From Olsenella sp. An293 (GTDB taxonomy: Bacteria; Actinomycetota; Coriobacteriia; Coriobacteriales; Atopobiaceae), in the NCBI RefSeq assembly GCF_002159495.1, contig NZ_NFIT01000015.1:1-64000 (forward strand): a DNA stretch of 64,000 bases, given 5' to 3'. The notes under the pieces were generated by a model. The model was not told the DNA's origin. It did no database searches and saw nothing but the letters and a program-made list of their open reading frames with translations. The stretch's first letter is position 1. Each line of letters opens with the position of its first letter. This document shows positions 1 through 64,000 of this stretch, one piece after another. A program made the position numbers and the translations under genes.

Positions 1-265
1 CATGTGGTCATCTCCCAAGTCTCTGTCAGCGTGGTAACTGAAGATTCTAGGCGGTGGCCACACCCCTTTTCAGGGGTGCTCTGACACCAACGTTTGGCAC
101 GCGATCCAGCCAACTGGGAAAACGTCGGACGCCGCCGCAAGGACGGGCTCATCGAGGCCATTTTTCCATGGATCGAAGGGCGATTTTGTTCGCGGCGGCA
201 GGGAAAAATGGATTGAAGGGCGAAAGTGCAGGCCGCCCTCCCCGAGGCGTCAGTCGCGTCGGGCG
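1..265. other. intergenic, no convincing gene; holds repeat copies
   Basis: No credible gene is visible. The stretch holds copy 1 of a 58-bp dimeric repeat (about 167-222; related copies near 30.5 and 30.7 kb). It also has a segment at about 31-130 (GGTAACTGAAGATTCT, then CCAACTGGGAAAACGTCG) that resembles 11646-11690. A short ORF across it has no convincing ribosome binding site and translates the repeat itself. Confidence 0.6.
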
Positions 266-1294
266 TCACGCTCGCTCGGCCATGTCAGGAAATCCCAGGT
301 AGACCGTGGTTCCCTTGCCCTCAACGGACTCGAGCCACGTCCTGACGCCCATCTTCTCGCAGAGCTCGCGCACGAGGTAGAGCCCCATGCCGGTCGAGCG
401 GGCGAAGCGCCGTCCGTTCTCACCGGTGAAGCCCTTGTCAAAGACGCGCCCCACGTCCGCCGCCGGTATCCCCACCCCGTCGTCTTCCAGGGCGAGCACG
501 GTCTCCCATGCGTCGAGGCCGGTCTCGCGGCGCTCGGCGAAGATGCGGACGCGCCCCCTCCCGTCGCCCTCGCCCCGGTACTTGGCGCTGTTCACGAGCG
601 CCTGGCCAACGACGAAGGCGAGCCATTTGGGGTCGGCGTGCACCGTGAACGAGAGCTCCCCGAGCTCGGGCGCCACCCGCGCCCCGATGAGCGTGCGCGC
701 CTTGTGGCGCAACGCGTCGCGGACGACCTCGCCGAGGTCGACCTCGCGGATCTGGAAGTCACGCTCGAGCGAGGTGCCGCGCGAGTAGTAGAGCGCCTGC
801 TCGACGTAGCCCTCTATGGCGTCGACCTCGGCGTCGATGGAGTCCACGACCGGCGAGGGGTTGTTCTTGGCGATCAGGCGCGCGGCGGCGATGGGCGTCT
901 TGATCTCGTGCACCCAGGTCTCGACGTACTCGCGGTACTCGCGAGAGCGCCGGCGCGCCGCGGCGATGCGGTCGCGCATGGCCTTGGACTCGCGGTCGAG
1001 CGCGTCGTAGAAGAGCTCCCCCTCGAGAAAGCCCGGACGACCCACGAGCTCGGTGGTGAGATACGTCTCGTCGAGGGAGTCCAGCATGTCAGAGATTCGC
1101 TGGTAGAACGCGCGTCGGTGGAGCCAGTCGAGCAGCAGCGCGACCGCGGCGGCGAGCACGAGCACCCCGCACACAAACCCCGTCGCCGCGAGGTCGAGCC
1201 CATAGACCGTCATGACCAGCGCGCAGAACGCGAGCGCGACCGCGCCCACGACGAGCGGCACCAGGCGGTCTGCGATGTAGGCACCAAAGCTCAT
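266..1294 (-). CDS. BceS-like intramembrane-sensing histidine kinase
   Basis: Sensor kinase of about 342 residues. Two closely spaced N-terminal transmembrane helices (about residues 8-55) have almost no extracellular loop, as in BceS/NsaS-type kinases. The H-box reads WVHEIKTPI (phospho-His), followed by an N-box NSAKYR and a DDGVGI G1 box with later glycine-rich ATP lid. The start is the ATG preceded by GGGGAGGA; an in-frame ATG 24 bases upstream has no such site. The cognate response regulator lies directly upstream. Family members sense cell-wall antibiotics through a BceAB transporter, which is not seen here and might lie beyond the left edge. Confidence 0.88.
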   Translation of the reverse strand: MSFGAYIADRLVPLVVGAVALAFCALVMTVYGLDLAATGFVCGVLVLAAAVALLLDWLHRRAFYQRISDMLDSLDETYLTTELVGRPGFLEGELFYDALDRESKAMRDRIAAARRRSREYREYVETWVHEIKTPIAAARLIAKNNPSPVVDSIDAEVDAIEGYVEQALYYSRGTSLERDFQIREVDLGEVVRDALRHKARTLIGARVAPELGELSFTVHADPKWLAFVVGQALVNSAKYRGEGDGRGRVRIFAERRETGLDAWETVLALEDDGVGIPAADVGRVFDKGFTGENGRRFARSTGMGLYLVRELCEKMGVRTWLESVEGKGTTVYLGFPDMAERA

Positions 1295-1330
1295 GCGTCC
1301 TCCCCAGCGCGTCGCCAACTGTCACCGACG

Positions 1331-2002
1331 CTACTCCACCAGATATCCCATGCCGCGCTTGGTGAGCACGTAGTCCTCCACCCCGATCTTGGCGAGCGTG
1401 GAGCGCAGGTGGGAGACGTTCACGGTGAGCGTGTTGTCGTCCACGAACTCGTCGGACGCCCAGAGCTCCTCCTGAATGCGCTGTCGGCTCACCACCGCGC
1501 CGGCGTTGCGCATGAGCAGTGCGAGGATGCGCAGCTCGTTTTTGGTGAGCTCGGCCGTGCGGCCCTGAGAGCTCACGCGGCAGCGCGCGGTGTCCAGCAC
1601 CACGCCGCCGTGGGAGATCTCCGCCGCCGCGGCGCCCTCGCCGTAGCTGCGCTTGAGGACCGTCGCCACGTGGGCGAGCAGGACCTGGTCGTTGTAGGGC
1701 TTGGGCACGAAGTCGTCCGCGCCGAGCGAGAGCGTGAGCAGCTCGTCCATGTCGTTGTCGCGGGAGGTCACCACGATGATGGGCACATCGGAGCGACGGC
1801 GCACCTCGCGGCAGACGAACTGGCCGTCCACCCCGGGCAGGTTGAGGTCCAGCAGCACCAAATCGGGAGCCGCGGCGAGGACCTGGCCCGCCGTGTCGTC
1901 GAAGCCCGTGAGCGCCACGGCCTCGTAGCCGTTGCGCTCGAGCAGCACGCAGAGCTCGTCGCGCAGGCGCGCGTCGTCCTCCACCACCAAAAGCCGTCGC
2001 AT
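1331..2002 (-). CDS. OmpR/BceR-type response regulator
   Basis: DNA-binding response regulator of 223 residues. The receiver domain begins RRLLVVEDDARLRDEL; the phospho-acceptor Asp is in LLDLNLPG and the conserved Lys in PKPYN. The C-terminal winged helix ends with DNTLTVNVSHLRSTL and the wing RGMGYLVE. The start is the ATG preceded by GGGAGGTGCCC; an upstream in-frame extension looks non-coding. It lies 36 bases before the kinase and is presumably co-transcribed with it. Partner assignment rests on adjacency and on the BceS-like architecture of the kinase. Confidence 0.9.
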   Translation of the reverse strand: MRRLLVVEDDARLRDELCVLLERNGYEAVALTGFDDTAGQVLAAAPDLVLLDLNLPGVDGQFVCREVRRRSDVPIIVVTSRDNDMDELLTLSLGADDFVPKPYNDQVLLAHVATVLKRSYGEGAAAAEISHGGVVLDTARCRVSSQGRTAELTKNELRILALLMRNAGAVVSRQRIQEELWASDEFVDDNTLTVNVSHLRSTLAKIGVEDYVLTKRGMGYLVE

Positions 2003-2190
2003 GGGCACCTCCCGTTCCGCGGTTGCAGGCAAGGGTAGCACACGGCCGGGGCGCCGCGTCCCGCGCCCCCTCGCCGGACGCAGGCCGCGCCGCACACGTC
2101 ACACGCCTGTTACCGCTTGTGGCCCGCCCGTTCTTCTGGCCCGCCGCCGGACTATGATGAACAGACTGTGTGACAAACGAAAGGCCCGAG

Positions 2191-3828
2191 ATGACCATCG
2201 TCGACATGCTGCGCGCCAACGCCGAGAAGTACCCGAGCGAGGTCGCCCTCGTGGAGGTCAACCCCGAGCGGCGCGAGAACCGCCACATCACCTGGCGCGA
2301 CTACGACCTGGTGGAGACCACCGACGACGAGCCCTTCCGCCGCGAGATGACCTGGTCGGTCTTTGACGAGAAGGCCAACCGCTTTGCCAACCTGCTGCTC
2401 TCCCGCGGCGTCCGCAAGGACGACAAGGTCGCCATCCTGCTCTACAACTGCATCGAGTGGCTGCCGCTCTACTTTGGCGTCCTCAAGTCCGGCGCCACGG
2501 TGGTGCCGCTCAACTTCCGCTACTCCGCGGACGAGATCGCGTACTGCCTCGACAAGGCGGACGTGGACATCCTCGTCTTTGGCCCGGAGTTCATCGGCCG
2601 CGTCGAGGAGATCGCGGAGCGCATCCAGGCTGGGCGCCTGCTCTTTTACGTGGGCGACGACTGCCCCACGTGGGCGGAGAGCTACCGCGAGCTGGCGAGC
2701 CTGTGCTCCTCGGCCGACCCGCGTGTCCCGCTCTCGGAGGACGAGGACGCCGCGATCTACTTCTCCAGCGGCACCACGGGCTTTCCCAAGGCGATCCTGC
2801 ACCACCACGAGAGCCTCACGCAGGCAGCCGAGATGGAGCAGGTCCATCACCACCAGACCCACGACGACGTGTTCCTGTGCATCCCGCCGCTCTACCACAC
2901 GGGCGCGTGCATGCACTGGCTGGGGAGCCTGCTCGCGGGCGGGCGCGGCGTGCTTTTGCGCGGCGTGTCGCCCAAGACCGTGCTCGAGACCGTCTCCAAC
3001 GAGGGCTGCACCATCGTCTGGCTGCTCGTGCCCTGGGCCCAGGACATCCTCGTGGCCCTGGAGGAGGGCACGGTGCGGCTGGAGAACTACCACCTGGACC
3101 AGTGGCGTCTCATGCACATCGGCGCCCAGCCGGTCCCGGAGAGCCTCATCCGCCGCTGGCGCGCGGTCTTCCCGCACCACGACTACGACACCAACTACGG
3201 CCTGTCCGAGTCCATGGGCCCGGGCTGCGTCCACCTGGGGCTCGAGAACATCGACCACGTGGGCGCCATCGGCGTGCCGGGGTATCGCTGGGAGTGCAAG
3301 ATCGTGGACGAGCTCGGCCACGTGGTGGAGCCCGGCGAGGTCGGCGAGCTCTGCGTGAAGGGCCCCGGCCTCATGGAGTGCTACTACAAGGACCCCGAGG
3401 CCACGGCCGAGACGCTCGTGGCGGGGTGGCTGCACACCGGCGACATGGCCCGCCAGGACGAGGACGGCTTCTACTGGTTGGTGGACCGCAAGAAGGACGT
3501 CGTCATCATGGGAGGCGAGAACATCTACCCCGTGGAGGTCGAGAGCTTCCTCATGGGGCACCCCTCGATCAAGGATGTGGCCGTGATCGGACTTCCCGAC
3601 GAGCGCCTCGGCGAGATCCCCGCGGCGATCATCGAGCTCAAGCCCGAGGCCGCGCCGCTCACCGAGGACGACGTCATGCAGTTCTGCAAGAGGCTGCCGC
3701 GCTACAAGCGGCCGCGGCGCGTCATCTTCGCGCCCGTGCCGAGAAACCCCACGGGCAAGATCGAGAAGCCGGCGCTGCGCGCCAAGTACGGCGCCGACGC
3801 CATCGTCGCGCGCGAGACGCGTCACTAG
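2191..3828 (+). CDS. AMP-dependent acyl-CoA synthetase/ligase
   Basis: ANL-superfamily ligase of 545 residues that should activate a carboxylic acid to an acyl-AMP and then an acyl-CoA. Core motifs are present in order: the P-loop FSSGTTGFPK, YGLSESMGPG, the hinge region WLHTGDMARQDEDGFY, DRKKDVVIMGGENIYP, and the catalytic-Lys motif PTGKIEK near the C-terminus. I chose the ATG preceded by GAAAGG; a GTG 21 bases upstream is an alternative. The substrate cannot be read from sequence. The iorAB genes just downstream suggest an aryl- or branched-acyl acid such as arylacetate, which is inference. Confidence 0.88.
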   Translation: MTIVDMLRANAEKYPSEVALVEVNPERRENRHITWRDYDLVETTDDEPFRREMTWSVFDEKANRFANLLLSRGVRKDDKVAILLYNCIEWLPLYFGVLKSGATVVPLNFRYSADEIAYCLDKADVDILVFGPEFIGRVEEIAERIQAGRLLFYVGDDCPTWAESYRELASLCSSADPRVPLSEDEDAAIYFSSGTTGFPKAILHHHESLTQAAEMEQVHHHQTHDDVFLCIPPLYHTGACMHWLGSLLAGGRGVLLRGVSPKTVLETVSNEGCTIVWLLVPWAQDILVALEEGTVRLENYHLDQWRLMHIGAQPVPESLIRRWRAVFPHHDYDTNYGLSESMGPGCVHLGLENIDHVGAIGVPGYRWECKIVDELGHVVEPGEVGELCVKGPGLMECYYKDPEATAETLVAGWLHTGDMARQDEDGFYWLVDRKKDVVIMGGENIYPVEVESFLMGHPSIKDVAVIGLPDERLGEIPAAIIELKPEAAPLTEDDVMQFCKRLPRYKRPRRVIFAPVPRNPTGKIEKPALRAKYGADAIVARETRH

Positions 3829-3833
3829 GAATG

Positions 3834-3870
3834 GATGGGTCGTTTGGGGCCTGTCCCCAATTGACCCATC
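3834..3870. repeat. TTGGGG-core palindromic element (copy 1)
   Basis: Inverted repeat with outer arms GATGGGTC/GACCCATC and an inner core TTTGGGG-cctgt-CCCCAAT. It sits between the synthetase stop and the iorA ribosome binding site. It belongs to the family of TTGGGGACAGTCCCCAA-core palindromes found at several places in the first 25 kb. It could also fold as a hairpin in the transcript. Confidence 0.75.
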
Positions 3871-3889
3871 ACCCCAGGAGAGGAGAGAC

Positions 3890-5659
3890 ATGGACAAGAG
3901 CCTCATGTCCGGAAACGAGGCCATCGCGCAGGGCGCCTGGGAGGCGGGCGTCGCCGTTGGCGTCGGCTACCCCGGCACGCCGTCCACCGAGACGCTCGAG
4001 TCGCTCGTGTGCAAGGACGACGTCTACTGCGAGTGGTCCCCCAACGAGAAGGTCGCCTTCGAGGTGGGCCTGGGAGCTGCCATCGCCGGCGCGCGCTCGC
4101 TCGTCACGATGAAGCACGTCGGTGTCAACGTGGCGGCCGACCCCTTCATGGCCGCCGCCTCAACCGGCGTCAACGCCGGCCTCGTCCTTCTCGCCGCGGA
4201 CGACCCGTCGTGCTACTCGTCCCAGAACGAGCAGGACTCGCGCTTCTACGCCGCCTTCGGCCGCATCCCGTGCCTCGACGTGGCCGACTCGCAGGACTGC
4301 TACGAGATGACCCGTGCCGCCTTCGAGCTCTCCGAGCGCTTTGACACGCCGGTCATGCTGCACGAGACCATGCGCATCGCCCACACCCGCACGCTGGTCA
4401 AGACGTCCGGCGAGCGCGAGGCCGTGGCGTCGCGCGACTACGTCGACGACATCCCCAAGTACGTCATGATGCCGGCCAACGCCGTCAAGCGCCGTCTCGT
4501 GGTGGACGAGCGCCAGGCCGAGCTCGAGGCCTACGCCGAGACCTGCCCGTTCAACCGCGTCGAGCGCCGCGGCGAGAAGGTCGGCGTCATCTGCGCCGGC
4601 GCCGTCTACCAGCACGTCCGCGAGGCGCTGCCCGAGGCCTCCACGTTCAAGCTGGGCCTCGCCTGGCCGCTTCCCGCCCGAGCGCTCGCCAACTTCGCCG
4701 CGTCCGTGGACGCCTGCTACGTCGTCGAGGAGGCCAGCGACTACTTCTCCTCGCGCGTCCGCGCCCTCGGCATCGAGCTCGCCGAGCCGCCCGCCGCGCC
4801 GCTTCCCGTCGCCGGCGAGCTCAAGCCCGAGCTCATCCGCGCCGCCTTTGGCGTCGAGCAGCCCGCGCACCTCGCCGCTGCCACCGACCTCCCGCCGCGC
4901 CCGCCGGCGTTTTGCCCGGGCTGCCCGCACCGCCTCGTCTTCTGCGAGCTGCGCCGGCTCAAGGCCATCGTCACCGGCGACATCGGCTGCTACACGCTCG
5001 GCGCCGTCGCGCCCTACGGCGCGTGCCACACGGTCATCGACATGGGCGCCTCCCTCTCGATGGCGCACGGAATGGAGCTCGCCGGCGCGCCTGAGCGCAC
5101 CGGCCGTCCCGTCGTGGGCGTCATCGGCGACTCCACCTTCGCACACTCCGGCATCACGAGCATGCTCGGCACCATCTACAACGGCGGCGCCGGCACGCTC
5201 TGCATCCTGGACAACCGCACCACGGCCATGACCGGCACGCAGGGCAACCCCGTGAACGGCGTCACGCTCACGGACAGCTCGCACAAGATCGGGCCGCTGG
5301 ACAACCCCACGGGCAAGGCGCTCGACCTTCTCGCCCTCGTGCGCGCGATGGGCGTGGAGGACGTGGTCGAGGTGGACGCCCAGGACCTCATGGCCGTGCG
5401 CTCCGCGCTCAAGGCCGCCACGTCCGCAACGGACCGTCTCTCCGTCATCGTCTTCAAGGCGCCGTGCCGCCTGATCGACCGCAGCCGCGGCAAGCAGCCC
5501 ACCATCCGCAACTGCCGCGCGTGCGGCCAGTGCATCAAGATCGGCTGCCCCGCGCTCGGGCGCGCCAAGGACGGCACCGCGGCCATCGACCCCACGCAGT
5601 GCATCGGGTGCGACCAGTGCGTCCAGTCCTGCCCGTTCGGCTGCATCACGAAGGAGTAA
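3890..5659 (+). CDS. iorA: indolepyruvate ferredoxin oxidoreductase, alpha subunit
   Basis: Thiamine-pyrophosphate enzyme (589 residues) that oxidatively decarboxylates aryl 2-oxo acids (indolepyruvate, phenylpyruvate) to arylacyl-CoA and reduced ferredoxin. The N-terminal pyrimidine-binding half has GYPGTPSTETLESL. The TPP-binding half carries GDIGCYTLG and the GDSTFAHSG...NRTTAMTG motif. The C-terminus is a two-cluster ferredoxin domain with CRACGQCIKIGC and CIGCDQCVQSCPFGC. Ribosome binding site GGAGAGGAG. The beta subunit follows after 3 bases. Length and domain order are standard for IorA. Confidence 0.95.
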   Translation: MDKSLMSGNEAIAQGAWEAGVAVGVGYPGTPSTETLESLVCKDDVYCEWSPNEKVAFEVGLGAAIAGARSLVTMKHVGVNVAADPFMAAASTGVNAGLVLLAADDPSCYSSQNEQDSRFYAAFGRIPCLDVADSQDCYEMTRAAFELSERFDTPVMLHETMRIAHTRTLVKTSGEREAVASRDYVDDIPKYVMMPANAVKRRLVVDERQAELEAYAETCPFNRVERRGEKVGVICAGAVYQHVREALPEASTFKLGLAWPLPARALANFAASVDACYVVEEASDYFSSRVRALGIELAEPPAAPLPVAGELKPELIRAAFGVEQPAHLAAATDLPPRPPAFCPGCPHRLVFCELRRLKAIVTGDIGCYTLGAVAPYGACHTVIDMGASLSMAHGMELAGAPERTGRPVVGVIGDSTFAHSGITSMLGTIYNGGAGTLCILDNRTTAMTGTQGNPVNGVTLTDSSHKIGPLDNPTGKALDLLALVRAMGVEDVVEVDAQDLMAVRSALKAATSATDRLSVIVFKAPCRLIDRSRGKQPTIRNCRACGQCIKIGCPALGRAKDGTAAIDPTQCIGCDQCVQSCPFGCITKE

Positions 5660-5662
5660 GCA

Positions 5663-6283
5663 ATGGCAGATACCGAGAAGAGCGGTGCGGTCGTGGACGG
5701 CACCAAGACCATCCTCCTCGTGGGCGTGGGCGGCCAGGGTACCATCCTCGCGGGCAAGCTCCTCGCCACGGTGGCGGCCGAGGCAGGACTCGACGTCAAG
5801 GTCTCCGAGATCCACGGCATGAGCCAGCGCGGCGGGTCCGTGAGCACCGTCATCCGCCTGGGCGAGCACGTCTCCACCATGGTCTGCGACGACGGCTGCG
5901 CCGACGTGGTGGTGGCCTTCGAGGCCGTCGAGGCCCTGCGCGCGCAGCACTACCTCGCGGAGGGCGGCACGATGTTCGTCAACGACGAAGAGATCACGCC
6001 CGTCTCCGTGAACATCGGCAACTTCCAGATGCCCGAGCGCGTGGACGAGCGCCTGCGCGAGCTGGGGGCCCACCTGCTCGACGCCGGCGTCATCGCGCGC
6101 GGCCTGGGCACGCCCCGCTCCACCAACGTGGTGCTCGTGGGCGCGCTCTCCACGGCGCTGCCCTTCGACGTCGAGCTCTGGCGCGACGCCGTGCGCGCCT
6201 GCGTGCCCGCGGCGACGGTCGAGGCCAACCTCGCCGCCTTCGACGCCGGCCGCGACGCGGCCCTGCGCGGAGCCGCACGCTGA
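5663..6283 (+). CDS. iorB: indolepyruvate ferredoxin oxidoreductase, beta subunit
   Basis: Gamma-type 2-oxoacid oxidoreductase domain protein of 206 residues that pairs with IorA. Diagnostic motifs are GVGGQGTILAGKLLA near the N-terminus and GMSQRGGSVSTVIRLG around residues 50-70. It follows iorA almost without a gap, so the two are translationally coupled, and a strong hairpin terminator lies 40 bases downstream. Function follows from the pair; substrate preference is not visible. Confidence 0.94.
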   Translation: MADTEKSGAVVDGTKTILLVGVGGQGTILAGKLLATVAAEAGLDVKVSEIHGMSQRGGSVSTVIRLGEHVSTMVCDDGCADVVVAFEAVEALRAQHYLAEGGTMFVNDEEITPVSVNIGNFQMPERVDERLRELGAHLLDAGVIARGLGTPRSTNVVLVGALSTALPFDVELWRDAVRACVPAATVEANLAAFDAGRDAALRGAAR

Positions 6284-6323
6284 CGGTCCGGGTCGCCTGA
6301 CTCCGACGCCCCGCAAACGACGT

Positions 6324-6360
6324 GGCCCCGGTCGCACGTGCTGCGACCGGGGCCCTTCTC
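6324..6360 (+). terminator. hairpin terminator after iorB
   Basis: A perfect 13-bp stem GGCCCCGGTCGCA/TGCGACCGGGGCC with a 5-base loop ends at 6354 and is followed by CTTCTCGTCT. It closes the synthetase-iorAB unit. Confidence 0.8.
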
Positions 6361-6626
6361 GTCTGGTGGGTTGGCGCGTCCCCCGACCACGCCAACCCGT
6401 CTGTTCGGGGGATGTAAAAACACTATACCCCATTTTGTCGCAGCCCAAGCGTGGGTGCGAAATCGCTCCCATACGAGGCCGCTTGACGAGCGCCGGTTCT
6501 TCTCGCCCGTCGCGCCGTCGTCTCCCCGACCAAATCCGACCGCCCGCACAGTTCCCGCCCCCGCATGGCGCGGCGCGGGCTAACCTTTTGTAATCGGTAG
6601 GTAAAACGAGTTTGGTGGTGATTTGT

Positions 6627-6998
6627 ATGGGACAGTACGTCGTGGTTGAGAACGAGGGCCGCTACTGCTTTAACCTGTGCGCGTCCAACGGGCACATCCT
6701 CATGTCTTCGATCATTTTCCCGTCCAAGGACGAGTGCCTGCACGGCATCGAGTGCGTGCGCGCCTCCGCGGCCGACGCCGAGATCGAGGACAGCACGATC
6801 GACGCCTTCGATCGCGAGTCCACGCCCAAGTTCCGCATCTACGAGGACTTCGACGGCCACTACTTCTTCCGCTTCATCACGCACGAGGCCGGCGACATTG
6901 CGCGCTCGCACACCTATGAGCTCAAGGAGTCCCTGCTCAGACGTATCGAGCGCACTCGCGCGGAGTGCGACTCCTCCCTCGCCGCAGACGAGAACTAG
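6627..6998 (+). CDS. DUF1508 (YegP-like) small protein
   Basis: Protein of 123 residues beginning MGQYVVVENEGRYCFNL. The pattern 'Y.F.L.A.NG..l..S..f.sk..c..GI..V' is the YegP/DUF1508 fold, here in a tandem-like layout with a second half around KFRIYEDFDGHYFFRFI. Biochemical role unknown; homologues are small stress-linked beta-alpha proteins. The start is the ATG after GGTGGTG; an earlier TTG in frame is less likely. It is monocistronic, preceded by an A/T-rich stretch suited to a promoter. Confidence 0.75.
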   Translation: MGQYVVVENEGRYCFNLCASNGHILMSSIIFPSKDECLHGIECVRASAADAEIEDSTIDAFDRESTPKFRIYEDFDGHYFFRFITHEAGDIARSHTYELKESLLRRIERTRAECDSSLAADEN

Positions 6999-7072
6999 CG
7001 GCTCGCGGCAGGAAATAGAACGTTGACTCGGCACGCCCCCGAGACCTCGCGTCCCGGGGGCGTCTGCTACTT

Positions 7073-7140
7073 TGGGACACGTTCTCTGCTCATTGGGGAC
7101 GTGTTATTTCGTGCAGACACTTTGGGACAGGTTTTCTCCC
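7073..7140. repeat. three half-copies of the GGGACA repeat
   Basis: Three spaced direct copies of a related word occur just upstream of selD: CTTTGGGACACGTT, CATTGGGGACGTGTTA and CTTTGGGACAGGTTTT. They resemble one arm of the TTGGGGACAGTCCCCAA palindromes elsewhere in the window but are not arranged as a single hairpin. Confidence 0.6.
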
Positions 7141-7157
7141 GACGGATTGGAGCGAGC

Positions 7158-8204
7158 ATGGACATGACCGGGGTGCGCCTCACGGAGCTCGTGGAGGCGG
7201 CGGGCTGCGCGGCCAAGATCGCGCCGGGCGAGCTTGCGGGCGTGCTGTCCGGCCTGCCGCGCCTGGACGCGCCGGAGCTCGTGGTGGGCTTCGACGCCTC
7301 CGACGACGCGTGCGTGTGGGACCTCGGCGACGGCCGCGGCCTCATCGCGACGACGGACTTCTTCCCGCCCATGGTGGACGACCCGTTCCTCTTTGGCCAG
7401 GTCGCGGCCACCAACGCCCTCTCCGACGTCTACGCCATGGGCGGCCGGCCCGCGCTCGCGCTCAACCTCCTGTGCTTCCCCAACTGCCTGGGCATCGAGG
7501 TCGCGGGCCAGATTCTCGCCGGCGGGGCCGACGCGTGCCGCCGTGCCGGGTGCGTCGTGGCGGGCGGCCACTCGATCAACGACCACGAGCCCAAGTACGG
7601 CCTCGCGGTGACGGGCTTCGTGCAGCTGGACGAGCGGCTGGAAAACGGCGGGGCCCGCGCGGGCGACGCGCTCGTGCTCACCAAGGCGCTCGGCACGGGC
7701 ATCCTCACCACCGCGCACAAGGGTGGCCTTCTGGACGACGCCGGCGTGCGCGTTGCCACCGACTCCATGGCCACCTTGAACGAGGCGCCGATCCGCCTGT
7801 CGCGCGAGCTGGGCTTCTGGCCGCACGCGGCCACCGACGTCACGGGCTTCTCGCTCATGGGGCACGCCTGCGAGATGGCCGAGGCCTCCGGCGTCACGCT
7901 CGAGGTCGACGCCGCCGCCGTGCCGCTCATGGCGCGCGCCCGCGAGATGGCCGCCATGGGCCTCATTCCCGCCGGTGCCTATCGCAACCGCGACTTCTTC
8001 GGCCCGCGCGTGGCGCTGAGTGATGCGCTGCCGCTCGACCTCACCGACGTGCTCTTTGACCCGCAGACCTCCGGCGGCCTGCTTCTGGCGCTGGGCGAGA
8101 AGGACGCGGAGCGCCTGGCCGACGCCCTACGCGCCGAGGGCCTCCCCGCCGCCGTCATCGGCCGCGCCGTCCCGCGCGGCGAGAAGAGCGTGGTCGTGGC
8201 GTAA
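7158..8204 (+). CDS. selD: selenide, water dikinase (selenophosphate synthetase)
   Basis: Makes selenophosphate from selenide and ATP. The protein has 348 residues. The active-site motif reads AAGCAAK: the catalytic residue is Cys, not selenocysteine, and the second Cys of the E. coli GCGCK motif is replaced by Ala. ATP/Mg-binding segments DDACVW, TTDFFPP and GGHSIND are intact, as is the C-terminal DPQTSGGLL. The start is ATG after an open stretch without upstream conservation. No selA, selB or tRNA-Sec is seen in the window, while SDMH maturation genes are, so its likely role is selenium supply for molybdenum hydroxylases. Confidence 0.95.
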   Translation: MDMTGVRLTELVEAAGCAAKIAPGELAGVLSGLPRLDAPELVVGFDASDDACVWDLGDGRGLIATTDFFPPMVDDPFLFGQVAATNALSDVYAMGGRPALALNLLCFPNCLGIEVAGQILAGGADACRRAGCVVAGGHSINDHEPKYGLAVTGFVQLDERLENGGARAGDALVLTKALGTGILTTAHKGGLLDDAGVRVATDSMATLNEAPIRLSRELGFWPHAATDVTGFSLMGHACEMAEASGVTLEVDAAAVPLMARAREMAAMGLIPAGAYRNRDFFGPRVALSDALPLDLTDVLFDPQTSGGLLLALGEKDAERLADALRAEGLPAAVIGRAVPRGEKSVVVA

Positions 8205-8544
8205 TCTGGGGGTGTTCCTTTGGGCGTTGTGCGCACTTCTCGCCGTCGTGCGCACTTCTCGCCGTCGTGCGCACTTCGCGCCAGCCCGTCTACCTGCGCA
8301 TCTTCCGAGAAGGGCATCTGGGCCCGTGTACACAACGCTAGGGAGTGCGCACAACGCCAGCGAGCGTACACAACAAGAAGCTCCGGGATGAAGCGGTGCC
8401 GCGAGCGGCATCAGCACTCCCAGCTCACCTGCCGTAAACTGGGGCTCTACCAACGGTCGAGCCGACTCAACTGGCGGTCGGTTGAGCGCGAGGCGGCGCC
8501 GCGCGACGATGGCCGTGCCCGACGACCCCAGCGAAAGGACCCTC
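8205..8544. repeat. intergenic repeat cluster upstream of an XRE regulator
   Basis: About 340 bases without a gene. Three near-identical 19-bp direct copies of CGTCGTGCGCACTTCTCGC run from about 8225 to 8282. Further on (8325-8376) are GTGTACACAACGC, GTGCGCACAACGC and CGTACACAAC. GTTGTGCGCAC at about 8226 is the exact inverse of GTGCGCACAAC at about 8345. No CRISPR-like spacing is present. Confidence 0.6.
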
Positions 8545-8958
8545 ATGACCAAGCAGACCTTCGGCGCCACCATCTCCGCCCTGCGCAAGGAGAGGGGCAT
8601 GACGCAGCTCGAGCTCGCCCGGCAGATGGGGGTGACGGACAAGGCGGTAAGCAAGTGGGAGCGAAATCTCTCCTTCCCGGACGTGGCGTCGCTGCCCAAG
8701 CTTGCCGAGGTTCTCGGCACCTCGGTGGACGAGCTGCTCGAGGTGAAGACGGCGGCGCAGGAGGAGCCTTCGGGACCCAAGGTGCCCGCACTCGTGGAGC
8801 TCGTCCTCAAGGCGGTCGCGCTCGCCATGGGCGTGGGCGTCACGGCGCTCGTCGCCATGGACGAGGTGGAGCCGAGAAACGCGCTCGGGCTTCTGGGCAT
8901 CGGCGTCGCGTGCCTGGCTCTCGTTCAGCTCGCGCACCACGACCCCGAAAAGGAATGA
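8545..8958 (+). CDS. XRE-family membrane-anchored regulator
   Basis: Protein of 137 residues. An N-terminal Cro/C1-type helix-turn-helix (about residues 5-60, with MGVTDKAVSKWERNLSFPD) is followed by a short linker and two hydrophobic segments (about residues 84-103 and 112-127), so it is probably tethered to the membrane. The start is the ATG preceded by GAAAGGA. Targets unknown; the upstream repeat cluster could hold its operators, which is speculation. Confidence 0.8.
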   Translation: MTKQTFGATISALRKERGMTQLELARQMGVTDKAVSKWERNLSFPDVASLPKLAEVLGTSVDELLEVKTAAQEEPSGPKVPALVELVLKAVALAMGVGVTALVAMDEVEPRNALGLLGIGVACLALVQLAHHDPEKE

Positions 8959-9004
8959 TACAAAGGATGCAAAGGGACCGACCCCTCGTGTCATTGGAGG
9001 CCAC

Positions 9005-9355
9005 ATGGCGCGCAAGTCGATCGCAGAGATGTCGTTCTCGCAGGTCTATCCCCTGCTCGTGCAGAAGGCGGAGCGCAAGGGGCGCACGCGCGCGGAGGTG
9101 GACGCTGCATGCTGCTGGCTCACCGGCTACGACGCGGAGGGCCTCGCTCGGCAGCTCGAGCGCGGCGTCACCTACCGGGAGCTCTTCGACGAGGCCCCGG
9201 CGCTGAACCCCGACCGGACGCTCATCACCGGCAAGGTCTGCGGCGTGGACGTGGCCGCCATCGAGGACCCGGTGGAGCGCAATGCCCGCTACCTGGACAA
9301 GCTCGTCGACGAGCTCGCGCGCGGCAAGGCGTTGGAGAAGGTCCTGCGAAGCTAG
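9005..9355 (+). CDS. DUF2200 family protein
   Basis: Protein of 116 residues beginning MARKSIAEMSFSQVYPLLVQ. The block LLVQKAERKGRT...VIxWLTGY (here CCWLTGYDAEGL) and the C-terminal NPDRTLITGKVCG-VDVAAIEDP are hallmarks of DUF2200. Molecular function is not known to me. Ribosome binding site TTGGAGG. Apparently its own small unit or downstream of the XRE gene. Confidence 0.8.
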   Translation: MARKSIAEMSFSQVYPLLVQKAERKGRTRAEVDAACCWLTGYDAEGLARQLERGVTYRELFDEAPALNPDRTLITGKVCGVDVAAIEDPVERNARYLDKLVDELARGKALEKVLRS

Positions 9356-9385
9356 GCGCCCGGTCGCCGGCCGAGAAGAGCTCGC

Positions 9386-10172
9386 CTACGCGAGCCCCAG
9401 CTCCCTGCATGCCACGAGCAGCCCGTCGTCGTCGACGTCCGGGGCCGCCATCGTCGCGGCGGCCTTGACGTCATCCGCCGCGTTGCCCATGGCCACGGAG
9501 ACGCCCACGCAGTCGAACATCGGCACGTCGTTGCCGCCGTCGCCGAAGGCCACGCACTCTTCCGGCGCCAGACCCCAGCGCTCGAGCGTGGCCGCGATGC
9601 CGGCCGGCTTGCCGCCGCCCGCGGGGATGACGTCGCAGAAGTTGGGGCTCCAGCGCGTGTGCTCCACGTGCTCGCACACGTCCATGAACAGGTGCTCCTC
9701 CCCCCGGCCCGATGTAGGCGCAGAACTGGTACGTGGGCTCCGAGAACGCGAGCGCGAGGTCGCCCACCGGCGTCACGTTGTCCACGGCCGCCTCCGCGGC
9801 GACCACGCGCGGCGTGTGGCGGCTCACGAACATGCGAGAGCGCTGCATGACCGCGATGTCGATGACGCCGTCCGCCGCCAGGTCAACGATGCGCCCGACG
9901 TCAGACGGGCCGATCGGCGCGTCGCGGAAGACCTCGCCCGCCGCGTCGTAGCAGTACTGGCCGTTGAAGGTGAGAAAGCCGTCAAAAGGCAGACGCGCGT
10001 CAAGCTCGCGGATGGGACGCGGCATGTCGGCGTTCGAGCGCCCCGTGGCAATGAAGAGCAGGATGCCGGCGGCGCGTAGCTCCTCGAGCGCGCGCACCGC
10101 CGAAGCGGGAATCTCGTGCGTGCGCATGCTCACGAGCGTGCCGTCGATGTCAAAGAACGCCGCGCGGATCAT
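9386..10172 (-). pseudogene. Cof-type HAD hydrolase with a frameshift in a G6 tract
   Basis: The N-terminal part (to about residue 158) has the HAD motif I FFDIDGTLV and a C2-cap Cof layout (LTFNGQYCYD). The second part, in another frame, carries motif IV GDGGNDVPMF and GVSVAMGNA. Reading is broken near 9700, where the coding strand has GGGCCGGGGGGAGGAG. Removing one G restores ...IGPGEEHLFMDV..., as expected for the family. It could be a true disruption, a slippage/phase-variation site or a base-calling error. The start overlaps the stop of the upstream DUF364 gene (ATGA), so the two were translated together. Confidence 0.8.
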
Positions 10173-11011
10173 GCGCGCACCCCCTCCGTCCGGAAACTGA
10201 CCCGATCGAGTCTACCGGAGAAGAGCGCCGCACGGCCGCGGGGCGTCGCCACGAGCACGTGCTCGAGGGCGCCGGAGCCGTGGAGCGGCACGCCGCAGGT
10301 CACAACTTCGCGCGCGAGCGCAGCGTCGGCGACCACGCTGCCGGCGACGAGGTCCGCGCCCGCCTCCTGGACCGCCGCGCAGATCGTGGCCGACGGGCCC
10401 ACCACGCAGGTGAGCGCGTCGCGCGCAAGAGCGAGCAGACGCGGCATCGTCTTGTTGGCGAGCGTCATGCCCGTCATGACGACGAGGTCCGCACCCGGCA
10501 GCAGGTACTCGCAGGCGGTGTCCGGCAGGTCCGTGTCCGCGCGGGCGGAGCGCTCCAGCACGGCAACGTCAGCGTGCTCCGCGATAGCCGCGAGGTGCGG
10601 GAAGTGGCCGACCACCACGGCGCGGGGCCGCGAGCCGTCGTTCTTCTCGGCAGCGATGCGCGCGGCCACCGGAGCCAGGAACACGAACGGGTCCGTGCTC
10701 CCCGCGTCCGCGACAAGGCCCAGCGCGCCCAACCGCTCGGGCTGGTTGTGCCAGGCGTTGAGCGCCGCGACGCCCGCCGACGCCACCTCAAAGTCCCATG
10801 ACTTCGCGCAGGCGGCGAGCTCCCGCAGCGGACGGCCCGCCCAGCCGCGCTCCAGGCGCAGGCGCACGCCCCCGCGGTGGAGCGCCGCCACGCCCGCGCC
10901 GCACTCGGCCTCGACGAGGCAGTGGTGGGCGCCCATGAACACGCGCCGCACGAGCGCGTCCTCGGGAACCTGGGAGATCATTCGGTCGTAGAGCGACCAC
11001 GCATCTGTCAT
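10169..11011 (-). CDS. DUF4213/DUF364 protein (putative metal-chelation family)
   Basis: Protein of 280 residues. The N-terminal part resembles the DUF4213 enolase-like region; the C-terminal part has the DUF364 signature ADLVVMTGMTLANKTMPRLL and VGPSATICA. Homologues lie in transition-metal and molybdenum clusters and are proposed to handle metals; the reaction is unknown. Two ATGs are adjacent; the second has the better spacing from GGAGGAA. Overlaps the HAD gene by 4 bases. The neighbourhood (selD, Mo accessory genes) is consistent with a metal role. Confidence 0.78.
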   Translation of the reverse strand: MTDAWSLYDRMISQVPEDALVRRVFMGAHHCLVEAECGAGVAALHRGGVRLRLERGWAGRPLRELAACAKSWDFEVASAGVAALNAWHNQPERLGALGLVADAGSTDPFVFLAPVAARIAAEKNDGSRPRAVVVGHFPHLAAIAEHADVAVLERSARADTDLPDTACEYLLPGADLVVMTGMTLANKTMPRLLALARDALTCVVGPSATICAAVQEAGADLVAGSVVADAALAREVVTCGVPLHGSGALEHVLVATPRGRAALFSGRLDRVSFRTEGVRA

Positions 11012-11059
11012 CATTTCCTCCGGGATGGGTCATTGCGGCTTGGGCGGTCGGGAGGCTTC

Positions 11060-11638
11060 ATGCTGTTCATTCTCACCGGAGACATCCGGACGGGCAAGAC
11101 CACGTGGCTCGAGGCGCGCGTGCACGAGCTCGAGACCGCGGGCGTACCCGTTCGCGGGGTGCTCGCACCCGGCGTGTGGCGCGACGGCGAGAAGGTCGGG
11201 ATCGAGAACGTGCTGCTGCCCTCGCGCGAGCGCGTCCTCCTCGCCAAACCTGTCAATTGGGGACAGCCCCCAATTGACAGGTGCGGTTGGAACTTTGATG
11301 CGACGGCGCTTGCCCGCGTGAACGCGCACCTCACCGGGCTTGCCGCGGCGGTGGGCGAGAAGGACGCGGGCCCCGGGCCGCTCGTCATCGACGAGATAGG
11401 CCCGCTCGAGCTGCGCCGCGGCGGCGGGCTCACCGCGGCGCTCGCGCTGCTCGACGGCGGCCCCGCGCCCGCCTGGCCGCACGCGCTCGCGGTCGTGCGC
11501 GCCACGCTGGCAGAGGAGGCCGCCGCGCGACTGCGCCCCGCCTGGGGATTCGTCGAGCTCGTCCGCCCGGACGAGACGGGCGCGAGGCGCTTTCGCGAGG
11601 TCCTTCCCGGCGGTCTACCCGGGCACCCCAGAAAATAA
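11060..11638 (+). CDS. THEP1-like nucleoside-triphosphatase with in-frame repeat insertion
   Basis: NTPase of about 192 residues. Walker A is TGDIRTGKTTW at the N-terminus; Walker B is LVIDEIGPLEL. This is the NTPase_1/THEP1 family, often near Mo-cofactor genes. Between LLA and GWNFD, where homologues continue directly to the phenylalanine-containing strand, the protein has an extra PVNWGQPPIDR, encoded by the 33-bp palindromic element at 11249-11281. The reading frame stays open, so the product may still be made. Start ATG after GGGAGG. The stop codon lies inside the left arm of the downstream convergent terminator. Confidence 0.82.
   Translation: MLFILTGDIRTGKTTWLEARVHELETAGVPVRGVLAPGVWRDGEKVGIENVLLPSRERVLLAKPVNWGQPPIDRCGWNFDATALARVNAHLTGLAAAVGEKDAGPGPLVIDEIGPLELRRGGGLTAALALLDGGPAPAWPHALAVVRATLAEEAAARLRPAWGFVELVRPDETGARRFREVLPGGLPGHPRK
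11249..11281. repeat. TTGGGG-core palindromic element inside a gene (copy 2)
   Basis: Inverted repeat with arms CCTGTCAATTGGGG/CCCCAATTGACAGG and a 5-base centre ACAGC. Its length of 33 bases is a multiple of three, and it leaves the THEP1 frame open, encoding 11 residues. Confidence 0.85.
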
Positions 11639-11724
11639 CGGCATTTGGTTAACTGAAAGAATCTTGCCAACTGGGCAAACGTCGCGCAAAGGGCCAATTT
11701 TGGCCATCCAATGTCCGTTATTTT
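11632..11724. terminator. bidirectional terminator between convergent genes
   Basis: AAAATAACGG (11632-11641) pairs with CCGTTATTTT (11715-11724), with CATTTGG/CCAATG continuing inward. A-run and T-run flanks suit both directions. The loop region contains GCCAACTGGGCAAACGTCG, similar to a segment near base 110. Confidence 0.65.
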
Positions 11725-11737
11725 TTGGGCCCTTGCT

Positions 11738-12823
11738 CTACTCTCGCACGGCGCCGCGCATCAGCGCGTCATACTCCTCGTCCGTGAGGTCGTGGCCGTA
11801 GAAGAGCTGGTAGTACTCCCCCACCACGTCGCGCAGGTCGTCGTCGAAGCGGTCCGGGTAGCACAGGCGCGCGTACCACTGCAGTCCGATGATCTGGTTG
11901 ACGGAGGCGGGCATGGAAATCCAGTTGTAGGGCTCGCTCGGCGCGCGGAAGTAGTTGCCGGACTTGACGGCGCTGAGCTCGGCCCAGGCCGGCTCGTCGC
12001 CCACGGTGTCGTAGATGCTCGCCCCCTCGAAGACGATGAGCTCGGGGTCCCAGAGCGCGATCTGCTCGAGGCCGATCTCGTTGCCCTTGCCGCTGGACGA
12101 CGGGTCGTCCACCACGACGACGTTCTCGGAGCACAGGTCGATGATGCCGGACTGGAAGCCGCCGCGCGCCATCGCGTTGGTCCCCGTGTCGCCGAGCAGG
12201 TACGCCGCACGTGGGCGCTCGTCGTCCGGTACCTCCGCCACGACGGCCTCGACCTCGGCCACGGCGTCGCGGCAGTAGTCCGCGAGCTCGGCGGCCTTCT
12301 CGGAGTCCAGGATCTCCGCAAGCTGGTCGTAGAGGTCGGCGTAGCTGTGGAGGTCGGTCGAGTCGATGTGCACGCACGGGATCCCGATCTGGTCCTGCAG
12401 CGCGTCGAGCTCCTCGGCGAGCGAGTCCTTGGCCTCGCCGACGTCGATAATCAGCTGCGGGTCCGCCGCGGCGACGGCCTCCTTATTGAAGTCGCCCTTG
12501 CCGCCGTAGATCTGACCAAAGACGGGCAGGTCAGCAAGGTCCTCGCCGAGATAGGCGAGCTGCTCGTCCGTGAGCTCGCCTGAGAGGCCGACCATCTTCC
12601 CGGGCGCCACCGTGAGCAGGACCTGCTGCGCCACGGGGCCGGAGGCGGCGATGCGCTCGACCTCGGCCGGAATCTCAACCTCGCGCCCGACCGAGTCCGT
12701 GACCACGCGCATGGCGGCCTGCTCCGCGGCGGGCTGCTGGTCGGCCGGCGCGCCGTTGCACGCCCCGAGCGACACCGCCATCGCAAGTGCCGCAACTGCC
12801 GACAAGAACGTTCTTCTCCTCAC
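11738..12823 (-). CDS. lipoprotein substrate-binding protein, FecB/BtuF class
   Basis: Periplasmic-binding-protein-fold lipoprotein of about 361 residues. It begins at a GTG preceded by GGGAGAAGAA and reads VRRRTFLSAVAALAM, then a lipobox SLGAC, so it is anchored after Cys lipidation. The helical-backbone PF01497 pattern follows (VEIPAEVERIAASG, KEAVAAADPQLIIDVG, IALWDPELIVFEG). It is first in function of an ABC set with the ATPase and permease upstream. Ligand unknown: class members bind siderophores, haem, cobalamin or, in the MolBCA type, molybdate/tungstate. The Mo/Se setting makes oxyanion uptake plausible but unproven. Confidence 0.85.
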   Translation of the reverse strand: MRRRTFLSAVAALAMAVSLGACNGAPADQQPAAEQAAMRVVTDSVGREVEIPAEVERIAASGPVAQQVLLTVAPGKMVGLSGELTDEQLAYLGEDLADLPVFGQIYGGKGDFNKEAVAAADPQLIIDVGEAKDSLAEELDALQDQIGIPCVHIDSTDLHSYADLYDQLAEILDSEKAAELADYCRDAVAEVEAVVAEVPDDERPRAAYLLGDTGTNAMARGGFQSGIIDLCSENVVVVDDPSSSGKGNEIGLEQIALWDPELIVFEGASIYDTVGDEPAWAELSAVKSGNYFRAPSEPYNWISMPASVNQIIGLQWYARLCYPDRFDDDLRDVVGEYYQLFYGHDLTDEEYDALMRGAVRE

Positions 12824-12839
12824 TTCTTCTCCCTTCGTC

Positions 12840-12910
12840 CTGTGAATTGGGGACAGTCCCCGATTCACATAAAACTTTTGTGTGAATCGGGGACTGTCCC
12901 CAACTCGCAG
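12840..12910. repeat. 71-bp composite palindromic element (copy A)
   Basis: Two TTGGGG-core palindromes flank ACATAAAACTTTTGTGT. The same 71-bp composite with few substitutions is at 25024-25094. Here it overlaps the 3' end of the ABC ATPase gene and supplies its last residues and stop codon. Confidence 0.85.
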
Positions 12911-13674
12911 GCGGGCACGCAGGCGCGCGCCTTGTCATCGTAAAGCGAGCTGACCTCCACGGGCAGGCCGTAGAGCTCGCTCAGGAGCGGCCCGGTGATG
13001 ACGTCTGCCGGGACGCCGCACGCGCGGACGTGCCCGCCGTCGAGCGCGAGCACCGTGTCCGCGTAGAGGTAGGCCAGGTCGGGCGCGTGCGTGGACGCGA
13101 TGACCGAGAGCCCCTCGCTTGCGAGCCGCCGCACCACCGCCATCACGCGCGCCGTGTTGCCAAAGTCGAGCGCGCTCGTGGGCTCGTCCATCACGATCGA
13201 GCGCGCGTCCTGCGCGATGGCGCGGGCGATGAGGACGAGCTGTCGCTCGCCGCCCGAGACCTGCATGAAGCTCCGATGCGCGAGGTGCACCACGCCCACG
13301 CGCTCGAGCGCCTCCTCGGCACGGACGCGGTCGGCGGTGGCGGGCGCGCGCAGCGGTCCCAGACGCGACGCCGCGCTCATGAGCACCACGTCGAGCACCT
13401 CGTAGTCAAAGACCTGCGCATGGCTCTGCGGGACGAAGGCCATCTCCCGGGCACGCTCGGCAACGGAGAGCTCGTCGAGCGGCCGGCCGTTCACGAGGAT
13501 GGCGCCCGCGCGGGGCCGCTCGAGGCCAAGGATGCAGCGAAAGAGCGTCGTCTTGCCCACGCCGTTGGGCCCGAGCACGCACGCGAGTTCGCCGTCCGCG
13601 ACGGTGAGGTCCACGCCCTCGAGGACCGCGTGGTCGCCGTAGGAGAAGCTGAGACCGGAGATCTCGAAGCTCAT
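12865..13674 (-). CDS. ABC transporter ATP-binding protein, FecE/BtuD class
   Basis: ATPase of 269 residues. Walker A GPNGVGKTT, Q-loop FVPQSHAQ, signature QVSGGERQL, Walker B IVMDEPTSALD and switch STHAPD are all intact. The family-typical end falls at about YDDKARACVP. The final LGTVPDSHKSFM and its stop come from the composite palindromic repeat, so the tail is an acquired extension. It works with the adjacent permease and lipoprotein as an importer. Start ATG overlaps nothing; 60 bases separate it from the permease stop. Confidence 0.9.
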   Translation of the reverse strand: MSFEISGLSFSYGDHAVLEGVDLTVADGELACVLGPNGVGKTTLFRCILGLERPRAGAILVNGRPLDELSVAERAREMAFVPQSHAQVFDYEVLDVVLMSAASRLGPLRAPATADRVRAEEALERVGVVHLAHRSFMQVSGGERQLVLIARAIAQDARSIVMDEPTSALDFGNTARVMAVVRRLASEGLSVIASTHAPDLAYLYADTVLALDGGHVRACGVPADVITGPLLSELYGLPVEVSSLYDDKARACVPACELGTVPDSHKSFM

Positions 13675-13675
13675 G

Positions 13676-13751
13676 TCAGCCGCGCCCCCTCTCGGCCGCC
13701 GCGGGGCCGGGACGCCAGGTTCTTCTCGCCCGCATCAGCCGCGCCCCCTCT
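13676..13751. repeat. 17-bp direct repeat duplicating the permease 3' end
   Basis: TCAGCCGCGCCCCCTCT occurs at 13676-13692 and again at 13735-13751. The second copy encodes the permease C-terminus and stop (KRGRG). Between them lies 42 bp containing the over-represented word GTTCTTCTCGCC. Confidence 0.7.
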
Positions 13752-14751
13752 TCACGATGAGCCACAGGAAAAACGGCGCGCCCACCACGGACGTGAGGAT
13801 GCCGATGGGGATCTCCGCCGTGAGCGCCAGGCGCGCGATGTCGTCCACCACCAGCAGAAACGTAGCGCCCGCGAGCATGCTGGCGGGCAGCAGGTGCCGG
13901 TAGTCGCTGCCCACCAGACCGCGCGTGAGATGCGGCACCACCAGGCCCACCCAGCCGATGAGCCCTGAGACCGCAACGCTCGCCGCGGTCACGAGCGCCG
14001 AGAAGAGCACGGCCACGGCGCGCACGCGCGGGGCGTTGACGCCCATGGAGAGCGCCTCGTCGTCTGACATCGTGAGGACGTTGAGGCGCCAGCGCATGGC
14101 CATGAGGCCCGCGAGGCCGATGGCGATGGGGCCGACGGCCAGCGCGAGGTCGGCCACCTTGGCGCCGTTGAACGAGCCGAGCAGCCAGAAGGTGATGGCC
14201 TGCAGTTGGTTGGACGGGTCGGCCACGAGCTTGGTATAAGAGACGCCGGCCTCGAAGAGCGACTTCACCATGATGCCGGCGAGCACGGTCACCAGGATTC
14301 GGTTGCCGCGCGCCCGACTGCTCACCAGCAGCACGATGCCCACCGCGGCGAGCGAGACCGCGAAGGCCGAGCCGGAGATCGCGAGCGAGCCAGCCCCCGC
14401 GAGGATGGCCCAGCACGCGCCGAAGGCCGCTCCCTGCGACGCGCCGAGGAAGTCCGGCGAGACGAGCGGGTTCTGGAAGATGCCCTGGAAGGCGGCGCCC
14501 GCGGCCGAGAGGCTCGCGCCCACGAGGATCACGAGCAGGATGCGCGGCAGGCGGACGTTGAAGAAGAGCGTCTCCTGCTGCGCGGAGAAGTCTCCGAGGC
14601 CGGGCGCCACGCGTGAGGCCAGGAGCTCGAGTGCGTCGGCCGGGCCGATGGGATAGCGTCCGAGCGCCAACGACACGAGCACGACGGCCACGAGCAGCGC
14701 GACGAGAAGGGCGATGATGCGGCCGGGGTGTCTGCGCAGGGCGGCGCTCAT
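13735..14751 (-). CDS. FecCD/BtuC-family ABC permease
   Basis: Integral membrane protein of 338 residues with about ten hydrophobic segments. Family motifs include RLPRILLVILVGASLSAAG, FQGIFQNPLVSPDFLG and GWVGLVVPHLTRGLVG, and the C-terminal GAPFFLWLI. It forms the channel of the importer with the ATPase and lipoprotein downstream. The start overlaps the stop of the YqeB-XdhC gene (ATGA), tying this transporter to the Mo-hydroxylase maturation operon. Confidence 0.92.
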   Translation of the reverse strand: MSAALRRHPGRIIALLVALLVAVVLVSLALGRYPIGPADALELLASRVAPGLGDFSAQQETLFFNVRLPRILLVILVGASLSAAGAAFQGIFQNPLVSPDFLGASQGAAFGACWAILAGAGSLAISGSAFAVSLAAVGIVLLVSSRARGNRILVTVLAGIMVKSLFEAGVSYTKLVADPSNQLQAITFWLLGSFNGAKVADLALAVGPIAIGLAGLMAMRWRLNVLTMSDDEALSMGVNAPRVRAVAVLFSALVTAASVAVSGLIGWVGLVVPHLTRGLVGSDYRHLLPASMLAGATFLLVVDDIARLALTAEIPIGILTSVVGAPFFLWLIVKRGRG

Positions 14752-16592
14752 GCGCGCTCGCCCTTCCCCGGACCTGCGCCGCGACGCTCGACGCGACGGC
14801 GGACGAGCTGCGCGACGATGGCGAGGGCGATTTCCGCCGGCGTGACGGCACCGATGGCAAGTCCGATGGGCATGGCCACGGCGTCAACGCGCTCTTGCGG
14901 GACGCCGGCGGCGACGAGGTGCTCGCGCGCGAGGGCGGCCTTGCGGGCGCTGCCGATGCAGCCCACGTAGGCGGGCTGGACGTCACGGGACAGCACGGCG
15001 AGAAGGACCGTCTCGTCGTGGGCGTGCCCGTGCGTGAGCACGACGACGGAGTCGCGCGGGCCGATGACGGCGCCGGCGGCGAGCTCATCGAATGCGCCGC
15101 AGGTCACCGACGTCGCGGCGGGCAGGTTTGCCGACGTGGCGAGCTCGGGGCGATCGTCGTAGACATGGCACTCGAAGCCCACGGCCGACGCCATGGCAAC
15201 GAGCGCCGCGCCCACGTGCCCGGCGCCAAAGACGTGCAGGCGGCTCGGCGCGGCGACGGGCTCGCGGTAGGTGGCGCGCGCGTCGTCCCAGGTCGGGCCG
15301 GCTAGGCGCGCGGCCGGGGCAAGCTCGAGCGTGGGCGCGGCGGGGTCGGACCAGCGCTCCGTCACGGAGGCGGACTCGTCGTGCTCGAGCGCGTCGCGTA
15401 GGGCGAGAAGGACGGGCAGGTCGTCGGCCGTAAGCGACCGCACGGCGAGCAGCGCGTCTCCCCCGCAGGCCATCTCGTCGCCGGTGCGGTACCACGCGAG
15501 GCTCGGCGAGCCGCCGTCGCGGGCCGCGCGCGCCCGCTCGATCGCGAGCCGCTCGATTGCGCCGCCGCCGACGGTCCCGAGCAGCCGGTCCTTCTCGGTC
15601 ACGGCGAGGCGCGCGCCCTCGTGGCGCGGCATCGAGCCGCGGGTGGCGAGCAGGCTCGCAAACCCCACGCGCCGGCCGGCAGCGAGCTCGTCTGCGATCG
15701 CGGAGACGAAGCCCGCGTCCGAGAGCGAGCCGTTGAGGGGCGCCGTCTGGACGGTTTTCTCGGCAAAATCGTCCGGAACTCGCACGTTCTTCTCGCCCAA
15801 CGCACCGGAGAGAGAAAGGATTGCCTCGAGCACGCCGCCGCCCACCGCGAGCGCCTTGTCCGAGGAGCTCTCGATGTACTCCGGGTGGCAGCGCGGGTCC
15901 ACGTCTCCGGACTTCATGCCCGCCCGCACGGGCACGCCCGCCTGCAGGAGGCCCCGCACCACGCCGTCGATGGTGGCGCACATGGGCTCGCCTGCCACCG
16001 TGGCGCAGACGTCACCGGCCTTGACCTGCGCGCCGATCTCCACGCAGGGCTCGAAGACGCCGTCTGCGGGAGCTCGCATCACGCGCTCCCCCGCGTAGCC
16101 GCCAATGAGCCCGGGTACCGCGGTGTTGGGGATCGGCGAGCCCTCGTAGTAAACGCGGCCCAGGTAGTGGCCGCGCATGGTCTCCACGGCGGCGTCGCAG
16201 TCCTGGCGCGCGGTGAAGCCGGGCCCCACCCCGATGACGACGGGGGCCATGTCGCGCGTGGTGCCGAGGTTGCGCTTGGCGAGAATCGCGTCGACAAGCG
16301 CATCCGGGGCGAGGTCGCGCACGCAGGCGGCCTTGGGATCCACGAGCACCGCCACGTCGCCGGCCGCCACGGCCGCGCGGGCCGCCTCGACGTTCCCGCA
16401 GAGCATGCCGCGCACGTCCTCCACGAGCGTCTCGCCCAGGCGAATGGCCTCCGAGAAGCACACGGTGCGCCGGATGGACGTGGGCACCGCGAGATCGCAC
16501 ATCACGACCCGCATGCCAGCGCGGTGCAGGCGCAGCGCGATACCCGAGGCGATGTCGCCCGCTCCGCGAATCACGACCAGCATCTCTATCAT
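14748..16592 (-). CDS. yqeB: YqeB-XdhC fusion, Mo-hydroxylase maturation protein
   Basis: Protein of 614 residues with two parts. Residues about 1-265 are the EF2563/YqeB domain (VVIRGAGDIASGIALRLHRAG; AKRNLGTTRDMAPVVIGVGP; VGGGVLEAIL). Residues about 295-600 are XdhC/CoxI-like (RGSMPRHEGARL; GTVGGGAIE; Rossmann FGAGHVGAALV; YVGCIGSARKAAL). From memory, E. coli YqeB carries the same two modules in the opposite order. XdhC proteins insert sulfur or selenium into the molybdenum cofactor; YqeB marks selenium-dependent hydroxylases. ATG at 16592 sits very close to GAGGGGGA; the ATG at 16583 is an alternative start. Confidence 0.88.
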   Translation of the reverse strand: MIEMLVVIRGAGDIASGIALRLHRAGMRVVMCDLAVPTSIRRTVCFSEAIRLGETLVEDVRGMLCGNVEAARAAVAAGDVAVLVDPKAACVRDLAPDALVDAILAKRNLGTTRDMAPVVIGVGPGFTARQDCDAAVETMRGHYLGRVYYEGSPIPNTAVPGLIGGYAGERVMRAPADGVFEPCVEIGAQVKAGDVCATVAGEPMCATIDGVVRGLLQAGVPVRAGMKSGDVDPRCHPEYIESSSDKALAVGGGVLEAILSLSGALGEKNVRVPDDFAEKTVQTAPLNGSLSDAGFVSAIADELAAGRRVGFASLLATRGSMPRHEGARLAVTEKDRLLGTVGGGAIERLAIERARAARDGGSPSLAWYRTGDEMACGGDALLAVRSLTADDLPVLLALRDALEHDESASVTERWSDPAAPTLELAPAARLAGPTWDDARATYREPVAAPSRLHVFGAGHVGAALVAMASAVGFECHVYDDRPELATSANLPAATSVTCGAFDELAAGAVIGPRDSVVVLTHGHAHDETVLLAVLSRDVQPAYVGCIGSARKAALAREHLVAAGVPQERVDAVAMPIGLAIGAVTPAEIALAIVAQLVRRRVERRGAGPGKGERA

Positions 16593-16918
16593 TCCCCCTC
16601 GTCAGCGTTATACTTTTGGAAATATAACGCTCTACGTCAGGCTTTGGATTCCAACAAGTAAGTATAGCTTACAAATAGTTTGGGCTGCCCATAGACCGCG
16701 TCGAAGCAGCGAGCGGCAGGCGAACGCCCCCGGACGGCACGTCCCTCTTAGACCCCGAGCAATCAGTTCTTGTCGGTGAAAGTATTACCTACTGGAAAAT
16801 CAGTAGGTAAGAGAGGTCAACTCGCCAAAATGCCCCAGACGATGCCAGTTGCCTACTGATAGACCAGTAGGCAACTGAGTCCAACACGGACCACGCCCCT
16901 CCACGGGCGAGCAGGACC
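16593..16918. promoter_or_regulatory. intergenic with operator-like palindrome and twin hairpins
   Basis: The palindrome AGCGTTATA-cttttggaaa-TATAACGCT (16604-16631) lies just upstream of the YqeB-XdhC start and looks like an operator. Further right are two hairpins with the same core: TTACCTACTG/CAGTAGGTAA (16785-16810) and AGTTGCCTACTG/CAGTAGGCAACT (16847-16876). They lie downstream of the desulfurase gene and may terminate it. No gene is seen. Confidence 0.6.
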
Positions 16919-18067
16919 TCAGCTTGCGGCAATCTCGCGCACGGCGGCGGCCGCGACGTCAACCTCCTCCTCGGTGTTGAACCAGCCGCAGCTCAGGCGC
17001 ACGATGCCCTGGCGCTCGGTCCCCAACGCGCGGTGCATGAGCGGCGCGCAGTGGGCGCCGGCGCGGCACGCGATCCCCCACCCCGAGGACAGCGCGTCGG
17101 CCACCTCCGCCGAGTCGAGCCCGGCCACGCCCACCGCCACGATGGATCCGCAGCGCTCGGGCGCCTCCGGCCAGCCGCCGTACACCGTCACGCCCGGCAC
17201 GCCGGCCACGCCCTCGTAGAGCCTCCGCGCGAGCGCGTGCTCGCGCGCGCCCACCGCCGCGGGCCCGCCGTTCTTCTCGATAAACGCGATGCCCGCCGCA
17301 AGGCCCGCCAGGCCGTGCGCGTTCAACGTCCCCGCCTCCAGGCGCGTGGGCCACTCCTGCGGGTGTCGCCGCTCGAAGGAGTGCACGCCGGAGCCGCCCT
17401 CGGCCCAGGGCCGCACGTCGATGCCCTCTGCCACGGCCATCCCGCCCGTGCCCTGCGGTCCCATGAGGCCCTTGTGGCCGGTGAAGCAGACCACGTCGAG
17501 CCCCATCGCAGCCATGTCCAGCGGCACGGAGCCCGCCGTCTGCGACGCGTCCACCAGGCAGAGCGCCCCGGCCGCGTGCGCTATCTGCGCCGCGCGCGCC
17601 ACGTCAACGAGGTTTCCCGTCACGTTGGAGCCGTGCGTCACCGCCACGAGGCGCGTGCCGGGCGTGACCAGGCGCTCGAGCTCGTGCATGCAAAGGTATC
17701 CGCGCTCGTCGCAGCCAACGTAGACAACCTCGACGCCTCGCTCGTCTGCCAGCCGCGCGAGCGGGCGCAGCACGGAGTTGTGCTCCAGCACCGTGGTGAC
17801 CACGCGGTCGCCTGGCCCCACCAGGCCGGAGAGCGCGGCGTTGAGCGCCGCGGTCGAGTTGGCCGAGAAACACACGTGGTCGGCGCGCGGGCAGCCCAGA
17901 AGCGCCGCAACCGCCTCGCGGCAGCGCCAGACCGTGCGGCCGGCGTCGAGCGCTCCGGCCGACGCGCCGCGCCCCGCGTTGCCGAGCGACCCCATCGCCG
18001 CCACGACGGCGTCCACGACCTCCTGCGGCTTGCGCATCGTCGTCGCCGCGTTGTCCAGGTAGATCAT
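16919..18067 (-). CDS. csdB: class V aminotransferase, cysteine desulfurase/selenocysteine lyase-like
   Basis: PLP enzyme of 382 residues, beginning MIYLDNAATTMRKPQEVV. The PLP-binding Lys is in CFTGHKGLMGPQGTGG, with upstream HGSNVTGN and LVDASQTAG. A C-terminal Cys-containing loop CRAGAHCAPLMHR carries the catalytic Cys. This subgroup occurs beside SelD, YedF and DUF3343 in SDMH loci and should release sulfur or selenium for cofactor assembly; substrate choice is not visible. The ATG is preferred to a GTG 9 bases upstream, which is too close to the AAGGA. Confidence 0.9.
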   Translation of the reverse strand: MIYLDNAATTMRKPQEVVDAVVAAMGSLGNAGRGASAGALDAGRTVWRCREAVAALLGCPRADHVCFSANSTAALNAALSGLVGPGDRVVTTVLEHNSVLRPLARLADERGVEVVYVGCDERGYLCMHELERLVTPGTRLVAVTHGSNVTGNLVDVARAAQIAHAAGALCLVDASQTAGSVPLDMAAMGLDVVCFTGHKGLMGPQGTGGMAVAEGIDVRPWAEGGSGVHSFERRHPQEWPTRLEAGTLNAHGLAGLAAGIAFIEKNGGPAAVGAREHALARRLYEGVAGVPGVTVYGGWPEAPERCGSIVAVGVAGLDSAEVADALSSGWGIACRAGAHCAPLMHRALGTERQGIVRLSCGWFNTEEEVDVAAAAVREIAAS

Positions 18068-18090
18068 CGACCCCACGTCCTTCTCGCCCG

Positions 18091-18123
18091 TCTGTTAGAT
18101 GGGGACTGTCCCCAACTAACAGA
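18091..18123. repeat. TTGGGG-core palindromic element (copy 4)
   Basis: Arms TCTGTTAG.TGGGGAC and GTCCCCAACTAACAGA form a 33-bp inverted repeat. It lies between csdB and the DUF3343 gene; its right arm provides the last codon and the TAG stop of DUF3343. Confidence 0.82.
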
Positions 18124-18367
18124 ACTCCAGGAGCTCGATCACGGCCATGGCCTCCACGGGCACGCCGTCGGCCGCCAGCGCCGCCGCGAGCTCCTCGCGA
18201 GCCTCCGGCGCCGTCTTCCACGCCAGGCCGCAGCCGGCCGCAACCTCGCCGGGCACCGGGATCATCCGCCCGGGGAGGCCCCGCCGCCGGCAGCACTCCT
18301 CGCATGACATCGCCGCCTCCGTGGTGGGAAACGTCACCACCAATGACGGCACCCGCACGCGTGCCAT
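18116..18367 (-). CDS. DUF3343 protein, putative Se/S carrier
   Basis: Small protein of 83 residues. The pattern FPTTEAAMSCEECCRRRGLPGRMIPVPGEV-AAGCGLAW matches DUF3343, in which a short substrate is recognised by a late Gly-Cys-Gly motif (AGCGLAW). It sits between yedF and csdB, the usual SDMH-locus arrangement, and is thought to carry sulfur or selenium. The terminal Cys codon (EFC) and stop lie in the palindromic repeat arm. There is an unusual CEECC cluster near residue 22. Confidence 0.85.
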   Translation of the reverse strand: MARVRVPSLVVTFPTTEAAMSCEECCRRRGLPGRMIPVPGEVAAGCGLAWKTAPEAREELAAALAADGVPVEAMAVIELLEFC

Positions 18368-18382
18368 CGCCCGCGCCCGGCC

Positions 18383-19036
18383 CTAAGGCCTCACCACGAG
18401 GCTTGCGCCCGTGAGACGCTGCGCGATCACGTACATGTTGGTAACCTCGCCCACGGCGAGCCGGTCCGCGATGCCGTAGTGATCGAGGCAGGTGCCGCAG
18501 GTGAGCACCTCCACGCCGGAGGCCGCAAGGCCGCGCAGGTCCTCGAGCGCCGCCGAGCCCTCGCAGCTGAGGTGCGCGCCGCCGTTGTAGAGCAGCACGG
18601 TCGCCGGCAGCTCGTCGAGCTGAGTGAGCGAGTAGACGAAGCTCCCCATGAGCTTGCGCCCCAGGACGTCGTCGCCGGTGCCCATGCACTCGGAGGTGAT
18701 CGCCACCACGACCTTGCGCGCCGCAGGCGCGGCCGCGGACGGCGCGCCCGGCGTCGGCACCTCGCACGTCGCCGACTCGGCCTCCACGTCGCTCACCGCG
18801 AGCGCCGCCGAGGCCGCCACGGTCACGCGCCACTCCTTCTCGCCCAGGCGCTCGCTCGTCACCGTGCAGCCCTTGCCCTCGCCCATGCGCGTGAGGTTCT
18901 GCACCGCGATCTCGTTGTCCACGAGGGTCTCGACCGAGCCCGGGCCAGCCAGCGCGCCCAGCGCCTTCAGCGTCTTCACCACCGGAATCGGGCACGCGTC
19001 CCCGCGCGCGTCGATCGTGAGCACCGTGTCTGCCAT
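18383..19036 (-). CDS. yedF: selenium metabolism protein YedF
   Basis: Protein of 217 residues. The N-terminal TusA/SirA-like domain has the CPxP motif in DARGDACPIPVVKT. The C-terminal DsrE-like domain runs from about residue 112 (VVVAITSECMGTGDDVLGRKLM), with a second Cys pair region LTCGTCLDHYGI. Such proteins accept and relay persulfide or perselenide and are encoded beside SelD and SDMH genes. The start is ATG after GAGAGGAGA. It is 16 bases upstream of DUF3343, so the two are co-transcribed with csdB. Confidence 0.92.
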   Translation of the reverse strand: MADTVLTIDARGDACPIPVVKTLKALGALAGPGSVETLVDNEIAVQNLTRMGEGKGCTVTSERLGEKEWRVTVAASAALAVSDVEAESATCEVPTPGAPSAAAPAARKVVVAITSECMGTGDDVLGRKLMGSFVYSLTQLDELPATVLLYNGGAHLSCEGSAALEDLRGLAASGVEVLTCGTCLDHYGIADRLAVGEVTNMYVIAQRLTGASLVVRP

Positions 19037-19110
19037 GTTGTCTCCTCTCGGCCCGTCCGGGCCTTGCCGGCGGGCTAACGGGGCACCCGCACCTAGTCTC
19101 CTACTCCAAG

Positions 19111-19202
19111 GGTCAAAAAAACACGCATTGGATGAGAACCATCGGCCATCGTCCCAGCCAAACACGACGTGACCCACATCGAATGCGTGTTTTTCCCGAC
19201 CC
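19111..19202 (-). terminator. intrinsic terminator downstream of the DCCP pair
   Basis: GGTCAAAAAAACACGCATTGGATG (19111-19134) pairs with CATCGAATGCGTGTTTTTCCCGACC (19177-19201). On the minus strand the stem ends with GTGTTTTTTT, a good U-tract. It separates the DCCP unit from yedF-DUF3343-csdB. Confidence 0.7.
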
Positions 19203-19206
19203 CTCC

Positions 19207-19986
19207 CTACTCCAGCTCCAGCGCCATGAGCGCCGCGCCCAGCGCCCCGGCGTAGCGCGCCTCCGGGCACGTCGCCACGGGTGCGCCGAGCTTCTCGCCC
19301 AAGAGCTCGACCACAAGCTCGTTGTCACAAAGCCCACCTGTGAGATAGTACGGCGTCGCGCCGCCCGCAGACCCCACGAGCGTCGCCACGCGGCAAACAA
19401 CGCTCTCGATCACGCCGCGGGCGATGTTCTCCCGCGGCTCCCCGCGGCCCACGAGGCTGATGACCTCACTTTCCGCAAACACGGTACACATGCTCGTGAT
19501 CTGCGTCGGCTCGCCTGAACGAGCCAGCGCGGAGAGCTCGTCGTGCCCCGCCCCCAGCCGGTCCGCCATGATCTCCAGAAACCGACCGGTTCCCGCCGCG
19601 CACTTGTCGTTCATCACGAACTTAATCACACGACCGGCGCGCAGACGGATGACCTTGGTGTCCTGACCACCCACGTCGATCACGGTGCCTTCATCCCCAA
19701 AGAGTCGCGCCGCCCCGAGGCCGTGACACGTGATCTCGGTCACGACCTTGTCCGCGTACGGAACGGCCACGCGCCCGTAGCCGGTGGCGACCAAGCGCGC
19801 ATCGCCGGCACAGAGCGAGAACCCCGCCGCCTCGAGCGTCGCACGCGCCCGCTCGGCGGCGTCCACGCTGGAGAAGCCCGTGGGCATGAGCTCGGCATGC
19901 ACAAGCGAGCCGTCGGCGTCCACCACGGCCACCTTGGTCGCCGTGGAGCCGATGTCAACGCCTATGCCCAAACGCCCGGCAGACAC
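19207..19986 (-). CDS. BadF/BcrA-type ATPase, activator of double-cubane protein
   Basis: ASKHA-fold ATPase of 259 residues. Phosphate-binding motifs are GVDIGSTATKVAVV and VIDVGGQDTKVI. Two Cys for a bridging [4Fe-4S] cluster are in NDKCAAGTGRFLE and TSMCTVFAESEV. These enzymes (HgdC/YjiL, DCCP reductase) drive electrons at low potential into a partner iron-sulfur protein at the cost of ATP. The partner is the gene just upstream, 15 bases away. The pair resembles YjiL/YjiM. Confidence 0.9.
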   Translation of the reverse strand: MSAGRLGIGVDIGSTATKVAVVDADGSLVHAELMPTGFSSVDAAERARATLEAAGFSLCAGDARLVATGYGRVAVPYADKVVTEITCHGLGAARLFGDEGTVIDVGGQDTKVIRLRAGRVIKFVMNDKCAAGTGRFLEIMADRLGAGHDELSALARSGEPTQITSMCTVFAESEVISLVGRGEPRENIARGVIESVVCRVATLVGSAGGATPYYLTGGLCDNELVVELLGEKLGAPVATCPEARYAGALGAALMALELE

Positions 19987-20001
19987 GTACTTCTCGCCCC
20001 T

Positions 20002-21165
20002 CTACAGCGTCTCGATGAACGCGGCGATGCGCGTCTCCAGCTGGCCGAGGTCGCCGGCGGAGTAATCGGTTTCCACTTTCATGTAAGGGATCCCCGCCCC
20101 CTCGACGGCGCGCTCCACCCGTGCGGACTCGACGTTGAAGGTATGGCACGCCGTGAGCACGCACTCGATCACGCCGTCCACCTGGTACTTCTCGGCCATC
20201 TCGAGCGTCGCGGCAAAGCGGTCGTCGTTGGGCGTCATGACGGAGCAGTTGATCTTGAGGTAGCGCTCGGCGATGGCGCGCAGGATGTCCGGCGCGTCCT
20301 CGTCCACCATGAAGCGGTTGGTGCGCTCGCCGGAGCAGTCGTCCTCGCAGACCACCACGCCGCCGTTGCGCTCGATGGTGGCGCCCACCTTGTTGATGAC
20401 GCCGCCGACGGGGCAGCCCGTGATGAGGATGCGCTTGGCTCCCGCGCCGATGGGACTGCCGACCTCGGCGGCCTCCGCGCGGCGCTGCTCGCAGAGGCGC
20501 TCGAGGCTCTCCACGTAGGCGCGCACGTCAAAGTTGAACGTCCCGGCGAACATCGTGCTCATGAGCTCCACGCCGCTCATCGCGGGCGGCACGCTCCGCT
20601 GCAGGTCGTAGAGGGCCAGGATCGCGCGACGCAAACGGTTGCGCAGACGCGCGGCCTCGCGCAGTGCGTCGTCGGTAATCTGGATGCCGTAGAGCCGCTC
20701 GAGCGCCTCCTTGAGGCCAACGACCTCCTGGTACCAGCCCTCGCGCTCATGCGCGCGGGAACGGCCCTGCGGCAGGTGCAGCACGTAGATGGGCTTGAGC
20801 TCGTTCAGCAGCTCGTACATCTTCTTCTTGCCGTCACAGGTCGTCTCGCCCACGATGAGGTCGGAGAAGTGCGTGAACGGGCACTTCTGCGAGTACGCGA
20901 AACCGTAGGTTGACTTGATCAGCGGGCAGAGGTTGGCCGGCAGGACCTCCTCGGCCACGGGGATGACCTCGTCGGAGGTGCCGCAGAGCCCCACGCCCGA
21001 GGCGCCGGCCGCGTCTATCACCTCAAGCGGCGTGTAGCTGCAGAGATAGCCCACCAGACGACCGCCCGCCTGCTTGAAGTCCTTTACCTTGAGGAAGCTC
21101 TGACGGCGCTGCTCGTTGAACTCCTCGAAGGTGCGCGGCAGCTCGATGGTGGCAGCGTCGGTCAT
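20002..21165 (-). CDS. 2-hydroxyacyl-CoA dehydratase-like double-cubane cluster protein
   Basis: Protein of 387 residues of the HgdB/YjiM family. Candidate cluster ligands are spread as GLCGTSDEV, ANLCPLIKSTYGF, SQKCPFTHF, GETTCDGKKKMYEL, TGCPVGG and CEDDCSGER. The CDGKKKMYELL motif and single-polypeptide form fit the double-cubane [Fe8S9] proteins, which with an ATPase reduce small molecules such as acetylene (Jeoung and Dobbek). No separate alpha/beta dehydratase subunits are present. Physiological substrate unknown. Start ATG after GGGGAGGG. Divergent from yqeC across palindromic operators. Confidence 0.85.
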   Translation of the reverse strand: MTDAATIELPRTFEEFNEQRRQSFLKVKDFKQAGGRLVGYLCSYTPLEVIDAAGASGVGLCGTSDEVIPVAEEVLPANLCPLIKSTYGFAYSQKCPFTHFSDLIVGETTCDGKKKMYELLNELKPIYVLHLPQGRSRAHEREGWYQEVVGLKEALERLYGIQITDDALREAARLRNRLRRAILALYDLQRSVPPAMSGVELMSTMFAGTFNFDVRAYVESLERLCEQRRAEAAEVGSPIGAGAKRILITGCPVGGVINKVGATIERNGGVVVCEDDCSGERTNRFMVDEDAPDILRAIAERYLKINCSVMTPNDDRFAATLEMAEKYQVDGVIECVLTACHTFNVESARVERAVEGAGIPYMKVETDYSAGDLGQLETRIAAFIETL

Positions 21166-21193
21166 GGGCCCTCCCCGGGTCTGGTCAAAAAAG

Positions 21194-21245
21194 TGTTTGG
21201 TATCCAAACAAAGAGTAATACAGCGTTGTAGTTTGGAAACTACAA
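21194..21245. promoter_or_regulatory. divergent promoter region with two operator-like palindromes
   Basis: TGTTTGGTATCCAAACA (21194-21210) and TTGTAGTTTGGAAACTACAA (21226-21245) lie between the divergent DCCP-like gene and yqeC. Both resemble the 16604-16631 palindrome in having a TTTGGAAA-like centre. A shared regulator is possible. Confidence 0.6.
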
Positions 21246-21295
21246 TGACTGTGAGCGGTAGGATAGCTTCGAGGAACATCGTCGAGGAGGTGCGC

Positions 21296-21955
21296 GTGAC
21301 ACTTGCGGAGGTGTTGGGCGTGAGCACGGGCGTGACGTCGGTCATAGGCAGCGGTGGCAAGACGTCGCTTCTGGCGGCGCTCGCGCGCGAGCTGCCGGGC
21401 ACGGTCGTGCTCACCACCACGACGCACATCCTGCCGTTCGCGGGCGTGCCGCTCGTGACCTCAGCCGACGCCGACGACGTGCGCGCGGCGCTCGCGGAGT
21501 CGCGCGTCGTCTGCGTGGGCTCGCAGGCCGAGAAGGACGGCAAGCTCGTGACTCCCAAGCTGGGCATGGACGTCCTCGCCGAGCTCGCGGACCACGTCCT
21601 CGTGGAGGCCGACGGCTCGCGGCGGCTCCCCCTCAAGGCGCACGCCCCCTGGGAGCCCGTCATCCCCGCGTGCTCGGGACGCACGGTCATCGTATTCGGC
21701 GCGTCCGGCCTCGGCCATCCCGTCCGCGACGTCGTCCATCGCCCGGAGCTCTTCTGCGAACTCGTCGGCTGCGCGCCTGACGACTCCGCCACCCCGGAGC
21801 TCGTGGCGCGCGCCGCAAATGCCGAGGCCCTCGCCGACGTCGCCCTCGTCAACCAGGCTGATGCCGCTCCGGAGGCGGCCCGCGATCTCGCCGCCCTTCT
21901 CGCTACCCCGGCCTATGTGGGCAGCGTCCGCGCCGGAACAATCACCCTGCCCTAA
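21296..21955 (+). CDS. yqeC: YqeC, selenium-dependent hydroxylase accessory protein
   Basis: Protein of 219 residues. The N-terminal GTSVIGSGGKTSLLAALA-like P-loop (here SVIGSGGKTSLL), TTTTHILPF and the segment VEADGSRRLPLKAHAPWEPV identify the YqeC family (TIGR03172), known from SDMH clusters. The start is a GTG behind a perfect GAGGAGG; an upstream ATG at 21245 lies inside an operator and is less likely. Biochemical role in cofactor maturation is not established. Confidence 0.9.
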   Translation: MTLAEVLGVSTGVTSVIGSGGKTSLLAALARELPGTVVLTTTTHILPFAGVPLVTSADADDVRAALAESRVVCVGSQAEKDGKLVTPKLGMDVLAELADHVLVEADGSRRLPLKAHAPWEPVIPACSGRTVIVFGASGLGHPVRDVVHRPELFCELVGCAPDDSATPELVARAANAEALADVALVNQADAAPEAARDLAALLATPAYVGSVRAGTITLP

Positions 21956-22030
21956 CGCCCGCCCCCAGCGGCCCGCCCCACCTCTCGGCAGGCTCATTAT
22001 TCTCGGTTGCTTTCTGAGGACCGAAACGGC

Positions 22031-22097
22031 GACGCCCGCCGACTTCCTAAGCGGGAGTTTCTCGAAGAGCGCTCCTGCGTGGAAGTCGGCGGGCGTC
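22031..22097. terminator. large bidirectional hairpin between yqeC and ridA
   Basis: A perfect 17-bp stem GACGCCCGCCGACTTCC/GGAAGTCGGCGGGCGTC encloses a smaller stem (GCGGGAG/CTCCTGC). It lies between convergent genes and probably ends both transcripts. Confidence 0.7.
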
Positions 22098-22116
22098 CCC
22101 ATCGGTGAGGCTCTGC

Positions 22117-22503
22117 CTACAGGTAGGCCACGGCCTTGATCTCGACCTTGGCGGCCTTGGGCAGCGCGGCCACCTCGAAGGCGGCGCGGCTGGGATACGG
22201 CGCCGTGAAGAACTCGCCGTAGACCTCGTTCATCGCCGCGAAGTCCGCGATGTCGTCGAGAAGGACGGTGACCTCGGCGACGTCGGCCATGGAGGCGCCG
22301 GCGGCCTCGAGGATGTTCTTGATGTTGGTCAGGCTCTGACGGGTCTGGGCCTGGATGTCCTCGCCGGCGAACTCGCCGGTGGCCGGGTCGATCGGCAGCT
22401 GGCCGGACACGTGGATCGCACGGGTCGCGGGAGCGGCCACCGCCGCGGAGTAGGGGCCGAGCGCCGCGGGCGCCTTGTCGGTGACGATTGCCTCGATTGC
22501 CAT
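22117..22503 (-). CDS. ridA: RidA-family enamine/imine deaminase
   Basis: Protein of 128 residues of the RidA/YjgF family. Signatures are GPYSAAV, IHVSGQLPIDP, TRQSLTNIKNILEAAG and the C-terminal PYPSRAAFEVAALPKAAKVEIKAVA with the substrate-binding Arg. RidA hydrolyses 2-aminoacrylate and related enamines to 2-oxo acids and ammonia. YgeX-type lyases make 2-aminoacrylate, so its presence in the same purine-degradation cluster is functionally sensible. Start ATG after AGAAGGAGAAGAAC. It ends the leftward operon. Confidence 0.93.
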   Translation of the reverse strand: MAIEAIVTDKAPAALGPYSAAVAAPATRAIHVSGQLPIDPATGEFAGEDIQAQTRQSLTNIKNILEAAGASMADVAEVTVLLDDIADFAAMNEVYGEFFTAPYPSRAAFEVAALPKAAKVEIKAVAYL

Positions 22504-22523
22504 GTTCTTCTCCTTCTGCTTGA

Positions 22524-22537
22524 GGGGGACGTCCCCC
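22524..22537. repeat. short perfect palindrome, GGGGGACGTCCCCC
   Basis: A 14-bp perfect palindrome lies 20 bases upstream of ridA in the hyuA-ridA spacer. It resembles a minimal core of the TTGGGGACAGTCCCCAA family. Confidence 0.6.
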
Positions 22538-22557
22538 ACTTTACGACTGACTGTTGA

Positions 22558-23931
22558 CTATCTTGCCACGTAGCGGCCGGGGGTGGCGCCACAGGGCTCG
22601 CCGTCGCGGGCCACGAGCTCGCCGCCCACGTAGACGAGGTGCGCGCGGCCGTGCGCCTCGAAGCCCTCCCACGGCGTGTAGTCCACGGCCTGGTGCTGGG
22701 TCGCGGCCGAAATCACCCAGCGGGCCGACGGATCCCACACGCAGACGTCGGCGGCCGCGCCCACGGCGAGCCGACCGCGCTCCGGCCACAGGCCGAAGGT
22801 GCGCGCCGGGCCCTCCGCCAGCAGGCGGCAGAGTCCCTCGGGGCCGAGCTGGCCCTCAAAGGTCGTGGCCATCACGGCCGGCCGGTGCTCGATGCCGGGA
22901 CCTCCGTTGGGGATCTTGGTGAAGTCGCCGCGGCCGCGGTCCTTCTGGCCGCGCAGGTTGAACGAGCAGTGGTCCGTCGCGATGGAGTCGACCTCGCCGG
23001 AGAGCACCGCCTCGCGGAGGGCCCGCACGTCGGCCGGCTTGCGCAGCGGCGGGCTCATCACGTACTTGGCGCCCGCGAAGCCGTCGTCGCCCGCCTCGAG
23101 GTAGCGCGTGTCGTCGAGCGTGAGGTACTGCGGGCAGGTCTCCACGTAAATGCCCCCCTGGCCGCGGTTGCGGGCGGCACGCACGGCGAGAAGACCGAGC
23201 TCCGTGGAGAGGTGCACCACGTTCACGCGCGCGCCGGCAATGCGGGCCAGGTAGAGCAGGCGGGAGACCGCGTCCGCCTCGGCCTCGGCCGGACGGGAGA
23301 GCGGATGCCCCTCCGGTCCTGTGATGCCCTCGGCGAGCACCCGACGCTGCAACTCGTTCACCACGTCGCCGTTCTCGCAGTGAACGCAGAGCACGGCGTC
23401 CAAGTCGCGGACAACCTCCAGGCAGCGCAGCGTCTCGGCGTCCGTGAGCCGCAGGTGGTCGTAGGCGAGGTAGGTCTTGAAGCTGCTCACTCCCGCCTCG
23501 CGCATGCGGCGCATCTGAGCCGGCGAGTCCTCGCCCCACTCGGCGATCGCCATGTGAAAGCCGTAGTTGGCCGTGCAGCCCGCGCCCGACGCCGCGCGCG
23601 CCTGCCACTCGGCCAGCGCCTCGTCCATCGTGACGCCGCGATCGGCCGTGGCGTAGTCCACGATGCAGGTGGTGCCACCGCAGGCCGCGGCGCGCGTGCC
23701 GGTCTCGAAGCTGTCGGCCGTCCAGTCCATGCCGGTCCAGCACTGCAGGTGCGTGTGCGCGTCGATGAAGCCGGGGAACACCCAGCAACCCGCCACGTCC
23801 TCGACCTCGTCGCCGGGCGCGGGCTCGATGCGGGCCGCCAGGCCCACGATCTTGTCGCCTTCCAGCGCGAGGTCGCCGCGGCGAAGGCCATCAGGCGTGA
23901 CCAGCGTGCCGTTTGCGAGAATCCTTCTCAT
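22558..23931 (-). CDS. hyuA: dihydropyrimidinase/hydantoinase family amidohydrolase
   Basis: Cyclic-amidohydrolase of 457 residues. Metal-binding motif FIDAHTHLQCW, the carbamylated Lys in SSFKTYLAYDH, His in VHCENGDV and VVHLSTE, and Asp in SIATDHCSFN are in place. It belongs to the hyuA/ygeZ/ssnA neighbourhood of anaerobic purine breakdown and would open a cyclic ureide or hydantoin ring. Its promoter must lie in or next to the 111-bp perfect hairpin directly upstream. Confidence 0.9.
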   Translation of the reverse strand: MRRILANGTLVTPDGLRRGDLALEGDKIVGLAARIEPAPGDEVEDVAGCWVFPGFIDAHTHLQCWTGMDWTADSFETGTRAAACGGTTCIVDYATADRGVTMDEALAEWQARAASGAGCTANYGFHMAIAEWGEDSPAQMRRMREAGVSSFKTYLAYDHLRLTDAETLRCLEVVRDLDAVLCVHCENGDVVNELQRRVLAEGITGPEGHPLSRPAEAEADAVSRLLYLARIAGARVNVVHLSTELGLLAVRAARNRGQGGIYVETCPQYLTLDDTRYLEAGDDGFAGAKYVMSPPLRKPADVRALREAVLSGEVDSIATDHCSFNLRGQKDRGRGDFTKIPNGGPGIEHRPAVMATTFEGQLGPEGLCRLLAEGPARTFGLWPERGRLAVGAAADVCVWDPSARWVISAATQHQAVDYTPWEGFEAHGRAHLVYVGGELVARDGEPCGATPGRYVAR

Positions 23932-23950
23932 CGGCTCTCCCCTCCTCTCG

Positions 23951-24061
23951 TATTTGACAGTGGCGGAAGGCTTGACAGTGGCGTCAGGTTATATTGTCAA
24001 ATCATTCCGATTTGACAATATAACCTGACGCCACTGTCAAGCCTTCCGCCACTGTCAAATA
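23951..24061. repeat. 111-bp perfect hairpin (52-bp arms, 7-base loop)
   Basis: The left arm 23951-24002 begins TATTTGACAGTGGCGG; the right arm 24010-24061 is its exact reverse complement; the loop is CATTCCG. Each arm holds two direct TTGACAGTGGCG words plus TTATATTGTCAAAT. The element supplies the last codon and TGA stop of the mocA-like gene and lies just upstream of hyuA. It may be a MITE-like insertion, an operator array or a terminator. Confidence 0.9.
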
Positions 24062-25002
24062 CCTCTCTCCGTCAGCGCGTCCTCAAGGCGCGCCAGGTCC
24101 TCCCGCGTGTCCACGTCGTCGAGCTCCCGCTCGTCAGCCGCCTCCACCAGGCGTACCCGGTCCGCGAGCTCGGCATGGCCGGCGAGAAGTGCGCGCCCCC
24201 CGGTGTCATTGTCCATCCGCGCGAGTGCGTCGAGCATGTCCGCCGGCCAGAGCACCGGATTTGCCGGCTGACCGCGCCACGCCAGGCGCACGATGGCCGT
24301 GGGCTCGCGCGTGAGCGCGGCGACCATGGAGCGCACGCTCTTCTCGGTAAGGAGCGGCTGGTCGCCGGTCACGAACAGACAGCCCGCGCGACGCCCCAGC
24401 GCCTCCAGGCCCGCGCGCATGGTGTCGCTCTTGCGCGGACCCGTGGCGCGCACGCAGCGCACCCCGAGCCGCCCGCAGAGGTCCTCGACCGCGTCCCAGC
24501 GCGTCACGACCACCACGTCGAGCAGGTCGGCGGGCAGCGCTGCGAGCGTGCGCTCGAGCACGGGCGTGCCGGCCAGCGGCGCCACGAGCTTCTCGCCCGC
24601 GACACCGCCAAATCGCGTCCCCTCCCCGGACGCCATGACCACGCATCCCAGGCGCGCCACGTCGGCAAAGCCCGAGAAGCACGTCTCGTAGGCGGCGGCG
24701 AGCGCCCAGCGGCTCGTGCGCTCGAAGGCTCGGTAGCGCTCGATGAGGTCGAGCGCCTGCGCGGTGAGCCTCGACCCGCCGCCGCCCGTGCCGCCGACCG
24801 TGCGCTCCGTCAGCGGGAAGCCAAAGGCGAGCTCCGCGTCGCGCACGAGCCGCGTGGCCTTGGTGTAGGCCATGCCCATGTCGATGGCGGCGGCGCGCAG
24901 GCTTCCCAGCTCGCCCACGCGCTCCAGCAGGTCGACGGGGCCGGGCCCAAAGACCCGGCGCCCGTCGTCGCCCAGAAGATATGCCCTGAGGTCGGGTCTC
25001 AT
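24055..25002 (-). CDS. mocA: ModE-type HTH fused to MocA-like nucleotidyltransferase
   Basis: Protein of 315 residues. The N-terminal third is a ModE/LysR-like winged helix (FGPGPVDLLERVGELGSLRAA; KATRLVRDAELAFGFPL). From about residue 118 it is an NTP-transferase related to MobA/MocA (CVVMASGEGTRFGG, VTGDQPLL, GQPANPVLWP), which would attach CMP or a related nucleotide to the Mo cofactor. The fusion could couple cofactor maturation with Mo-responsive gene control, which is inference. The 3' end lies in the 111-bp hairpin. Confidence 0.87.
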   Translation of the reverse strand: MRPDLRAYLLGDDGRRVFGPGPVDLLERVGELGSLRAAAIDMGMAYTKATRLVRDAELAFGFPLTERTVGGTGGGGSRLTAQALDLIERYRAFERTSRWALAAAYETCFSGFADVARLGCVVMASGEGTRFGGVAGEKLVAPLAGTPVLERTLAALPADLLDVVVVTRWDAVEDLCGRLGVRCVRATGPRKSDTMRAGLEALGRRAGCLFVTGDQPLLTEKSVRSMVAALTREPTAIVRLAWRGQPANPVLWPADMLDALARMDNDTGGRALLAGHAELADRVRLVEAADERELDDVDTREDLARLEDALTERGI

Positions 25003-25023
25003 GCCCCGCGCTCCCCCGTTCTT

Positions 25024-25094
25024 CTGTCAATTGGGGACAGTCCCCAAATCACATAAAACTTTTCTGTAAATTGGGGACTGTCCCCAACCTGCAG
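25024..25094. repeat. 71-bp composite palindromic element (copy B)
   Basis: Near-identical to 12840-12910: two TTGGGG-core palindromes around ACATAAAACTTTTCTGT. It fills the spacer between arcC and the mocA-like gene, ending one base before the arcC stop. In one minus-strand frame it again reads LGTVPN..KSFM and stop. Confidence 0.85.
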
Positions 25095-25095
25095 A

Positions 25096-26037
25096 CTACC
25101 CACGTACGATGGTACCCGTCTTGCCGGCGATGCCGTCGCTTGCCTTCTCGAGGAGCGTGATCAGCGACGAGCGGCCCGCGCCGGACTGCGCGAACGCGAG
25201 CGCCGCCTGGACCTTGGGCAGCATCGAGCCAGGCGCGAACTGGCCCTCGCCCACGTAGCGCTCCACGTCGGCGGGCGTGAGCTCGTCGAGCCAGCGCTGA
25301 TCGGGCTTGCCAAAGTTCACGGCGACCTTCTCCACCGCTGTCAGGATCACGAGGAAGTCGGCGTCGAGCTGCTCGGCGAGCTTGGCCGCCGCGAAGTCCT
25401 TGTCGATGACCGCCGCGGCGCCCTTGAGGTGGTTGCCCTCGGTCTTGAACACGGGGATGCCGCCGCCACCGCAGGCCACGACCACGTGGTTGGTCTCCAC
25501 GAGCGAGCGGATGGTGTCCAGCTCCACGATGCCCACCGGCTTGGGCGAGGCCACCACGCGACGGTAGCCGCGGCCCGCATCCTCGACCACGTTGTAGCCG
25601 CGCTCCGCGATCATGCGGTCGGCCTCCTCGCGCGTCATGAAGGCGCCGATCGGTTTGGTGGGGTTGGCGAAGGCCGGGTCGGCGGGGTCGACCTCGACCT
25701 GCGTGAGCACGGTGGCCGCGCCCACGTCGATCCCGCGGTCGAGCATCTCCTCGCGCAGGGCGTTCTGCAGGTCGTAGCCAATGTAGCCCTGGCTCATGGC
25801 CACGCAGACCGAGAGCGGGCACGGGATGTACTTCTCGGGGTCGGAGCGCGTGAGCTGGGTCATTGCCTCCTGGATCATGCCCACCTGCGGGCCGTTGCCG
25901 TGCGCCACCACGACCTCGTTGCCCTGCTCGATGAGGTCCACGATCGCGCGCGCCGTGTGCTTGACCGCCTCCATCTGCTCGGGCAGGTTGTTGCCCAGGG
26001 CGTTGCCACCCAGAGCGATGACGATACGCTTAGACAT
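25096..26037 (-). CDS. arcC: carbamate kinase
   Basis: Carbamate kinase of 313 residues (YqeA-like) that makes ATP and carbamate from carbamoyl phosphate and ADP. Motifs: IVIALGGNALG, VVAHGNGPQVG, VVASPKPVGIVE, VVACGGGGIPV and the C-terminal GSMLPKVQAALAF. Downstream of the carbamoyltransferase-like ygeW in the same direction, it is the energy-yielding step of the proposed purine/ureide pathway. Start ATG preceded by GAGAGGGC; an upstream in-frame ATG lies in the spacer hairpin. Confidence 0.95.
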   Translation of the reverse strand: MSKRIVIALGGNALGNNLPEQMEAVKHTARAIVDLIEQGNEVVVAHGNGPQVGMIQEAMTQLTRSDPEKYIPCPLSVCVAMSQGYIGYDLQNALREEMLDRGIDVGAATVLTQVEVDPADPAFANPTKPIGAFMTREEADRMIAERGYNVVEDAGRGYRRVVASPKPVGIVELDTIRSLVETNHVVVACGGGGIPVFKTEGNHLKGAAAVIDKDFAAAKLAEQLDADFLVILTAVEKVAVNFGKPDQRWLDELTPADVERYVGEGQFAPGSMLPKVQAALAFAQSGAGRSSLITLLEKASDGIAGKTGTIVRG

Positions 26038-26062
26038 TTGATGCCCTCTCAACGTAAGGACG

Positions 26063-26130
26063 GGGCCGCCCATAAGTCAGTGAGCGACTTCTGCGCGAGG
26101 CGCAGCGAGCGAACGACTTATGGGCGGCCC
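26063..26130. repeat. spacer hairpin between ygeW and arcC
   Basis: A perfect 16-bp stem GGGCCGCCCATAAGTC/GACTTATGGGCGGCCC holds an inner CTGCG/CGCAG hairpin. It lies inside the operon and may protect or attenuate mRNA. It shares TAAGTCAGTGAGCG-like sequence with the next spacer (27400-27415). Confidence 0.7.
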
Positions 26131-26152
26131 TCACCCGGACGAGCGATTGTTA

Positions 26153-27355
26153 CTACGCCTGGTTCCAGCGGGGCTTGGCCGCGGCCTCGAGCGCCGCGAG
26201 CGTGGCCACGGGGTCCTTGACCTTCTGCAGGAAGATCATGGCCGCGATGGCGTACGGCTTGTAGCTGGCCTCCTTGTACATGCCCACGCGGTGCATGTCA
26301 AAGACGTCGGCCATGACCTCGCCGTGCTCGCAGGAGACGCCGGAGATGTCAGCGGGCAGCGGGTGCATGTAAATCGTGTCGTCGCCGTGAGCGGTCTTGG
26401 CCATGAGCTCGCGCGTGGAGCACCAGTCCATGTGGGTGGCGTTCTGGGCGAGAAGCTCCTTCTCCAGCGCCTTGATGCCGGCGTCGTCGCCCTCGGCGTA
26501 GAGGTTGGTGCGCTTCTCCATGGCGGCGTAGGGGGCCCAGCTCTTGGGGATGACGATGTCGGCGCCCTCGAAGGCCTCGGCCATGGTGTTCACCTGCTTG
26601 AAGGTGCAGCCGGACTCGGCGGCGTAGGCCTTGGCGGCCTCCACGCGATCGCCCATGAGGTCGTAGCCCTCGGGGTGGGCCAGCGTGACGTCCATGCCAA
26701 AGCGCGGGAGCAGCGAGATGAGCGACTGCGGGCAGGAGAGCGGCTTGCCGTAGCTCGGGGAGTAGGCCCAGGTCACGGCCACCTTCTTGCCGCGGAGGTT
26801 CTCCAGGCCGCCAAACTCCTCGATGAGGTAGAGCATGTCGGCGGAGGACTGGGTCGGGTGGTCGGAGTCGGACTGCAGGGAGATGAGGGTCGGGCGGTGG
26901 TCGAGCACGCCGTCCTTGTAGGCCTCGTCAACGGACTCGGCGACCTCGGCCATGTAGGCGTCGCCCTTGCCGATGTACATGTCGTCGCGGATGCCGATGA
27001 CGTCGGCCATGAAGGAGATCATCGTGGCGGTCTCGCGGACGGTCTCGCCGTGGGCGATCTGAGACTTGCCCTCGTCGAGGTCCTGGAGCTGGAGGCCCAG
27101 GAGGTTCGTGGCCTTGGAGAACGAGAAGCGCGTGCGGGTGGAGTTGTCACGGAACAGCGACACCGCGAGGCCGGAGTCAAAGATGCGCGAGGAGATGTTG
27201 CGCTCGCGGAGGTTGCGCAGGGCCGCGGCCACGGCGTAGAGGGCGCGCAGCTCGTCGGTGGTCTTGTCCCAGGTGTGCAGGAAGTCGGCGTTGTACATGC
27301 CAGAGAAGTCGTAGCCCTTGAGCTCGTCGAGAAGCGCGGAGAAGTCCTTGGCCAT
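26153..27355 (-). CDS. ygeW: YgeW, knotted carbamoyltransferase family
   Basis: Carbamoyltransferase-fold protein of 400 residues. The carbamoyl-phosphate motif reads FRDNSTRTRFSF, with HPTQSSADM in the middle and HPLPADISG near the end. It belongs to the YgeW subgroup (TIGR03316), whose acceptor is not ornithine or aspartate in the standard way and which travels with ygeX, ygeY and SDMH genes. In the purine pathway it is expected to yield carbamoyl phosphate for ArcC by phosphorolysis of a ureido compound; this is inferred from context. Confidence 0.93.
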   Translation of the reverse strand: MAKDFSALLDELKGYDFSGMYNADFLHTWDKTTDELRALYAVAAALRNLRERNISSRIFDSGLAVSLFRDNSTRTRFSFSKATNLLGLQLQDLDEGKSQIAHGETVRETATMISFMADVIGIRDDMYIGKGDAYMAEVAESVDEAYKDGVLDHRPTLISLQSDSDHPTQSSADMLYLIEEFGGLENLRGKKVAVTWAYSPSYGKPLSCPQSLISLLPRFGMDVTLAHPEGYDLMGDRVEAAKAYAAESGCTFKQVNTMAEAFEGADIVIPKSWAPYAAMEKRTNLYAEGDDAGIKALEKELLAQNATHMDWCSTRELMAKTAHGDDTIYMHPLPADISGVSCEHGEVMADVFDMHRVGMYKEASYKPYAIAAMIFLQKVKDPVATLAALEAAAKPRWNQA

Positions 27356-27414
27356 TGTGGTTTCCTTTCAATCGAATACGCGAGACGTACGGGTCAGTCC
27401 TAAGTCAGCGAGCG

Positions 27415-27507
27415 CCGTTGTGACGGAGCAGATTGCCCCGAAGGAGGAGGGCGCACGCCTGGAGTGCGGCGCCCGACGAGTGAGGGGCAAGATGCCCGTC
27501 ACAACGG
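27415..27507. repeat. spacer hairpin between ygeY and ygeW
   Basis: CCGTTGTGACGG/CCGTCACAACGG and TTGCCCC/GGGGCAA form a long interrupted stem, with GC-rich repeats (GGCGCACGCC, GCGGCGCC) inside. It is the second structured spacer in this operon. Confidence 0.65.
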
Positions 27508-27525
27508 TGCGCAGCGTCGAGAACG

Positions 27526-28932
27526 TTACTTGATGTCGTTGTCAGTGGCGCCGGCGCGGAAGACGGTGACGTCGCCGGTCTTCTTGGACGGGTCGTAGAG
27601 GTTGAGCGCGGCTGTGTAGAGCGCGGCGCAGGTCACGAGGTCCTGCTTGTAGGTGACCTCGTTGGGCGCGTGCGCCTGGCTCTCGGCGCCGGGGCCAAAG
27701 CCCACGCAGGGGATGCCGTAGCGACCCTGGATGGAGACGCAGTTGGTCGAGAAGGTCCACTTGTCCGTGAGCGGGCGGCCGGCGCGCTTGTCCATGGAGG
27801 CCTCGCAGCCGATGCGCTCGTCGCCGTAGAGGGCGTGGTGCGCGTCAACGAGGGCCTGGACGTGGGCCGCGCTCTCGGCGTTGATCCACGTGGGGAAGTA
27901 GGCCTCGGTCTCGTAGACGGTGCCCTTCCAGCTCGGGCGATCGTACATGTACATGGAGACCTTGACGTCGTCGCCGTACTTCTTGACGGACGGAAGGTCG
28001 CGGATCTCCTGGAGGCAGGAGTCCCAGGTCTCGCCGGCGGTCATGCGGCGGTCGATGGAGATCGCGCAGGAGTCGGCGACGGCGCAGCGGCTCGGGGAGG
28101 TGTAGAAGATCTGGGAGACGGTGCAGGTGCCGCGACCGAGGAAGCGCGCATCCTCGAAGTGCTCGGGGTTGTACTTGGGGTCGAGCATCTTGACGAGGCC
28201 CTTGATGTCGGTGGACTCGTCGCAGCCGTTGTTGTTGAGGGCGCGGACGTCGGCGATGATGTCGGCCATCTTGTAGATGGCGTTGTCGCCGCGGTCGGGC
28301 GCGGAGCCGTGGCAGGAGACGCCGTGGACGTCGACGCGAATCTCCATGCGGCCGCGGTGGCCACGGTAGATGCCGCCGTCGGTGGGCTCGGTGGAGATCA
28401 CAAAGTCAATCTTCTCGCACGCGTCCTCGGGGCCGTCGAAGTACTTGTTGACGATGTACTGCCAGCACATGCCGTCGCAGTCCTCCTCCTGGACGGAACC
28501 GACGACCATGATCTTGTAGCCCTCGGGGATCAGTCCCAGGTCCTTCATCATCTTCGCGGCGTACGTAGCGGACGCCATGCCGCCCTCCTGGTCGGAGCCG
28601 CCGCGGCCGTAGATGAGCTCGTCGGTCTCGTAGCCCTCGTAGGGGTCGGCCTCCCAGTTGTCGCGGTTGCCGATGCCCACGGTGTCGATGTGGGAGTCGA
28701 TGGCGATGATCTTGTCGCCCTCGCCCATCCAGCCGATGACGTTGCCCAGGCCGTCGACCTCGACCTTGTCAAAGCCGAGCTTCTCCATCTCGGCCTTGAT
28801 GCAGGCCACGACCTCGCCCTCCTCGCAGGACTCGGAGGGGTGGGAAATCATCGCGCGCAGGAAGGCGGTCATGTCCTTGCCGTAGGCCTCCGCGGCGCTC
28901 TTGATCTCGTCGAAGTTCAGTTCCTTGGCCAT
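27526..28932 (-). CDS. ygeY: YgeY-family M20 hydrolase, selenium metabolism-linked
   Basis: M20/ArgE-type metallohydrolase of 468 residues. Metal-site motifs include [31 protein letters not shown] and [19 protein letters not shown]; dimerisation and later residues ([15 protein letters not shown]) are intact. The YgeY family is tied to SDMH loci and anaerobic purine breakdown. It likely hydrolyses an amide or ureido bond of the ring-opened intermediate. It lies between ygeX and ygeW in one leftward unit. Confidence 0.93.
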
Positions 28933-28973
28933 TTTGCTTACGTCCTTTCTGACGCTTCCGTTGTGTCTTGTGC

Positions 28974-28995
28974 CGAGAAGAACCCGTTCTTCTCG
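28974..28995. terminator. hairpin made of two inverted CGAGAAGAAC words
   Basis: CGAGAAGAAC and GTTCTTCTCG face each other with a 2-base gap in the ygeX-ygeY spacer. It can fold as a short stem and contains two copies of the window's most over-represented word. Confidence 0.6.
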
Positions 28996-29002
28996 CTCTC
29001 CC

Positions 29003-30217
29003 CTACTCGGCGGGGTACGCGCCCTCCCAGACGACCTTGCGGTAGTTCACGGGATCGGTGTCTCCCTCGGTCGAGAACATGAGCACGGAGCTCTTCTCGT
29101 CCAGGCCGATGGCATCGCGGAGCTCGGCGTACTCGTCGGACTCCATGAGCGTGGTGATCAGGCCCGCGCCCACGGCGCCGGACTCGCCGGAGATGACGCG
29201 CGGATCGCCCTTCTTGGGGGCGCCGAGGACGCGCATGCCCTTGGCGGCGACCCAGTTGGGGCAGCTCACGAAGACGCTCACGTGGTTGCGCAGGATGTCC
29301 CAGCCCAGGGTGTTGGGCTCGCCGCACGCGAGGCCCGCCATGATCGTGGGCATGTCGCCGTCCACGATGCGAGGCTCGCCGTCGCCGGCCAGGGCGCCCT
29401 TGTAGAGGCAGGCCGCGGTGTCGGCCTCCATCACCACGAAGATGGGCGGGTTCTCCGGGAAGAGGTTGGTGAAGTAGCCCACGACGCCGCCGGCAAGGGA
29501 GCCCACGCCGGCCTGAACGAAGACGTGCGTCGGGCGCTCGACGCCGGCAGCGCGCAGCTGCTCGGCCGCCTCGGAGGCCATGGTGCCGTAGCCCTCCATG
29601 ATCCAGGACGGAATCTCCTCGTAGCCCTCCCAGGCGGTGTCCTGCACGATGACGCCGTTCTCGCAGGCCTCGGCCTCGGCGGCGGCCATGCGGACGCACT
29701 CGTCGTAGTTGACGTCCTCGATTGTGACCTCGGCGCCCTCGGCGGCGATGTTGTCAAAGCGGCTCTTCACGCTGCCCTTGGGCATGTGCACGACGGCCTT
29801 CTGGCCGAGCTTGTTGGCGGCCCAGGCCACGCCGCGGCCGTGGTTGCCGTCCGTGGCGGTGAAGAAGGTGGCCTGGCCGAAGTCGCGGGCGAGCTCGTCG
29901 CTCGTGAGGTAGTCGTAGGTCATCTCGGAGACCGGGCGGCCGATCTTCTGGGCGATGTAGTTGGCCATGGCGAAGGAGCCGCCGAGCACCTTGAAGGCGT
30001 TGAGGCCAAAGCGGCAGGACTCGTCCTTGACGGCGAGGTTCGCGAGGCCAAGCTCCCCCGCCAGCGCGTCGAGCTTGGCGAGGGGCGTGACGTCGTACTG
30101 CGGGAAGCTCCGGTGGAAGCTTCGGGCTGCCTCCACGTTCTCAAGGGACATGATGCCCAGGTGCGCATCGTCGCTCTTGGGCATCTTGTTGACAACCCAC
30201 TTGATCTTCTCGCTCAC
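29003..30217 (-). CDS. ygeX: YgeX, diaminopropionate ammonia-lyase family
   Basis: Fold-type II PLP enzyme of 404 residues. The PLP Lys is within [33 protein letters not shown] and the phosphate-binding glycine loop ([13 protein letters not shown]) are present. It cleaves 2,3-diaminopropionate to pyruvate and ammonia via 2-aminoacrylate. In purine-utilising anaerobes it acts in the ygeXYW set. The start is a GTG after AAGGAGGAAGC. It is the first gene of the leftward operon, with a palindromic operator 30 bases upstream. Confidence 0.93.
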
Positions 30218-30246
30218 GCTTCCTCCTTGCTTCGCCTGCGTGCGTG

Positions 30247-30281
30247 CCAACTTTTTGTCTGCTTACCAAACAGAAAGTTTG
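30247..30281. promoter_or_regulatory. operator-like palindrome upstream of ygeX
   Basis: An imperfect 15-bp inverted repeat (12 of 15 match) with a 5-base centre lies in the A/T-rich leader upstream of ygeX, inside G+C-rich sequence. It is a candidate binding site for a purine- or Se/Mo-responsive regulator. Confidence 0.5.
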
Positions 30282-30720
30282 TTAGCCCATATATTCCCAC
30301 ATTTCAAGGGTGTTGCAAGGGGATTTTTTTCTGCGCGGTGAGCGTCGCGTTTGCATCGGCGAGCGGTGTCGGCCGTGCGTGCCACTTCACAACCAGCACA
30401 CGGCCAAACGCGGGCCAGCTGATGTAACTTCGGAATGGTGTGCGAGTGCAATCCGCACGCGAAATCGGGTGCCGGAGAAGCCTTCGCTCTGCAATTTGGC
30501 CCTTCGATCCATTTTTCGCGGCTCCCACGAACAAAAGTCGCCTTCGATCCATGCGAAATGAGCTGTATTTGCTTCGACTCTCTCGAATGGATTCACTATT
30601 GATTGTATTTATTTAAGTTTTCTAAAGCAGACCATCGTCGCTGGCCAAAAATCGCATGGATTGAAGGCGACTTTTGTTTTCTGGAGCCCGGCAAAATGGA
30701 TCGAAGGGCGTTTTTGCACG

Positions 30721-30747
30721 GTCGGGCGCCCCATAGGGGCGCCCGAC
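30721..30747 (-). terminator. prfC terminator hairpin
   Basis: The perfect 12-bp stem GTCGGGCGCCCC/GGGGCGCCCGAC with a 3-base loop lies 50 bases downstream of the prfC stop. On the minus strand it is followed by GTGCAAAAACG, so the U-tract is weak. Confidence 0.65.
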
Positions 30748-30798
30748 AAGGCGATTCCTCAATTGTTGCCGGCCGCGCCGCCCGCCGAACGCCCGTCC

Positions 30799-32418
30799 CT
30801 AGAAGGTCACGTTGCCAAACTCGGAGAGACGCAGGTCGGGGTTGTGCTCAATCGCCCAGTCGAGGTTCCACTGGCTCGTGAAGAGCAGCAGCTTGCCCCC
30901 GCGCATGTCCTCCACGCGAAGCGTCTCCCTCGTGAGGTTGAGCGAGCGAATGTCCACCTCGCCTTCAGACTCGTCGATCCAACGAATCAGGCTGTAGGGC
31001 AGCGGCGAGCGGTAGACCTCGACGTGGTACTCGCTCTTGAGGCGCTGCTCGAGCACCTCGAACTGCAGCACGCCGACCACGCCCACGATCACGCGCTCCA
31101 TGCCGGCTCCATACTCGCGGAAGATCTGGATGGCGCCCTCCTGCGCGAGCTCCTCCATGCCCTTGACGAACTGCTTGCGCTTGAGCGTGTCAACCTGCTC
31201 GATGCGCGCGAAGTGCTCGGGCGCGAAGGTGGGGATTCCGGCGTAGCGGACGTGACCGCCCACCTTGCACAGCGTGTCGCCGATGGAGAAGATGCCCGGG
31301 TCGAAGAGGCCCACGATGTCGCCGGCATACGCCTCGTCCACGGTGGCGCGGTCGTCGGCCATCATCGCCGTGCCGGTGGCGAGCTTGATCTTGCGGCCAC
31401 CCTGGACGTGCCAGGCGTCCATCCCGCGCTCGAACTTTCCCGAGCAGATGCGCAGGAAGGCGATGCGGTCGCGGTGGTTCTTGTCCATGTTGGCCTGGAT
31501 CTTAAAGACGAAGCCGGAGAAGTCCGGGTCCGCGGCCTCCACCGGCTCGCCCGTCTCGGCGTCGACGTGGGCCGACGGCGCAGGCGCCAGGCGCAGGAAG
31601 TCGCGCAGGAACGGCTCCACGCCAAAGTTGGTGAGCGCCGAGCCAAAGAAGACGGGGCTGAGCTTGCCCGTGCGCACGGCCTCGAGGTCGAACTCGTGGT
31701 CCGCGCCGTCGAGCAGCTCGATGTCGTCCATGAGGTTGCGGTGGTTCTCCTCGCCGATGAGCTCGTCGAGGGCGGCGTCGCCGAGCTCGGCCTCGACCTC
31801 GTTCACGCGCTTGGTGGCGTTGGCGCGGCCGTCTCCCTCGAAGGCGAGGACGTGTCGGCTCGCACGGTCGAAGACGCCGCGGAACGTGCGGCCGTTGCCG
31901 ATGGGCCAGTTCATGGGGTAGGTGCCGATGCCGAGCACGCTCTCGATCTCCTCCATGAGGTCAAAGGGGTCGCGCGTCTCGTGGTCGAGCTTGTTCACGA
32001 AGGTGAAGATGGGGATGCCGCGCAGCGCGCAGACCTTGAAGAGCTTGACGGTCTGGGCCTCGACGCCCTTGGCGCCGTCGATGACCATGACCGCGGAGTC
32101 GGCCGCCATGAGCGTGCGGTAGGTGTCCTCGGAGAAGTCCTGGTGACCGGGGGTGTCGAGGATGTTCACGCAGCAGCCGCCGTAGGTGAACTGCAGGACC
32201 GAGGAGGTGACGGAGATGCCGCGCGCCTTCTCGATGTCCATCCAGTCGGAGACCGCGTGCTTGGCGCTCGACTTGCCCTTGACCGAGCCGGCGCTCTGGA
32301 TGGTGCCGGTGTAGAGCAGGAGCTTCTCGGTGAGCGTGGTCTTGCCCGCGTCCGGGTGCGAGATGATGGCAAACGTGCGGCGCGAGGCGATCTGTTCGGC
32401 AAGGCTGGCGCTGGGCAT
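30799..32418 (-). CDS. prfC: peptide chain release factor 3
   Basis: Translational GTPase of 539 residues. G1 is ISHPDAGKTTLTEKLL, G3 is LDTPGHQDF and G4 is FVNKLDHE. The domain order (G domain, beta barrel, C-terminal alpha/beta domain) and length fit RF3, which recycles RF1/RF2 from ribosomes. The start is the ATG of MPSASLAEQ, with an AAAGAAG upstream; a longer in-frame extension has no conserved sequence. It is a monocistronic housekeeping gene at the border of the accessory region. Confidence 0.95.
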   Translation of the reverse strand: MPSASLAEQIASRRTFAIISHPDAGKTTLTEKLLLYTGTIQSAGSVKGKSSAKHAVSDWMDIEKARGISVTSSVLQFTYGGCCVNILDTPGHQDFSEDTYRTLMAADSAVMVIDGAKGVEAQTVKLFKVCALRGIPIFTFVNKLDHETRDPFDLMEEIESVLGIGTYPMNWPIGNGRTFRGVFDRASRHVLAFEGDGRANATKRVNEVEAELGDAALDELIGEENHRNLMDDIELLDGADHEFDLEAVRTGKLSPVFFGSALTNFGVEPFLRDFLRLAPAPSAHVDAETGEPVEAADPDFSGFVFKIQANMDKNHRDRIAFLRICSGKFERGMDAWHVQGGRKIKLATGTAMMADDRATVDEAYAGDIVGLFDPGIFSIGDTLCKVGGHVRYAGIPTFAPEHFARIEQVDTLKRKQFVKGMEELAQEGAIQIFREYGAGMERVIVGVVGVLQFEVLEQRLKSEYHVEVYRSPLPYSLIRWIDESEGEVDIRSLNLTRETLRVEDMRGGKLLLFTSQWNLDWAIEHNPDLRLSEFGNVTF

Positions 32419-32723
32419 GGGTCTTCTTTCGTGTCGTGCGGTGATTCGAAGGGGTGCCCCTTCGCATCTGTTTTCGTATTCGGCCCAGCCATTGTAGCGA
32501 GAAGCGCGGGCGCGGGACACGGCTTCGGCCGTGTTCACCGTGTTTCCCCGGACAAAGTGGCGCCATGATGAGGGGCGGGCTTTGTCCGGGGAAGCATGGT
32601 GATGCGCGGGCGAGAAGAACGCGCGGGTGCAGGGTTTGTCGGAAGTGACTTACAGAACCGTCACAGCCACATGCGAGCTGAGACGAGCGGGCATACTCAC
32701 CTCAATCGAAACGAGGAGGGAAC
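32419..32723. other. intergenic with long inverted repeat
   Basis: About 300 bases without a gene. It holds an inverted repeat of 22-bp arms (32536-32557 and 32580-32601; perfect inner part TTCCCCGGACAAAG/CTTTGTCCGGGGAA) and a CGAGAAGAAC word at 32611 flanked on both sides by GCGCGGG. Confidence 0.55.
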
Positions 32724-33047
32724 ATGGACCGCTGCAAGAGCATGCGCGCGTGCGAGTTGATGGCTGGGTTCGAGGAGGCGATCGCACGGGAGCCGGCATC
32801 GAGGGGATCGGCCGAGGCCGCCGCGGTCATCGGACAGGCATGCCAGGTCCTGCGCAGCGGCAACGTGAGCTACAAGGCGCGCGACTACGCGCTGGCGCGG
32901 GCACACGGGCACTTGCGGAGGCTCATCGGCTTTGGCGACCTTGCGCTCTCGGACGAGGCACGGGATCGCTGGCGGGAGCTGGACGCCTTCGTATGCGGGC
33001 CGGCGCTCAAGGACCTGCGCGGCGTCGGCGGGGCGGGCGTGGCGTGA
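32724..33047 (+). CDS. hypothetical protein, 107 aa
   Basis: Small helical protein beginning MDRCKSMRACELMAGFEEAI. I do not recognise a family. A strong ribosome binding site GAGGAGGGAAC and codon use like the neighbours support coding. It contains two Cys near the N-terminus and no membrane segment or signal peptide. No operon partner. Confidence 0.55.
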   Translation: MDRCKSMRACELMAGFEEAIAREPASRGSAEAAAVIGQACQVLRSGNVSYKARDYALARAHGHLRRLIGFGDLALSDEARDRWRELDAFVCGPALKDLRGVGGAGVA

Positions 33048-33421
33048 GGCAGGCCAGCTCGCCGCGATATGGCGCTGCACCTCTCCTGCCTCAACCTCCC
33101 GCAAACACGTCGAGAAGAACGGGAAGATGCGGCTTTCGACAGGAGCAGTGACATGTCCACCCTCGACATGTTGGATGATTGCAAATGGAGGCCAAGGCCA
33201 TCGATCGCCGCCCCACTCACCAGGAAGAGCCCCTCGGCTGTGTTGGCTTCACGCGCTCATTGCCGACCTCGCCCACGCACCCCGTGTAGGGTGCGACATA
33301 CGCTGGTCCCCATGAGCCAGTACACCTAAACGCATTCGGATCACCTCTTGCGCTCCCCAAACTGCTACACTTTACTCAGTTTTTTTGACTCAACTTTTTT
33401 GAGTAAAATGAGGTGAGCGAA
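33048..33421. other. intergenic, possible decayed ORFs, operator before ATPase gene
   Basis: About 370 bases. Short open frames exist (for example from ATG 33152), but none looks conserved. The A/T-rich end (33368-33410) has TTTACTCA and TGAGTAAA as an inverted repeat around a T-rich core; this probably holds the promoter and an operator of the next gene. Confidence 0.5.
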
Positions 33422-34810
33422 ATGGAGTTCATCGGACGCGAGCGCGAGCAGGCAAAGCTCATCAAGCAGTTCTCCTCCCCCGCCCAAAACGCAACGCTCA
33501 TCTACGGCAGGCGCCGCGTCGGCAAGAGCGAGCTCATCCTCCACACGATGCGCCAGGCTCAGACCGCTGGCACGCGAACCATCTATTACGAGTGCCGCCA
33601 GACCACGGCAGAGAACAACGCGAGCAGTCTGTCCGAGGTCATCGGCAGCACCTTCGACATGCCCCCGCTCGCCTTCGCCAGCATAGAGGCGGCGCTTCGG
33701 TTCGTCCTCGAACGCGCGCTTAGCGAGAAGATCGTACTCGCCATCGACGAGTACCCCTACCTGCACGACGTCGTGAGGGGGATGGATAGCATCCTGCAGG
33801 TTCTTCTCGATGAGTATCGAGACCGCTCGAAACTCTCCCTCGTGCTCTGCGGCTCATGCGTCGAGGTCATGAAGTCCCTGCTCGAGCAGGATAACCCCCT
33901 CTATGGGCGCGTCGACCTCAAGATCAACCTTCAACCGATGGACTACCTAGAGTCTTCGCAGTTCTACCCCGAGAGCCCGTGCGCGGACAAAGTGCGGCTG
34001 TACAGCGTGTTCGGAGGGATTCCGTACTACAACCGCCTCATCGAGCGCGGCAGATCCGTGCGCGAGAACCTCATCAACCTCGTTCTCCAGCCAGACGCGC
34101 GCCTCGAGGACGAGGTTCCCGCCTACCTGCTCTCCGAGGTCTCCAAGATCAGCAACGCGCACGAGGTCTTTCTCGCCCTTGCAGATGGACACACGCGCTA
34201 CAAGGACATCCTCAGCCAGTCCCACATCTCAAGCGGCGCCACGCTCGTGAACGTGCTCAACAAGCTGATTGAGATGCAGCTCGTCGACCGGCGCGCGCCC
34301 ATCAACGACCCAACGAACAAGAAGCGAACATCCTACGTCATTTGCGACGGGCTCACGAGGTTCTACTATCGCTACGTCTTCCGGTATCTCTCGCAGCGCA
34401 GCGTGCTCGACCCCGGAACCTTCTACGACCGCTACGTGAACGATGACTTTGAGCAGCAGTTTGTCCCGCATGCCTTCGAGGAGGTGTGCCGCCAGCACCT
34501 CGTGAGGCAGAACCGTGCGGGCAACATCGAGCCGCCCTTCGACCTGATTGGCACGTACTCCTACGACGACCCGGCAACGAGGACAAACGGAGAGTTCGTC
34601 GTGGTCACCAGAGACCCGATGGGCTACACGTTCTACGAGGCGAAGTTCCGCTCCACACCCGTCACTCAGCGAATGATCGACGAGGAGATCAAGCAGGTGC
34701 AGCGGACGGGGCTTCTGTGCCACCGGTACGGGTTCTTCTCGCGCTCTGGGTTTGAGTCGGTCGGCGACAAGCGGACAGTGCTTATCGGGCTGGAGGAGAT
34801 GTACGAGTAG
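33422..34810 (+). CDS. archaeal-type AAA ATPase with DUF234 nuclease-like C-terminus
   Basis: Protein of 462 residues. N-terminal AAA-like module: FIGREREQAKL, Walker A YGRRRVGKSELI and Walker B LAIDEYPYLHD. A winged-helix region follows, then a C-terminal DUF234 domain with restriction-endonuclease-like FYEAKFRSTP (E.K). Such proteins are common, scattered accessory genes of unclear role, often linked to mobile DNA or defence. Start ATG after GAGGTGA. Single gene with its own A/T-rich palindromic promoter. Confidence 0.82.
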   Translation: MEFIGREREQAKLIKQFSSPAQNATLIYGRRRVGKSELILHTMRQAQTAGTRTIYYECRQTTAENNASSLSEVIGSTFDMPPLAFASIEAALRFVLERALSEKIVLAIDEYPYLHDVVRGMDSILQVLLDEYRDRSKLSLVLCGSCVEVMKSLLEQDNPLYGRVDLKINLQPMDYLESSQFYPESPCADKVRLYSVFGGIPYYNRLIERGRSVRENLINLVLQPDARLEDEVPAYLLSEVSKISNAHEVFLALADGHTRYKDILSQSHISSGATLVNVLNKLIEMQLVDRRAPINDPTNKKRTSYVICDGLTRFYYRYVFRYLSQRSVLDPGTFYDRYVNDDFEQQFVPHAFEEVCRQHLVRQNRAGNIEPPFDLIGTYSYDDPATRTNGEFVVVTRDPMGYTFYEAKFRSTPVTQRMIDEEIKQVQRTGLLCHRYGFFSRSGFESVGDKRTVLIGLEEMYE

Positions 34811-34865
34811 GCCGTGGCGCGCCGGCCCCGAGCCCCCGAGGCCAGCGCGCCCTGTCGGCCGGCGC

Positions 34866-35606
34866 CTACACCGTCATGCCACCATCGACGGCCAGGACCT
34901 CGCCCGTCACGTAGGACGCGAGGTCGCTCGCCAGGTAGACGAAGGCGTTGGCCACGTCCTCGGGCTGGCCCACGCGACGCAGCGGGATGCCGGCTGCAAT
35001 CGGGGCGATCATCTCCTCGGGCAGGCTCGCCACCATGTCCGTGGCCGTGACGCCCGGCGCGACGGCGTTCACGCGGATGCCGCGCGGCCCCAGCTCGCGC
35101 GCGAGCGAGATCGTGATGCCGTTCACCGCGAACTTGGACATGGGATAGGCCACGCCGGAGGGCTGGCCCATCTTGCTCACCATGGAGCTCGTGTTGATGA
35201 TGACGCCGCCCTCGCCGAGCACGCGCGACGCCGCCTGGCAGCCGTTGAGCACGCCCTTGACGTTGATGTCGATGATCTTGTCGAACTCCTCGGGCGTGTA
35301 GGCGTCGAGCGGCGTGGACTGGGAGATGCCGGCGTTGTTGCACACGACGTCGAGCCCTCCAAAGCGCTCCGCCACCTGGCGGAAGGCGGCCTCGAGCTCC
35401 GCCTCGTCGGCGACGCTCGGCCAGATGGCCATCACGGGGGCGTCCGGGTTCTCGGCAAGGATTCCGTCGAGGGCCTTCTGCGCGGTCTCCTCGCGGCTCC
35501 CGCAGAGTGCCACGTTGGCACCCTCCTCCAGGAAGCGCTTGACGATGGCGAGGCCGATCCCGCGCGAGCCTCCGGTGACGACGGCGGTCTTTCCCTTGAG
35601 CAGCAT
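34866..35606 (-). CDS. short-chain dehydrogenase/reductase (classical SDR)
   Basis: Oxidoreductase of 246 residues. The cofactor motif is TGGSRGIG and the structural motif CNNAG; the catalytic Ser is in INTSSMV and the Tyr/Lys in YPMSK; the C-terminal end is GEVLAVDGGMTV. FabG-like length and pattern; the residue after the Gly motif does not settle NAD versus NADP. Substrate unknown; gut relatives include hydroxysteroid dehydrogenases, but nothing here shows that. Monocistronic. Confidence 0.88.
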   Translation of the reverse strand: MLLKGKTAVVTGGSRGIGLAIVKRFLEEGANVALCGSREETAQKALDGILAENPDAPVMAIWPSVADEAELEAAFRQVAERFGGLDVVCNNAGISQSTPLDAYTPEEFDKIIDINVKGVLNGCQAASRVLGEGGVIINTSSMVSKMGQPSGVAYPMSKFAVNGITISLARELGPRGIRVNAVAPGVTATDMVASLPEEMIAPIAAGIPLRRVGQPEDVANAFVYLASDLASYVTGEVLAVDGGMTV

Positions 35607-35754
35607 GGCGTTCCCTTCTGTGCTGATACGAATATGGGTTGCCCCTACCCTACCCAGCACAGGGCGAGAAGAACGCGGGGGCTTGGCGTCGCTCGGCGTA
35701 GGGCGCGACGTCACTCGGCGAGCGCGGGATGCAGGGCTGCGCCCCGGCCTCGCC

Positions 35755-36123
35755 CTACCGCACCTCGGCGCCAAACGGCCACAGCGTGAGCTTGGCCATC
35801 TTGAAGAGCTGCAGGCCAAATGGGATGCCGATGACGGTCACGCAGTAGATAGCGCCCTCGATGAGGTAGCACAGGGCTGACCACCAGCCGCCCAGGAGCA
35901 GCCAGACGACGTTGGCCGCCACCGAGGGCGCGCCTCCGCCGTAGACGATCTCCTTGCCAAACGGCGCCAGGGTGAGGCTCGCCATCTTGAACGCCTGCCG
36001 CCCGATGGGGATGCCCACGATCGTGACGTGGCAGATCACGCCGACGATGAGAAAGCCGAGCGCCGTCACCCAGCCGCCCGTGAGGATCCAGATGAGGTTG
36101 AACAGCACGCTCAGACAGCCCAT
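35755..36123 (-). CDS. yccF: YccF-family inner membrane protein
   Basis: Membrane protein of 122 residues. Two copies of a half-repeat are visible: NLIWILTGGW...GIPIGRQAFKMASLTLAPFG and NVVWLLLGGW...GIPFGLQLFKMAKLTLWPFG. This duplicated DUF307 arrangement is diagnostic of YccF. About four hydrophobic segments. Function unknown. Start ATG preceded by GAAAGG. Confidence 0.9.
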   Translation of the reverse strand: MGCLSVLFNLIWILTGGWVTALGFLIVGVICHVTIVGIPIGRQAFKMASLTLAPFGKEIVYGGGAPSVAANVVWLLLGGWWSALCYLIEGAIYCVTVIGIPFGLQLFKMAKLTLWPFGAEVR

Positions 36124-36237
36124 GGCAGACCTTTCGCACGACGAGACAACGCGACCGCGATGAGAAAAGTGTACCCGTGCGCGGCGAGAAGGACGCTGCG
36201 GCTTGAGGCGCCCGACGTGAGCCTCTAAAGCTCCGCC

Positions 36238-37014
36238 TCAGAACAGGCAGCCCTCGATGACGTCTGTGCCCCGTAGCGTATCGAGCCACTCGGCCGGGAT
36301 CCCCTCGATGCCGTAGACGATGCCGGCGAGCGCGCCGGCGACGGCGGCCGTGGTGTCCGTGTCGTCCCCGAGGTTCACCGCGGCGAGCGCGCACTCGGCG
36401 TAGCTCGACGTGGTGGCGAGGCACCAGAGCGCGGCGTCGAACGTGTCGCGCACGAAGCCGCCGGAGCCGATCTCGTCCACGGGACGCCAGGCGACGTCGC
36501 CCGCCACGTCCGCCGGGCTCGCGCCGGCGATGAGGTCCCGCGCGATATGCACCATGGCGACGCACGCCTCCGTCGAGGTCGGGTGCGCGTGCGTGATCGC
36601 GGAGACGGCGCGCACCTCGTCGTCGGTGGCGTCGGTGAACGCGAGCGGGACCGTGCGCATGAGCGAGCCGTTGCCGTTGTCCCACTCCCCCGCAAGGCCG
36701 CACCCGCGCTCGAGCGCCTCGCGCGTGGCGTTGCCGATGTCGAAGAGCCCGTCGACCGTGTAAGCACCCTCGCGATACCACCGCACGAAGCGCTCGCGGA
36801 TGTCGTCGACATCAATGCGCCCCAGCTCACGGTAGCTGTCGCAGATTGCGAGCGCCATCGACGTGTCGTCACTCCACGTGCCCGCCGGCTGGTCGTGGCT
36901 ACCGTGGCCGACCATGTCCGTGCAGCATAATGAGCCCCGCGGACGAAACTCGTACGGCACGCCCAACGCGTCGGCCGCCGCCTGGCCGTAAACGCAGTCG
37001 CGAAGTGTTGGCAT
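36238..37014 (-). CDS. ADP-ribosylglycohydrolase family protein
   Basis: Protein of 258 residues of the DraG/ARH family. The Mg-binding acidic motifs are TWSDDTSMALAI near residue 50 and NLGDDTDTTAAVAGALAG near residue 215, with GNGSLMRTVPL in between. It should remove ADP-ribose from proteins or small molecules; no DraT-like partner is seen. Start ATG after AAGGAGT. Independent unit. Confidence 0.9.
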   Translation of the reverse strand: MPTLRDCVYGQAAADALGVPYEFRPRGSLCCTDMVGHGSHDQPAGTWSDDTSMALAICDSYRELGRIDVDDIRERFVRWYREGAYTVDGLFDIGNATREALERGCGLAGEWDNGNGSLMRTVPLAFTDATDDEVRAVSAITHAHPTSTEACVAMVHIARDLIAGASPADVAGDVAWRPVDEIGSGGFVRDTFDAALWCLATTSSYAECALAAVNLGDDTDTTAAVAGALAGIVYGIEGIPAEWLDTLRGTDVIEGCLF

Positions 37015-37060
37015 GGTGGGACTCCTTAATTCGCGCTCGGACGTAGCCCGAAGGCACCGC

Positions 37061-37318
37061 TCACTCGTAGTGGTCCTTTGCCGAGTGAAGCATCAGCGTA
37101 TCACCCGAAACCTCGTAGACGAGGCGGTTTGTATGATCGATTCGCCTCGACCACATGCCGGAGAGATTCCCTCGAAGCGGCTCGGGCTTGCCGATGCCAG
37201 AGAACGGGTCTTGCTCGATGTCCCTGACGAGCTGGTTGATGCGTTTGAACATCTTCCGGTCATGGGCCTGCCACCAGAGGTAGTCCTCTTAGGCAAGCTC
37301 CGACCAGGCCTTAATCAT
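37061..37318 (-). pseudogene. yoeB: YoeB-type toxin with early nonsense codon
   Basis: Reading from the ATG that overlaps the antitoxin stop gives MIKAWSELA, then TAA at 37289-37291, then EDYLWWQAHDRKMFKRINQL and the rest of a YoeB mRNA interferase ending KDHYE. The stop replaces the Trp of the family's A-W-E-D-Y motif, which would need two base changes. The catalytic C-terminal half with HY is intact. Restart at the internal ATG (37252) would give only 63 residues. The toxin is probably inactive. Confidence 0.85.
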
Positions 37319-37595
37319 CGTCCTGCCCGTCATCGATCAGCTCGTGCACGGAGACGCCGCCGCACGCGAACTGATCACGGCTCTTCATGAGCTTGTCGCT
37401 GAGGTAGCGGTTCTGCGCGATGTAGAGGTTCTCGATGAGGTTGTCGTAGTCTCGAGCGTTCAAGACCACGACGTTGGCGTCCGGATCTTTGCTCGTCACC
37501 ATGACGGGCTCGGTGTCATCTCGGGTCTTGTCGAGATGCGCCCTCAGATCGCGGCGAAACGCACTGTAGGAGACGCCCTGTATGCGGTCCTCCAA
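37311..37595 (-). CDS. yefM: YefM/Phd-type antitoxin
   Basis: Antitoxin of about 94 residues. The N-terminal DNA-binding Phd/YefM fold reads VSYSAFRRDLRAHLDKTRDDTEPVMVT and continues VVVLNARDYDNLIENLY; the C-terminal tail is acidic (GQDDD). The stop overlaps the toxin ATG. In intact systems it represses the operon and neutralises YoeB; here the partner is broken, so the antitoxin is an orphan within the window. Confidence 0.88.
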   Translation of the reverse strand: MEDRIQGVSYSAFRRDLRAHLDKTRDDTEPVMVTSKDPDANVVVLNARDYDNLIENLYIAQNRYLSDKLMKSRDQFACGGVSVHELIDDGQDDD

Positions 37596-37682
37596 TCCTG
37601 TACAGGATATGGTGCCACTATGTCAGACGGCTCACCTCGCTTCTTGCCGAGAAGAACGTCTCGTCCAAGCCACAAACGCCCG

Positions 37683-38258
37683 TCACTCCCCCACAACGTT
37701 CTCTTGGGTGACGGTCCAGACCTCGTCGGAATCAGCATCGGAAACATCGCGAATACCCCTAGAGAAGAGAACGTCGGCAATCTCGTGCAGGTAGTAGCTC
37801 TTGGCGTCGTCTCCGAGCATCTTGGCAACCTGATTCGCAATCCCATCTACCAGTCGCGCATTGACCGAGGCCCTCGTAACCATGCGATTAGTCCCGCTCA
37901 TCCAGGACTCAAGCAGCCCCGCCTTGCAGAGCTGGGCAACGCGCGCTCGAGAGACGCCCAGCTCCCGCGCTGCGTCAGCCGCCGTCATGGCAGGGATGTC
38001 CTCGAGGGTACGCTCCACCGCGATCGCGATGATCTGCCCGCCGTGCTCGGGCTTGTGACCGAACTCCATCGGAGGCAGCTCAATGCCCCTGATGAGATGA
38101 TCCTCAACCGCGCAGCCTAGGAAATCGGCCGCGTACTCGACCGCATCAACAAGGTCATCACCACACGTTGCCCCATAACCAAAGTCCCCACAGGGAAATG
38201 CGTTGATGCCATTTCCGCTCTCATCAGGAAAGAACTCAAACTCCCAGACGTAGACCAT
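37683..38258 (-). CDS. HicB-like protein with helix-turn-helix
   Basis: Protein of 191 residues. The N-terminal part (MVYVWEFEFFPDESGNGINAF) has the HicB antitoxin-like pattern up to about residue 85; a helix-turn-helix (ADAARELGVSRARVAQLCKAG) follows. No HicA is present next to it. A 32-bp palindrome overlaps its presumed promoter, so it is likely autoregulated. It could be an orphan antitoxin or a repressor of another gene. Confidence 0.7.
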   Translation of the reverse strand: MVYVWEFEFFPDESGNGINAFPCGDFGYGATCGDDLVDAVEYAADFLGCAVEDHLIRGIELPPMEFGHKPEHGGQIIAIAVERTLEDIPAMTAADAARELGVSRARVAQLCKAGLLESWMSGTNRMVTRASVNARLVDGIANQVAKMLGDDAKSYYLHEIADVLFSRGIRDVSDADSDEVWTVTQENVVGE

Positions 38259-38278
38259 GCGGCCTCCCTATTCGCTGA

Positions 38279-38310
38279 GCTTAACAGTGCTAATATTATC
38301 ACCGTTAAGC
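38279..38310. promoter_or_regulatory. 32-bp operator palindrome upstream of the HicB-like gene
   Basis: GCTTAACaGTG-ctaatattat-CACcGTTAAGC, with one paired odd position in each arm. The A/T-rich centre contains a -10-like TAATAT. It lies 20 bases upstream of the HicB-like start. Confidence 0.65.
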
Positions 38311-38390
38311 AAGTATTGTCACTACAAGGAGTGCACAAAACGCCCCCGCTGTGGATATGCTGAGAAAAACGAAGACAAAGGGAGGCCGAG

Positions 38391-39008
38391 ATGTGCGTGA
38401 GGATGTGCCCGCTCACCGCCGAGGAGGCGCAGGCCGTGCTGGACGCCCGCGCGACTCCCGGTACCCACGCCATTCGCTATGTCGATCGCCCGGACCCCAC
38501 GCTCGACGCCCGGCCCGGCAGCCTCGTGCCCGTGTACATCCCAAAGGACGGCGGCCTCGCCGTCGCACAGCTCACGTGGGGCTTCGAGCTCAATGGCAAG
38601 CCGAACGCTGTCTTCAATACGCGCATCGAGTCCGCCCTGGAGCAGCTGCGCCCGAACGGGCGCGGCATGTGGACAAAGGCGATAGCGGAGGGTCGCTGCC
38701 TCGTGCCCATCCGGGCGTTCCACGAGTCGCACGCCACGGAGAAGGTCACCAGCGAGAAGACCGGCAGGCCCGTGAAGCGGCAGTACCTGTTCCGCCTCCC
38801 CGGCGCCAGGGCGTTTCTGCTCGCCGCCGTACACGAAGGCGACCGGTTCTCCGTCGTCACCACCGCGCCCAACGCCAGCGTCGCTCTGGTGCACAACCGC
38901 ATGCCGCTCGTGCTCGGACCCGGGGAGTCGGGCGCCTGGCTGGGACCGGGGTTCGCCGGACTCGCGGACCGCAGCAACATCGCGCTCGCGTCGGAGCCGG
39001 AGCGCTGA
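38391..39008 (+). CDS. SRAP-domain (YedK/HMCES-like) abasic-site shield protein
   Basis: Protein of 205 residues. After Met removal the catalytic Cys2 is in MCVRMCPL; NTRIES, the Glu in FHES and HNRMPLVL are the other active-site motifs. YedK/HMCES proteins bond covalently to abasic sites in single-stranded DNA and protect them. Slightly short for the family. A terminator hairpin (GGCCCGA/TCGGGCC then TTTCTTGT) follows at once. Confidence 0.87.
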   Translation: MCVRMCPLTAEEAQAVLDARATPGTHAIRYVDRPDPTLDARPGSLVPVYIPKDGGLAVAQLTWGFELNGKPNAVFNTRIESALEQLRPNGRGMWTKAIAEGRCLVPIRAFHESHATEKVTSEKTGRPVKRQYLFRLPGARAFLLAAVHEGDRFSVVTTAPNASVALVHNRMPLVLGPGESGAWLGPGFAGLADRSNIALASEPER

Positions 39009-39010
39009 GC

Positions 39011-39036
39011 GGCCCGATGAGTCGGGCCTTTCTTGT
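39011..39036 (+). terminator. terminator after the SRAP gene
   Basis: Stem GGCCCGA/TCGGGCC with a 4-base loop followed by TTTCTTGTG, 2 bases after the stop codon. Confidence 0.75.
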
Positions 39037-39038
39037 GC

Positions 39039-39611
39039 TCAGAGGCTTCCGGAATCCCGTAGCAGCCCCGCCACCGCACGCATCCTCAGCAGCCCCGCCA
39101 CGAGCCACGCGTATAGCTCGTCCCAGTGCTCCGACGCAAGATCGGTGTCCAGCCGTACCACAAGCTCACGGTTCTTCTCGCTCGGCTCTCGCCAGAGAAT
39201 TGAGCCGCCAAGACTGCCGAGCATCGCCTCGACCTTATCGCGGCGCGCAAGCAGCCCCTCATACAGCGCCACGTCGGTGATCCAAAGGTTCACCCCAACC
39301 CAACCATCTCGCTGGGCGAAGTACGCCGTGGAGTGGACATCTCGAATGCCCAGGCCAAACGTCGCATACCAGCTTCTGTTCTCAGCCCTGTTCGACGGAT
39401 CGGAATACGCGTTTACAAAGTCCTGCCGCTCGCCGCAGTACTCGTAGAACCCGTCCCAGAAGAGCGACCTCAGGTCGGGATTCTCCACCTTGGCCAGGCA
39501 CCCCGCCCTGACCTCGGAGAGCAGCGGTCCGCCCCCCGGCCCGCGTCGAACATCCAGGCGGCCAGCCCCCCTGAGTGATCGGTCGTGCCTGCATCGCAGG
39601 TCGATGGACAT
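39039..39611 (-). CDS. DUF4268 domain protein
   Basis: Protein of 190 residues if it starts at the ATG behind GGGAGGCC. From about residue 52 the pattern FWDGFYEYC...RSWYATFGLGI...GWVGVNLWITDVALYEGLL...SILWREPSEK...WDELYAWLVAGLLR fits DUF4268, usually the C-terminal part of larger DNA-linked proteins. The first 50 residues look unlike a folded domain, so this may be a 5'-truncated remnant. Function unknown. Confidence 0.6.
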   Translation of the reverse strand: MSIDLRCRHDRSLRGAGRLDVRRGPGGGPLLSEVRAGCLAKVENPDLRSLFWDGFYEYCGERQDFVNAYSDPSNRAENRSWYATFGLGIRDVHSTAYFAQRDGWVGVNLWITDVALYEGLLARRDKVEAMLGSLGGSILWREPSEKNRELVVRLDTDLASEHWDELYAWLVAGLLRMRAVAGLLRDSGSL

Positions 39612-39828
39612 GGAAGGCCTCCCATCTCTCGGGCTTCTATTTCCGTGTCCAAGAAATGGGAGGCATTCGAGCCCCGAGAGCAGTGCTGTCCTTGGAGAAG
39701 CAGCGCCAGAACGTCCGGGCGGCAATTGCAGCAGCCTTCTCGTCGTCGGTCGGCTCGACGATCTGCGCTGGGCGCTGATTCGTATGCGCGCGTCCTTCCC
39801 CCATTGCTCGTCGCCTTTCAGCAAGTCA

Positions 39829-42225
39829 TCACGAGGTCATCATTACGGCGTCTCCGTCATTTCCGTCCTCCGAAGCAGAGACAACAGCCAAGGTCTTGAA
39901 AATCTCCTCGTACGAAGGAAGAATGAAACACGGTCGCTTTGCCACTATCTCATCAAAGATCGGACCGAGGAACGCGCGGAGTACGTCCTCCTGTTGGTCA
40001 GCACCCATCGCGTCCTCAAACACCGTCTTCAGGTCGTCCTGAGGAACCTCGTTGAGCTTCTCCACCAGCAGGTCAATCTCAGACTCGCTCAGCATATACT
40101 CCACCGCCAAGCAGGAAACAACGGCATTAAGCAGACGACCCATGGTCTCCGCATCGTCCTCGTGAAGAATCCCGCCCACCGTTCCAACGGCAAGGGATCC
40201 TACGGCACCACCCACAAACCCGCCAACTATGCCGACAGCAGTCCCCACTCCCGGTGCAACCGGCGTACCAATGGCTCCGCCCACCTTTGCTGCGGCCACG
40301 CCGGCGGCAACGGTCCCTCCGATTCCTCCCGCAACTGATCCCGCCAAGGAGGCGATGTTCTTTGTGTACTGTGCACCAGAAATCTTCCGAGAAACAAGCC
40401 TGTACGTCTCGGGGACCGAGAAGACCGCCATGGTAACTGCCGCAGAAAGTGCGTTGCTCCTCGCCATGCGCGCCAAACTCTTCGTGGCAGCAGCGCCGGC
40501 AATTTGCGTACTCTGACCTGAAATCGCCCGAAGCCCATTGGCGATGGTCCGCGTTGCTGACGAGCTGAGTCTCCCGACCAGTTGCTCGCTCGGAGCGGCA
40601 AGGGACTTGGCAAAGCTTGTCCGCGCAATCTGAGAGATGAGCATATGCTGGGCAAAGGCAAGTCCGAAGACCTGGACACCAGCCGCCACGCCTGACTGAA
40701 CCGCGCGCCCCACATCCTTCGTCTGGCTCCACGTAAGGAAGGCAGTTGTCACAAAGGTGATGCCCATTGCGCAAGAGCAGGTGATGACGCCCGTCGAGGC
40801 ATCGTACTTGAGCGAATCGATGTTGCCTGCTTTCGTGAGATTCTTCGCCTGGGCATACGTAAGACGGCCCTTTCGCACGATCTTCTCAGCATCGTTTGGG
40901 TCGGAGACTCCGGGCACCTTACCCTGGCGAATCTTGATGCGAAACCCCTCCAGCACCTGATCGTACTGATCGCTGGGAACTTCGAGCTGCATCGGAGCTC
41001 CGTCATGCATGTAGCGGTACTGGCCCGTCTTGGGGTCGAACCCGGACTCGAGCGCCCCTCTCCATTTGCTGTAGTACTTCGTCTGAATTAGGACGTCGCC
41101 ACCCTTCTGGTGAATTACTCGGTCCGGACCATTCTTTTCGTTTTTTGGACCGCACCACTCAGCTCGCTTCCCGTGGAGAAGGTCGGCAACATGATTCGCC
41201 TTCTCCGCCATCTCCCCGTGGCCTGCCTCAAGGTTGACAGCAGCCTTCTTCTCCAGAAGGACCGCTTCGTCAGCAGAGAGTCGCTCGGCAAGAGCGATTC
41301 CGGCATCCACCACAGGTGCAGATGCATCCCCTGCTATGAAGGTAGTTATATTTCCTGACTCTCCTTCGGCATAGCCCTGACCATCCGAAAGCTCGTCGCA
41401 AGCACGGACAAACGCCTCGAAATGCCCCTCCGCAACGCGAAGAACGATGCTGTCCTCAGTCTCTGATGAGAACTCTCGAGGATCAAAGTATTCCCACCGC
41501 ACATACCTCAGAGATGCAACCTCAGGCTGTTTCCCTCCAACAAGCGCATCGAGTTGGAGGGGGTCGACATCAGACCTGATAAAGACCCCGCATTCGGTAA
41601 GCGCAATGCCGCTCGGCCGCAGGTCAAACTCTGCATCGAGCCAGAGCACGTGCTGTTCCCGAGGTATTGGGAAGGCCTCTTTTGCCTGAGCGGCCGTAGA
41701 ATCCGTAAGCTCCGTCGGGGAGGGGCCGAACGCCTTCTCCAAGGCGAGCATCCAATGCGAAGCCCCCATGCCCAGCTCAGACAGAACTTTTTGATGATAG
41801 GAGGCGATTTCCTTCTCCCTCATCTCGCGCATAGACGTCTCGACCGCAGACGCGGCACCCGATACTGCGCTACCAACAATCGTCGCTGCCGCACCCACGG
41901 TGTCCGCAACAGCGCCCGCTGCCCCGGCGCCCATCGAGACGGCGGCGCCCGCGGCTTCCGAGACGGCCGCTGCGGCTGAGCCTGCCGTTGCCAACACCGC
42001 CTCTTGTGCGACGCCAGCATAGTCCGCCACGGCGTTTCCCGCATCGTTCGCCGCAGCACCAATCGCCTCTCCTGCCGCGTTTGCGGCATCGGAGACTGCC
42101 CCACCGACCTCGTCCGCCTTCTCCTTAAGCGCTTTGCCGGCATCATCGGCGGCATGGCTTATCGCTCCAGCAGCGCTGTTGGCTACCTCAGCCGCATTTC
42201 TGACGAAATCATCAAAGATTCCCAT
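39829..42225 (-). CDS. large Ala/Gly-rich membrane protein with glycine zippers
   Basis: Protein of 798 residues. Residues about 1-135 are an Ala-rich amphipathic helix array (repeats like AAGEAIGAAANDAGNAV). Residues about 145-350 are globular. Residues about 355-510 form a conserved-looking block (IQTKYYSKWRG; PMQLEVPSDQYDQ; DAEKIVRKGRLTYAQAKN), which I recall from uncharacterised bacterial membrane proteins but cannot name. Residues about 625-700 form glycine-zipper membrane segments (GGIGGTVAAGVAAAKVGG; GIVGGFVGGAVGSL). Ribosome binding site GAGGAG. Next to a defence island; a membrane-acting effector is possible, unproven. Confidence 0.65.
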   Translation of the reverse strand: MGIFDDFVRNAAEVANSAAGAISHAADDAGKALKEKADEVGGAVSDAANAAGEAIGAAANDAGNAVADYAGVAQEAVLATAGSAAAAVSEAAGAAVSMGAGAAGAVADTVGAAATIVGSAVSGAASAVETSMREMREKEIASYHQKVLSELGMGASHWMLALEKAFGPSPTELTDSTAAQAKEAFPIPREQHVLWLDAEFDLRPSGIALTECGVFIRSDVDPLQLDALVGGKQPEVASLRYVRWEYFDPREFSSETEDSIVLRVAEGHFEAFVRACDELSDGQGYAEGESGNITTFIAGDASAPVVDAGIALAERLSADEAVLLEKKAAVNLEAGHGEMAEKANHVADLLHGKRAEWCGPKNEKNGPDRVIHQKGGDVLIQTKYYSKWRGALESGFDPKTGQYRYMHDGAPMQLEVPSDQYDQVLEGFRIKIRQGKVPGVSDPNDAEKIVRKGRLTYAQAKNLTKAGNIDSLKYDASTGVITCSCAMGITFVTTAFLTWSQTKDVGRAVQSGVAAGVQVFGLAFAQHMLISQIARTSFAKSLAAPSEQLVGRLSSSATRTIANGLRAISGQSTQIAGAAATKSLARMARSNALSAAVTMAVFSVPETYRLVSRKISGAQYTKNIASLAGSVAGGIGGTVAAGVAAAKVGGAIGTPVAPGVGTAVGIVGGFVGGAVGSLAVGTVGGILHEDDAETMGRLLNAVVSCLAVEYMLSESEIDLLVEKLNEVPQDDLKTVFEDAMGADQQEDVLRAFLGPIFDEIVAKRPCFILPSYEEIFKTLAVVSASEDGNDGDAVMMTS

Positions 42226-42676
42226 GTGGACTCCTCTTTGAGCACTCAATTCAGTTGGCTAATCTGCAGTTCATTTGCAAGCTAGACTAGCGCGATAGTC
42301 TCGAGATGAGGTAGAAAATGCGGCGTGAGGTCGAAGGCATGCCGTAATTGTCATATACGACCAACGGACAGTCATGACACGCAAGAAGGGTAGCTATACA
42401 CGCTCGCGGACAAGACGACTCCACTCATGGATCGTTCGCCGTGAATTCTATGACAGATCTTGATCTTCTCCCGACTTCGAGAGATCCTAGCCTCGCCTAC
42501 CCGGACGGGTGGCCGGAGCGTGGAGGATCGGAGATCCTCAGACATAGCGAGAATACGCCATGAGTGAGGTATATTCCATTTGTCTGAGGCCGGGAGACCG
42601 GCTTTTCTCTTCTCTCGGGGAAGTTCTCCAACCCTCGCACCGTTTGCTGGATAGTCAAACGCAGAAAGGGTTCATC
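42226..42676 (+). ncRNA. structured leader or small RNA upstream of AIPR-like gene
   Basis: About 450 bases without a gene. GAGGATC/GGATC-type complementary segments (42478-42540), ACCCGG/CCGG hairpins, and CAGACA...TGTCTG enclosing a short segment precede a clear terminator: GGCCGG-gaga-CCGGC-ttttctcttctc (42588-42618). The terminator sits before the start of the next gene in its own direction, as expected for a separate small RNA or an attenuator. No known riboswitch recognised. Confidence 0.45.
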
Positions 42677-44098
42677 ATGAAGAGCGGCAACACGACCATC
42701 ATCAGGCTTTCCCAGAGTTTCGAGCAGCAAATCGGCCTCATCACCCGTGTCATCGGGCTCATGTCACCCAAGTTTCTCGTCGGACTGATCGACCAGCTCG
42801 ACCTCGACGCCAACCCCAGGAACTCCCGTCTCGGGAGCGTCACGAGCGCCATCCAGGAGTCCATCGAGAAGGACGAGGGCGTCGGAAAGAAGTCCAAGCT
42901 CTTCCCCATCAAGTCCAAGGGTATCCTCGTCGCAGCCTCGTGGTACGAGGCGCTCGACAGGAACCGCTATCGCCTAGAGTTCGTCGACCGCAGCACCGAG
43001 GGCATCCTCGACGGCGGTCACAACACGCTTGCCATCGGGGCGTACATCCTTTCCCAGGCGGCCAAGTTTGCGGGAACGCCAGCACCCTCTCGACGCGACA
43101 TGGCAATCTGGGACGACTTCAAGCACGTCTGGGTGGATCGTCGTGATGAGATCGAGTCCTACATCAAGGCGATCCACGACGATGCGGACGGGCTCGCCGA
43201 GCAGGGCGTCGGCCTCCTCGACTTCCTCATCCCCGTCGAGCTCATCCTTCCGGCAAATCCCAACGACGAGCTTTGCGTCGACAGCTTCCGCTCCTCCCTC
43301 CTTGAGATTTGCGACGCGCGAAACAACAACGCACAGCTCACGCAGGGAACGAAAGGTAACCAGGAGGGCCTCTTCGACTCCTTCAAGGCGCTGTTCGCCG
43401 AGAAGAACCCGGAGTTCGCGAGCCAGATCAGCTGGAAGACCAACGATGGCGGAAGCATCCAGAGCCGTAGCCTCGTTGCCCTTGCCTGGATCGCACTCTC
43501 AAAGACCACATATGTGCAGGATGGCCCCGACAAGATTCTGGACGCCCCCTCTGCAGTTCTCACCTACAGTGGCAAGGAGAAGTGCCTGGAGAAGTACCTC
43601 ACGCTTCTCAGGAACGACAAGATCTCAAGGTCTTTTGGTCAGAAGCGCGAGCTGAGGGATTCCCAGGTCGCCAGCGCTCTCAGAGTGGCAACGGATCTGC
43701 CCGCCCTTTTCGACCGCATCTACCAGATCTTCCCCGACTGCTACAACACCATCGGATCCTTCGGGAAGATCAGCGCCGTCAAGAGCCTCATGAACAAGAA
43801 CAACGACTACAAGACCCCGTTCTTCGGTCGCAAGGCTGACAAGCCCGTACCCGATGGCTTCATCTACCCGCTTATCTACGGACTCAGGGCCCTCATCGAA
43901 GTTGACGAGAAGACCGACGAGGTAGTTTGGAAGACCGATCCGTATTGCTTCATCGAGACCGACGCGTTCAAGTCTGCCGTCGTCCAGTACTGCGGCGTCA
44001 TTCAACAGTCCGACTATGACCCGCAGAAGGTAGGCAAGGGCGCCTTCAGCTACACCTCCGCCGAGAACGCAGTGACGCTGGCATATCTGACGAAGTAG
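42677..44098 (+). CDS. AIPR/DGQHR-like protein, putative phage-resistance factor
   Basis: Protein of 473 residues. The segment YRLEFVDRSTEGILDGGHNTL resembles the NGxQT/DGxHR core of AIPR (abortive infection phage resistance) and DndB-like proteins; an ARNNNAQLT motif follows. No membrane segment. Its position beside McrBC and other defence genes supports a defence role, but family assignment is from pattern only. Start ATG after AAAGGG, behind a terminator-bearing leader. A hairpin terminator follows. Confidence 0.6.
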   Translation: MKSGNTTIIRLSQSFEQQIGLITRVIGLMSPKFLVGLIDQLDLDANPRNSRLGSVTSAIQESIEKDEGVGKKSKLFPIKSKGILVAASWYEALDRNRYRLEFVDRSTEGILDGGHNTLAIGAYILSQAAKFAGTPAPSRRDMAIWDDFKHVWVDRRDEIESYIKAIHDDADGLAEQGVGLLDFLIPVELILPANPNDELCVDSFRSSLLEICDARNNNAQLTQGTKGNQEGLFDSFKALFAEKNPEFASQISWKTNDGGSIQSRSLVALAWIALSKTTYVQDGPDKILDAPSAVLTYSGKEKCLEKYLTLLRNDKISRSFGQKRELRDSQVASALRVATDLPALFDRIYQIFPDCYNTIGSFGKISAVKSLMNKNNDYKTPFFGRKADKPVPDGFIYPLIYGLRALIEVDEKTDEVVWKTDPYCFIETDAFKSAVVQYCGVIQQSDYDPQKVGKGAFSYTSAENAVTLAYLTK

Positions 44099-44120
44099 CC
44101 AGGTCGCACGACTGACAAGC

Positions 44121-44160
44121 GCGGCGGCTGTTCCGCAGTATAAGCGGAGACAGCCGCCGC
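44121..44160. terminator. bidirectional terminator after AIPR-like gene
   Basis: An 11-bp stem GCGGCGGCTGT/ACAGCCGCCGC encloses TCCGC/GCGGA. It separates convergent transcripts. The remaining 160 bases to the next gene show nothing else. Confidence 0.7.
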
Positions 44161-44320
44161 ATCTTCACTCGCCGCCTCCTACTCCACGTGCAATGTCACA
44201 ACGCCAGAAAGCCATCCGCTCCATTCGAATTCTCAAGCTGATGGATGAACCTCTCCATGCCCTATGCTCTCAAGCTCTCACCAGCCCAAATCTCCCTATG
44301 GAATGATGCGAGTGCAAGCT

Positions 44321-44773
44321 CTATAGGATTGGAATCCTGTTCCTGGGCGACACCCTCTCGTTGAGCTCCCTCAACCTAGCAAGAGAAACTTGATACTGTC
44401 CGGTCTTCGAACGCTTCTTGCCGGCAAAGAGCTGCCAGACCGGCTTTCCAGGACCGTTGTAGACCTCACTCAGGCATCCCTCGGCATCGATGCTGAACAC
44501 TAGAAGATACTCAGGCTCCTCGTAGATCCCAACCGAACGCCGCTGAGTCGCCTTTATCTGCACAAGGCGGCCATCGGGAGCTTTGCCGTCATGAGTCTCG
44601 CACCCAGCGGTAAACAGACTGATGCCGTATCGTTCGGCGGCAAACACCTCACCGATACTCCCCACCAAATGACCGTCCGGCGTGAAGTGCCTGCCAGGAT
44701 ACATCTTCTCGAGCCTGGCCGTCAGCGCGTAGAGCTCGTTGATGATGGCTGTCAGCTCACGCATCTTATCCAT
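44321..44773 (-). CDS. small PD-(D/E)XK-like protein at the end of the mcrBC operon
   Basis: Protein of 150 residues. The layout GHLVGSIGEVFAAERYG, then THDGKAPDGRLVQIKATQ, gives E, D and QxK residues as in restriction-endonuclease-like folds; it resembles DUF6998-type proteins. The ATG is taken as start; a GTG 12 bases upstream is possible. It lies 15 bases after mcrC in the same direction, so it is probably an accessory nuclease or specificity factor of this operon. Function inferred only. Confidence 0.6.
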   Translation of the reverse strand: MDKMRELTAIINELYALTARLEKMYPGRHFTPDGHLVGSIGEVFAAERYGISLFTAGCETHDGKAPDGRLVQIKATQRRSVGIYEEPEYLLVFSIDAEGCLSEVYNGPGKPVWQLFAGKKRSKTGQYQVSLARLRELNERVSPRNRIPIL

Positions 44774-44788
44774 GGTCCGATACACCCC

Positions 44789-45847
44789 CTAGAGGAAATG
44801 CTCTTCGGCAATAGCGTCGAGCTGGGCCCGAATGACATCGAACGGCTGATTGAGGTCAAGCGTCTTCACGCTTATCTGGTTTCCGCTCATCTGGTAAGTT
44901 CCGTCAGGCTGGATATCCTCGTCGGTCTTGGCATAGAGCAGCATCCCGGAGACCTTATGCGACGCCCCCGTGCGGGCAAGCTCTGCCTCCTTGTTCTTCA
45001 CGTAGGTGAAGATCTGATACAAATTGCCCGAATGGATGCGACGAACATCCCAGTTTACATGCATCGAGTGCGTGTAGTACTTTGCATCGATGATGAGGAC
45101 ACGGCTATCCCGGCTAAGCACGATGTCGCTTTGCATCACAGGAAGCATCGTTCCAAAGCCATCGTCCAACGCCCATTTAATCTGCGGAGAGCTGGCCTTG
45201 GCTACGCGACACTCGGCGGCGTAATACTCAAGAATGAACTTCTCGTAGAGCCGTTCCATATACTCGGGCTTGATATAGGTCATAAGCCGCATCTCGCCGC
45301 GCTCGTTCGTGAGCAGCATTCCTTGGAGTACCAGCTGACACACCGACATCAACATGCGATAGCTCTGCGTATTACGCGTATAGCGAATGGACGACCATCG
45401 AATATCGGCAGGATCAATCTCCTCCACGCCGGCAAGGAACGGCATGGGTCTTTTCAGCTCGTCACGATGAGCCGTGCTCACATCCCCGTGACGCAACAGC
45501 ATCATTGCCGTCGTCTTGAGGACTCGGTTCATCAGGTTGTCTTCGGACAGCTCGTCATACTCACACGAGACGGCCTGCCTGCGAGCGAGGCGGCTCCTCA
45601 TCGTACCCGGCAGGTCAATCTTCCCCCGCAGCGCCATGAGGTCCTCAGTCCGGCTCAGGTACTCGCGATGCAAGCCCTGCTTGAGCTGGCGTGCGATGCC
45701 CTTCGCTAATATCGAGGAGAACAGGTCGTGGATCCGCTCGAAGTCTTCGCCCGCAACGTCATCCTCGCGATCGGGGCGTAGATCCTGGAACGCATAGGAG
45801 AGCATGTAGTAGATGTTCTTGATGAAAATGCTCTTGTCCTTGATCAT
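44789..45847 (-). CDS. mcrC: McrC-family modification-dependent endonuclease subunit
   Basis: Protein of 352 residues. The C-terminal nuclease core is MQSDIVLSRDSRVLIIDAKYY (D, D, K of PD-(D/E)XK), and the N-terminal McrC region has LMNRVLKTTAMML. With the McrB-like NTPase it would cut modified DNA (type IV restriction). The start overlaps the mcrB stop by 4 bases (ATGA), implying coupled translation. Confidence 0.88.
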   Translation of the reverse strand: MIKDKSIFIKNIYYMLSYAFQDLRPDREDDVAGEDFERIHDLFSSILAKGIARQLKQGLHREYLSRTEDLMALRGKIDLPGTMRSRLARRQAVSCEYDELSEDNLMNRVLKTTAMMLLRHGDVSTAHRDELKRPMPFLAGVEEIDPADIRWSSIRYTRNTQSYRMLMSVCQLVLQGMLLTNERGEMRLMTYIKPEYMERLYEKFILEYYAAECRVAKASSPQIKWALDDGFGTMLPVMQSDIVLSRDSRVLIIDAKYYTHSMHVNWDVRRIHSGNLYQIFTYVKNKEAELARTGASHKVSGMLLYAKTDEDIQPDGTYQMSGNQISVKTLDLNQPFDVIRAQLDAIAEEHFL

Positions 45848-48243
45848 TGCTGGAATACCCCGTGGAGGACGTTCTCCCAGCGCGTAACCTTGGCCTCGTC
45901 ATCGAACCAGTACTCGGATAGCATCGGGAGGATGTCATAGTCAACAACCTCGCGAAGCCACTCGTCAGAAGCGCTATCGCGCCCGCAGAAATAGCTGTGC
46001 CCGATGCAGAAGCCTCGTCCGAGCGACTTATCGCGGGCTATCTCAGCGTTCAGCTCCTTGACCTTCGCCACTAGCTCATCGAGCGTGTCGCTCTTGAGCG
46101 ACTTTTGATACGCAATGAAGCCCCTAGAGTCGAATCCCGGTTCCATCTCGAAGAAGCTGAACCTACGGCGAAGGGCATAATCAATCATCGCCAGCGAGCG
46201 ATCGGCTGTGTTCATCATGCCAATGATATAGAGGTTGGGAGGCACGCTGAAAGGCAGTCCGTTGTATGCGAGCGTCACCTTATGTCCACGATAGTCCCGT
46301 TCTATGAGCATCAAAAGCTCGCCGAATATCTTTGACATATTGCCGCGATTGATCTCGTCGATGATGAAGAGGAACTCCTTGTCGGGCTGATTGGCCGCCT
46401 TCTGGCAGAAGCGGTAGAACACGCCGTACTTCAGCTCGAAGGTATCACCCTGGGGCTTATAGCCCATCATGAAGTCCTCGTAGGAGTAGTTCTGGTGGAA
46501 CTGGACGAACTCGATGCGACCATTGTCCTTTTCGCCCATAAGCGACCAGGCGAGTCGGGTGGCAGCAAAGGTCTTCCCCACGCCGGGGGCGCCCTGCAGG
46601 ATGACGTTCTTCTTGTTGCGAAGCACCGAGGAGAGCCTGTCGTATCGTTCCTCGGTCATATAGACGTCCTTGAGGAAGTCCTCCCGACCGTAGCGCTCAG
46701 CCGCCCTCTCCTCAGAAAGAGGATTCTCCTCTCGGATGAGGTCGAGAATGAAGTCATACTCGCCAGGAGTCAGTTTGAAGAGGCTTCCCTGCGGGCTGAC
46801 AAAGTACTCCATCTTCTCGAGTTCGGGGCATTCGCGCAGCGTCTGGTAGTCAATGGGCGTAGCAAGCCCCTCGACCTTCTCGAAGCAGAGCCGCTCGCCG
46901 TCTTGTTCTGAGGTTATCTTGGCAATGGCAACGATCTGCTTCACGGGGTTTGACTCGTAGCCAATGACCATGTCTCCGGCTTTTGCGTCAAGGAAGTTCT
47001 GGAAAATGCGACGCTTGTTGCCGTTCTCGTTGTAGAGGGTGTATGACTGGACCTCGCCGACGGCAATGTCGGAGAAGCTCCAGATCTTGGGGTTGGCGTT
47101 GAGCCACCAGTAGCCATGGGAGTCCTCGCCATCAGAGTCTGACGCGTAGAGCGCCACGTGAGACATATCAAAGCGGTCAATTGCATCCGACAACTCGTCG
47201 CGCAGCTTCCATGTATTGGACCCGTCTTCATCCTTGCCCGCCGGGCGACCAACGTAGAGGACAGGCCACCACATAGGGCTACCCGCATCTCGCCCAATAA
47301 CTGGGCAACCAGCTTTCTCCGCCACCCTCTTTGCAAGCGCCGAGGAACCTGAGTTATAGAAGTTCTTGGTGCCTCCGTACTTCACCGCAAGCTGGGTGCA
47401 GGTCGCGGCCCCACCATAGTCCTTGAGGCGCTTCACTATCTCCAGACTACTCTCGGTGAAGACCGTTTCGTCCCCCAGCAGCGACAGCCAGTCTTCTGCG
47501 GATAGCCCTGGATCGTACTCGGCCATTGCGGGGAACCAATCGCTTGCAGCAATCCCCTGCTTGCCGGAGATGTACCGGCTGATGTAGAAGCACACGTCGA
47601 TAGTGAGCGTACGCAGCTCGGGATCTGGGTAGCATTCGGGTGTAATCTGGGAGCCCAGCAGCCTTACGAGCTCATCGTCCTTCTTGAGCTCAACGCACAC
47701 CTCATCGTAAAACGCCAGGTGATTTCGAATGTTATCTGCATAGGCACCCTTCTTGAAGCTATAGCTTGCCTCAAGCTCTACCGCCGCATTCTTCACCTCG
47801 CCAAACTTGTAGATGTAGTACCTATCTGGATAGCGCAACCAGAGGTATGTGGTGATAGCGTTCTCAGTCTGATAATGCTGGCCAGCACCATTGCCGTACC
47901 TCTCGAGCAGAGTTGCGAAGCCCTGTTTGAACGCATTGATGCGCCCGTAGTAGTCACCGCTCTCATCAAACAGAGCGATGAACAGGGAGCGAACCTCCTC
48001 TGGAGCGGCTTTCGCAAAGTACACGAGCATCCTTGCCGGAAAGTTGTTCATGGAAGCGAGAAGGTTGTAGGTCTTTGCGAGGGAGCGCTCGAGCATGCCC
48101 GCGAAGTCGTCGGCATTCACGTCCCAGTTGTCCTGGAAGTGCTTCACGGCCTCCCACTTGTACTTCTCCTCGCCCCACTGGCGGGCAACAAAGTTCCTCT
48201 TGTACTCTACGAGCACTTCATTTAGACGAGCTCGATTGATCAT
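45844..48243 (-). CDS. mcrB: McrB-like AAA NTPase with EVE DNA-reader domain
   Basis: Protein of 799 residues. Residues 1-330 are an unrecognised helical N-terminal region. An EVE (YTH/PUA-like) domain starts near residue 374 (GYWWLNANPKIWSF) and should flip out and read a modified base. The McrB-type AAA motor follows: Walker A GAPGVGKTFAATRL (about 549), FHQNYSYEDFMMGYKP, Walker B FIIDEINRGNMSKIFGE, and sensor NTADRSLAMIDYALRRRF. Ribosome binding site AAAGGAG. The reader-motor pair with McrC forms a type IV restriction system; the modification recognised is unknown. Confidence 0.9.
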   Translation of the reverse strand: MINRARLNEVLVEYKRNFVARQWGEEKYKWEAVKHFQDNWDVNADDFAGMLERSLAKTYNLLASMNNFPARMLVYFAKAAPEEVRSLFIALFDESGDYYGRINAFKQGFATLLERYGNGAGQHYQTENAITTYLWLRYPDRYYIYKFGEVKNAAVELEASYSFKKGAYADNIRNHLAFYDEVCVELKKDDELVRLLGSQITPECYPDPELRTLTIDVCFYISRYISGKQGIAASDWFPAMAEYDPGLSAEDWLSLLGDETVFTESSLEIVKRLKDYGGAATCTQLAVKYGGTKNFYNSGSSALAKRVAEKAGCPVIGRDAGSPMWWPVLYVGRPAGKDEDGSNTWKLRDELSDAIDRFDMSHVALYASDSDGEDSHGYWWLNANPKIWSFSDIAVGEVQSYTLYNENGNKRRIFQNFLDAKAGDMVIGYESNPVKQIVAIAKITSEQDGERLCFEKVEGLATPIDYQTLRECPELEKMEYFVSPQGSLFKLTPGEYDFILDLIREENPLSEERAAERYGREDFLKDVYMTEERYDRLSSVLRNKKNVILQGAPGVGKTFAATRLAWSLMGEKDNGRIEFVQFHQNYSYEDFMMGYKPQGDTFELKYGVFYRFCQKAANQPDKEFLFIIDEINRGNMSKIFGELLMLIERDYRGHKVTLAYNGLPFSVPPNLYIIGMMNTADRSLAMIDYALRRRFSFFEMEPGFDSRGFIAYQKSLKSDTLDELVAKVKELNAEIARDKSLGRGFCIGHSYFCGRDSASDEWLREVVDYDILPMLSEYWFDDEAKVTRWENVLHGVFQQ

Positions 48244-48905
48244 GACCCGGCTCCTTTATTCGTCGCGCATCAACGCGTTCCATGCATTCCGGAAAATGTT
48301 GGAGACGCCACGAAGCGGTGGACTATCTCAATCTGCCGCCGAGGCAATCCCGCCCATTCCACAGCATGCTAACGCACGAGTCTCCTCTGGAAGAATCGAA
48401 ACGCCTATATCCCGGACCGCTGGCGATAAACGTGTGATGACCGGCAACGAAGAGGGTGGGCGCATTGGTGAAGGTCCCGCCCGAGAAGTCCAGCGGATCT
48501 TTCACGTGCCAGCTGTTCTCGAGCGTGGAAAGCAAGCAGAGGCCCCACTTGAATGTGGAGCTCCTTGAGAAGGTCCGCCATCTGTTTAGGCTTGTCGTAG
48601 CCGTTGTCCGCGATGTTACGCTTGAAGAGAGGATAAACGTCTCAAGCGGCGATGCTGGCAGGGGCATTGACGACCGTGAGCCAGTTGTGCATGACCTCGT
48701 CGTAGCTGTCCGCCCCGAGCGTCTCCTCGATCTTGCGCCAGTAGTTGGCGTAGAGGTCCTCCCGCTTGTCCATGGGAAGACCTATGGGCCCGAAGTTGCG
48801 AATAAGGCATGCAGTAGAGAATTCAATACCTCTAGGGTAACGGATAGAATAGCTGTACTGAGCTCGCAAGCAGCCCGTTGGACAACCGCAAGGGACGGAA
48901 CCAAC
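48244..48905. other. intergenic between mcrB and DUF2075 gene, with gene remnant
   Basis: About 660 bases of degenerate sequence. The middle holds the DUF262 remnant described separately; the right end (48830-48905) is more A/T-rich, with TAGAGAATTCAATACC and GATAGAATAGC, and probably carries the rightward promoter. No intact gene is visible. Confidence 0.55.
48480..48800 (-). pseudogene. remnant of a DUF262 (GmrSD-type) protein
   Basis: The minus strand reads LIRNFGPIGLPMDKREDLYA and NYWRKIEETLGADSYDEVMH, then after a TGA continues in frame as VYPLFKRNIADNGYDKPKQM and ADLLKELHIQ. This matches the DUF262 pattern 'DLIRN.....W..iE..lg...FL..yL...vY..fK......dL'. Both flanks are lost. It suggests a second type IV restriction enzyme once lay next to mcrBC. 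Confidence 0.55.
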
Positions 48906-50600
48906 ATGATTGAAGTTCCCACTCATATCTCTGCAGAGAAGCCCAAAGGTTCCCCCTTCTACATCTCGAGCACCGACTTTGTCTACGGACAACACCAAGA
49001 GCTTGTCGATGTTGACTTCAAGGAAGGCGTAATCACCAACTGGCCCCTCGTCTACATCTTGGCAAATGAGACCACCGCCTATGTTGGGCAGACAACCAGT
49101 GCCGCCAACAGGATGAACCAACACGGGGCAAACGAGGAGCGGAAGGACTTCACGACCATCAACTTGATCTACAACGCTGAGTTCAATAGCTCCGTCATCA
49201 CCGACTACGAGCACAGGCTCATTGGCCTCATGCACGCAGATGGCAAGTACCGCCTCACCAACAAGAACGACGGAATGACCGATACGAACTACTTCTGCAA
49301 GTCCCAATACGCGGAGATGTTCAAGGACCTTTGGGAGGAGCTCCGAAAAGTTGAACTAGCGCAGCACACCATCGATGAGATTGAGGAGTCAGAGGTCTTC
49401 AAGTACTCGCCATTCAAGGGGCTGACCCCAGACCAGCGAGTCGCAATTGACGAGATTCAGATGGCAATCGAGGCAGGGCTTGAGAACGCGCGTCCCGTAG
49501 TGGTGGAGGGCATGCCCGGCACAGGAAAGACCATTCTTGCAATCTACCTCCTCAAGCAACTCAAGGACAACCCCGATTACAAGGGAATGAACATCCGCCT
49601 CCTTGAGCCGGTCACATCTCTGAGAAACACGCTTCGGAGCGCCCTAAAAACGGTGAGTGGGCTCTCGGAAGATGATGTCGTCGGACCACTTGACCTCGTA
49701 AAATCAAAGTACGGCTATTCTTCGAACGGCGAGAAGAGCTTTGACATCGTGCTCGTAGACGAGGCCCATCGACTGAAGCGCCGGGTAAACCTCGGAACCC
49801 AATACGGGAATTTCGACAAAACCAGTCAGATTCTCGGTCTTCCCAAAGAGACAAACCAAGTGGAGTGGCTGCTAAATGTAACTAAGCTGCCGATTTTCTT
49901 CTATGATCCTCTGCAGACCGTTGGGCCGTCCTGCGTTCTGGAGAACGACATACGGGCCGCCTTGGGACCAGCAATGAAGAACCCCATAAGACTGGACACG
50001 CAGATGCGCGTCAAGGGCGGGAAGGCATATCTCGACTACATCGCGGACATCCTTATGAACCACAACCCCACACCAACACGGTTTGAGGGCTACGAGCTGG
50101 TATTTCACGACACGATTGAGAGCTTCTACAGCAGTTTTGAGTCAACATATCACGAGCACGAGCTCAGCCGAATGGTCGCCGGCTATGCATGGAAGTGGCT
50201 TTCTAAGAATGATGCCAACGCATATGACATCGAGATCGATGAAGTGCGGCTCCGGTGGAATCGCACCTATGACAATTGGGTCGGCATAGGAATGACGGAT
50301 GATTCGGCCGCTCACGAGGTTGGTTGCATCCACTCGATCCAGGGATACGATCTTAGCTATACCTATGTTCTCATCGGCGATGACCTCTACTATGACTCTC
50401 AGTCGAAAGAGATCGGAGCCAACAAGAACAGCTACTACGATCGAAATGGGAAGAATACCGCATCGGATAGCGAGCTGGATCAGTACATCAAAAACATCTA
50501 CTACGTACTGCTAACCCGCGGCATCTATGGCACCCACATCTACGTGAAGAATCCCGTGCTGCGCAATCGACTGAGGAAGTACTTTCAATTTGAAGCCTAA
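48906..50600 (+). CDS. GIY-YIG nuclease fused to DUF2075 helicase-like ATPase
   Basis: Protein of 564 residues. The N-terminal GIY-YIG domain reads VYILANETTAYVGQTTSAANRM (approx. residues 48-70), then an Arg/Glu region. The DUF2075 motor has Walker A VEGMPGTGKTILAIYLL (about 199), Walker B IVLVDEAHRLKRR (about 283), IHSIQGYDL and LLTRGIYGTHIYV, a superfamily I helicase layout. Likely a DNA- or RNA-targeting defence enzyme; target unknown. Start ATG in GGAACCAACATG has a weak ribosome binding site. Its end overlaps the convergent MazG-like gene by 4 bases. Confidence 0.82.
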   Translation: MIEVPTHISAEKPKGSPFYISSTDFVYGQHQELVDVDFKEGVITNWPLVYILANETTAYVGQTTSAANRMNQHGANEERKDFTTINLIYNAEFNSSVITDYEHRLIGLMHADGKYRLTNKNDGMTDTNYFCKSQYAEMFKDLWEELRKVELAQHTIDEIEESEVFKYSPFKGLTPDQRVAIDEIQMAIEAGLENARPVVVEGMPGTGKTILAIYLLKQLKDNPDYKGMNIRLLEPVTSLRNTLRSALKTVSGLSEDDVVGPLDLVKSKYGYSSNGEKSFDIVLVDEAHRLKRRVNLGTQYGNFDKTSQILGLPKETNQVEWLLNVTKLPIFFYDPLQTVGPSCVLENDIRAALGPAMKNPIRLDTQMRVKGGKAYLDYIADILMNHNPTPTRFEGYELVFHDTIESFYSSFESTYHEHELSRMVAGYAWKWLSKNDANAYDIEIDEVRLRWNRTYDNWVGIGMTDDSAAHEVGCIHSIQGYDLSYTYVLIGDDLYYDSQSKEIGANKNSYYDRNGKNTASDSELDQYIKNIYYVLLTRGIYGTHIYVKNPVLRNRLRKYFQFEA

Positions 50601-50932
50601 AGCTCGGTGTACTTCTTAGGTGAGCCTACCGACTTTTCGACGGGATAGTGTTCGGCATTACGCCTTATCTTGTCGTGGAGTGCCGAAGGTATGTCAATCC
50701 CCTCGACATCGGCAAGGTAGATACAGTACATCATCACGTCTGCAAGCTCTTCGCACACTCGAGCCCTAGAGCCCTCGGGGCTGAGATTGTCCCCACTCCA
50801 CTGGAAGCACTCGAGGAGCTCCGCCGCCTCGAGAGAAATCGAAAGAGCGAGATCTTTGGGGTTGTGAAACTGCAGCCAATCTCGGGCGTCTCGAAACGCC
50901 AAGGCCTCTTGTTGTACCTCGGAGAAAGTCAT
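50597..50932 (-). CDS. MazG-like nucleotide pyrophosphohydrolase
   Basis: Protein of 111 residues. The all-alpha NTP-PPase motif is SLEAAELLECFQW followed by CEELADVMMYCIYLAD (ExxE...ExxD Mg-binding residues). It hydrolyses nucleoside triphosphates to monophosphates, and single-domain types act in house-cleaning or in phage defence. Convergent with, and overlapping by 4 bases, the DUF2075 gene. Confidence 0.9.
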   Translation of the reverse strand: MTFSEVQQEALAFRDARDWLQFHNPKDLALSISLEAAELLECFQWSGDNLSPEGSRARVCEELADVMMYCIYLADVEGIDIPSALHDKIRRNAEHYPVEKSVGSPKKYTEL

Positions 50933-50987
50933 GCTGTCCCCTCTTGCTGCATGGTCGATACATTCATACTATGCCGTCCGCGATAAC

Positions 50988-51323
50988 TCAACAAGAAAGT
51001 GTATCCTCCGCGTTGGAGGAGAAGCAGTCGAGCATGCTCGCTTCCTCGACGTCCATCACGTCCGCAAGCAGCTTGATGCCGCGCTCGTAGTTGAACGTCT
51101 TGGTCTCAGACTCGCAGGCGATCGAGCCGGTCTTGTACCCCACGTTGCGGGTGTAGTCGCCGAAGCCCGTGACCTCGATCTTCGGGACCATAATCTCCTT
51201 GGCGTTGCGCCCGGCGCGCGCCATGCGACGCGGAGAGTTCAGGCACGTCGAGCACGCGGCCCTCTTGTAGACCTCGTCCAGGACGGCGGTGTAGTTCTTG
51301 GTGTAGGCGATGCTGTTTGCCAT
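50988..51323 (-). pseudogene. 5' fragment of a phage major capsid gene
   Basis: Reads MANSIAYTKNYTAVLDEVYK and RAACSTCLNSPRRMARAGR, then EIMVPKIEVTGFGDYTRNVG, typical of the start of a siphophage major capsid protein. After DVMDVEEASMLDCF it runs out at codon 111, where the family continues for about 200 more residues. This is the left edge of the prophage remnant; the rest of the head and tail genes are missing here. Confidence 0.7.
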
Positions 51324-51326
51324 CTG

Positions 51327-51854
51327 CTACTCCTCGCTCTCGGGAAGGCCGGCGATCCTGCGCCAGCGGCTCATCTGCGTGGACTCGTCGGCCCCGGCGG
51401 CGCCCGCGCTCGGCAGCCCCGTCGCGCCGGCCGGCGCCGGGGCGGCGGGCGCCGAGAAGAGCCAGGGCTCCGCGGCCTTGAGCTTCTCGATGTCGTTGTC
51501 GTGGTCGGCGAGAAGCGCGCGGGCGGCCTTGACGTTGCGCGCGCCCGCGAGCTGCAGCTCGAATCCGACGCGCTCCTCGTCGCCCCTGCGGCGGAGCTCG
51601 TCCATCTCCTTGCGCAGGGCCTCCGCGCCCTCGGCGGTCTTCGCGGCCTCCGCGATCTCGCCCTCGAGCTCCGCGATCCGCGCGTCACGCTCCTTGAGCG
51701 CCGCCTCGTAGTCCTCGCGCGCCTTGGCGGCGCCGTCGTCGACCTTGGGGGTCGCGGCGGCGCCATCGTCCCCGCTCACCTGCGCCGGCGCGCCCTGCGC
51801 CTGCTGCGCCGCGCCCTCGTTGACCTGCTTCGTCTCGTCCTGCAAGCCATCCAT
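51327..51854 (-). CDS. phage scaffolding-like protein
   Basis: Protein of 175 residues, strongly acidic and coiled-coil (AREDYEAALKERDARIAELE; ALRKEMDELRRRGDEERVG), ending in a Pro/Ala-rich tail and RWRRIAGLPESEE. Composition, length and its place 3 bases before the capsid gene identify a scaffold (minor structural) protein. Ribosome binding site GGAAGGA. High G+C, like the portal gene 10 kb away. Confidence 0.75.
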   Translation of the reverse strand: MDGLQDETKQVNEGAAQQAQGAPAQVSGDDGAAATPKVDDGAAKAREDYEAALKERDARIAELEGEIAEAAKTAEGAEALRKEMDELRRRGDEERVGFELQLAGARNVKAARALLADHDNDIEKLKAAEPWLFSAPAAPAPAGATGLPSAGAAGADESTQMSRWRRIAGLPESEE

Positions 51855-51889
51855 CTGCCCGTCCTTCCAGTAAGGCGGGCAAGAGGAAA

Positions 51890-51923
51890 GCCCGCACCCT
51901 GACGTCTCGATCAGGGTACGGGC
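51890..51923 (-). terminator. terminator at the left end of the cargo operon
   Basis: Stem GCCCGCACCCTG/CAGGGTACGGGC; on the minus strand it is followed by TTTCCTCTTG. It ends the leftward cargo operon before the phage scaffold gene. Confidence 0.65.
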
Positions 51924-51949
51924 GTGTCACAAGTGCATTTCTCTGATTC

Positions 51950-52369
51950 TTATCCTACAGTGCCTCGGTCATCCGTATCATCTGATAAGGAGCGAATCGT
52001 CTTCCTGACGAACTCTGGTCCGCGACTCATGATTCCAGCGATAACGCCGCTCATCTCGTCCTTCTCCATACCGGTGAGAGTAAGACTTTGCATCAAATCC
52101 AAGATAAGCTCAACGGCCTCCCAGTCCTGCTCCTCCAGGGGCTCTAGGGAGAGGGCGGCATACTCGGCATCCCCCACAAGTTCGTCGGGATTGAATTTCG
52201 ATGCAAATACCCTCGTATTTCCCTCGTCGTCAAGCGATCCGTCTGTGTAGACTATGACGTCCCCGCTTGTCCAGGGCTTGCCGCAGCGGAACATGGGAGT
52301 GCACTGCAGGATTTCGCCGTCTTCTGAAATCGCGGAGAATCCAGTCGCTCCCTCATGAATCGATTCCAT
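51950..52369 (-). CDS. hypothetical acidic protein, 139 aa
   Basis: Begins MESIHEGATGFSAISEDGEI and includes GDVIVYTDGSLDDEGNTRVF and ALSLEPLEEQDWEAVELILD. No family recognised; no signal peptide or membrane segment. Ribosome binding site AAAGGTGA. It is the last gene of the leftward cargo operon, 83 bases after the ClpP-like gene. Confidence 0.6.
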   Translation of the reverse strand: MESIHEGATGFSAISEDGEILQCTPMFRCGKPWTSGDVIVYTDGSLDDEGNTRVFASKFNPDELVGDAEYAALSLEPLEEQDWEAVELILDLMQSLTLTGMEKDEMSGVIAGIMSRGPEFVRKTIRSLSDDTDDRGTVG

Positions 52370-52451
52370 AATGTCATCACCTTTCGAATCTTGTCGGAGA
52401 AGTGTTTACTGTGGATTGGCGATTGCGGACGAACTGTTTTGATTTCGCCTC

Positions 52452-53012
52452 TCAGCATAGGCGATCCGGCTCGATTACCCTATCCGCGACTCCATATTCA
52501 ACCGCTTCGGCACCCCACATCCAGTGGTCGCGCTCCATGTCTCTCGAGATCGTCTCTTGCGAGTTTCCCGTCCTCTCCGCCATGATTCTGTTGATGCGTT
52601 CGCGGGCCTCGAGGATGTGCTGGGCCGCTATCGCGATGTCGGTAGCCTGTCCCGACGCTCCTCCGATGGGCTGGTGAATCAGGACTTGGGTGTTCGGGAG
52701 GACGGCTCGCTTCCCTGGAGTGCCGGAGCAGAGAAGAAATGCCCCCATGCTGGCACACATGCCGATACCGATGGTCCTGACGTCACACGGCACGTGCTGA
52801 ATCGTGTCGAAGACCGCCAGTCCTGCGGAGACGCTACCGCCGGGGGAATTGATGTAAACAGTGATGTCCGAGTCCGAGTCCGCTGCGAGCAGAAGAATCT
52901 GGGAAACAACCTTGTTTGCGAGAGAGTCGTCGATTGCTCCTGCCAGAAAAATGACTCGCTCCCGAAGGAAAGCGCTAGCTACATCTATGGCGGTGCCGTT
53001 TTGGAGTGTCAT
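52452..53012 (-). CDS. ClpP-like serine peptidase on a mobile element
   Basis: Protein of 186 residues with the ClpP fold. NSPGGSVSAGLAVFDTIQ, the nucleophile in IGMCASMGAFLL, the His in NTQVLIHQPIGG and the Asp in TISRDMERDHWM make an intact triad. No partner Clp ATPase is nearby; instead the gene lies 14 bases after a VirD4-like ATPase, with ribosome binding site GGGAGGAACATC. The chromosomal clpP is presumably elsewhere, so this is an extra copy with a special role. Confidence 0.9.
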   Translation of the reverse strand: MTLQNGTAIDVASAFLRERVIFLAGAIDDSLANKVVSQILLLAADSDSDITVYINSPGGSVSAGLAVFDTIQHVPCDVRTIGIGMCASMGAFLLCSGTPGKRAVLPNTQVLIHQPIGGASGQATDIAIAAQHILEARERINRIMAERTGNSQETISRDMERDHWMWGAEAVEYGVADRVIEPDRLC

Positions 53013-53026
53013 GATGTTCCTCCCGC

Positions 53027-54685
53027 TCACTCTTCGTTGCTGTCGTCCAAATCTATGCCAATGGACTGAAGGAGCTCCTCGACTGATTTCGCGGACTCCC
53101 TGTTCCTGGCGGCCTTCCTTTCTTGGATGCATGTTTCCGCGAGCTGCTTCATCTTCTCGCTCTCCCAAGATTCGACATGAGACTTCATGTCGAACACGCG
53201 CCGAGGGATCGGGGGGAGACGGCTTGCCTTCGCGTTTTTCGTCTCACAGCCGACCTTTGAGGAAAGCGGACAGATTGACTCGTAGTCGGGAAGAGTTGCA
53301 ACGAAAGGGACAAGGTTCTCCATGAGGACAACGGCCTCAGTTTCGTTGGCGCGCTTCTCCAGGCGCTGCAGCTGGCCGCGCGTCATCCTGGGCATCGTCT
53401 TACCACCTGGGGAGACGTACTCGCCGAGTTGCTCGCTGAACTGCTTGAGGTATTCCGGGTCCCTTGTTCCAAGAAACATTTGGTTGTATATGTTTCCGAC
53501 GATGACGCCTTTGAGCTCCCTTCCGTAAACGTGTTCAAGCTGGGCGTCCGATTGCACGCAGAGGTGCAGCTTAATCCCACGACTGCGGCAGGCAGAGATA
53601 ACCTCTCCAAAACTCGGTATGCGCTTGGAGAGATTGCCAAACTCATCGAGGACAAAGTCGACGGGTTGCCGACGAGCCTCGTCACTTGCCTCGGCAAGCG
53701 CGATCGCCTGAGTCATAAGCTGGCCCAGAATCGCTACCGCGATTGGTGCAATTTCTGAATGCTCGTCAGGGGAGATCAAGAATATTGCCGTTCGCTTCTC
53801 AGCAAGAACGGAAGCATCGAAGTTCGAGTAAGAGAGTACGCTCATGAGGCCCTCTTGGGAGCTGTAGATGCTCATGTCTTGGCGCCATACTGAGAGGATG
53901 GATGCCTTCGTTTCCTCCGGGGCGCCGAGGGTGCCAGCCGCCGCCGCCGACGCAATAGTTCCCTTCATGTGGGAGAAGAACTTGTCCAGAGGCCCCCTGC
54001 CCCTCGAATACCCCATCGAGTCGCGATCCATTGCCGCAACGGATTCAAGAGTGAACTCCTCGAGATCGCACTTCGCCTCAAGCATGCCAAGAGAGAGTGA
54101 AGTGAAGTAATCTTGGGCAGAGTTTTCCCAGAAAGGATCGACTCCGTGGGCTTCAGCCGAATTGGAGAAGATGGTGAAGGCGAGGTTCCGAATCATTCGA
54201 GATGCGGCGTCTCGATCCCCGGAGTTCCAGGACTTCCACGCTGCGGAAAGAGGGTTGTACTTGTCGGGAGAGCATGCTGGGTGGCGCAGGTCGACAACAA
54301 AGACGCTGTAGTCCATGAGTTTCAGGAGTCCGGCTAGGGCTTCGACGATTTCGCCCTTCATATCGTTGACGACGAGGTTGTGTCCCGCGAGGATCATTGT
54401 CTCGACCATGGGGATGATTCCCCTCCGGGTCTTTCCCCTTCCGCTGCAGCCGACAATGAGCGAGTGGCTGTCCCCGGACGCAACCTGCACGGATCCGTTT
54501 GCGCGAGAGCCAACGACGAGCCCTCCGTCGGGACAGAGACCCTCGAGTCTACGCTTGTCTGCCTCATTCTCAACGAGGCTTGCATATCCTCCTTTCCTTT
54601 CAAGAAGCTCGATGGCATCACTTACGTTGCAGCAAACGCTGTTCCTTGCGATGTCTCCCTCGGACGCGAATCTGTTTCCGGTCAA
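53027..54685 (-). CDS. VirD4/TraG-type ATPase lacking membrane segments
   Basis: Protein of 552 residues of the type IV coupling protein family. Walker A GCSGRGKTRRGIIP is at about residue 76; NDMKGEI, FVVDLRHPACSPDKYNPL and Walker B VDFVLDEFGNLSKRIPSFGE are all typical of TraG. The usual two N-terminal transmembrane helices are absent. A TTG after GAGGTGA is taken as start; a GTG 9 bases earlier is possible. No relaxase or other transfer gene is in the window. Immediately followed by the ClpP-like gene. Confidence 0.85.
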   Translation of the reverse strand: MTGNRFASEGDIARNSVCCNVSDAIELLERKGGYASLVENEADKRRLEGLCPDGGLVVGSRANGSVQVASGDSHSLIVGCSGRGKTRRGIIPMVETMILAGHNLVVNDMKGEIVEALAGLLKLMDYSVFVVDLRHPACSPDKYNPLSAAWKSWNSGDRDAASRMIRNLAFTIFSNSAEAHGVDPFWENSAQDYFTSLSLGMLEAKCDLEEFTLESVAAMDRDSMGYSRGRGPLDKFFSHMKGTIASAAAAGTLGAPEETKASILSVWRQDMSIYSSQEGLMSVLSYSNFDASVLAEKRTAIFLISPDEHSEIAPIAVAILGQLMTQAIALAEASDEARRQPVDFVLDEFGNLSKRIPSFGEVISACRSRGIKLHLCVQSDAQLEHVYGRELKGVIVGNIYNQMFLGTRDPEYLKQFSEQLGEYVSPGGKTMPRMTRGQLQRLEKRANETEAVVLMENLVPFVATLPDYESICPLSSKVGCETKNAKASRLPPIPRRVFDMKSHVESWESEKMKQLAETCIQERKAARNRESAKSVEELLQSIGIDLDDSNEE

Positions 54686-54698
54686 CTCAATCACCTCG

Positions 54699-55463
54699 CT
54701 AGAACCCGAACTTGCTCGTCTTGTACAGCCCCACGACGGCGTTGCCGTACTCGTCAAGAAGCTCCTCGACGCTTTTCGGGTCATTGATGTCGGTTCCGAG
54801 CATACGGGCCTTTGATGCGATGCCGCGCGAGATGGCATAGCTAACCTCCAAGGAGCTCGCATCTAGATTTTCAAACCAAGAGACAAAGACATCGAAGCCG
54901 GGGCCTGTACCCTCTCCACGAAAGATGACCTCTGTAAGCATTACGGGTTTTGGTGGAAGTAGGGCAATCACTTCGACCGGAATTCCGCTGGACACGCTAA
55001 TAAGATTCGCGAGCCGGTCTGCGAGGCGCTTCTCGGAGCAACGAGCTGTGAACACGAAGTCTACGTGGGGGTGCGCCTGGACATGATGCACCAACGTATC
55101 CCAACCTCCCTTGGAGGGGTCCGCTCCGACCCACCCGGTGAGGTCGATACAATCGACACCATAGAATTCGTTCGTGATCTCTGCACTATCCTCGAGCTCA
55201 TCTCTGAAGCGCTCAACATCGGAGGGGCTCCCTGCATATGGGAAATTTCTATGCGCAAAGTGCCTTCGATGGGAATCCGCCCGATGAATCCCATTTCTAA
55301 CGTTTTTTTCGTAAACTGAGGCGGCAAGCTTGGCAATCAATGCGTCCTCACCGATGTCCCCATGCTGAGATAACTGTATTAGCAGTGCCGGTCCGTCCGT
55401 AATGTCCGCCCAAACCCTCAGCTTTTCACAGTCCTGCTTCGATACAACAAATTGCTCAATCAC
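54699..55463 (-). CDS. hypothetical protein of the VirD4-ClpP operon, 254 aa
   Basis: Begins (GTG) IEQFVVSKQDCEKLRVWADI. A region with VDCIDLTGWVGAD and HVDFVFTARCSEKRLADRL looks like an AAA-related core, but no clear Walker A is present, so it may be a degenerate or adaptor ATPase. The C-terminal KSVEELLDEYG echoes KSVEELLQSIG at the end of the VirD4-like protein. Stop and next start are 13 bases apart. Function unknown. Confidence 0.6.
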   Translation of the reverse strand: MIEQFVVSKQDCEKLRVWADITDGPALLIQLSQHGDIGEDALIAKLAASVYEKNVRNGIHRADSHRRHFAHRNFPYAGSPSDVERFRDELEDSAEITNEFYGVDCIDLTGWVGADPSKGGWDTLVHHVQAHPHVDFVFTARCSEKRLADRLANLISVSSGIPVEVIALLPPKPVMLTEVIFRGEGTGPGFDVFVSWFENLDASSLEVSYAISRGIASKARMLGTDINDPKSVEELLDEYGNAVVGLYKTSKFGF

Positions 55464-55560
55464 GATGGTCCCCCTTCCTCTTCTTCTGTGTGTATCTAAC
55501 GGTAGGTGTGAGGGAACATAGTTTGTAGGGCATTGGAATACACGCCCTATAGAAGCAGGA

Positions 55561-55603
55561 GCGCGACGGCGCCACCACAGAACTTGCGACGGCGCCGTCG
55601 CGC
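55561..55603. terminator. hairpin in the operon spacer
   Basis: A perfect 13-bp stem GCGCGACGGCGCC/GGCGCCGTCGCGC with a 17-base loop; a second smaller stem (TAGGGC/GCCCTA) lies at about 55526-55550. It divides the six-gene leftward operon into two parts. Confidence 0.65.
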
Positions 55604-55640
55604 GGCAAACGCGGACGGCCAGTTAACTCAAATTGCCGTT

Positions 55641-56747
55641 CTACTGCGAGGTGATATCTGTCGCACTTGAGCAGAACGCGTTGATCTTTAGGTCGTCAAT
55701 TCCTCCCAATACTCCAAGTACGAGAAAATTTGCTCTGCACGTATCGCGAATCTCATCGGGATCGGCGAGAGCATAGGCAATTGCATAAGTACGCATTGCG
55801 TTCCGGACGTAATCCTGATTTGCTGTCTGGGCACCGCCAGACGCCATATGGATCTTTCCATCCATCGCAAGGGCTTTTCGATAGAAAAAGTAATGGACCT
55901 TGACAGACGTTTGCGCAATCTTCAGAAACCGAATCCCCGCGTCAGCGATCTTAATTATCGTATCATACTCGCAGCTATCGCCCAGAATTTTCTCCAAGTA
56001 GGTAAGGCAGCACTGGGGAACAGGAATGCGTGTTGGATCGGCAACTCCTTCTGCAATGGTATCTCTACGGAAAATCGCCCCTTCAAGTATCCCCCGAGCT
56101 TCGTCCACCTTTCCATAATCAATGAGTATCTCCGCTTCTTTGTTAATCAGATGGTCGTTTGGAGGCAGCCGATCGATTGCCTCGCGGACAAACCTCAAAG
56201 CCCTCTCGTAGGTCGAGACCCTATCCGAAAGTCCCTGGGCATGAGCCTTGGAGCAGAGGTAGTCTGCAACGTAAACTGCCAGCCTCCAGTCTTCATCCGC
56301 ACGATAATCAGGAGACTCGGCCCGCTCCACCAGTCTGTCGCCCGTTGCCCAATCACCAATCTGCCCAGCAGCATTAATCGCATCGGCAAGCAAAATGGCA
56401 TCACATGGGAAACGCCGAAGACCTGCTTCTGCTAACGCTAACGAGGATATGAAATCTCCGTCCGTAGAAAACCTAACCCAAATATTATGCCAGTCAGCTC
56501 TCGACCCAGATATTTTATCTGAATTATTAATTATATAGTCAGCAATTCTAGACATATGCTGCCTATGTGTTGAAACCTCCGATGCACGCTGAGGGCTTAT
56601 AGAGCTCGTGTAAGCGTCATTGATTGACGAGAGGGTCCAAAGCTCGCAGCCTGAATCTGATCCGTCTTCGCTAGCCTCTTCGTCAGGCGTAAGTAGTCCA
56701 GACATTATTTCCTCAATCTCTGAAGAATCTATGGTGATCTCATTCAT
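55641..56747 (-). CDS. TPR-like helical repeat protein, about 368 aa
   Basis: Begins MNEITIDSSEIEEIMSGLL. Several degenerate tetratricopeptide-like helices follow (LALAEAGLRRFPCDAILLAD; AINAAGQIGDWATGDRLVER; TYERALRFVREAIDRLP; NKEAEILIDYGKVDEARGIL). It is probably a scaffold for protein contacts. The upstream gene overlaps if the ATG at 56762 is used. Notably low G+C compared with flanking phage genes. Function unknown. Confidence 0.65.
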   Translation of the reverse strand: MNEITIDSSEIEEIMSGLLTPDEEASEDGSDSGCELWTLSSINDAYTSSISPQRASEVSTHRQHMSRIADYIINNSDKISGSRADWHNIWVRFSTDGDFISSLALAEAGLRRFPCDAILLADAINAAGQIGDWATGDRLVERAESPDYRADEDWRLAVYVADYLCSKAHAQGLSDRVSTYERALRFVREAIDRLPPNDHLINKEAEILIDYGKVDEARGILEGAIFRRDTIAEGVADPTRIPVPQCCLTYLEKILGDSCEYDTIIKIADAGIRFLKIAQTSVKVHYFFYRKALAMDGKIHMASGGAQTANQDYVRNAMRTYAIAYALADPDEIRDTCRANFLVLGVLGGIDDLKINAFCSSATDITSQ

Positions 56748-56752
56748 AGCTG

Positions 56753-57823
56753 TTAGCCCCATCTTCCCCGAAGAACCGTCCTAATCAGGTCAAAAGACTC
56801 TGGTCCGATTATAAGCGATAGGGTAAATGCTGAAAGAAGCCGTGCCCCGTCCCCTTTGGCATGCTCTTGAATCTCACTCCATGATTGTGCGACACGCTCT
56901 GGTTTTGCCGACTTTTCCTTGAGCTCTCGAAACAGTCTTGACGATCTGTCCCGAAGCAATTCGAAGTCATGTCCAAGGGGAAGGACCTCTCTAGCATTTA
57001 CGACCATCACCGAGTAGCGATTTCCCCCGTCTGAACAGAAGAACTCAGAAAGGACGCCACAGAGCCAATCAACATTCCCACCGTGAATAAGCTGACCGAC
57101 CAACCTGTCCTCGGAATGTTCGGCTATCTCGACCTTGCCCAACAAATAGACGAGCGCTCGTTTCGGGAGAAGAGTGCGAAGAAAGTCGATTTCCGTTTTC
57201 GGAAGTCTTTGATAAACAGGGCCCAACGAATCTGGCCGATAATCAATAGTCGTCCCGTCGCGCCTTTCCGCCCGTCTGGCAGTGTCGGCGAGGACCGCAA
57301 ACGGAAGGCAAAGAAGCCCGTCGTTCTTTACAGAGTCGCTTCTCTCGCGGACACAATGTTTCACAAAGATGCCGCAGAAGGCCTCCCACTCATCGCCATC
57401 CCATGGGCAATCCTCCCAACGTTCAGGCAGGCAGGGACGAGACCGCTTCCGTCTGGAGTCAGATATCCCGGCGGCTACATCAAGCTCGTCTATCACAACA
57501 CCGTGCCCCAAAAGATAGGCTCGGGCTTCGCGTGCCATCAAGAGAGGGCCACCATAGTAATTGCCAATCTTCGCTAGGGCTGAACTAACGTGTTCGAACA
57601 GATTCTCTTTGCTAGGCTTACCGTCAATTGATTCAAAGTACTGAACAGGCCACCCAGGTCTCTTGAGCTTCTTTCCTCCCGCAGCACGTTTTCCGGCATC
57701 GTCATCGAGATCGACAAGCGTGTATATATTCTGCCGGAAGCGATACTCGTTCTCCACAGGGGCTCTCGTCCCAAGGTGCTGCAGCAGACCGATCATCCAG
57801 TCCGAATAAATCAAATCCGCCAT
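56753..57823 (-). CDS. hypothetical protein, first gene of leftward cargo operon
   Basis: Protein of 356 residues beginning MADLIYSDWMIGLLQHLGTR. No family recognised. It contains a Trp/Asp-rich segment (ERWEDCPWDGDEWEAFCGIF) and LGPVYQRLPKTEIDFLRTLL. No membrane segment. Ribosome binding site GGAGGTGA. It overlaps or abuts the TPR gene, so the two are coupled. Confidence 0.65.
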   Translation of the reverse strand: MADLIYSDWMIGLLQHLGTRAPVENEYRFRQNIYTLVDLDDDAGKRAAGGKKLKRPGWPVQYFESIDGKPSKENLFEHVSSALAKIGNYYGGPLLMAREARAYLLGHGVVIDELDVAAGISDSRRKRSRPCLPERWEDCPWDGDEWEAFCGIFVKHCVRERSDSVKNDGLLCLPFAVLADTARRAERRDGTTIDYRPDSLGPVYQRLPKTEIDFLRTLLPKRALVYLLGKVEIAEHSEDRLVGQLIHGGNVDWLCGVLSEFFCSDGGNRYSVMVVNAREVLPLGHDFELLRDRSSRLFRELKEKSAKPERVAQSWSEIQEHAKGDGARLLSAFTLSLIIGPESFDLIRTVLRGRWG

Positions 57824-58101
57824 GAAAGGCTCACCTCCGCTAATATGGTCTTGCCGACAGACTGGGCATTAGCTTCCATTAAGCTACCTACCATTAAGCT
57901 ATCTATTCCATATTATCTTTCCCAGCAGATGAGAATTCAGGGGCATATTCTTATGTGCCCCAAACCGTGGGGACGATATCAGGAGTCGTAAAACCGGCGC
58001 AGGTTGCCTGCGATGGGGCGAGCTGCAGGACGCCCTATTTTTTTCTCATAGCGCCGTTAAAGTAAATACCAGAACAAGCGGAGAGGGAGGAGGTGAGAGT
58101 A
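57824..58101. promoter_or_regulatory. divergent promoter region between the two cargo operons
   Basis: A/T-rich spacer of about 280 bases. CCATTAAGCTA occurs twice (about 57877 and 57890). A hairpin GGGGCATA-ttctta-TGTGCCCC lies at about 57941-57962. A TTTTTTTCTC run at about 58039 and GTTAAAGTAAATACC follow before the first peptide gene, whose ribosome binding site is GGAGGAGGTGA. Confidence 0.55.
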
Positions 58102-58236
58102 ATGATTAAGGTGTATTTCGCTGATGATGGGGGCGCAGAAGGCGCAGAGTTCGATTGTCCGTACTGTGGCGGTGACGCTATTCAGAACGACACCGGCTCC
58201 ACCTGCTCGAACCCCAGCTGCCCCAGCAACAATTAG
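58102..58236 (+). CDS. 44-aa cysteine-rich peptide at head of RiPP locus
   Basis: Translates from the sequence as MIKVYFADDGGAEGAEFDC, then PYCGGDAIQNDTG, then STCSNPSCPSNN. Four Cys in two pairs (CPYC and CSNPSC) make a zinc-ribbon-like pattern, but an acidic leader followed by a Cys-rich tail would also suit a third precursor peptide. Strong ribosome binding site GGAGGAGGTGAGAGTA. First gene of the rightward unit that leads to the radical SAM enzyme. Confidence 0.7.
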   Translation: MIKVYFADDGGAEGAEFDCPYCGGDAIQNDTGSTCSNPSCPSNN

Positions 58237-58283
58237 TACACCACCCCTCTTGAAGTGATGAGGCACGAGAAAGGAGGACACCC

Positions 58284-58409
58284 ATGAAGGCCATCGTCAA
58301 GCCCGCGGAGACTGTCGAGAAGCTCGCCAAGGCGCCCGAGAGGCTGGTCGCTGCGGCATCCGGTTGCAGCGAGTGCCGCGATCTCCCCTGCGGGCGTAAC
58401 TCTCGCTAA
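58284..58409 (+). CDS. RiPP precursor peptide 1 (41 aa)
   Basis: Reads MKAIVKPAETVEKLAKAPER, then LVAAASGCSECRDLPCGRNSR. Leader-like basic/hydrophobic helix to about residue 25, then a core with Cys28, Cys31 and Cys36. Ribosome binding site AAAGGAGGACACCC. It is a paralogue of the next peptide: both share MKxIVKPxExVEKLAKAPE and GC...RD(L/F)PCGRN. Upstream of a radical SAM/SPASM enzyme, it is the likely substrate. The opening MKxIVKP is reminiscent of Clo7bot-type clostridial Cys-rich precursors, a resemblance from memory. Confidence 0.8.
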   Translation: MKAIVKPAETVEKLAKAPERLVAAASGCSECRDLPCGRNSR

Positions 58410-58450
58410 GTATATTTCATCGTATATCTCTAGATTGTGGAGGAAGACTT

Positions 58451-58579
58451 ATGAAGGTCATCGTAAAGCCCGTCGAAGCCGTTGAAAAGCTCGCGAAGGC
58501 ACCCGAGAAGCTGATTGCTGCCTCGCACGGCTGCGACCCTCTCCGCGATTTCCCCTGTGGGCGCAACACGCGCTCGTAA
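58451..58579 (+). CDS. RiPP precursor peptide 2 (42 aa)
   Basis: Reads MKVIVKPVEAVEKLAKAPEK, then LIAASHGCDPLRDFPCGRNTRS. Paralogue of precursor 1 with Cys28 and Cys36 kept and the middle Cys31 changed to Leu. That leaves one invariant Cys pair spaced by seven residues, useful for guessing where the enzyme installs its thioether or C-C bond. Ribosome binding site GGAGGAAGACTT. Separated from the maturase by a strong hairpin. Confidence 0.8.
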   Translation: MKVIVKPVEAVEKLAKAPEKLIAASHGCDPLRDFPCGRNTRS

Positions 58580-58675
58580 AATCTAGCTCAGTTTGCTTGT
58601 CACCATGGGCAGGGCTGGAAAGTCAGTGCCGCAGCTGCCCACGACAGCTCGAATTGGCCTTGAGGCAATAAGCCC

Positions 58676-58709
58676 GCCCCGGCGAGTCGAATGGAATCCT
58701 CGCCGGGGC
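58676..58709 (+). terminator. attenuator hairpin between precursors and maturase
   Basis: A perfect 11-bp stem GCCCCGGCGAG/CTCGCCGGGGC with a 12-base loop lies 20 bases before the radical SAM start and has no U-tract. It could act as a partial terminator or RNA-stability element giving more precursor than enzyme. A weaker stem TGGGCAG/CTGCCCA lies upstream at about 58609-58650. Confidence 0.65.
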
Positions 58710-58728
58710 GCATATTAGGGGGTGCATC

Positions 58729-60033
58729 ATGGGGGGCAACTACAAGCCTTCAGAGTTCAACGTAATCCACGCGATGCCAGAGGGGGGCGCGGTGGTCGTG
58801 AACACCTTCTCTCGCTCGGTGTCCGAGCTGGACGCGCGGGAGCTTCGCGAGCTGAAAAGTGGCAACATAGACGAGTTTTCGGATGGAGAGCGGGAAGAGC
58901 TGGCAAAATCCGGCCTGATTATACCCAGAGATGTTGATGAGGTCGCCCTGCTCAGCGAGGGGCTTAGGCGGTCGAAGAGAGACCGTACCCATGCAACGAT
59001 TACGGTGCTGACAACTCTAGCTTGTAACTTTGAGTGCCCATACTGCTTCCAAAGCCATACGTCAGGCATCATGTCCGCGGAAGTGCAGGACTTGGTTGTC
59101 GATCATATCGGAACCGTAGCTTCACGCCTCCTTCCCCCCTGCGGTGATGATGGAGAGTATAAGGAGTCCGAGCTCACCCTCTGCGTAACGGGCGGCGAGC
59201 CGCTTCTCGCCCTTCCCGCGATTCGACGTCTGGTGACGGGCGCTCGAGAGGCATGTTCTGCGTGCGGCGTGCGACTTGTCACCTCCATGATTACAAACGG
59301 CTACCTCCTCGACCGAGAGGTTGCGGAAGAGCTCGGCAATCTCTCCTCGAGCTGGACCGTCCAAATCACGTTGGATGGAGCCCGCGACACGCATGACGGA
59401 CGCCGTCGCCTCCGCGGGGGCGGGAGAACCTATGACAGGATCGTTCAAAACATCCTTTCGCTTGATTCCGACGTTTTCACGGTGAAGCTGCGCATCAATG
59501 TGGACAGGGACAACCTCAACGAAATCGACGAGGTTTACAATTGGGCAGAGGGACTACCCAACGTCATTCCGTACGTTGCGCCCGTGACCGCCGAGGAGAC
59601 GCAGGACGAACGTACTAGGTGTGCATGCTTCCTTCCGTCGGAGTACCGGGAGTTCTACAGCGCAGTTGATTCTGCCGGGCTTATTTCAGATTCGATCTCC
59701 AGCCTCTTGCAGCGCGGCACGACGTGTGCAGCGGTCCACGAGCTGTCTTGTTGCGTCGATTCCAACGGCTACCTCTACAAATGCTTCGACAAGTGTGGAC
59801 AGATCGAGTACGCATACGCCAAGCTCGGAAACCCTGAATTCAGCAAACCCGAGCGAGAGGAAATGTTCCTGAGCAGAAGCGTGACGGCGGAGAGGGAGTG
59901 CAAAGACTGTAAGTTCTTGCCACAGTGTCTTGGTGGCTGCCCTCTTGCTTGGCTCGAGAGGGGCACGCATTATTGCGCTCCTGCAAAGTTTCTCATTGGG
60001 GGTGCCGTTGAGAGAATGTGCTCAGGGCAATAA
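58729..60033 (+). CDS. radical SAM/SPASM peptide maturase
   Basis: Protein of 434 residues. An N-terminal region of about 80 residues could be a leader-binding (RRE-like) part. The radical SAM motif is C99-NFE-C103-PY-C106 in LTTLACNFECPYCFQ, with CVTGGEPLL as the SAM-binding GGE motif. The SPASM domain has many Cys (RGTTCAAVHELSCCVDSNGY; KCFDKCG; ECKDCKFLPQCLGGC; HYCAPAKF), enough for two extra [4Fe-4S] clusters. It should crosslink Cys or other residues of the upstream precursors. Ribosome binding site AGGGGGTG. Confidence 0.88.
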   Translation: MGGNYKPSEFNVIHAMPEGGAVVVNTFSRSVSELDARELRELKSGNIDEFSDGEREELAKSGLIIPRDVDEVALLSEGLRRSKRDRTHATITVLTTLACNFECPYCFQSHTSGIMSAEVQDLVVDHIGTVASRLLPPCGDDGEYKESELTLCVTGGEPLLALPAIRRLVTGAREACSACGVRLVTSMITNGYLLDREVAEELGNLSSSWTVQITLDGARDTHDGRRRLRGGGRTYDRIVQNILSLDSDVFTVKLRINVDRDNLNEIDEVYNWAEGLPNVIPYVAPVTAEETQDERTRCACFLPSEYREFYSAVDSAGLISDSISSLLQRGTTCAAVHELSCCVDSNGYLYKCFDKCGQIEYAYAKLGNPEFSKPEREEMFLSRSVTAERECKDCKFLPQCLGGCPLAWLERGTHYCAPAKFLIGGAVERMCSGQ

Positions 60034-60045
60034 GGAGGGATTACA

Positions 60046-61506
60046 GTGAGCACTTGGAGGCATATTGGCATCGTTGAAATCGGCACTGACAGCATCGACG
60101 CCGAAACGCTCCGATACTTGGCTGAGTCCCGGAGCCCAGAAGCGGGTGCGCCTCTCTTCCTAGATCCCAGTGCATTGGACGAGTTCGTGAGTTACCTCTT
60201 CAATCTCGAGTCGCCTAAGTGCGGGGGTCCTGGCTACATCAGGTTCCGCAACGTGTTCCTCTCCTCAGCCTGGAGATACGACACCACGGACGGCAATAGT
60301 GTCGTTGTGCTGGAGGAGCCCTTCGAGAGGTTCGCTCGAGAAAAGATCTCGGAGTTTATGGAGGAAGATCGCCGGGAGCTCCTGCCACTCGGCTCGAGAC
60401 TGAATCTCGCCACTCAGGCTCTGTCGGAAGACGGTGCCATGTCCACGAGCGCGTCGTCCATAACTGCATCCGCCGCCAGCGCCGTAGGCGCCATGGAGTC
60501 CTTCCTCGCGGCGCCTCGAAGGAAGACCCGCTTCGACTTGGAGGACTTCTTTCGGAGCGCCGACGGGATCTACGGCCTCGCCAGCTGCATCGAGCTCCTC
60601 CGTAGGCTCCTGCTGGCGGCGGGCCGTGCGCACGACGCGCTCGGTGCCGCGACGATAGGGCACCATAACTTCGCGAGCGTCGACGACGCCGTTTCGCTCT
60701 GGAAGGTGGCCGAGGGGGCGGCTGCGAAACGCCTGACGAAGGCTCTCGTTCGCCTGATGTCACGGACTCCAGGGCTTTCGGGGCGAGAGGAGACTGTCAG
60801 CTTTTCTCCCGAGCCGGGCGACACCGCTTGGATCGAATCCTGCTCTCGGGTGGGCCAGGAAGCCCTACGCTGGGCATACGACCGCGGCGACGCCTCAATA
60901 AACTTTGCCAGCGCGGTAGGCGCCGCGTGGCCGGGGCCCACGCTCTACGGTTACGACGACGGCGAAGAGGACCCCAGGGGAGCGTGTGAGCTGTGCGCCG
61001 CGCTCGCGCGCAGGAGAGACCCCGAAATGCCCCTACTCTACGGGACGCACGAGGCGGTTGTCTCGCAAGACGTTGTCGTACCCATCCCGGAGAGGCTGCT
61101 CGAAGGGGTGAGTCGCCTGTACGTGACGGAAAGCGCGGAGGAGCCCGGAGCCCTCTTCTGCCAGACTTCTCCCCGCCGCTTCGCCAGGCTTGCCCAGCTC
61201 ATCGCCAGCGAGCAAGAGCTTCGCGGCCGTCCCTGGAATTCCATCCAGAATGGCGAAACGGGCTTCGCGAGCGACTTCGAGGACGAGTTCGCGCTCTACG
61301 CCTCTGGCGAGGAGGTCACCGTCGTCGACGGGGGGCTGCCCCTACGGGAGCTGGAGGCGTGCGAATGGACGAGGCCAGGCGTCTCGGTCGTGCTGCTCGG
61401 GGTTGGCGACCACTTCGAGATCGCCGAAGCGGAGCGACACGCGTCTTACGAAGAGGAGTTCGGCATCGAGCTGTCCGAGCTGCTGGACACCTACTTCCAG
61501 GAATAG
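60046..61506 (+). CDS. uncharacterised RiPP-locus partner protein, 486 aa
   Basis: Begins at a GTG after AAGGAGGGATTACA, 12 bases after the maturase stop, so it belongs to the locus. The sequence (MSTWRHIGIVEIGTDSIDAE; a Ser/Ala-rich stretch near residue 130-150; FDLEDFFRSADGIYGLASCI; GDHFEIAEAERHASYEEEFG) matches no family I know. No signal peptide, clear membrane helix or protease motif. It may bind the precursor, act in export or immunity, or be a second modifying enzyme; sequence does not decide. Confidence 0.75.
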   Translation: MSTWRHIGIVEIGTDSIDAETLRYLAESRSPEAGAPLFLDPSALDEFVSYLFNLESPKCGGPGYIRFRNVFLSSAWRYDTTDGNSVVVLEEPFERFAREKISEFMEEDRRELLPLGSRLNLATQALSEDGAMSTSASSITASAASAVGAMESFLAAPRRKTRFDLEDFFRSADGIYGLASCIELLRRLLLAAGRAHDALGAATIGHHNFASVDDAVSLWKVAEGAAAKRLTKALVRLMSRTPGLSGREETVSFSPEPGDTAWIESCSRVGQEALRWAYDRGDASINFASAVGAAWPGPTLYGYDDGEEDPRGACELCAALARRRDPEMPLLYGTHEAVVSQDVVVPIPERLLEGVSRLYVTESAEEPGALFCQTSPRRFARLAQLIASEQELRGRPWNSIQNGETGFASDFEDEFALYASGEEVTVVDGGLPLRELEACEWTRPGVSVVLLGVGDHFEIAEAERHASYEEEFGIELSELLDTYFQE

Positions 61507-62236
61507 TCGTCCCGGCTATCACGACGGACAATCCCACACCCCACCACCCGCTGCCCGTCGAGGGTCGTCCGCAGCCCACCTGCCTCCGCTCCGTTGCGCG
61601 CACGGCTCGGAAACCGCCCCGCCCTGCGCGGAGGGCGCCACTCACGGCCATGCCCGCCGCTCCGGCTGTGTATTGCTCCGCGGCTCGGGCCAGCCAGCTG
61701 CGCCTACGTGTTGCTCCCGGCTCAGGTCAGCCGGCTGCGCCGTCTGCCCTTCGCGGCGGTCGCACACTCCGGCTGCGCTGTCTGTCCCTCGCGGCGCTGC
61801 GCATACACAGCCTACGCTCTGGGCATGGCCTGACGGGAGTTTGAAGTGCGCAGGTCGGGTCGGTTCCTCGCGGCGGCGCGCACTCCGCCACGGCAGATGG
61901 GCTGCTGCCCTCTCGTCCTCGTTCGCGGGTGGTGGTGGGGTGTGGGCGTCCTTGCGGCCCTCACGGAGGAGCAGCGAGCGCGACTCCGTGGCGACGTCGC
62001 CCCTGGGCTTTTGCACGGCAGTCACGCGCTCATGAGCAGCGATCCGGATCCCCGAAGGAGTCTGAGCCCGAGACGACCCCGTCCGCCCAGGCAGGGGAGC
62101 CGCAACGCATGCGCCGGGTCGCAGCCGCCGCCCGCACCGGCGCCGCAGCCCTCACCCCAAGGGTCGGGGCGCGGCCGCTCCCACGCCCGCGTGCGCGTGC
62201 GCCGGAGTGTCAGCGCCCCTCGCCTTGGACACCCTC
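61507..62236. repeat. intergenic with inverted repeat and degenerate tandem repeats
   Basis: About 730 bases without a convincing gene. CCCACACCCCACCACCCGC (about 61532-61550) is mirrored by GCGGGTGGTGGTGGGGTGTGGG (about 61926-61947), which has one extra TGG. Between them a degenerate 36-39-bp tandem repeat (units like GGCTGCGC.GTCTG.CC.TCGCGGCG) runs from about 61665 to 61810. This is the right junction between cargo and phage portal gene. Confidence 0.6.
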
Positions 62237-63796
62237 TCATCGCGCCGGCGCGCCCGCCGCCTGCTCCTCGCGGCGGCGCCCGCGCCCCGGCACCCCTGCC
62301 TGGGCTGCGTCAACGCGCTCCGACCCGCCATCGCCCGCGCCAGATCCGGCAGCGACCCCTCTGCGCCTCGTCGTCGCCTTGCCCTCGCCGTACCACTTGG
62401 CGCGGTACTCCCACGGCTCCAGAAGGCCCGCCGCCACCTCGTCCATGTCCTGGCGCTTCTCCGCCGTCGTGTCCGTGATGATGCTGTCGTCGAACGTCAC
62501 GCGCACGAGCCCCTCGTCGGGCAGCTCCACCCCGAGCCTGCGCTCGGCCGCCATGAGCGCCCGGCAGATCCCCGCGATGGCGCCCTCGAGCGCGCGCTCG
62601 TGTCTCCTGATGTTGCGCATCAGCGCCGAGTTGTCCGCCGACACCTCCGTGGCCGTCTTCACGTAGCCGACGCTCTCGAGGTCGAAGTAGTTGATGCCGA
62701 AGCCGCAGAGGTCGCCGAGCGTCTGCAGCGCGACCCTGAACGCCCGCGCCTGCGCCTCGGTGCGCAGGGTGGGCGCGAACTCGTGGATCGTGTCCTCAGT
62801 GCTCATGACCTTCCTGAACACCGTGCAGTCCTGCCGCCCGAAGGGGATGGAGACGCGCCCGCCCTTGCCGTCCCTCTCGACGTCGAACATCACGTCCGAG
62901 AGGAACACGCGCATCTTCCCGTTGTCGATCTCCGACATCATCGCGTCGTAGCAGAGATCGACCGCCTGGATCGCGTCCACCGCGTCCGCGAACACCGACT
63001 GCCCGTAGGGCGACATGTCCACGCGCGTGTTGTCGATGGCGGGCCTCACGATGGCGAACGTGGGCCACACCGAGCCCGTGTCGTACGCCGGGCACACGCC
63101 CTCCGGCTCGACGCGGTTCCCGTCGCGGTCGAAGCAGGCCGTGACGATCCGGTACGTGCCCTCGCTTTCATCGTCAGTCAGGCGAGAAGGACCCGCCGCC
63201 GAAGCCCCTCCAGATGATTCGCCAGGCGAGAAGAACGCGTCGGCAGCGCCCTTAAGGTGCAGCTGCACCTGGTCGACGGCCTTGCCCCTCCAGAACGCCC
63301 GCGTCACGAACGCGCACTCCGTCACGCCCTCCTCGTCCCACGTGAGCGGCACCACCATCCGCGCGTCGTAGCGCCGCACGCGCACCTCGCCCGCGCCCGC
63401 GTCCACCCAGAGCGCCCACGCGCCCGTCCCCAGGCCGAACGCCCGCACCACGCACTCCTGCGCCGAGGCGAGAAACCCGGTCCGAGCCATCCACGCCGCG
63501 AGCCAGTCCGTGCACGCCTGGTCGTCGCACGCCACCTGCGTCCGGTCGTTCAGCAGCAGCGACCCCCACTCCCGGCACACCCGCATCGCGGGGTGGATCG
63601 AGCGCCGGTGCACCTCGTACACCCGCCCGACCCCGTCAGTGTCCCGATAGTCGTAGAAGTCCCCGAGCGCCCGCATCCACCTATCCCACGCCCGTATGTG
63701 CGGCTCCATGTCCTCCAGCGGCAGCGAGAACCCGAGCGACCCCAGCCACGCCCTCACATGCTCCGGCACCCAGTACTCGTCATCGTTCGCGCCCAT
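62237..63796 (-). CDS. phage portal protein, SPP1 gp6-like
   Basis: Protein of about 519 residues beginning MGANDDEYWVPEHVRAWLGS after GGGAGGTGAGCCC. The portal pattern includes RVYEVHRRSIHPAMRVCREW, LGTGAWALWVD, VDAIQAVDLCYDAMMSEID, STEDTIHEFAPTLRTEAQAR and EVSADNSALMRNIRRHERAL. It forms the dodecameric DNA gate of the phage head. The CGAGAAGAAC word is embedded in its frame (encoding AFFSP). The next phage gene in the usual order is not adjacent: the scaffold lies 10.4 kb away. Confidence 0.87.
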   Translation of the reverse strand: MGANDDEYWVPEHVRAWLGSLGFSLPLEDMEPHIRAWDRWMRALGDFYDYRDTDGVGRVYEVHRRSIHPAMRVCREWGSLLLNDRTQVACDDQACTDWLAAWMARTGFLASAQECVVRAFGLGTGAWALWVDAGAGEVRVRRYDARMVVPLTWDEEGVTECAFVTRAFWRGKAVDQVQLHLKGAADAFFSPGESSGGASAAGPSRLTDDESEGTYRIVTACFDRDGNRVEPEGVCPAYDTGSVWPTFAIVRPAIDNTRVDMSPYGQSVFADAVDAIQAVDLCYDAMMSEIDNGKMRVFLSDVMFDVERDGKGGRVSIPFGRQDCTVFRKVMSTEDTIHEFAPTLRTEAQARAFRVALQTLGDLCGFGINYFDLESVGYVKTATEVSADNSALMRNIRRHERALEGAIAGICRALMAAERRLGVELPDEGLVRVTFDDSIITDTTAEKRQDMDEVAAGLLEPWEYRAKWYGEGKATTRRRGVAAGSGAGDGGSERVDAAQAGVPGRGRRREEQAAGAPAR

Positions 63797-64000
63797 GGGC
63801 TCACCTCCCGCCTCGTCCGAATACGCCCATTGAACCCGCCCGTCACAAAGGCAAAGAACAAAGGGCGCCAGGCGAGAAGAACGCCCGAGATTCAGTAGCC
63901 AACTGAATTGCGCCATAGGCGAGAAGAACGCACGCGCATGCACCTCCACCAGCGCCTTTCCACATTCTCGCGAGAGGCTGTCGATAACCTCCCGGCGCTC
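63797..64000. other. upstream of portal, edge of window
   Basis: About 200 bases. Two CGAGAAGAAC words (63873, 63920) flank a small hairpin ATTCAGT/ACTGAAT at about 63892-63908. No gene end can be assigned; a terminase gene would be expected beyond the right edge. Confidence 0.45.

Follow-up and report, generated by a model that had tools for sequence, protein, structure and literature searches.

A two-peptide radical-SAM/SPASM locus in a broken Olsenella prophage that looks like a new variety of RiPP system

Two paralogous peptides in a broken prophage

What would two small, cysteine-bearing peptides and the radical-SAM/SPASM enzyme encoded beside them make, and do they belong to a known RiPP class? 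We addressed this for a locus in the window, the 64,000-nucleotide stretch of Olsenella sp. An293 DNA analysed here. All genes of the locus lie on the forward strand and all five ORFs are intact. Judged from the sequence, the locus looks like a new variety of radical-SAM RiPP, with a motif common to a distant relative in another genome (G324).

The precursor peptide A1 (41 aa, 58284..58409, MKAIVKPAETVEKLAKAPERLVAAASGCSECRDLPCGRNSR) comprises a putative leader of about residues 1-26 and a putative core of residues 27-41. The second peptide, A2 (42 aa, 58451..58579, MKVIVKPVEAVEKLAKAPEKLIAASHGCDPLRDFPCGRNTRS), was recognized as an ORF paralogous to A1, to which it is 71% identical. Shine-Dalgarno-like sequences lie upstream of both (AAAGGAGG and GGAGG), which bears out the sequence-only reading of two paralogous peptides, each with a ribosome binding site. 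A search of the whole genome with A1 returned A1 and A2 as the sole matches (E 5e-23 and 1e-15, limit 10). Divergence between the two genes is low at non-synonymous relative to silent sites (dN 0.20, dS 0.88, NG86; dN/dS about 0.23), and thus both peptides look, from their sequences, selected as proteins. Between A2 and the enzyme gene, a computed fold places a strong RNA hairpin (58677..58708, + strand, -21.7 kcal/mol) with no T run after it, and a terminator search found no terminator-like site in this gap. The hairpin may serve to keep enzyme expression low relative to the peptides.

The locus had been described as prophage-borne, which is right only loosely. It does lie inside a broken prophage, but within a lower-GC stretch that splits the portal gene of the decayed element from its next phage-like genes. 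The locus is apparently cargo.

The maturase, its relatives and known RiPP classes

The maturase (434 aa, 58729..60033, + strand) was assigned by domain matches, cysteine motifs and structural alignment. It carries a CX3CX2C motif at residues 99-106, and its SPASM cysteines span residues 333-416, with Cys 333, 352, 391, 394, 400, 404 and 416 invariant in a three-member alignment. In the predicted model (pLDDT 83.9), residues 1-83 form four strands followed by helices. This is consistent with a leader-binding RRE, as judged within the full-length model. The best structural match was CteB, the SCIFF/ranthipeptide maturase (5why_A; Z 26.8, rmsd 3.8, 375 aligned residues, model residues 8-432, 19% identity), which was also the best sequence match among solved structures (2e-10). 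Like CteB (PDB 5WGG, 5WHY), the enzyme combines radical-SAM and SPASM domains, and its model has the ranthipeptide-type order of an RRE-like N-terminal part, radical-SAM and SPASM. However, CteB leads ChlB (Z 26.0) by less than one Z unit, and thus non-alpha thioether formation cannot be told from other chemistries by the fold. The sactipeptide maturase SkfB ranked under CteB (Z 18.4), and other structural neighbours include anSME, TigE, SuiB and EpeE.

Among 395 genomes of the host order, the two best matches of the enzyme were found in G324 and G084. On the main tree (46 rows covering part of the enzymes in the order, with proteins of <360 or >560 residues and duplicate loci excluded), both group with the window enzyme in one clade with support of 99/96, recovered in 100% of 200 bootstrap trees. 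Support was 95 and 94 when either relative was omitted (22 chosen rows less one). All three enzymes sit on long branches. Since a profile built from the three (A3) also scores enzymes of a group with MxxIxKP leaders very high (1e-88 in G165), the separation of the clade rests on the tree. A phylum sample of 396 genomes gave no further enzyme match at 1e-60.

Small peptide genes accompany both relatives, an arrangement whose absence had been named as evidence against the sequence-only reading. Together with the CteB alignment, which includes the N-terminal part, this upholds the proposed pairing of precursors with a radical-SAM/SPASM maturase, the arrangement that characterizes RiPP loci of this kind. 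In G324, which belongs to another family, a 42-aa peptide overlaps the enzyme stop codon. Like A1 and A2, it begins its leader with MKxIxK and contains CxxxRD[LF]xC in its core. Its alignment score to the window pair was reached by 0 of 2000 shuffles, and the core motif arises in 1 of 200,000. Across the 395 order genomes, a three-peptide profile matched only the Olsenella genome and G324 (7e-20) before a gap to 1e-3, with eight further genomes at E 0.001-0.02. G324 is the only motif-bearing locus seen besides the window. A1 alone, searched against 140 family genomes, had matches in 72 at E<=1 and only in its own genome below 0.003; of the two best others, one lies within an 802-aa frame and one across an ABC-permease gene. 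The Cys-rich peptide of G084 does not have the RD motif, and 1599 of 2000 shuffles scored as high in local alignment with the window pair. The Cys28/Cys36 pair, which had been called invariant, is kept in G324 with its intervening RD[LF], but the motif does not extend to G084. The PCGRN core is replaced by SCSGK in G324, so that the conserved core is shorter than had been claimed.

We compared the locus with known classes. All of the best 25 NCBIfam models listed scored the enzyme well under their cut-offs, and thus the chemistry of the enzyme cannot be read from its family. The best of these matches were TIGR04463 (rSAM_vs_C_rich, 187.9 bits, equivalog cut-off 525) and CefB (164.4 bits, cut-off 600); in the one CefB-type example seen, the partner is a CefA gene of 2040 nt, unlike the window peptides. 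The SCIFF model TIGR03974 scored 71.3 against a cut-off of 425, and SCIFF peptides contain six cysteines in about 45 residues, compared with three in A1 and two in A2. A Clo7bot maturase from a Paraclostridium bifermentans plasmid is related to the window enzyme (28% identity), and its peptides begin MKFIKKP or MKYIVKP, resembling the MKxIVKP of A1 and A2. This leader likeness is weak for the one Clo7bot-locus peptide compared, as 101 of 2000 shuffles scored as high locally. The Clo7bot maturase model TIGR04334 gave 161.1 for the window enzyme (cut-off 600) and 731.6 for the plasmid enzyme as positive control, and the peptide model TIGR04333 matched neither A1 nor A2 up to E 10 but scored 44.6 bits on a plasmid peptide. 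Clo7bot peptides differ from those of the window in being richer in cysteine, in being encoded in many copies and in having a gene for an ABC transporter close by. Loci with Nif11-type leaders in the same order have enzymes about 31-33% identical to that of the window and a small Cys-bearing precursor nearby, but their leaders are long and the enzymes fall in a clade of their own (100/98). Neither A1 nor A2 matched a Nif11-type leader, with a weak control in which a sister-clade candidate reached 24.5 on TIGR03798, below the cut-off of 32.3. PapB-type assignment is likewise disfavoured (NF047865, 104.2 bits against 340), and the core contains only CX4D and DxxC, not CX3D/E. Cyclophane makers need a conserved aromatic acceptor; position 34 is Leu or Phe in the window peptides, and the cyclophane/triceptide models scored far under their cut-offs (FxsB 43.7 against 370, YhhB 53.3 against 445).

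Predicted chemistry and alternative explanations

With slightly better than even confidence, we read the locus as a small radical-SAM/SPASM RiPP system with RRE-read leaders, whose most likely product, by analogy, would contain a non-alpha thioether between Asp33 and either Cys36 or Cys28. The enzyme would probably recognize the leader start MKxIxK[P/A] through its RRE-like N-terminal region. It would cleave SAM at its CX3CX2C cluster, remove a hydrogen from a residue in the core and, aided by its SPASM clusters, join a core cysteine sulphur to a side-chain (non-alpha) carbon. Our best candidate for the acceptor residue is Asp33, within the conserved CxxxRD[LF]xC. The model for such a link comes from PapB/PapA and NxxcA, for which PMC9413430 and PMC8326336 describe Cys-Asp and Asn-x-x-Cys non-alpha thioethers; the window spacing is CX4D or DxxC compared with CX3D. 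An Asp33-Cys36 link would have the Asp-x-x-Cys spacing that corresponds to Asn-x-x-Cys of NxxcA, and a Cys28-Asp33 link (Cys-x4-Asp) would fall inside the range that PapB tolerates. The transposed Asp...Cys order was not processed by PapB in PMC9413430, which by that precedent speaks against the Asp33-Cys36 version. Leader removal would fall to a protease unlinked to the locus. Neither a protease nor an exporter was recognized in the unit, as the sequence-only reading had noted. If the motif is cross-linked, the pair would be compact and easily expressed (41-42 aa, two natural variants and a distant third), and the polarity and spacing of Cys-Asp linkage by a CteB-like enzyme would be directly testable.

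The same precursor-maturase pair might instead perform another chemistry: it might form a sactionine (alpha) thioether or a C-C or C-O bond, epimerise a residue, or alter Arg32 or Asn39 in place of Asp33. We rate this as a less probable but serious reading, since ChlB, anSME, TigE, SuiB, SkfB and EpeE differ in their chemistries and the enzyme is below every listed family cut-off. Against it, the residues conserved between loci are Cys, Arg, Asp and Cys, two non-alpha thioether makers (CteB and PapB) are among the relatives of the enzyme, and the aromatic residue of cyclophane makers is not conserved at position 34. That the locus is a decaying remnant making nothing is very improbable. The phage genes on both sides are indeed broken or interrupted, with a head protein match that covers only positions 1-96 of 297, but the five frames of the locus are intact, the catalytic cysteines are complete, and A1 and A2 diverged chiefly at silent sites.

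A different question is whether the system extends beyond the peptides and the enzyme. The gene for a 486-aa protein (60046..61506, + strand) begins 12 nt past the enzyme stop with its own Shine-Dalgarno-like sequence, and is thus probably co-transcribed with the enzyme. The protein had been described as of no known family, and profile searches indeed matched it to neither Pfam nor NCBIfam models, but the fold of its C-terminal third resembles MraZ. Residues 328-484 (about 61027-61497) are modelled in the MraZ double-repeat fold and align with MraZ structures (PDB 1N0E, 9QLG, 9R4J) at Z up to 11.4, compared with 7.3 for the next unrelated fold; the best 15 Foldseek rows were all MraZ, within a model of mean pLDDT 66.9. 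Unlike in MraZ itself, which stands alone, the domain here is at the C-terminal end with about 330 other residues before it. Such a domain could bind DNA, but an essential partnership of the protein with the peptides, as regulator, tailoring enzyme or immunity factor, seems unlikely to us. Homologues in three other family genomes (G089, G058 and G037) have no such radical-SAM/SPASM enzyme in the surrounding 19, 12 and 16 kb, the last two stretches being whole short contigs with any farther partners unseen, and no homologue was found near the G084 and G324 enzymes in the stretches fetched, including a wider one for G324. The co-occurrence of all three genes, which had been proposed as a check, therefore fails, and on this ground we rejected a defining role for the 486-aa protein. 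In the relatives seen, the core system does without this gene, and the protein is probably an accessory or unrelated neighbour. It had no match in viral contigs and plasmids. The surroundings of the enzymes also raise the possibility, which we consider improbable, though less so than the remnant, of an enzyme-peptide cassette of conflict or defence islands whose modified peptide acts inside the cell. The G324 enzyme lies 48 nt downstream of a type III restriction gene, itself preceded by a methylase (MTase_III 3e-196, REase_III 8e-78); that of G084 comes after a set of Hsp70, DnaJ/TPR and FtsK-type genes, and its reading frame overlaps one for an acetyltransferase; and an McrBC pair is found about 10 kb from the window locus. 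No exporter was recognized beside the three enzymes in the stretches seen, whereas an ABC exporter-type gene adjoins the enzyme in the MxxIxKP-leader relatives G117 and G157. However, these are only three loci with three differing neighbourhoods; defence genes cluster in islands anyway, which makes neighbourhood evidence weak. The G084 contig stops 177 nt past the peptide, so that an exporter may lie farther on, and in PADLOC the enzyme matched only viperin-type models, over the shared radical-SAM core (3e-12). A step further, and a shade more speculative, is a separate exporter-less lineage marked by CxxxRD[LF]xC whose peptides act within the cell and belong to mobile islands of defence or conflict genes: the type III restriction operon in G324, the Hsp70/FtsK-type set in G084, and in the window the cargo of a mobile element not far from McrBC. 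Were the restriction or conflict link real, it would place a modified peptide in a defence operon, for which we found no precedent in the open literature searched. If neither this link nor the cross-link holds, the locus just adds one to the radical-SAM RiPP loci that are still uncharacterised.

A third small ORF and wider searches

The start at 58102 given in the sequence-only reading belongs to a third small ORF left undescribed there (58102..58236, + strand). It encodes a zinc-ribbon-like mini-protein of 44 aa (CPYC...CSNPSC) with only weak zinc-ribbon-type profile matches. Of the 139 other genomes of the family, 3 have homologues, and the 14-15 kb around each contain no homologue of the radical-SAM enzyme or of the 486-aa protein. 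We therefore rejected it as a third precursor, and it is probably a neighbour.

Relatives of the enzyme were found in phages (four records) and plasmids (eight records), at 31-33% identity or lower; the viral relatives represent four loci, and in one of these that was examined, L105, no precursor candidate was recognized. The leader patterns of A1 and A2 selected 541 stretches in genome contigs and 101 in viral contigs, and three-peptide patterns selected 52 in viral contigs, none of which was confirmed. The core pattern had 0 matches in viral contigs and five exact matches in genome contigs, in frames of 16, 28, 58, 29 and 69 aa. These five are not relatives, as the displayed parts of the frames show no MKxIxK-type leader and the stretches contain no ORF of at least 120 aa with CX3CX2C. 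One of the five reads C...SD.. and not RD, having been let through by a degenerate codon.

Gene layout and prophage surroundings

The locus comprises five called ORFs on the plus strand, each with a Shine-Dalgarno-like sequence upstream: a 44-aa ORF (58102-58236), the candidate precursor peptides A1 (58284-58409) and A2 (58451-58579), the radical-SAM/SPASM enzyme (58729-60033) and a 486-aa ORF (60046-61506). A search of the host genome with A1 matched A1 and A2 only. The two peptides share 71% identity; 19 of 41 compared codons are identical, 10 carry silent changes and 12 are residue-changing (dN 0.20, dS 0.88). An RNA hairpin (58677-58708, -21.7 kcal/mol) separates A2 from the enzyme gene, and no T run was found after it. 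The enzyme matches the Pfam Radical_SAM (2.5e-11) and 4Fe-4S domains. Two paralogous peptides beside a radical SAM/SPASM enzyme, as proposed by the sequence-only reading, are present. The locus is real and belongs to a known kind, of which it is an uncharacterised variant. The 44-aa ORF encodes a zinc-ribbon-like mini-protein; its homologues in three genomes (G008, 66% identity; G095; G103) lie away from radical-SAM genes within the 14-15 kb fetched around each.

A decayed minus-strand prophage occupies 50597-64000 and continues on the contig to 65707. It retains a terminase piece where the contig ends, past the window, a portal gene (62237-63949; phrog_533, 7e-80), a gene of the PHROG family phrog_31118 (51327-51854; no assigned function), which we take to be scaffold-like from its position and resemblance, and a major head protein gene (50988-51323) matched only at profile positions 1-96 of 297. 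A pyrophosphatase-type gene follows this truncated match, and a hydrolase-like ORF, recognised by eye, is flanked by the terminase and portal. Between the portal and phrog_31118 genes lies a lower-GC stretch of roughly 10 kb (0.54 for 51950-57823 and 0.57 for the enzyme, against 0.70 in the portal gene, 0.75 across 51327-51854 and 0.68 across 1-36000), which includes a VirD4-type coupling-protein gene and a ClpP-type protease gene (head maturation protease in PHROGs). Minus-strand phage genes flank this stretch, and on these observations together we call the locus cargo within a broken prophage. The earlier description as prophage-borne holds only loosely, the locus apparently being lower-GC cargo between the remaining phage genes.

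Enzyme relatives and the precursor motif

Enzyme matches were found in 36 of 140 genomes of the family at 1e-30 and in 20 of 395 of the order at 1e-45. The top two in the order (232-233 bits; next best 170 bits) come from G084, of the host's genus, and G324, of a different family. In a tree of 46 enzymes, in which long branches were flagged, these two group with the window enzyme in a single clade (99/96; recovered in 100% of 200 bootstrap trees), and on omission of G084 or G324 the remaining relative still groups with the window enzyme (95 and 94). The sister is a large clade, ten members of which were found with Nif11-type precursors; enzymes having MxxIxKP-starting precursors fall separately.

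The strongest new fact is a motif common to the window and G324, with the core CxxxRD[LF]xC and the leader start MKxIxK. The G324 peptide, MKQIRKAASSHKEIAAKAKALSNSCDNQRDLSCSGKTAMPPR, overlaps the stop codon of its enzyme (8679-8807 of the fetched stretch L085) and keeps M1, K2, I4, K6, A15, A23, C28, R32, D33, C36 and R41 of A1/A2. None of 2000 shuffles of this peptide aligned as well, and 1 of 200,000 shuffles contained C...RD[LF].C. A profile of the three peptides found 10 of the 395 genomes at E up to 0.02, namely the host's own, G324 (7e-20) and, with E values of 0.001 or weaker, eight others; the motif is therefore backed by two loci and three peptides. The G084 peptide, MRIIRKASLRYRDYIIGGFQQAKCKHCLLGKCHDDCHNCAR, is placed relative to its enzyme as in G324 and shows no resemblance to A1/A2 in local alignment (1599 of 2000 shuffles equally good; 145 in global alignment).

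The G117 peptide, MEWIIKPVEDEDVLGRCHVMSPCKRGLD, the G157 peptide (MEYIQKPVNTQ...) and Clo7bot peptides (MKFIKKP... or MKYIVKP...) suggest that MxxIxKP is a leader start common to a wider group. Shuffle support is mixed: for G117, G157 and one Clo7bot-locus peptide, 16, 761 and 101 of 2000 shuffles, respectively, did as well in local alignment, and 0, 3 and 76 of 2000 in global alignment. No description of the core motif was recognised among the papers listed from the open-access literature (subscription journals lay outside its scope), and nothing was found there for Clo7bot or TIGR04463.

Enzyme architecture and predicted chemistry

The enzyme matched 64 NCBIfam models, the best 25 of which each scored under their own cut-off, led by TIGR04463 (187.9 bits against 525), CefB (164.4 against 600) and Clo7bot (161.1 against 600). 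Among solved structures, sequence search returned CteB first (2e-10), then anSME. The predicted model (12 sequences, pLDDT 83.9, pTM 0.84) aligns to CteB at Z 26.8 (rmsd 3.8 over 375 residues, model 8-432) and to TigE at Z 22.9 across 1-433, whereas ChlB (Z 26.0) and anSME (Z 25.1) align only from residue 81-87 onward. Residues 1-83 are predicted as strands, then helices. As seen within the whole-enzyme model, they match expectation for a RiPP recognition element, for which PMC12710340 gives the order strand-strand-strand, helix-helix-helix.

If the enzyme works like CteB, this N-terminal domain would hold the leader, and the core would extend to the enzyme's cluster. Cys28, Arg32, Asp33 and Cys36 are common to the three motif peptides, which suggests an Asp33-Cys36 or a Cys28-Asp33 link. 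According to published accounts, PapB forms Cys-Asp links with zero to six intervening residues and does not link the transposed Asp...Cys order (PMC9413430), NxxcA joins Cys23 to Asn20, and freyrasin joins Cys to Asp (PMC8326336). The product might serve in signalling, competition or defence.

The 486-residue protein and gene neighbourhoods

The 486-aa protein, previously assigned to no known family, has no match in Pfam, NCBIfam or PADLOC, but the predicted fold of its C-terminal third can be placed. All of the top 15 Foldseek rows for its predicted model (5 sequences, pLDDT 66.9) are MraZ, and residues 328-484 align to MraZ (VIA) with Z values reaching 11.4, against 7.3 for the next fold; on this modelled evidence it is an MraZ-like-domain protein. 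Homologues occur in three other genomes of the family: G089 (40%, full length), G058 (partial, near the edge of its contig) and G037 (in tandem pieces). The stretches fetched around them contain no enzyme homologue at 1e-6, and the co-occurrence of precursors, maturase and 486-aa protein proposed as a check was not seen there. The gene is probably co-transcribed with the enzyme in the window, and its product is probably not a regular partner of the enzyme and peptides. In G089, an Abi_2 gene, the homologue and a JetD-like gene follow in a row on one strand (L008 8695-12313); inspection by eye showed no further Wadjet genes close by.

Some 10 kb left of the locus, on the minus strand (44789-48243), McrC (PF10117, 1.8e-35) and a McrB-type gene for a 799-aa protein (EVE + AAA_5) make up a restriction pair of the McrBC-like type IV kind. 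In G324, a type III methylase, a restriction gene, the enzyme and the precursor stand in a row (L085 2929-8807), the enzyme cassette beginning 48 nt past the restriction gene. A second radical-SAM gene lies there on the opposite strand (9150-10169). In G084, genes for Hsp70, DnaJ/TPR and FtsK-type proteins, small coiled proteins, an acetyltransferase, the enzyme and the Cys-rich peptide share one strand (L061 181-9572), the enzyme cassette overlapping the GNAT acetyltransferase gene; this row resembles a set of genes for conflict or secretion. No exporter was recognised among the genes listed at the three loci, some judged through Pfam and the others by eye; the G084 contig stops 177 nt after the peptide. 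In contrast, the G117 and G157 enzymes adjoin an ABC-type gene. The boldest reading, based on three gene neighbourhoods without a control, would be a defence-linked intracellular modified peptide.

Two further loci were observed. L088 and L089, stretches from G157 and G165, show another uncharacterised RiPP locus: two long candidate precursors rich in Cys, of 56 aa and of 54 aa (the latter starting MEYIQKPVNTQ), stand ahead of a related enzyme and a gene of the ABC exporter type. In L092, a short unverified record titled Enterococcus phage IME_EF3, a 46-aa Cys-bearing ORF (1038-1178) lies 5' of a related enzyme (30.6%); our guess is that this record is possibly mislabelled bacterial DNA.
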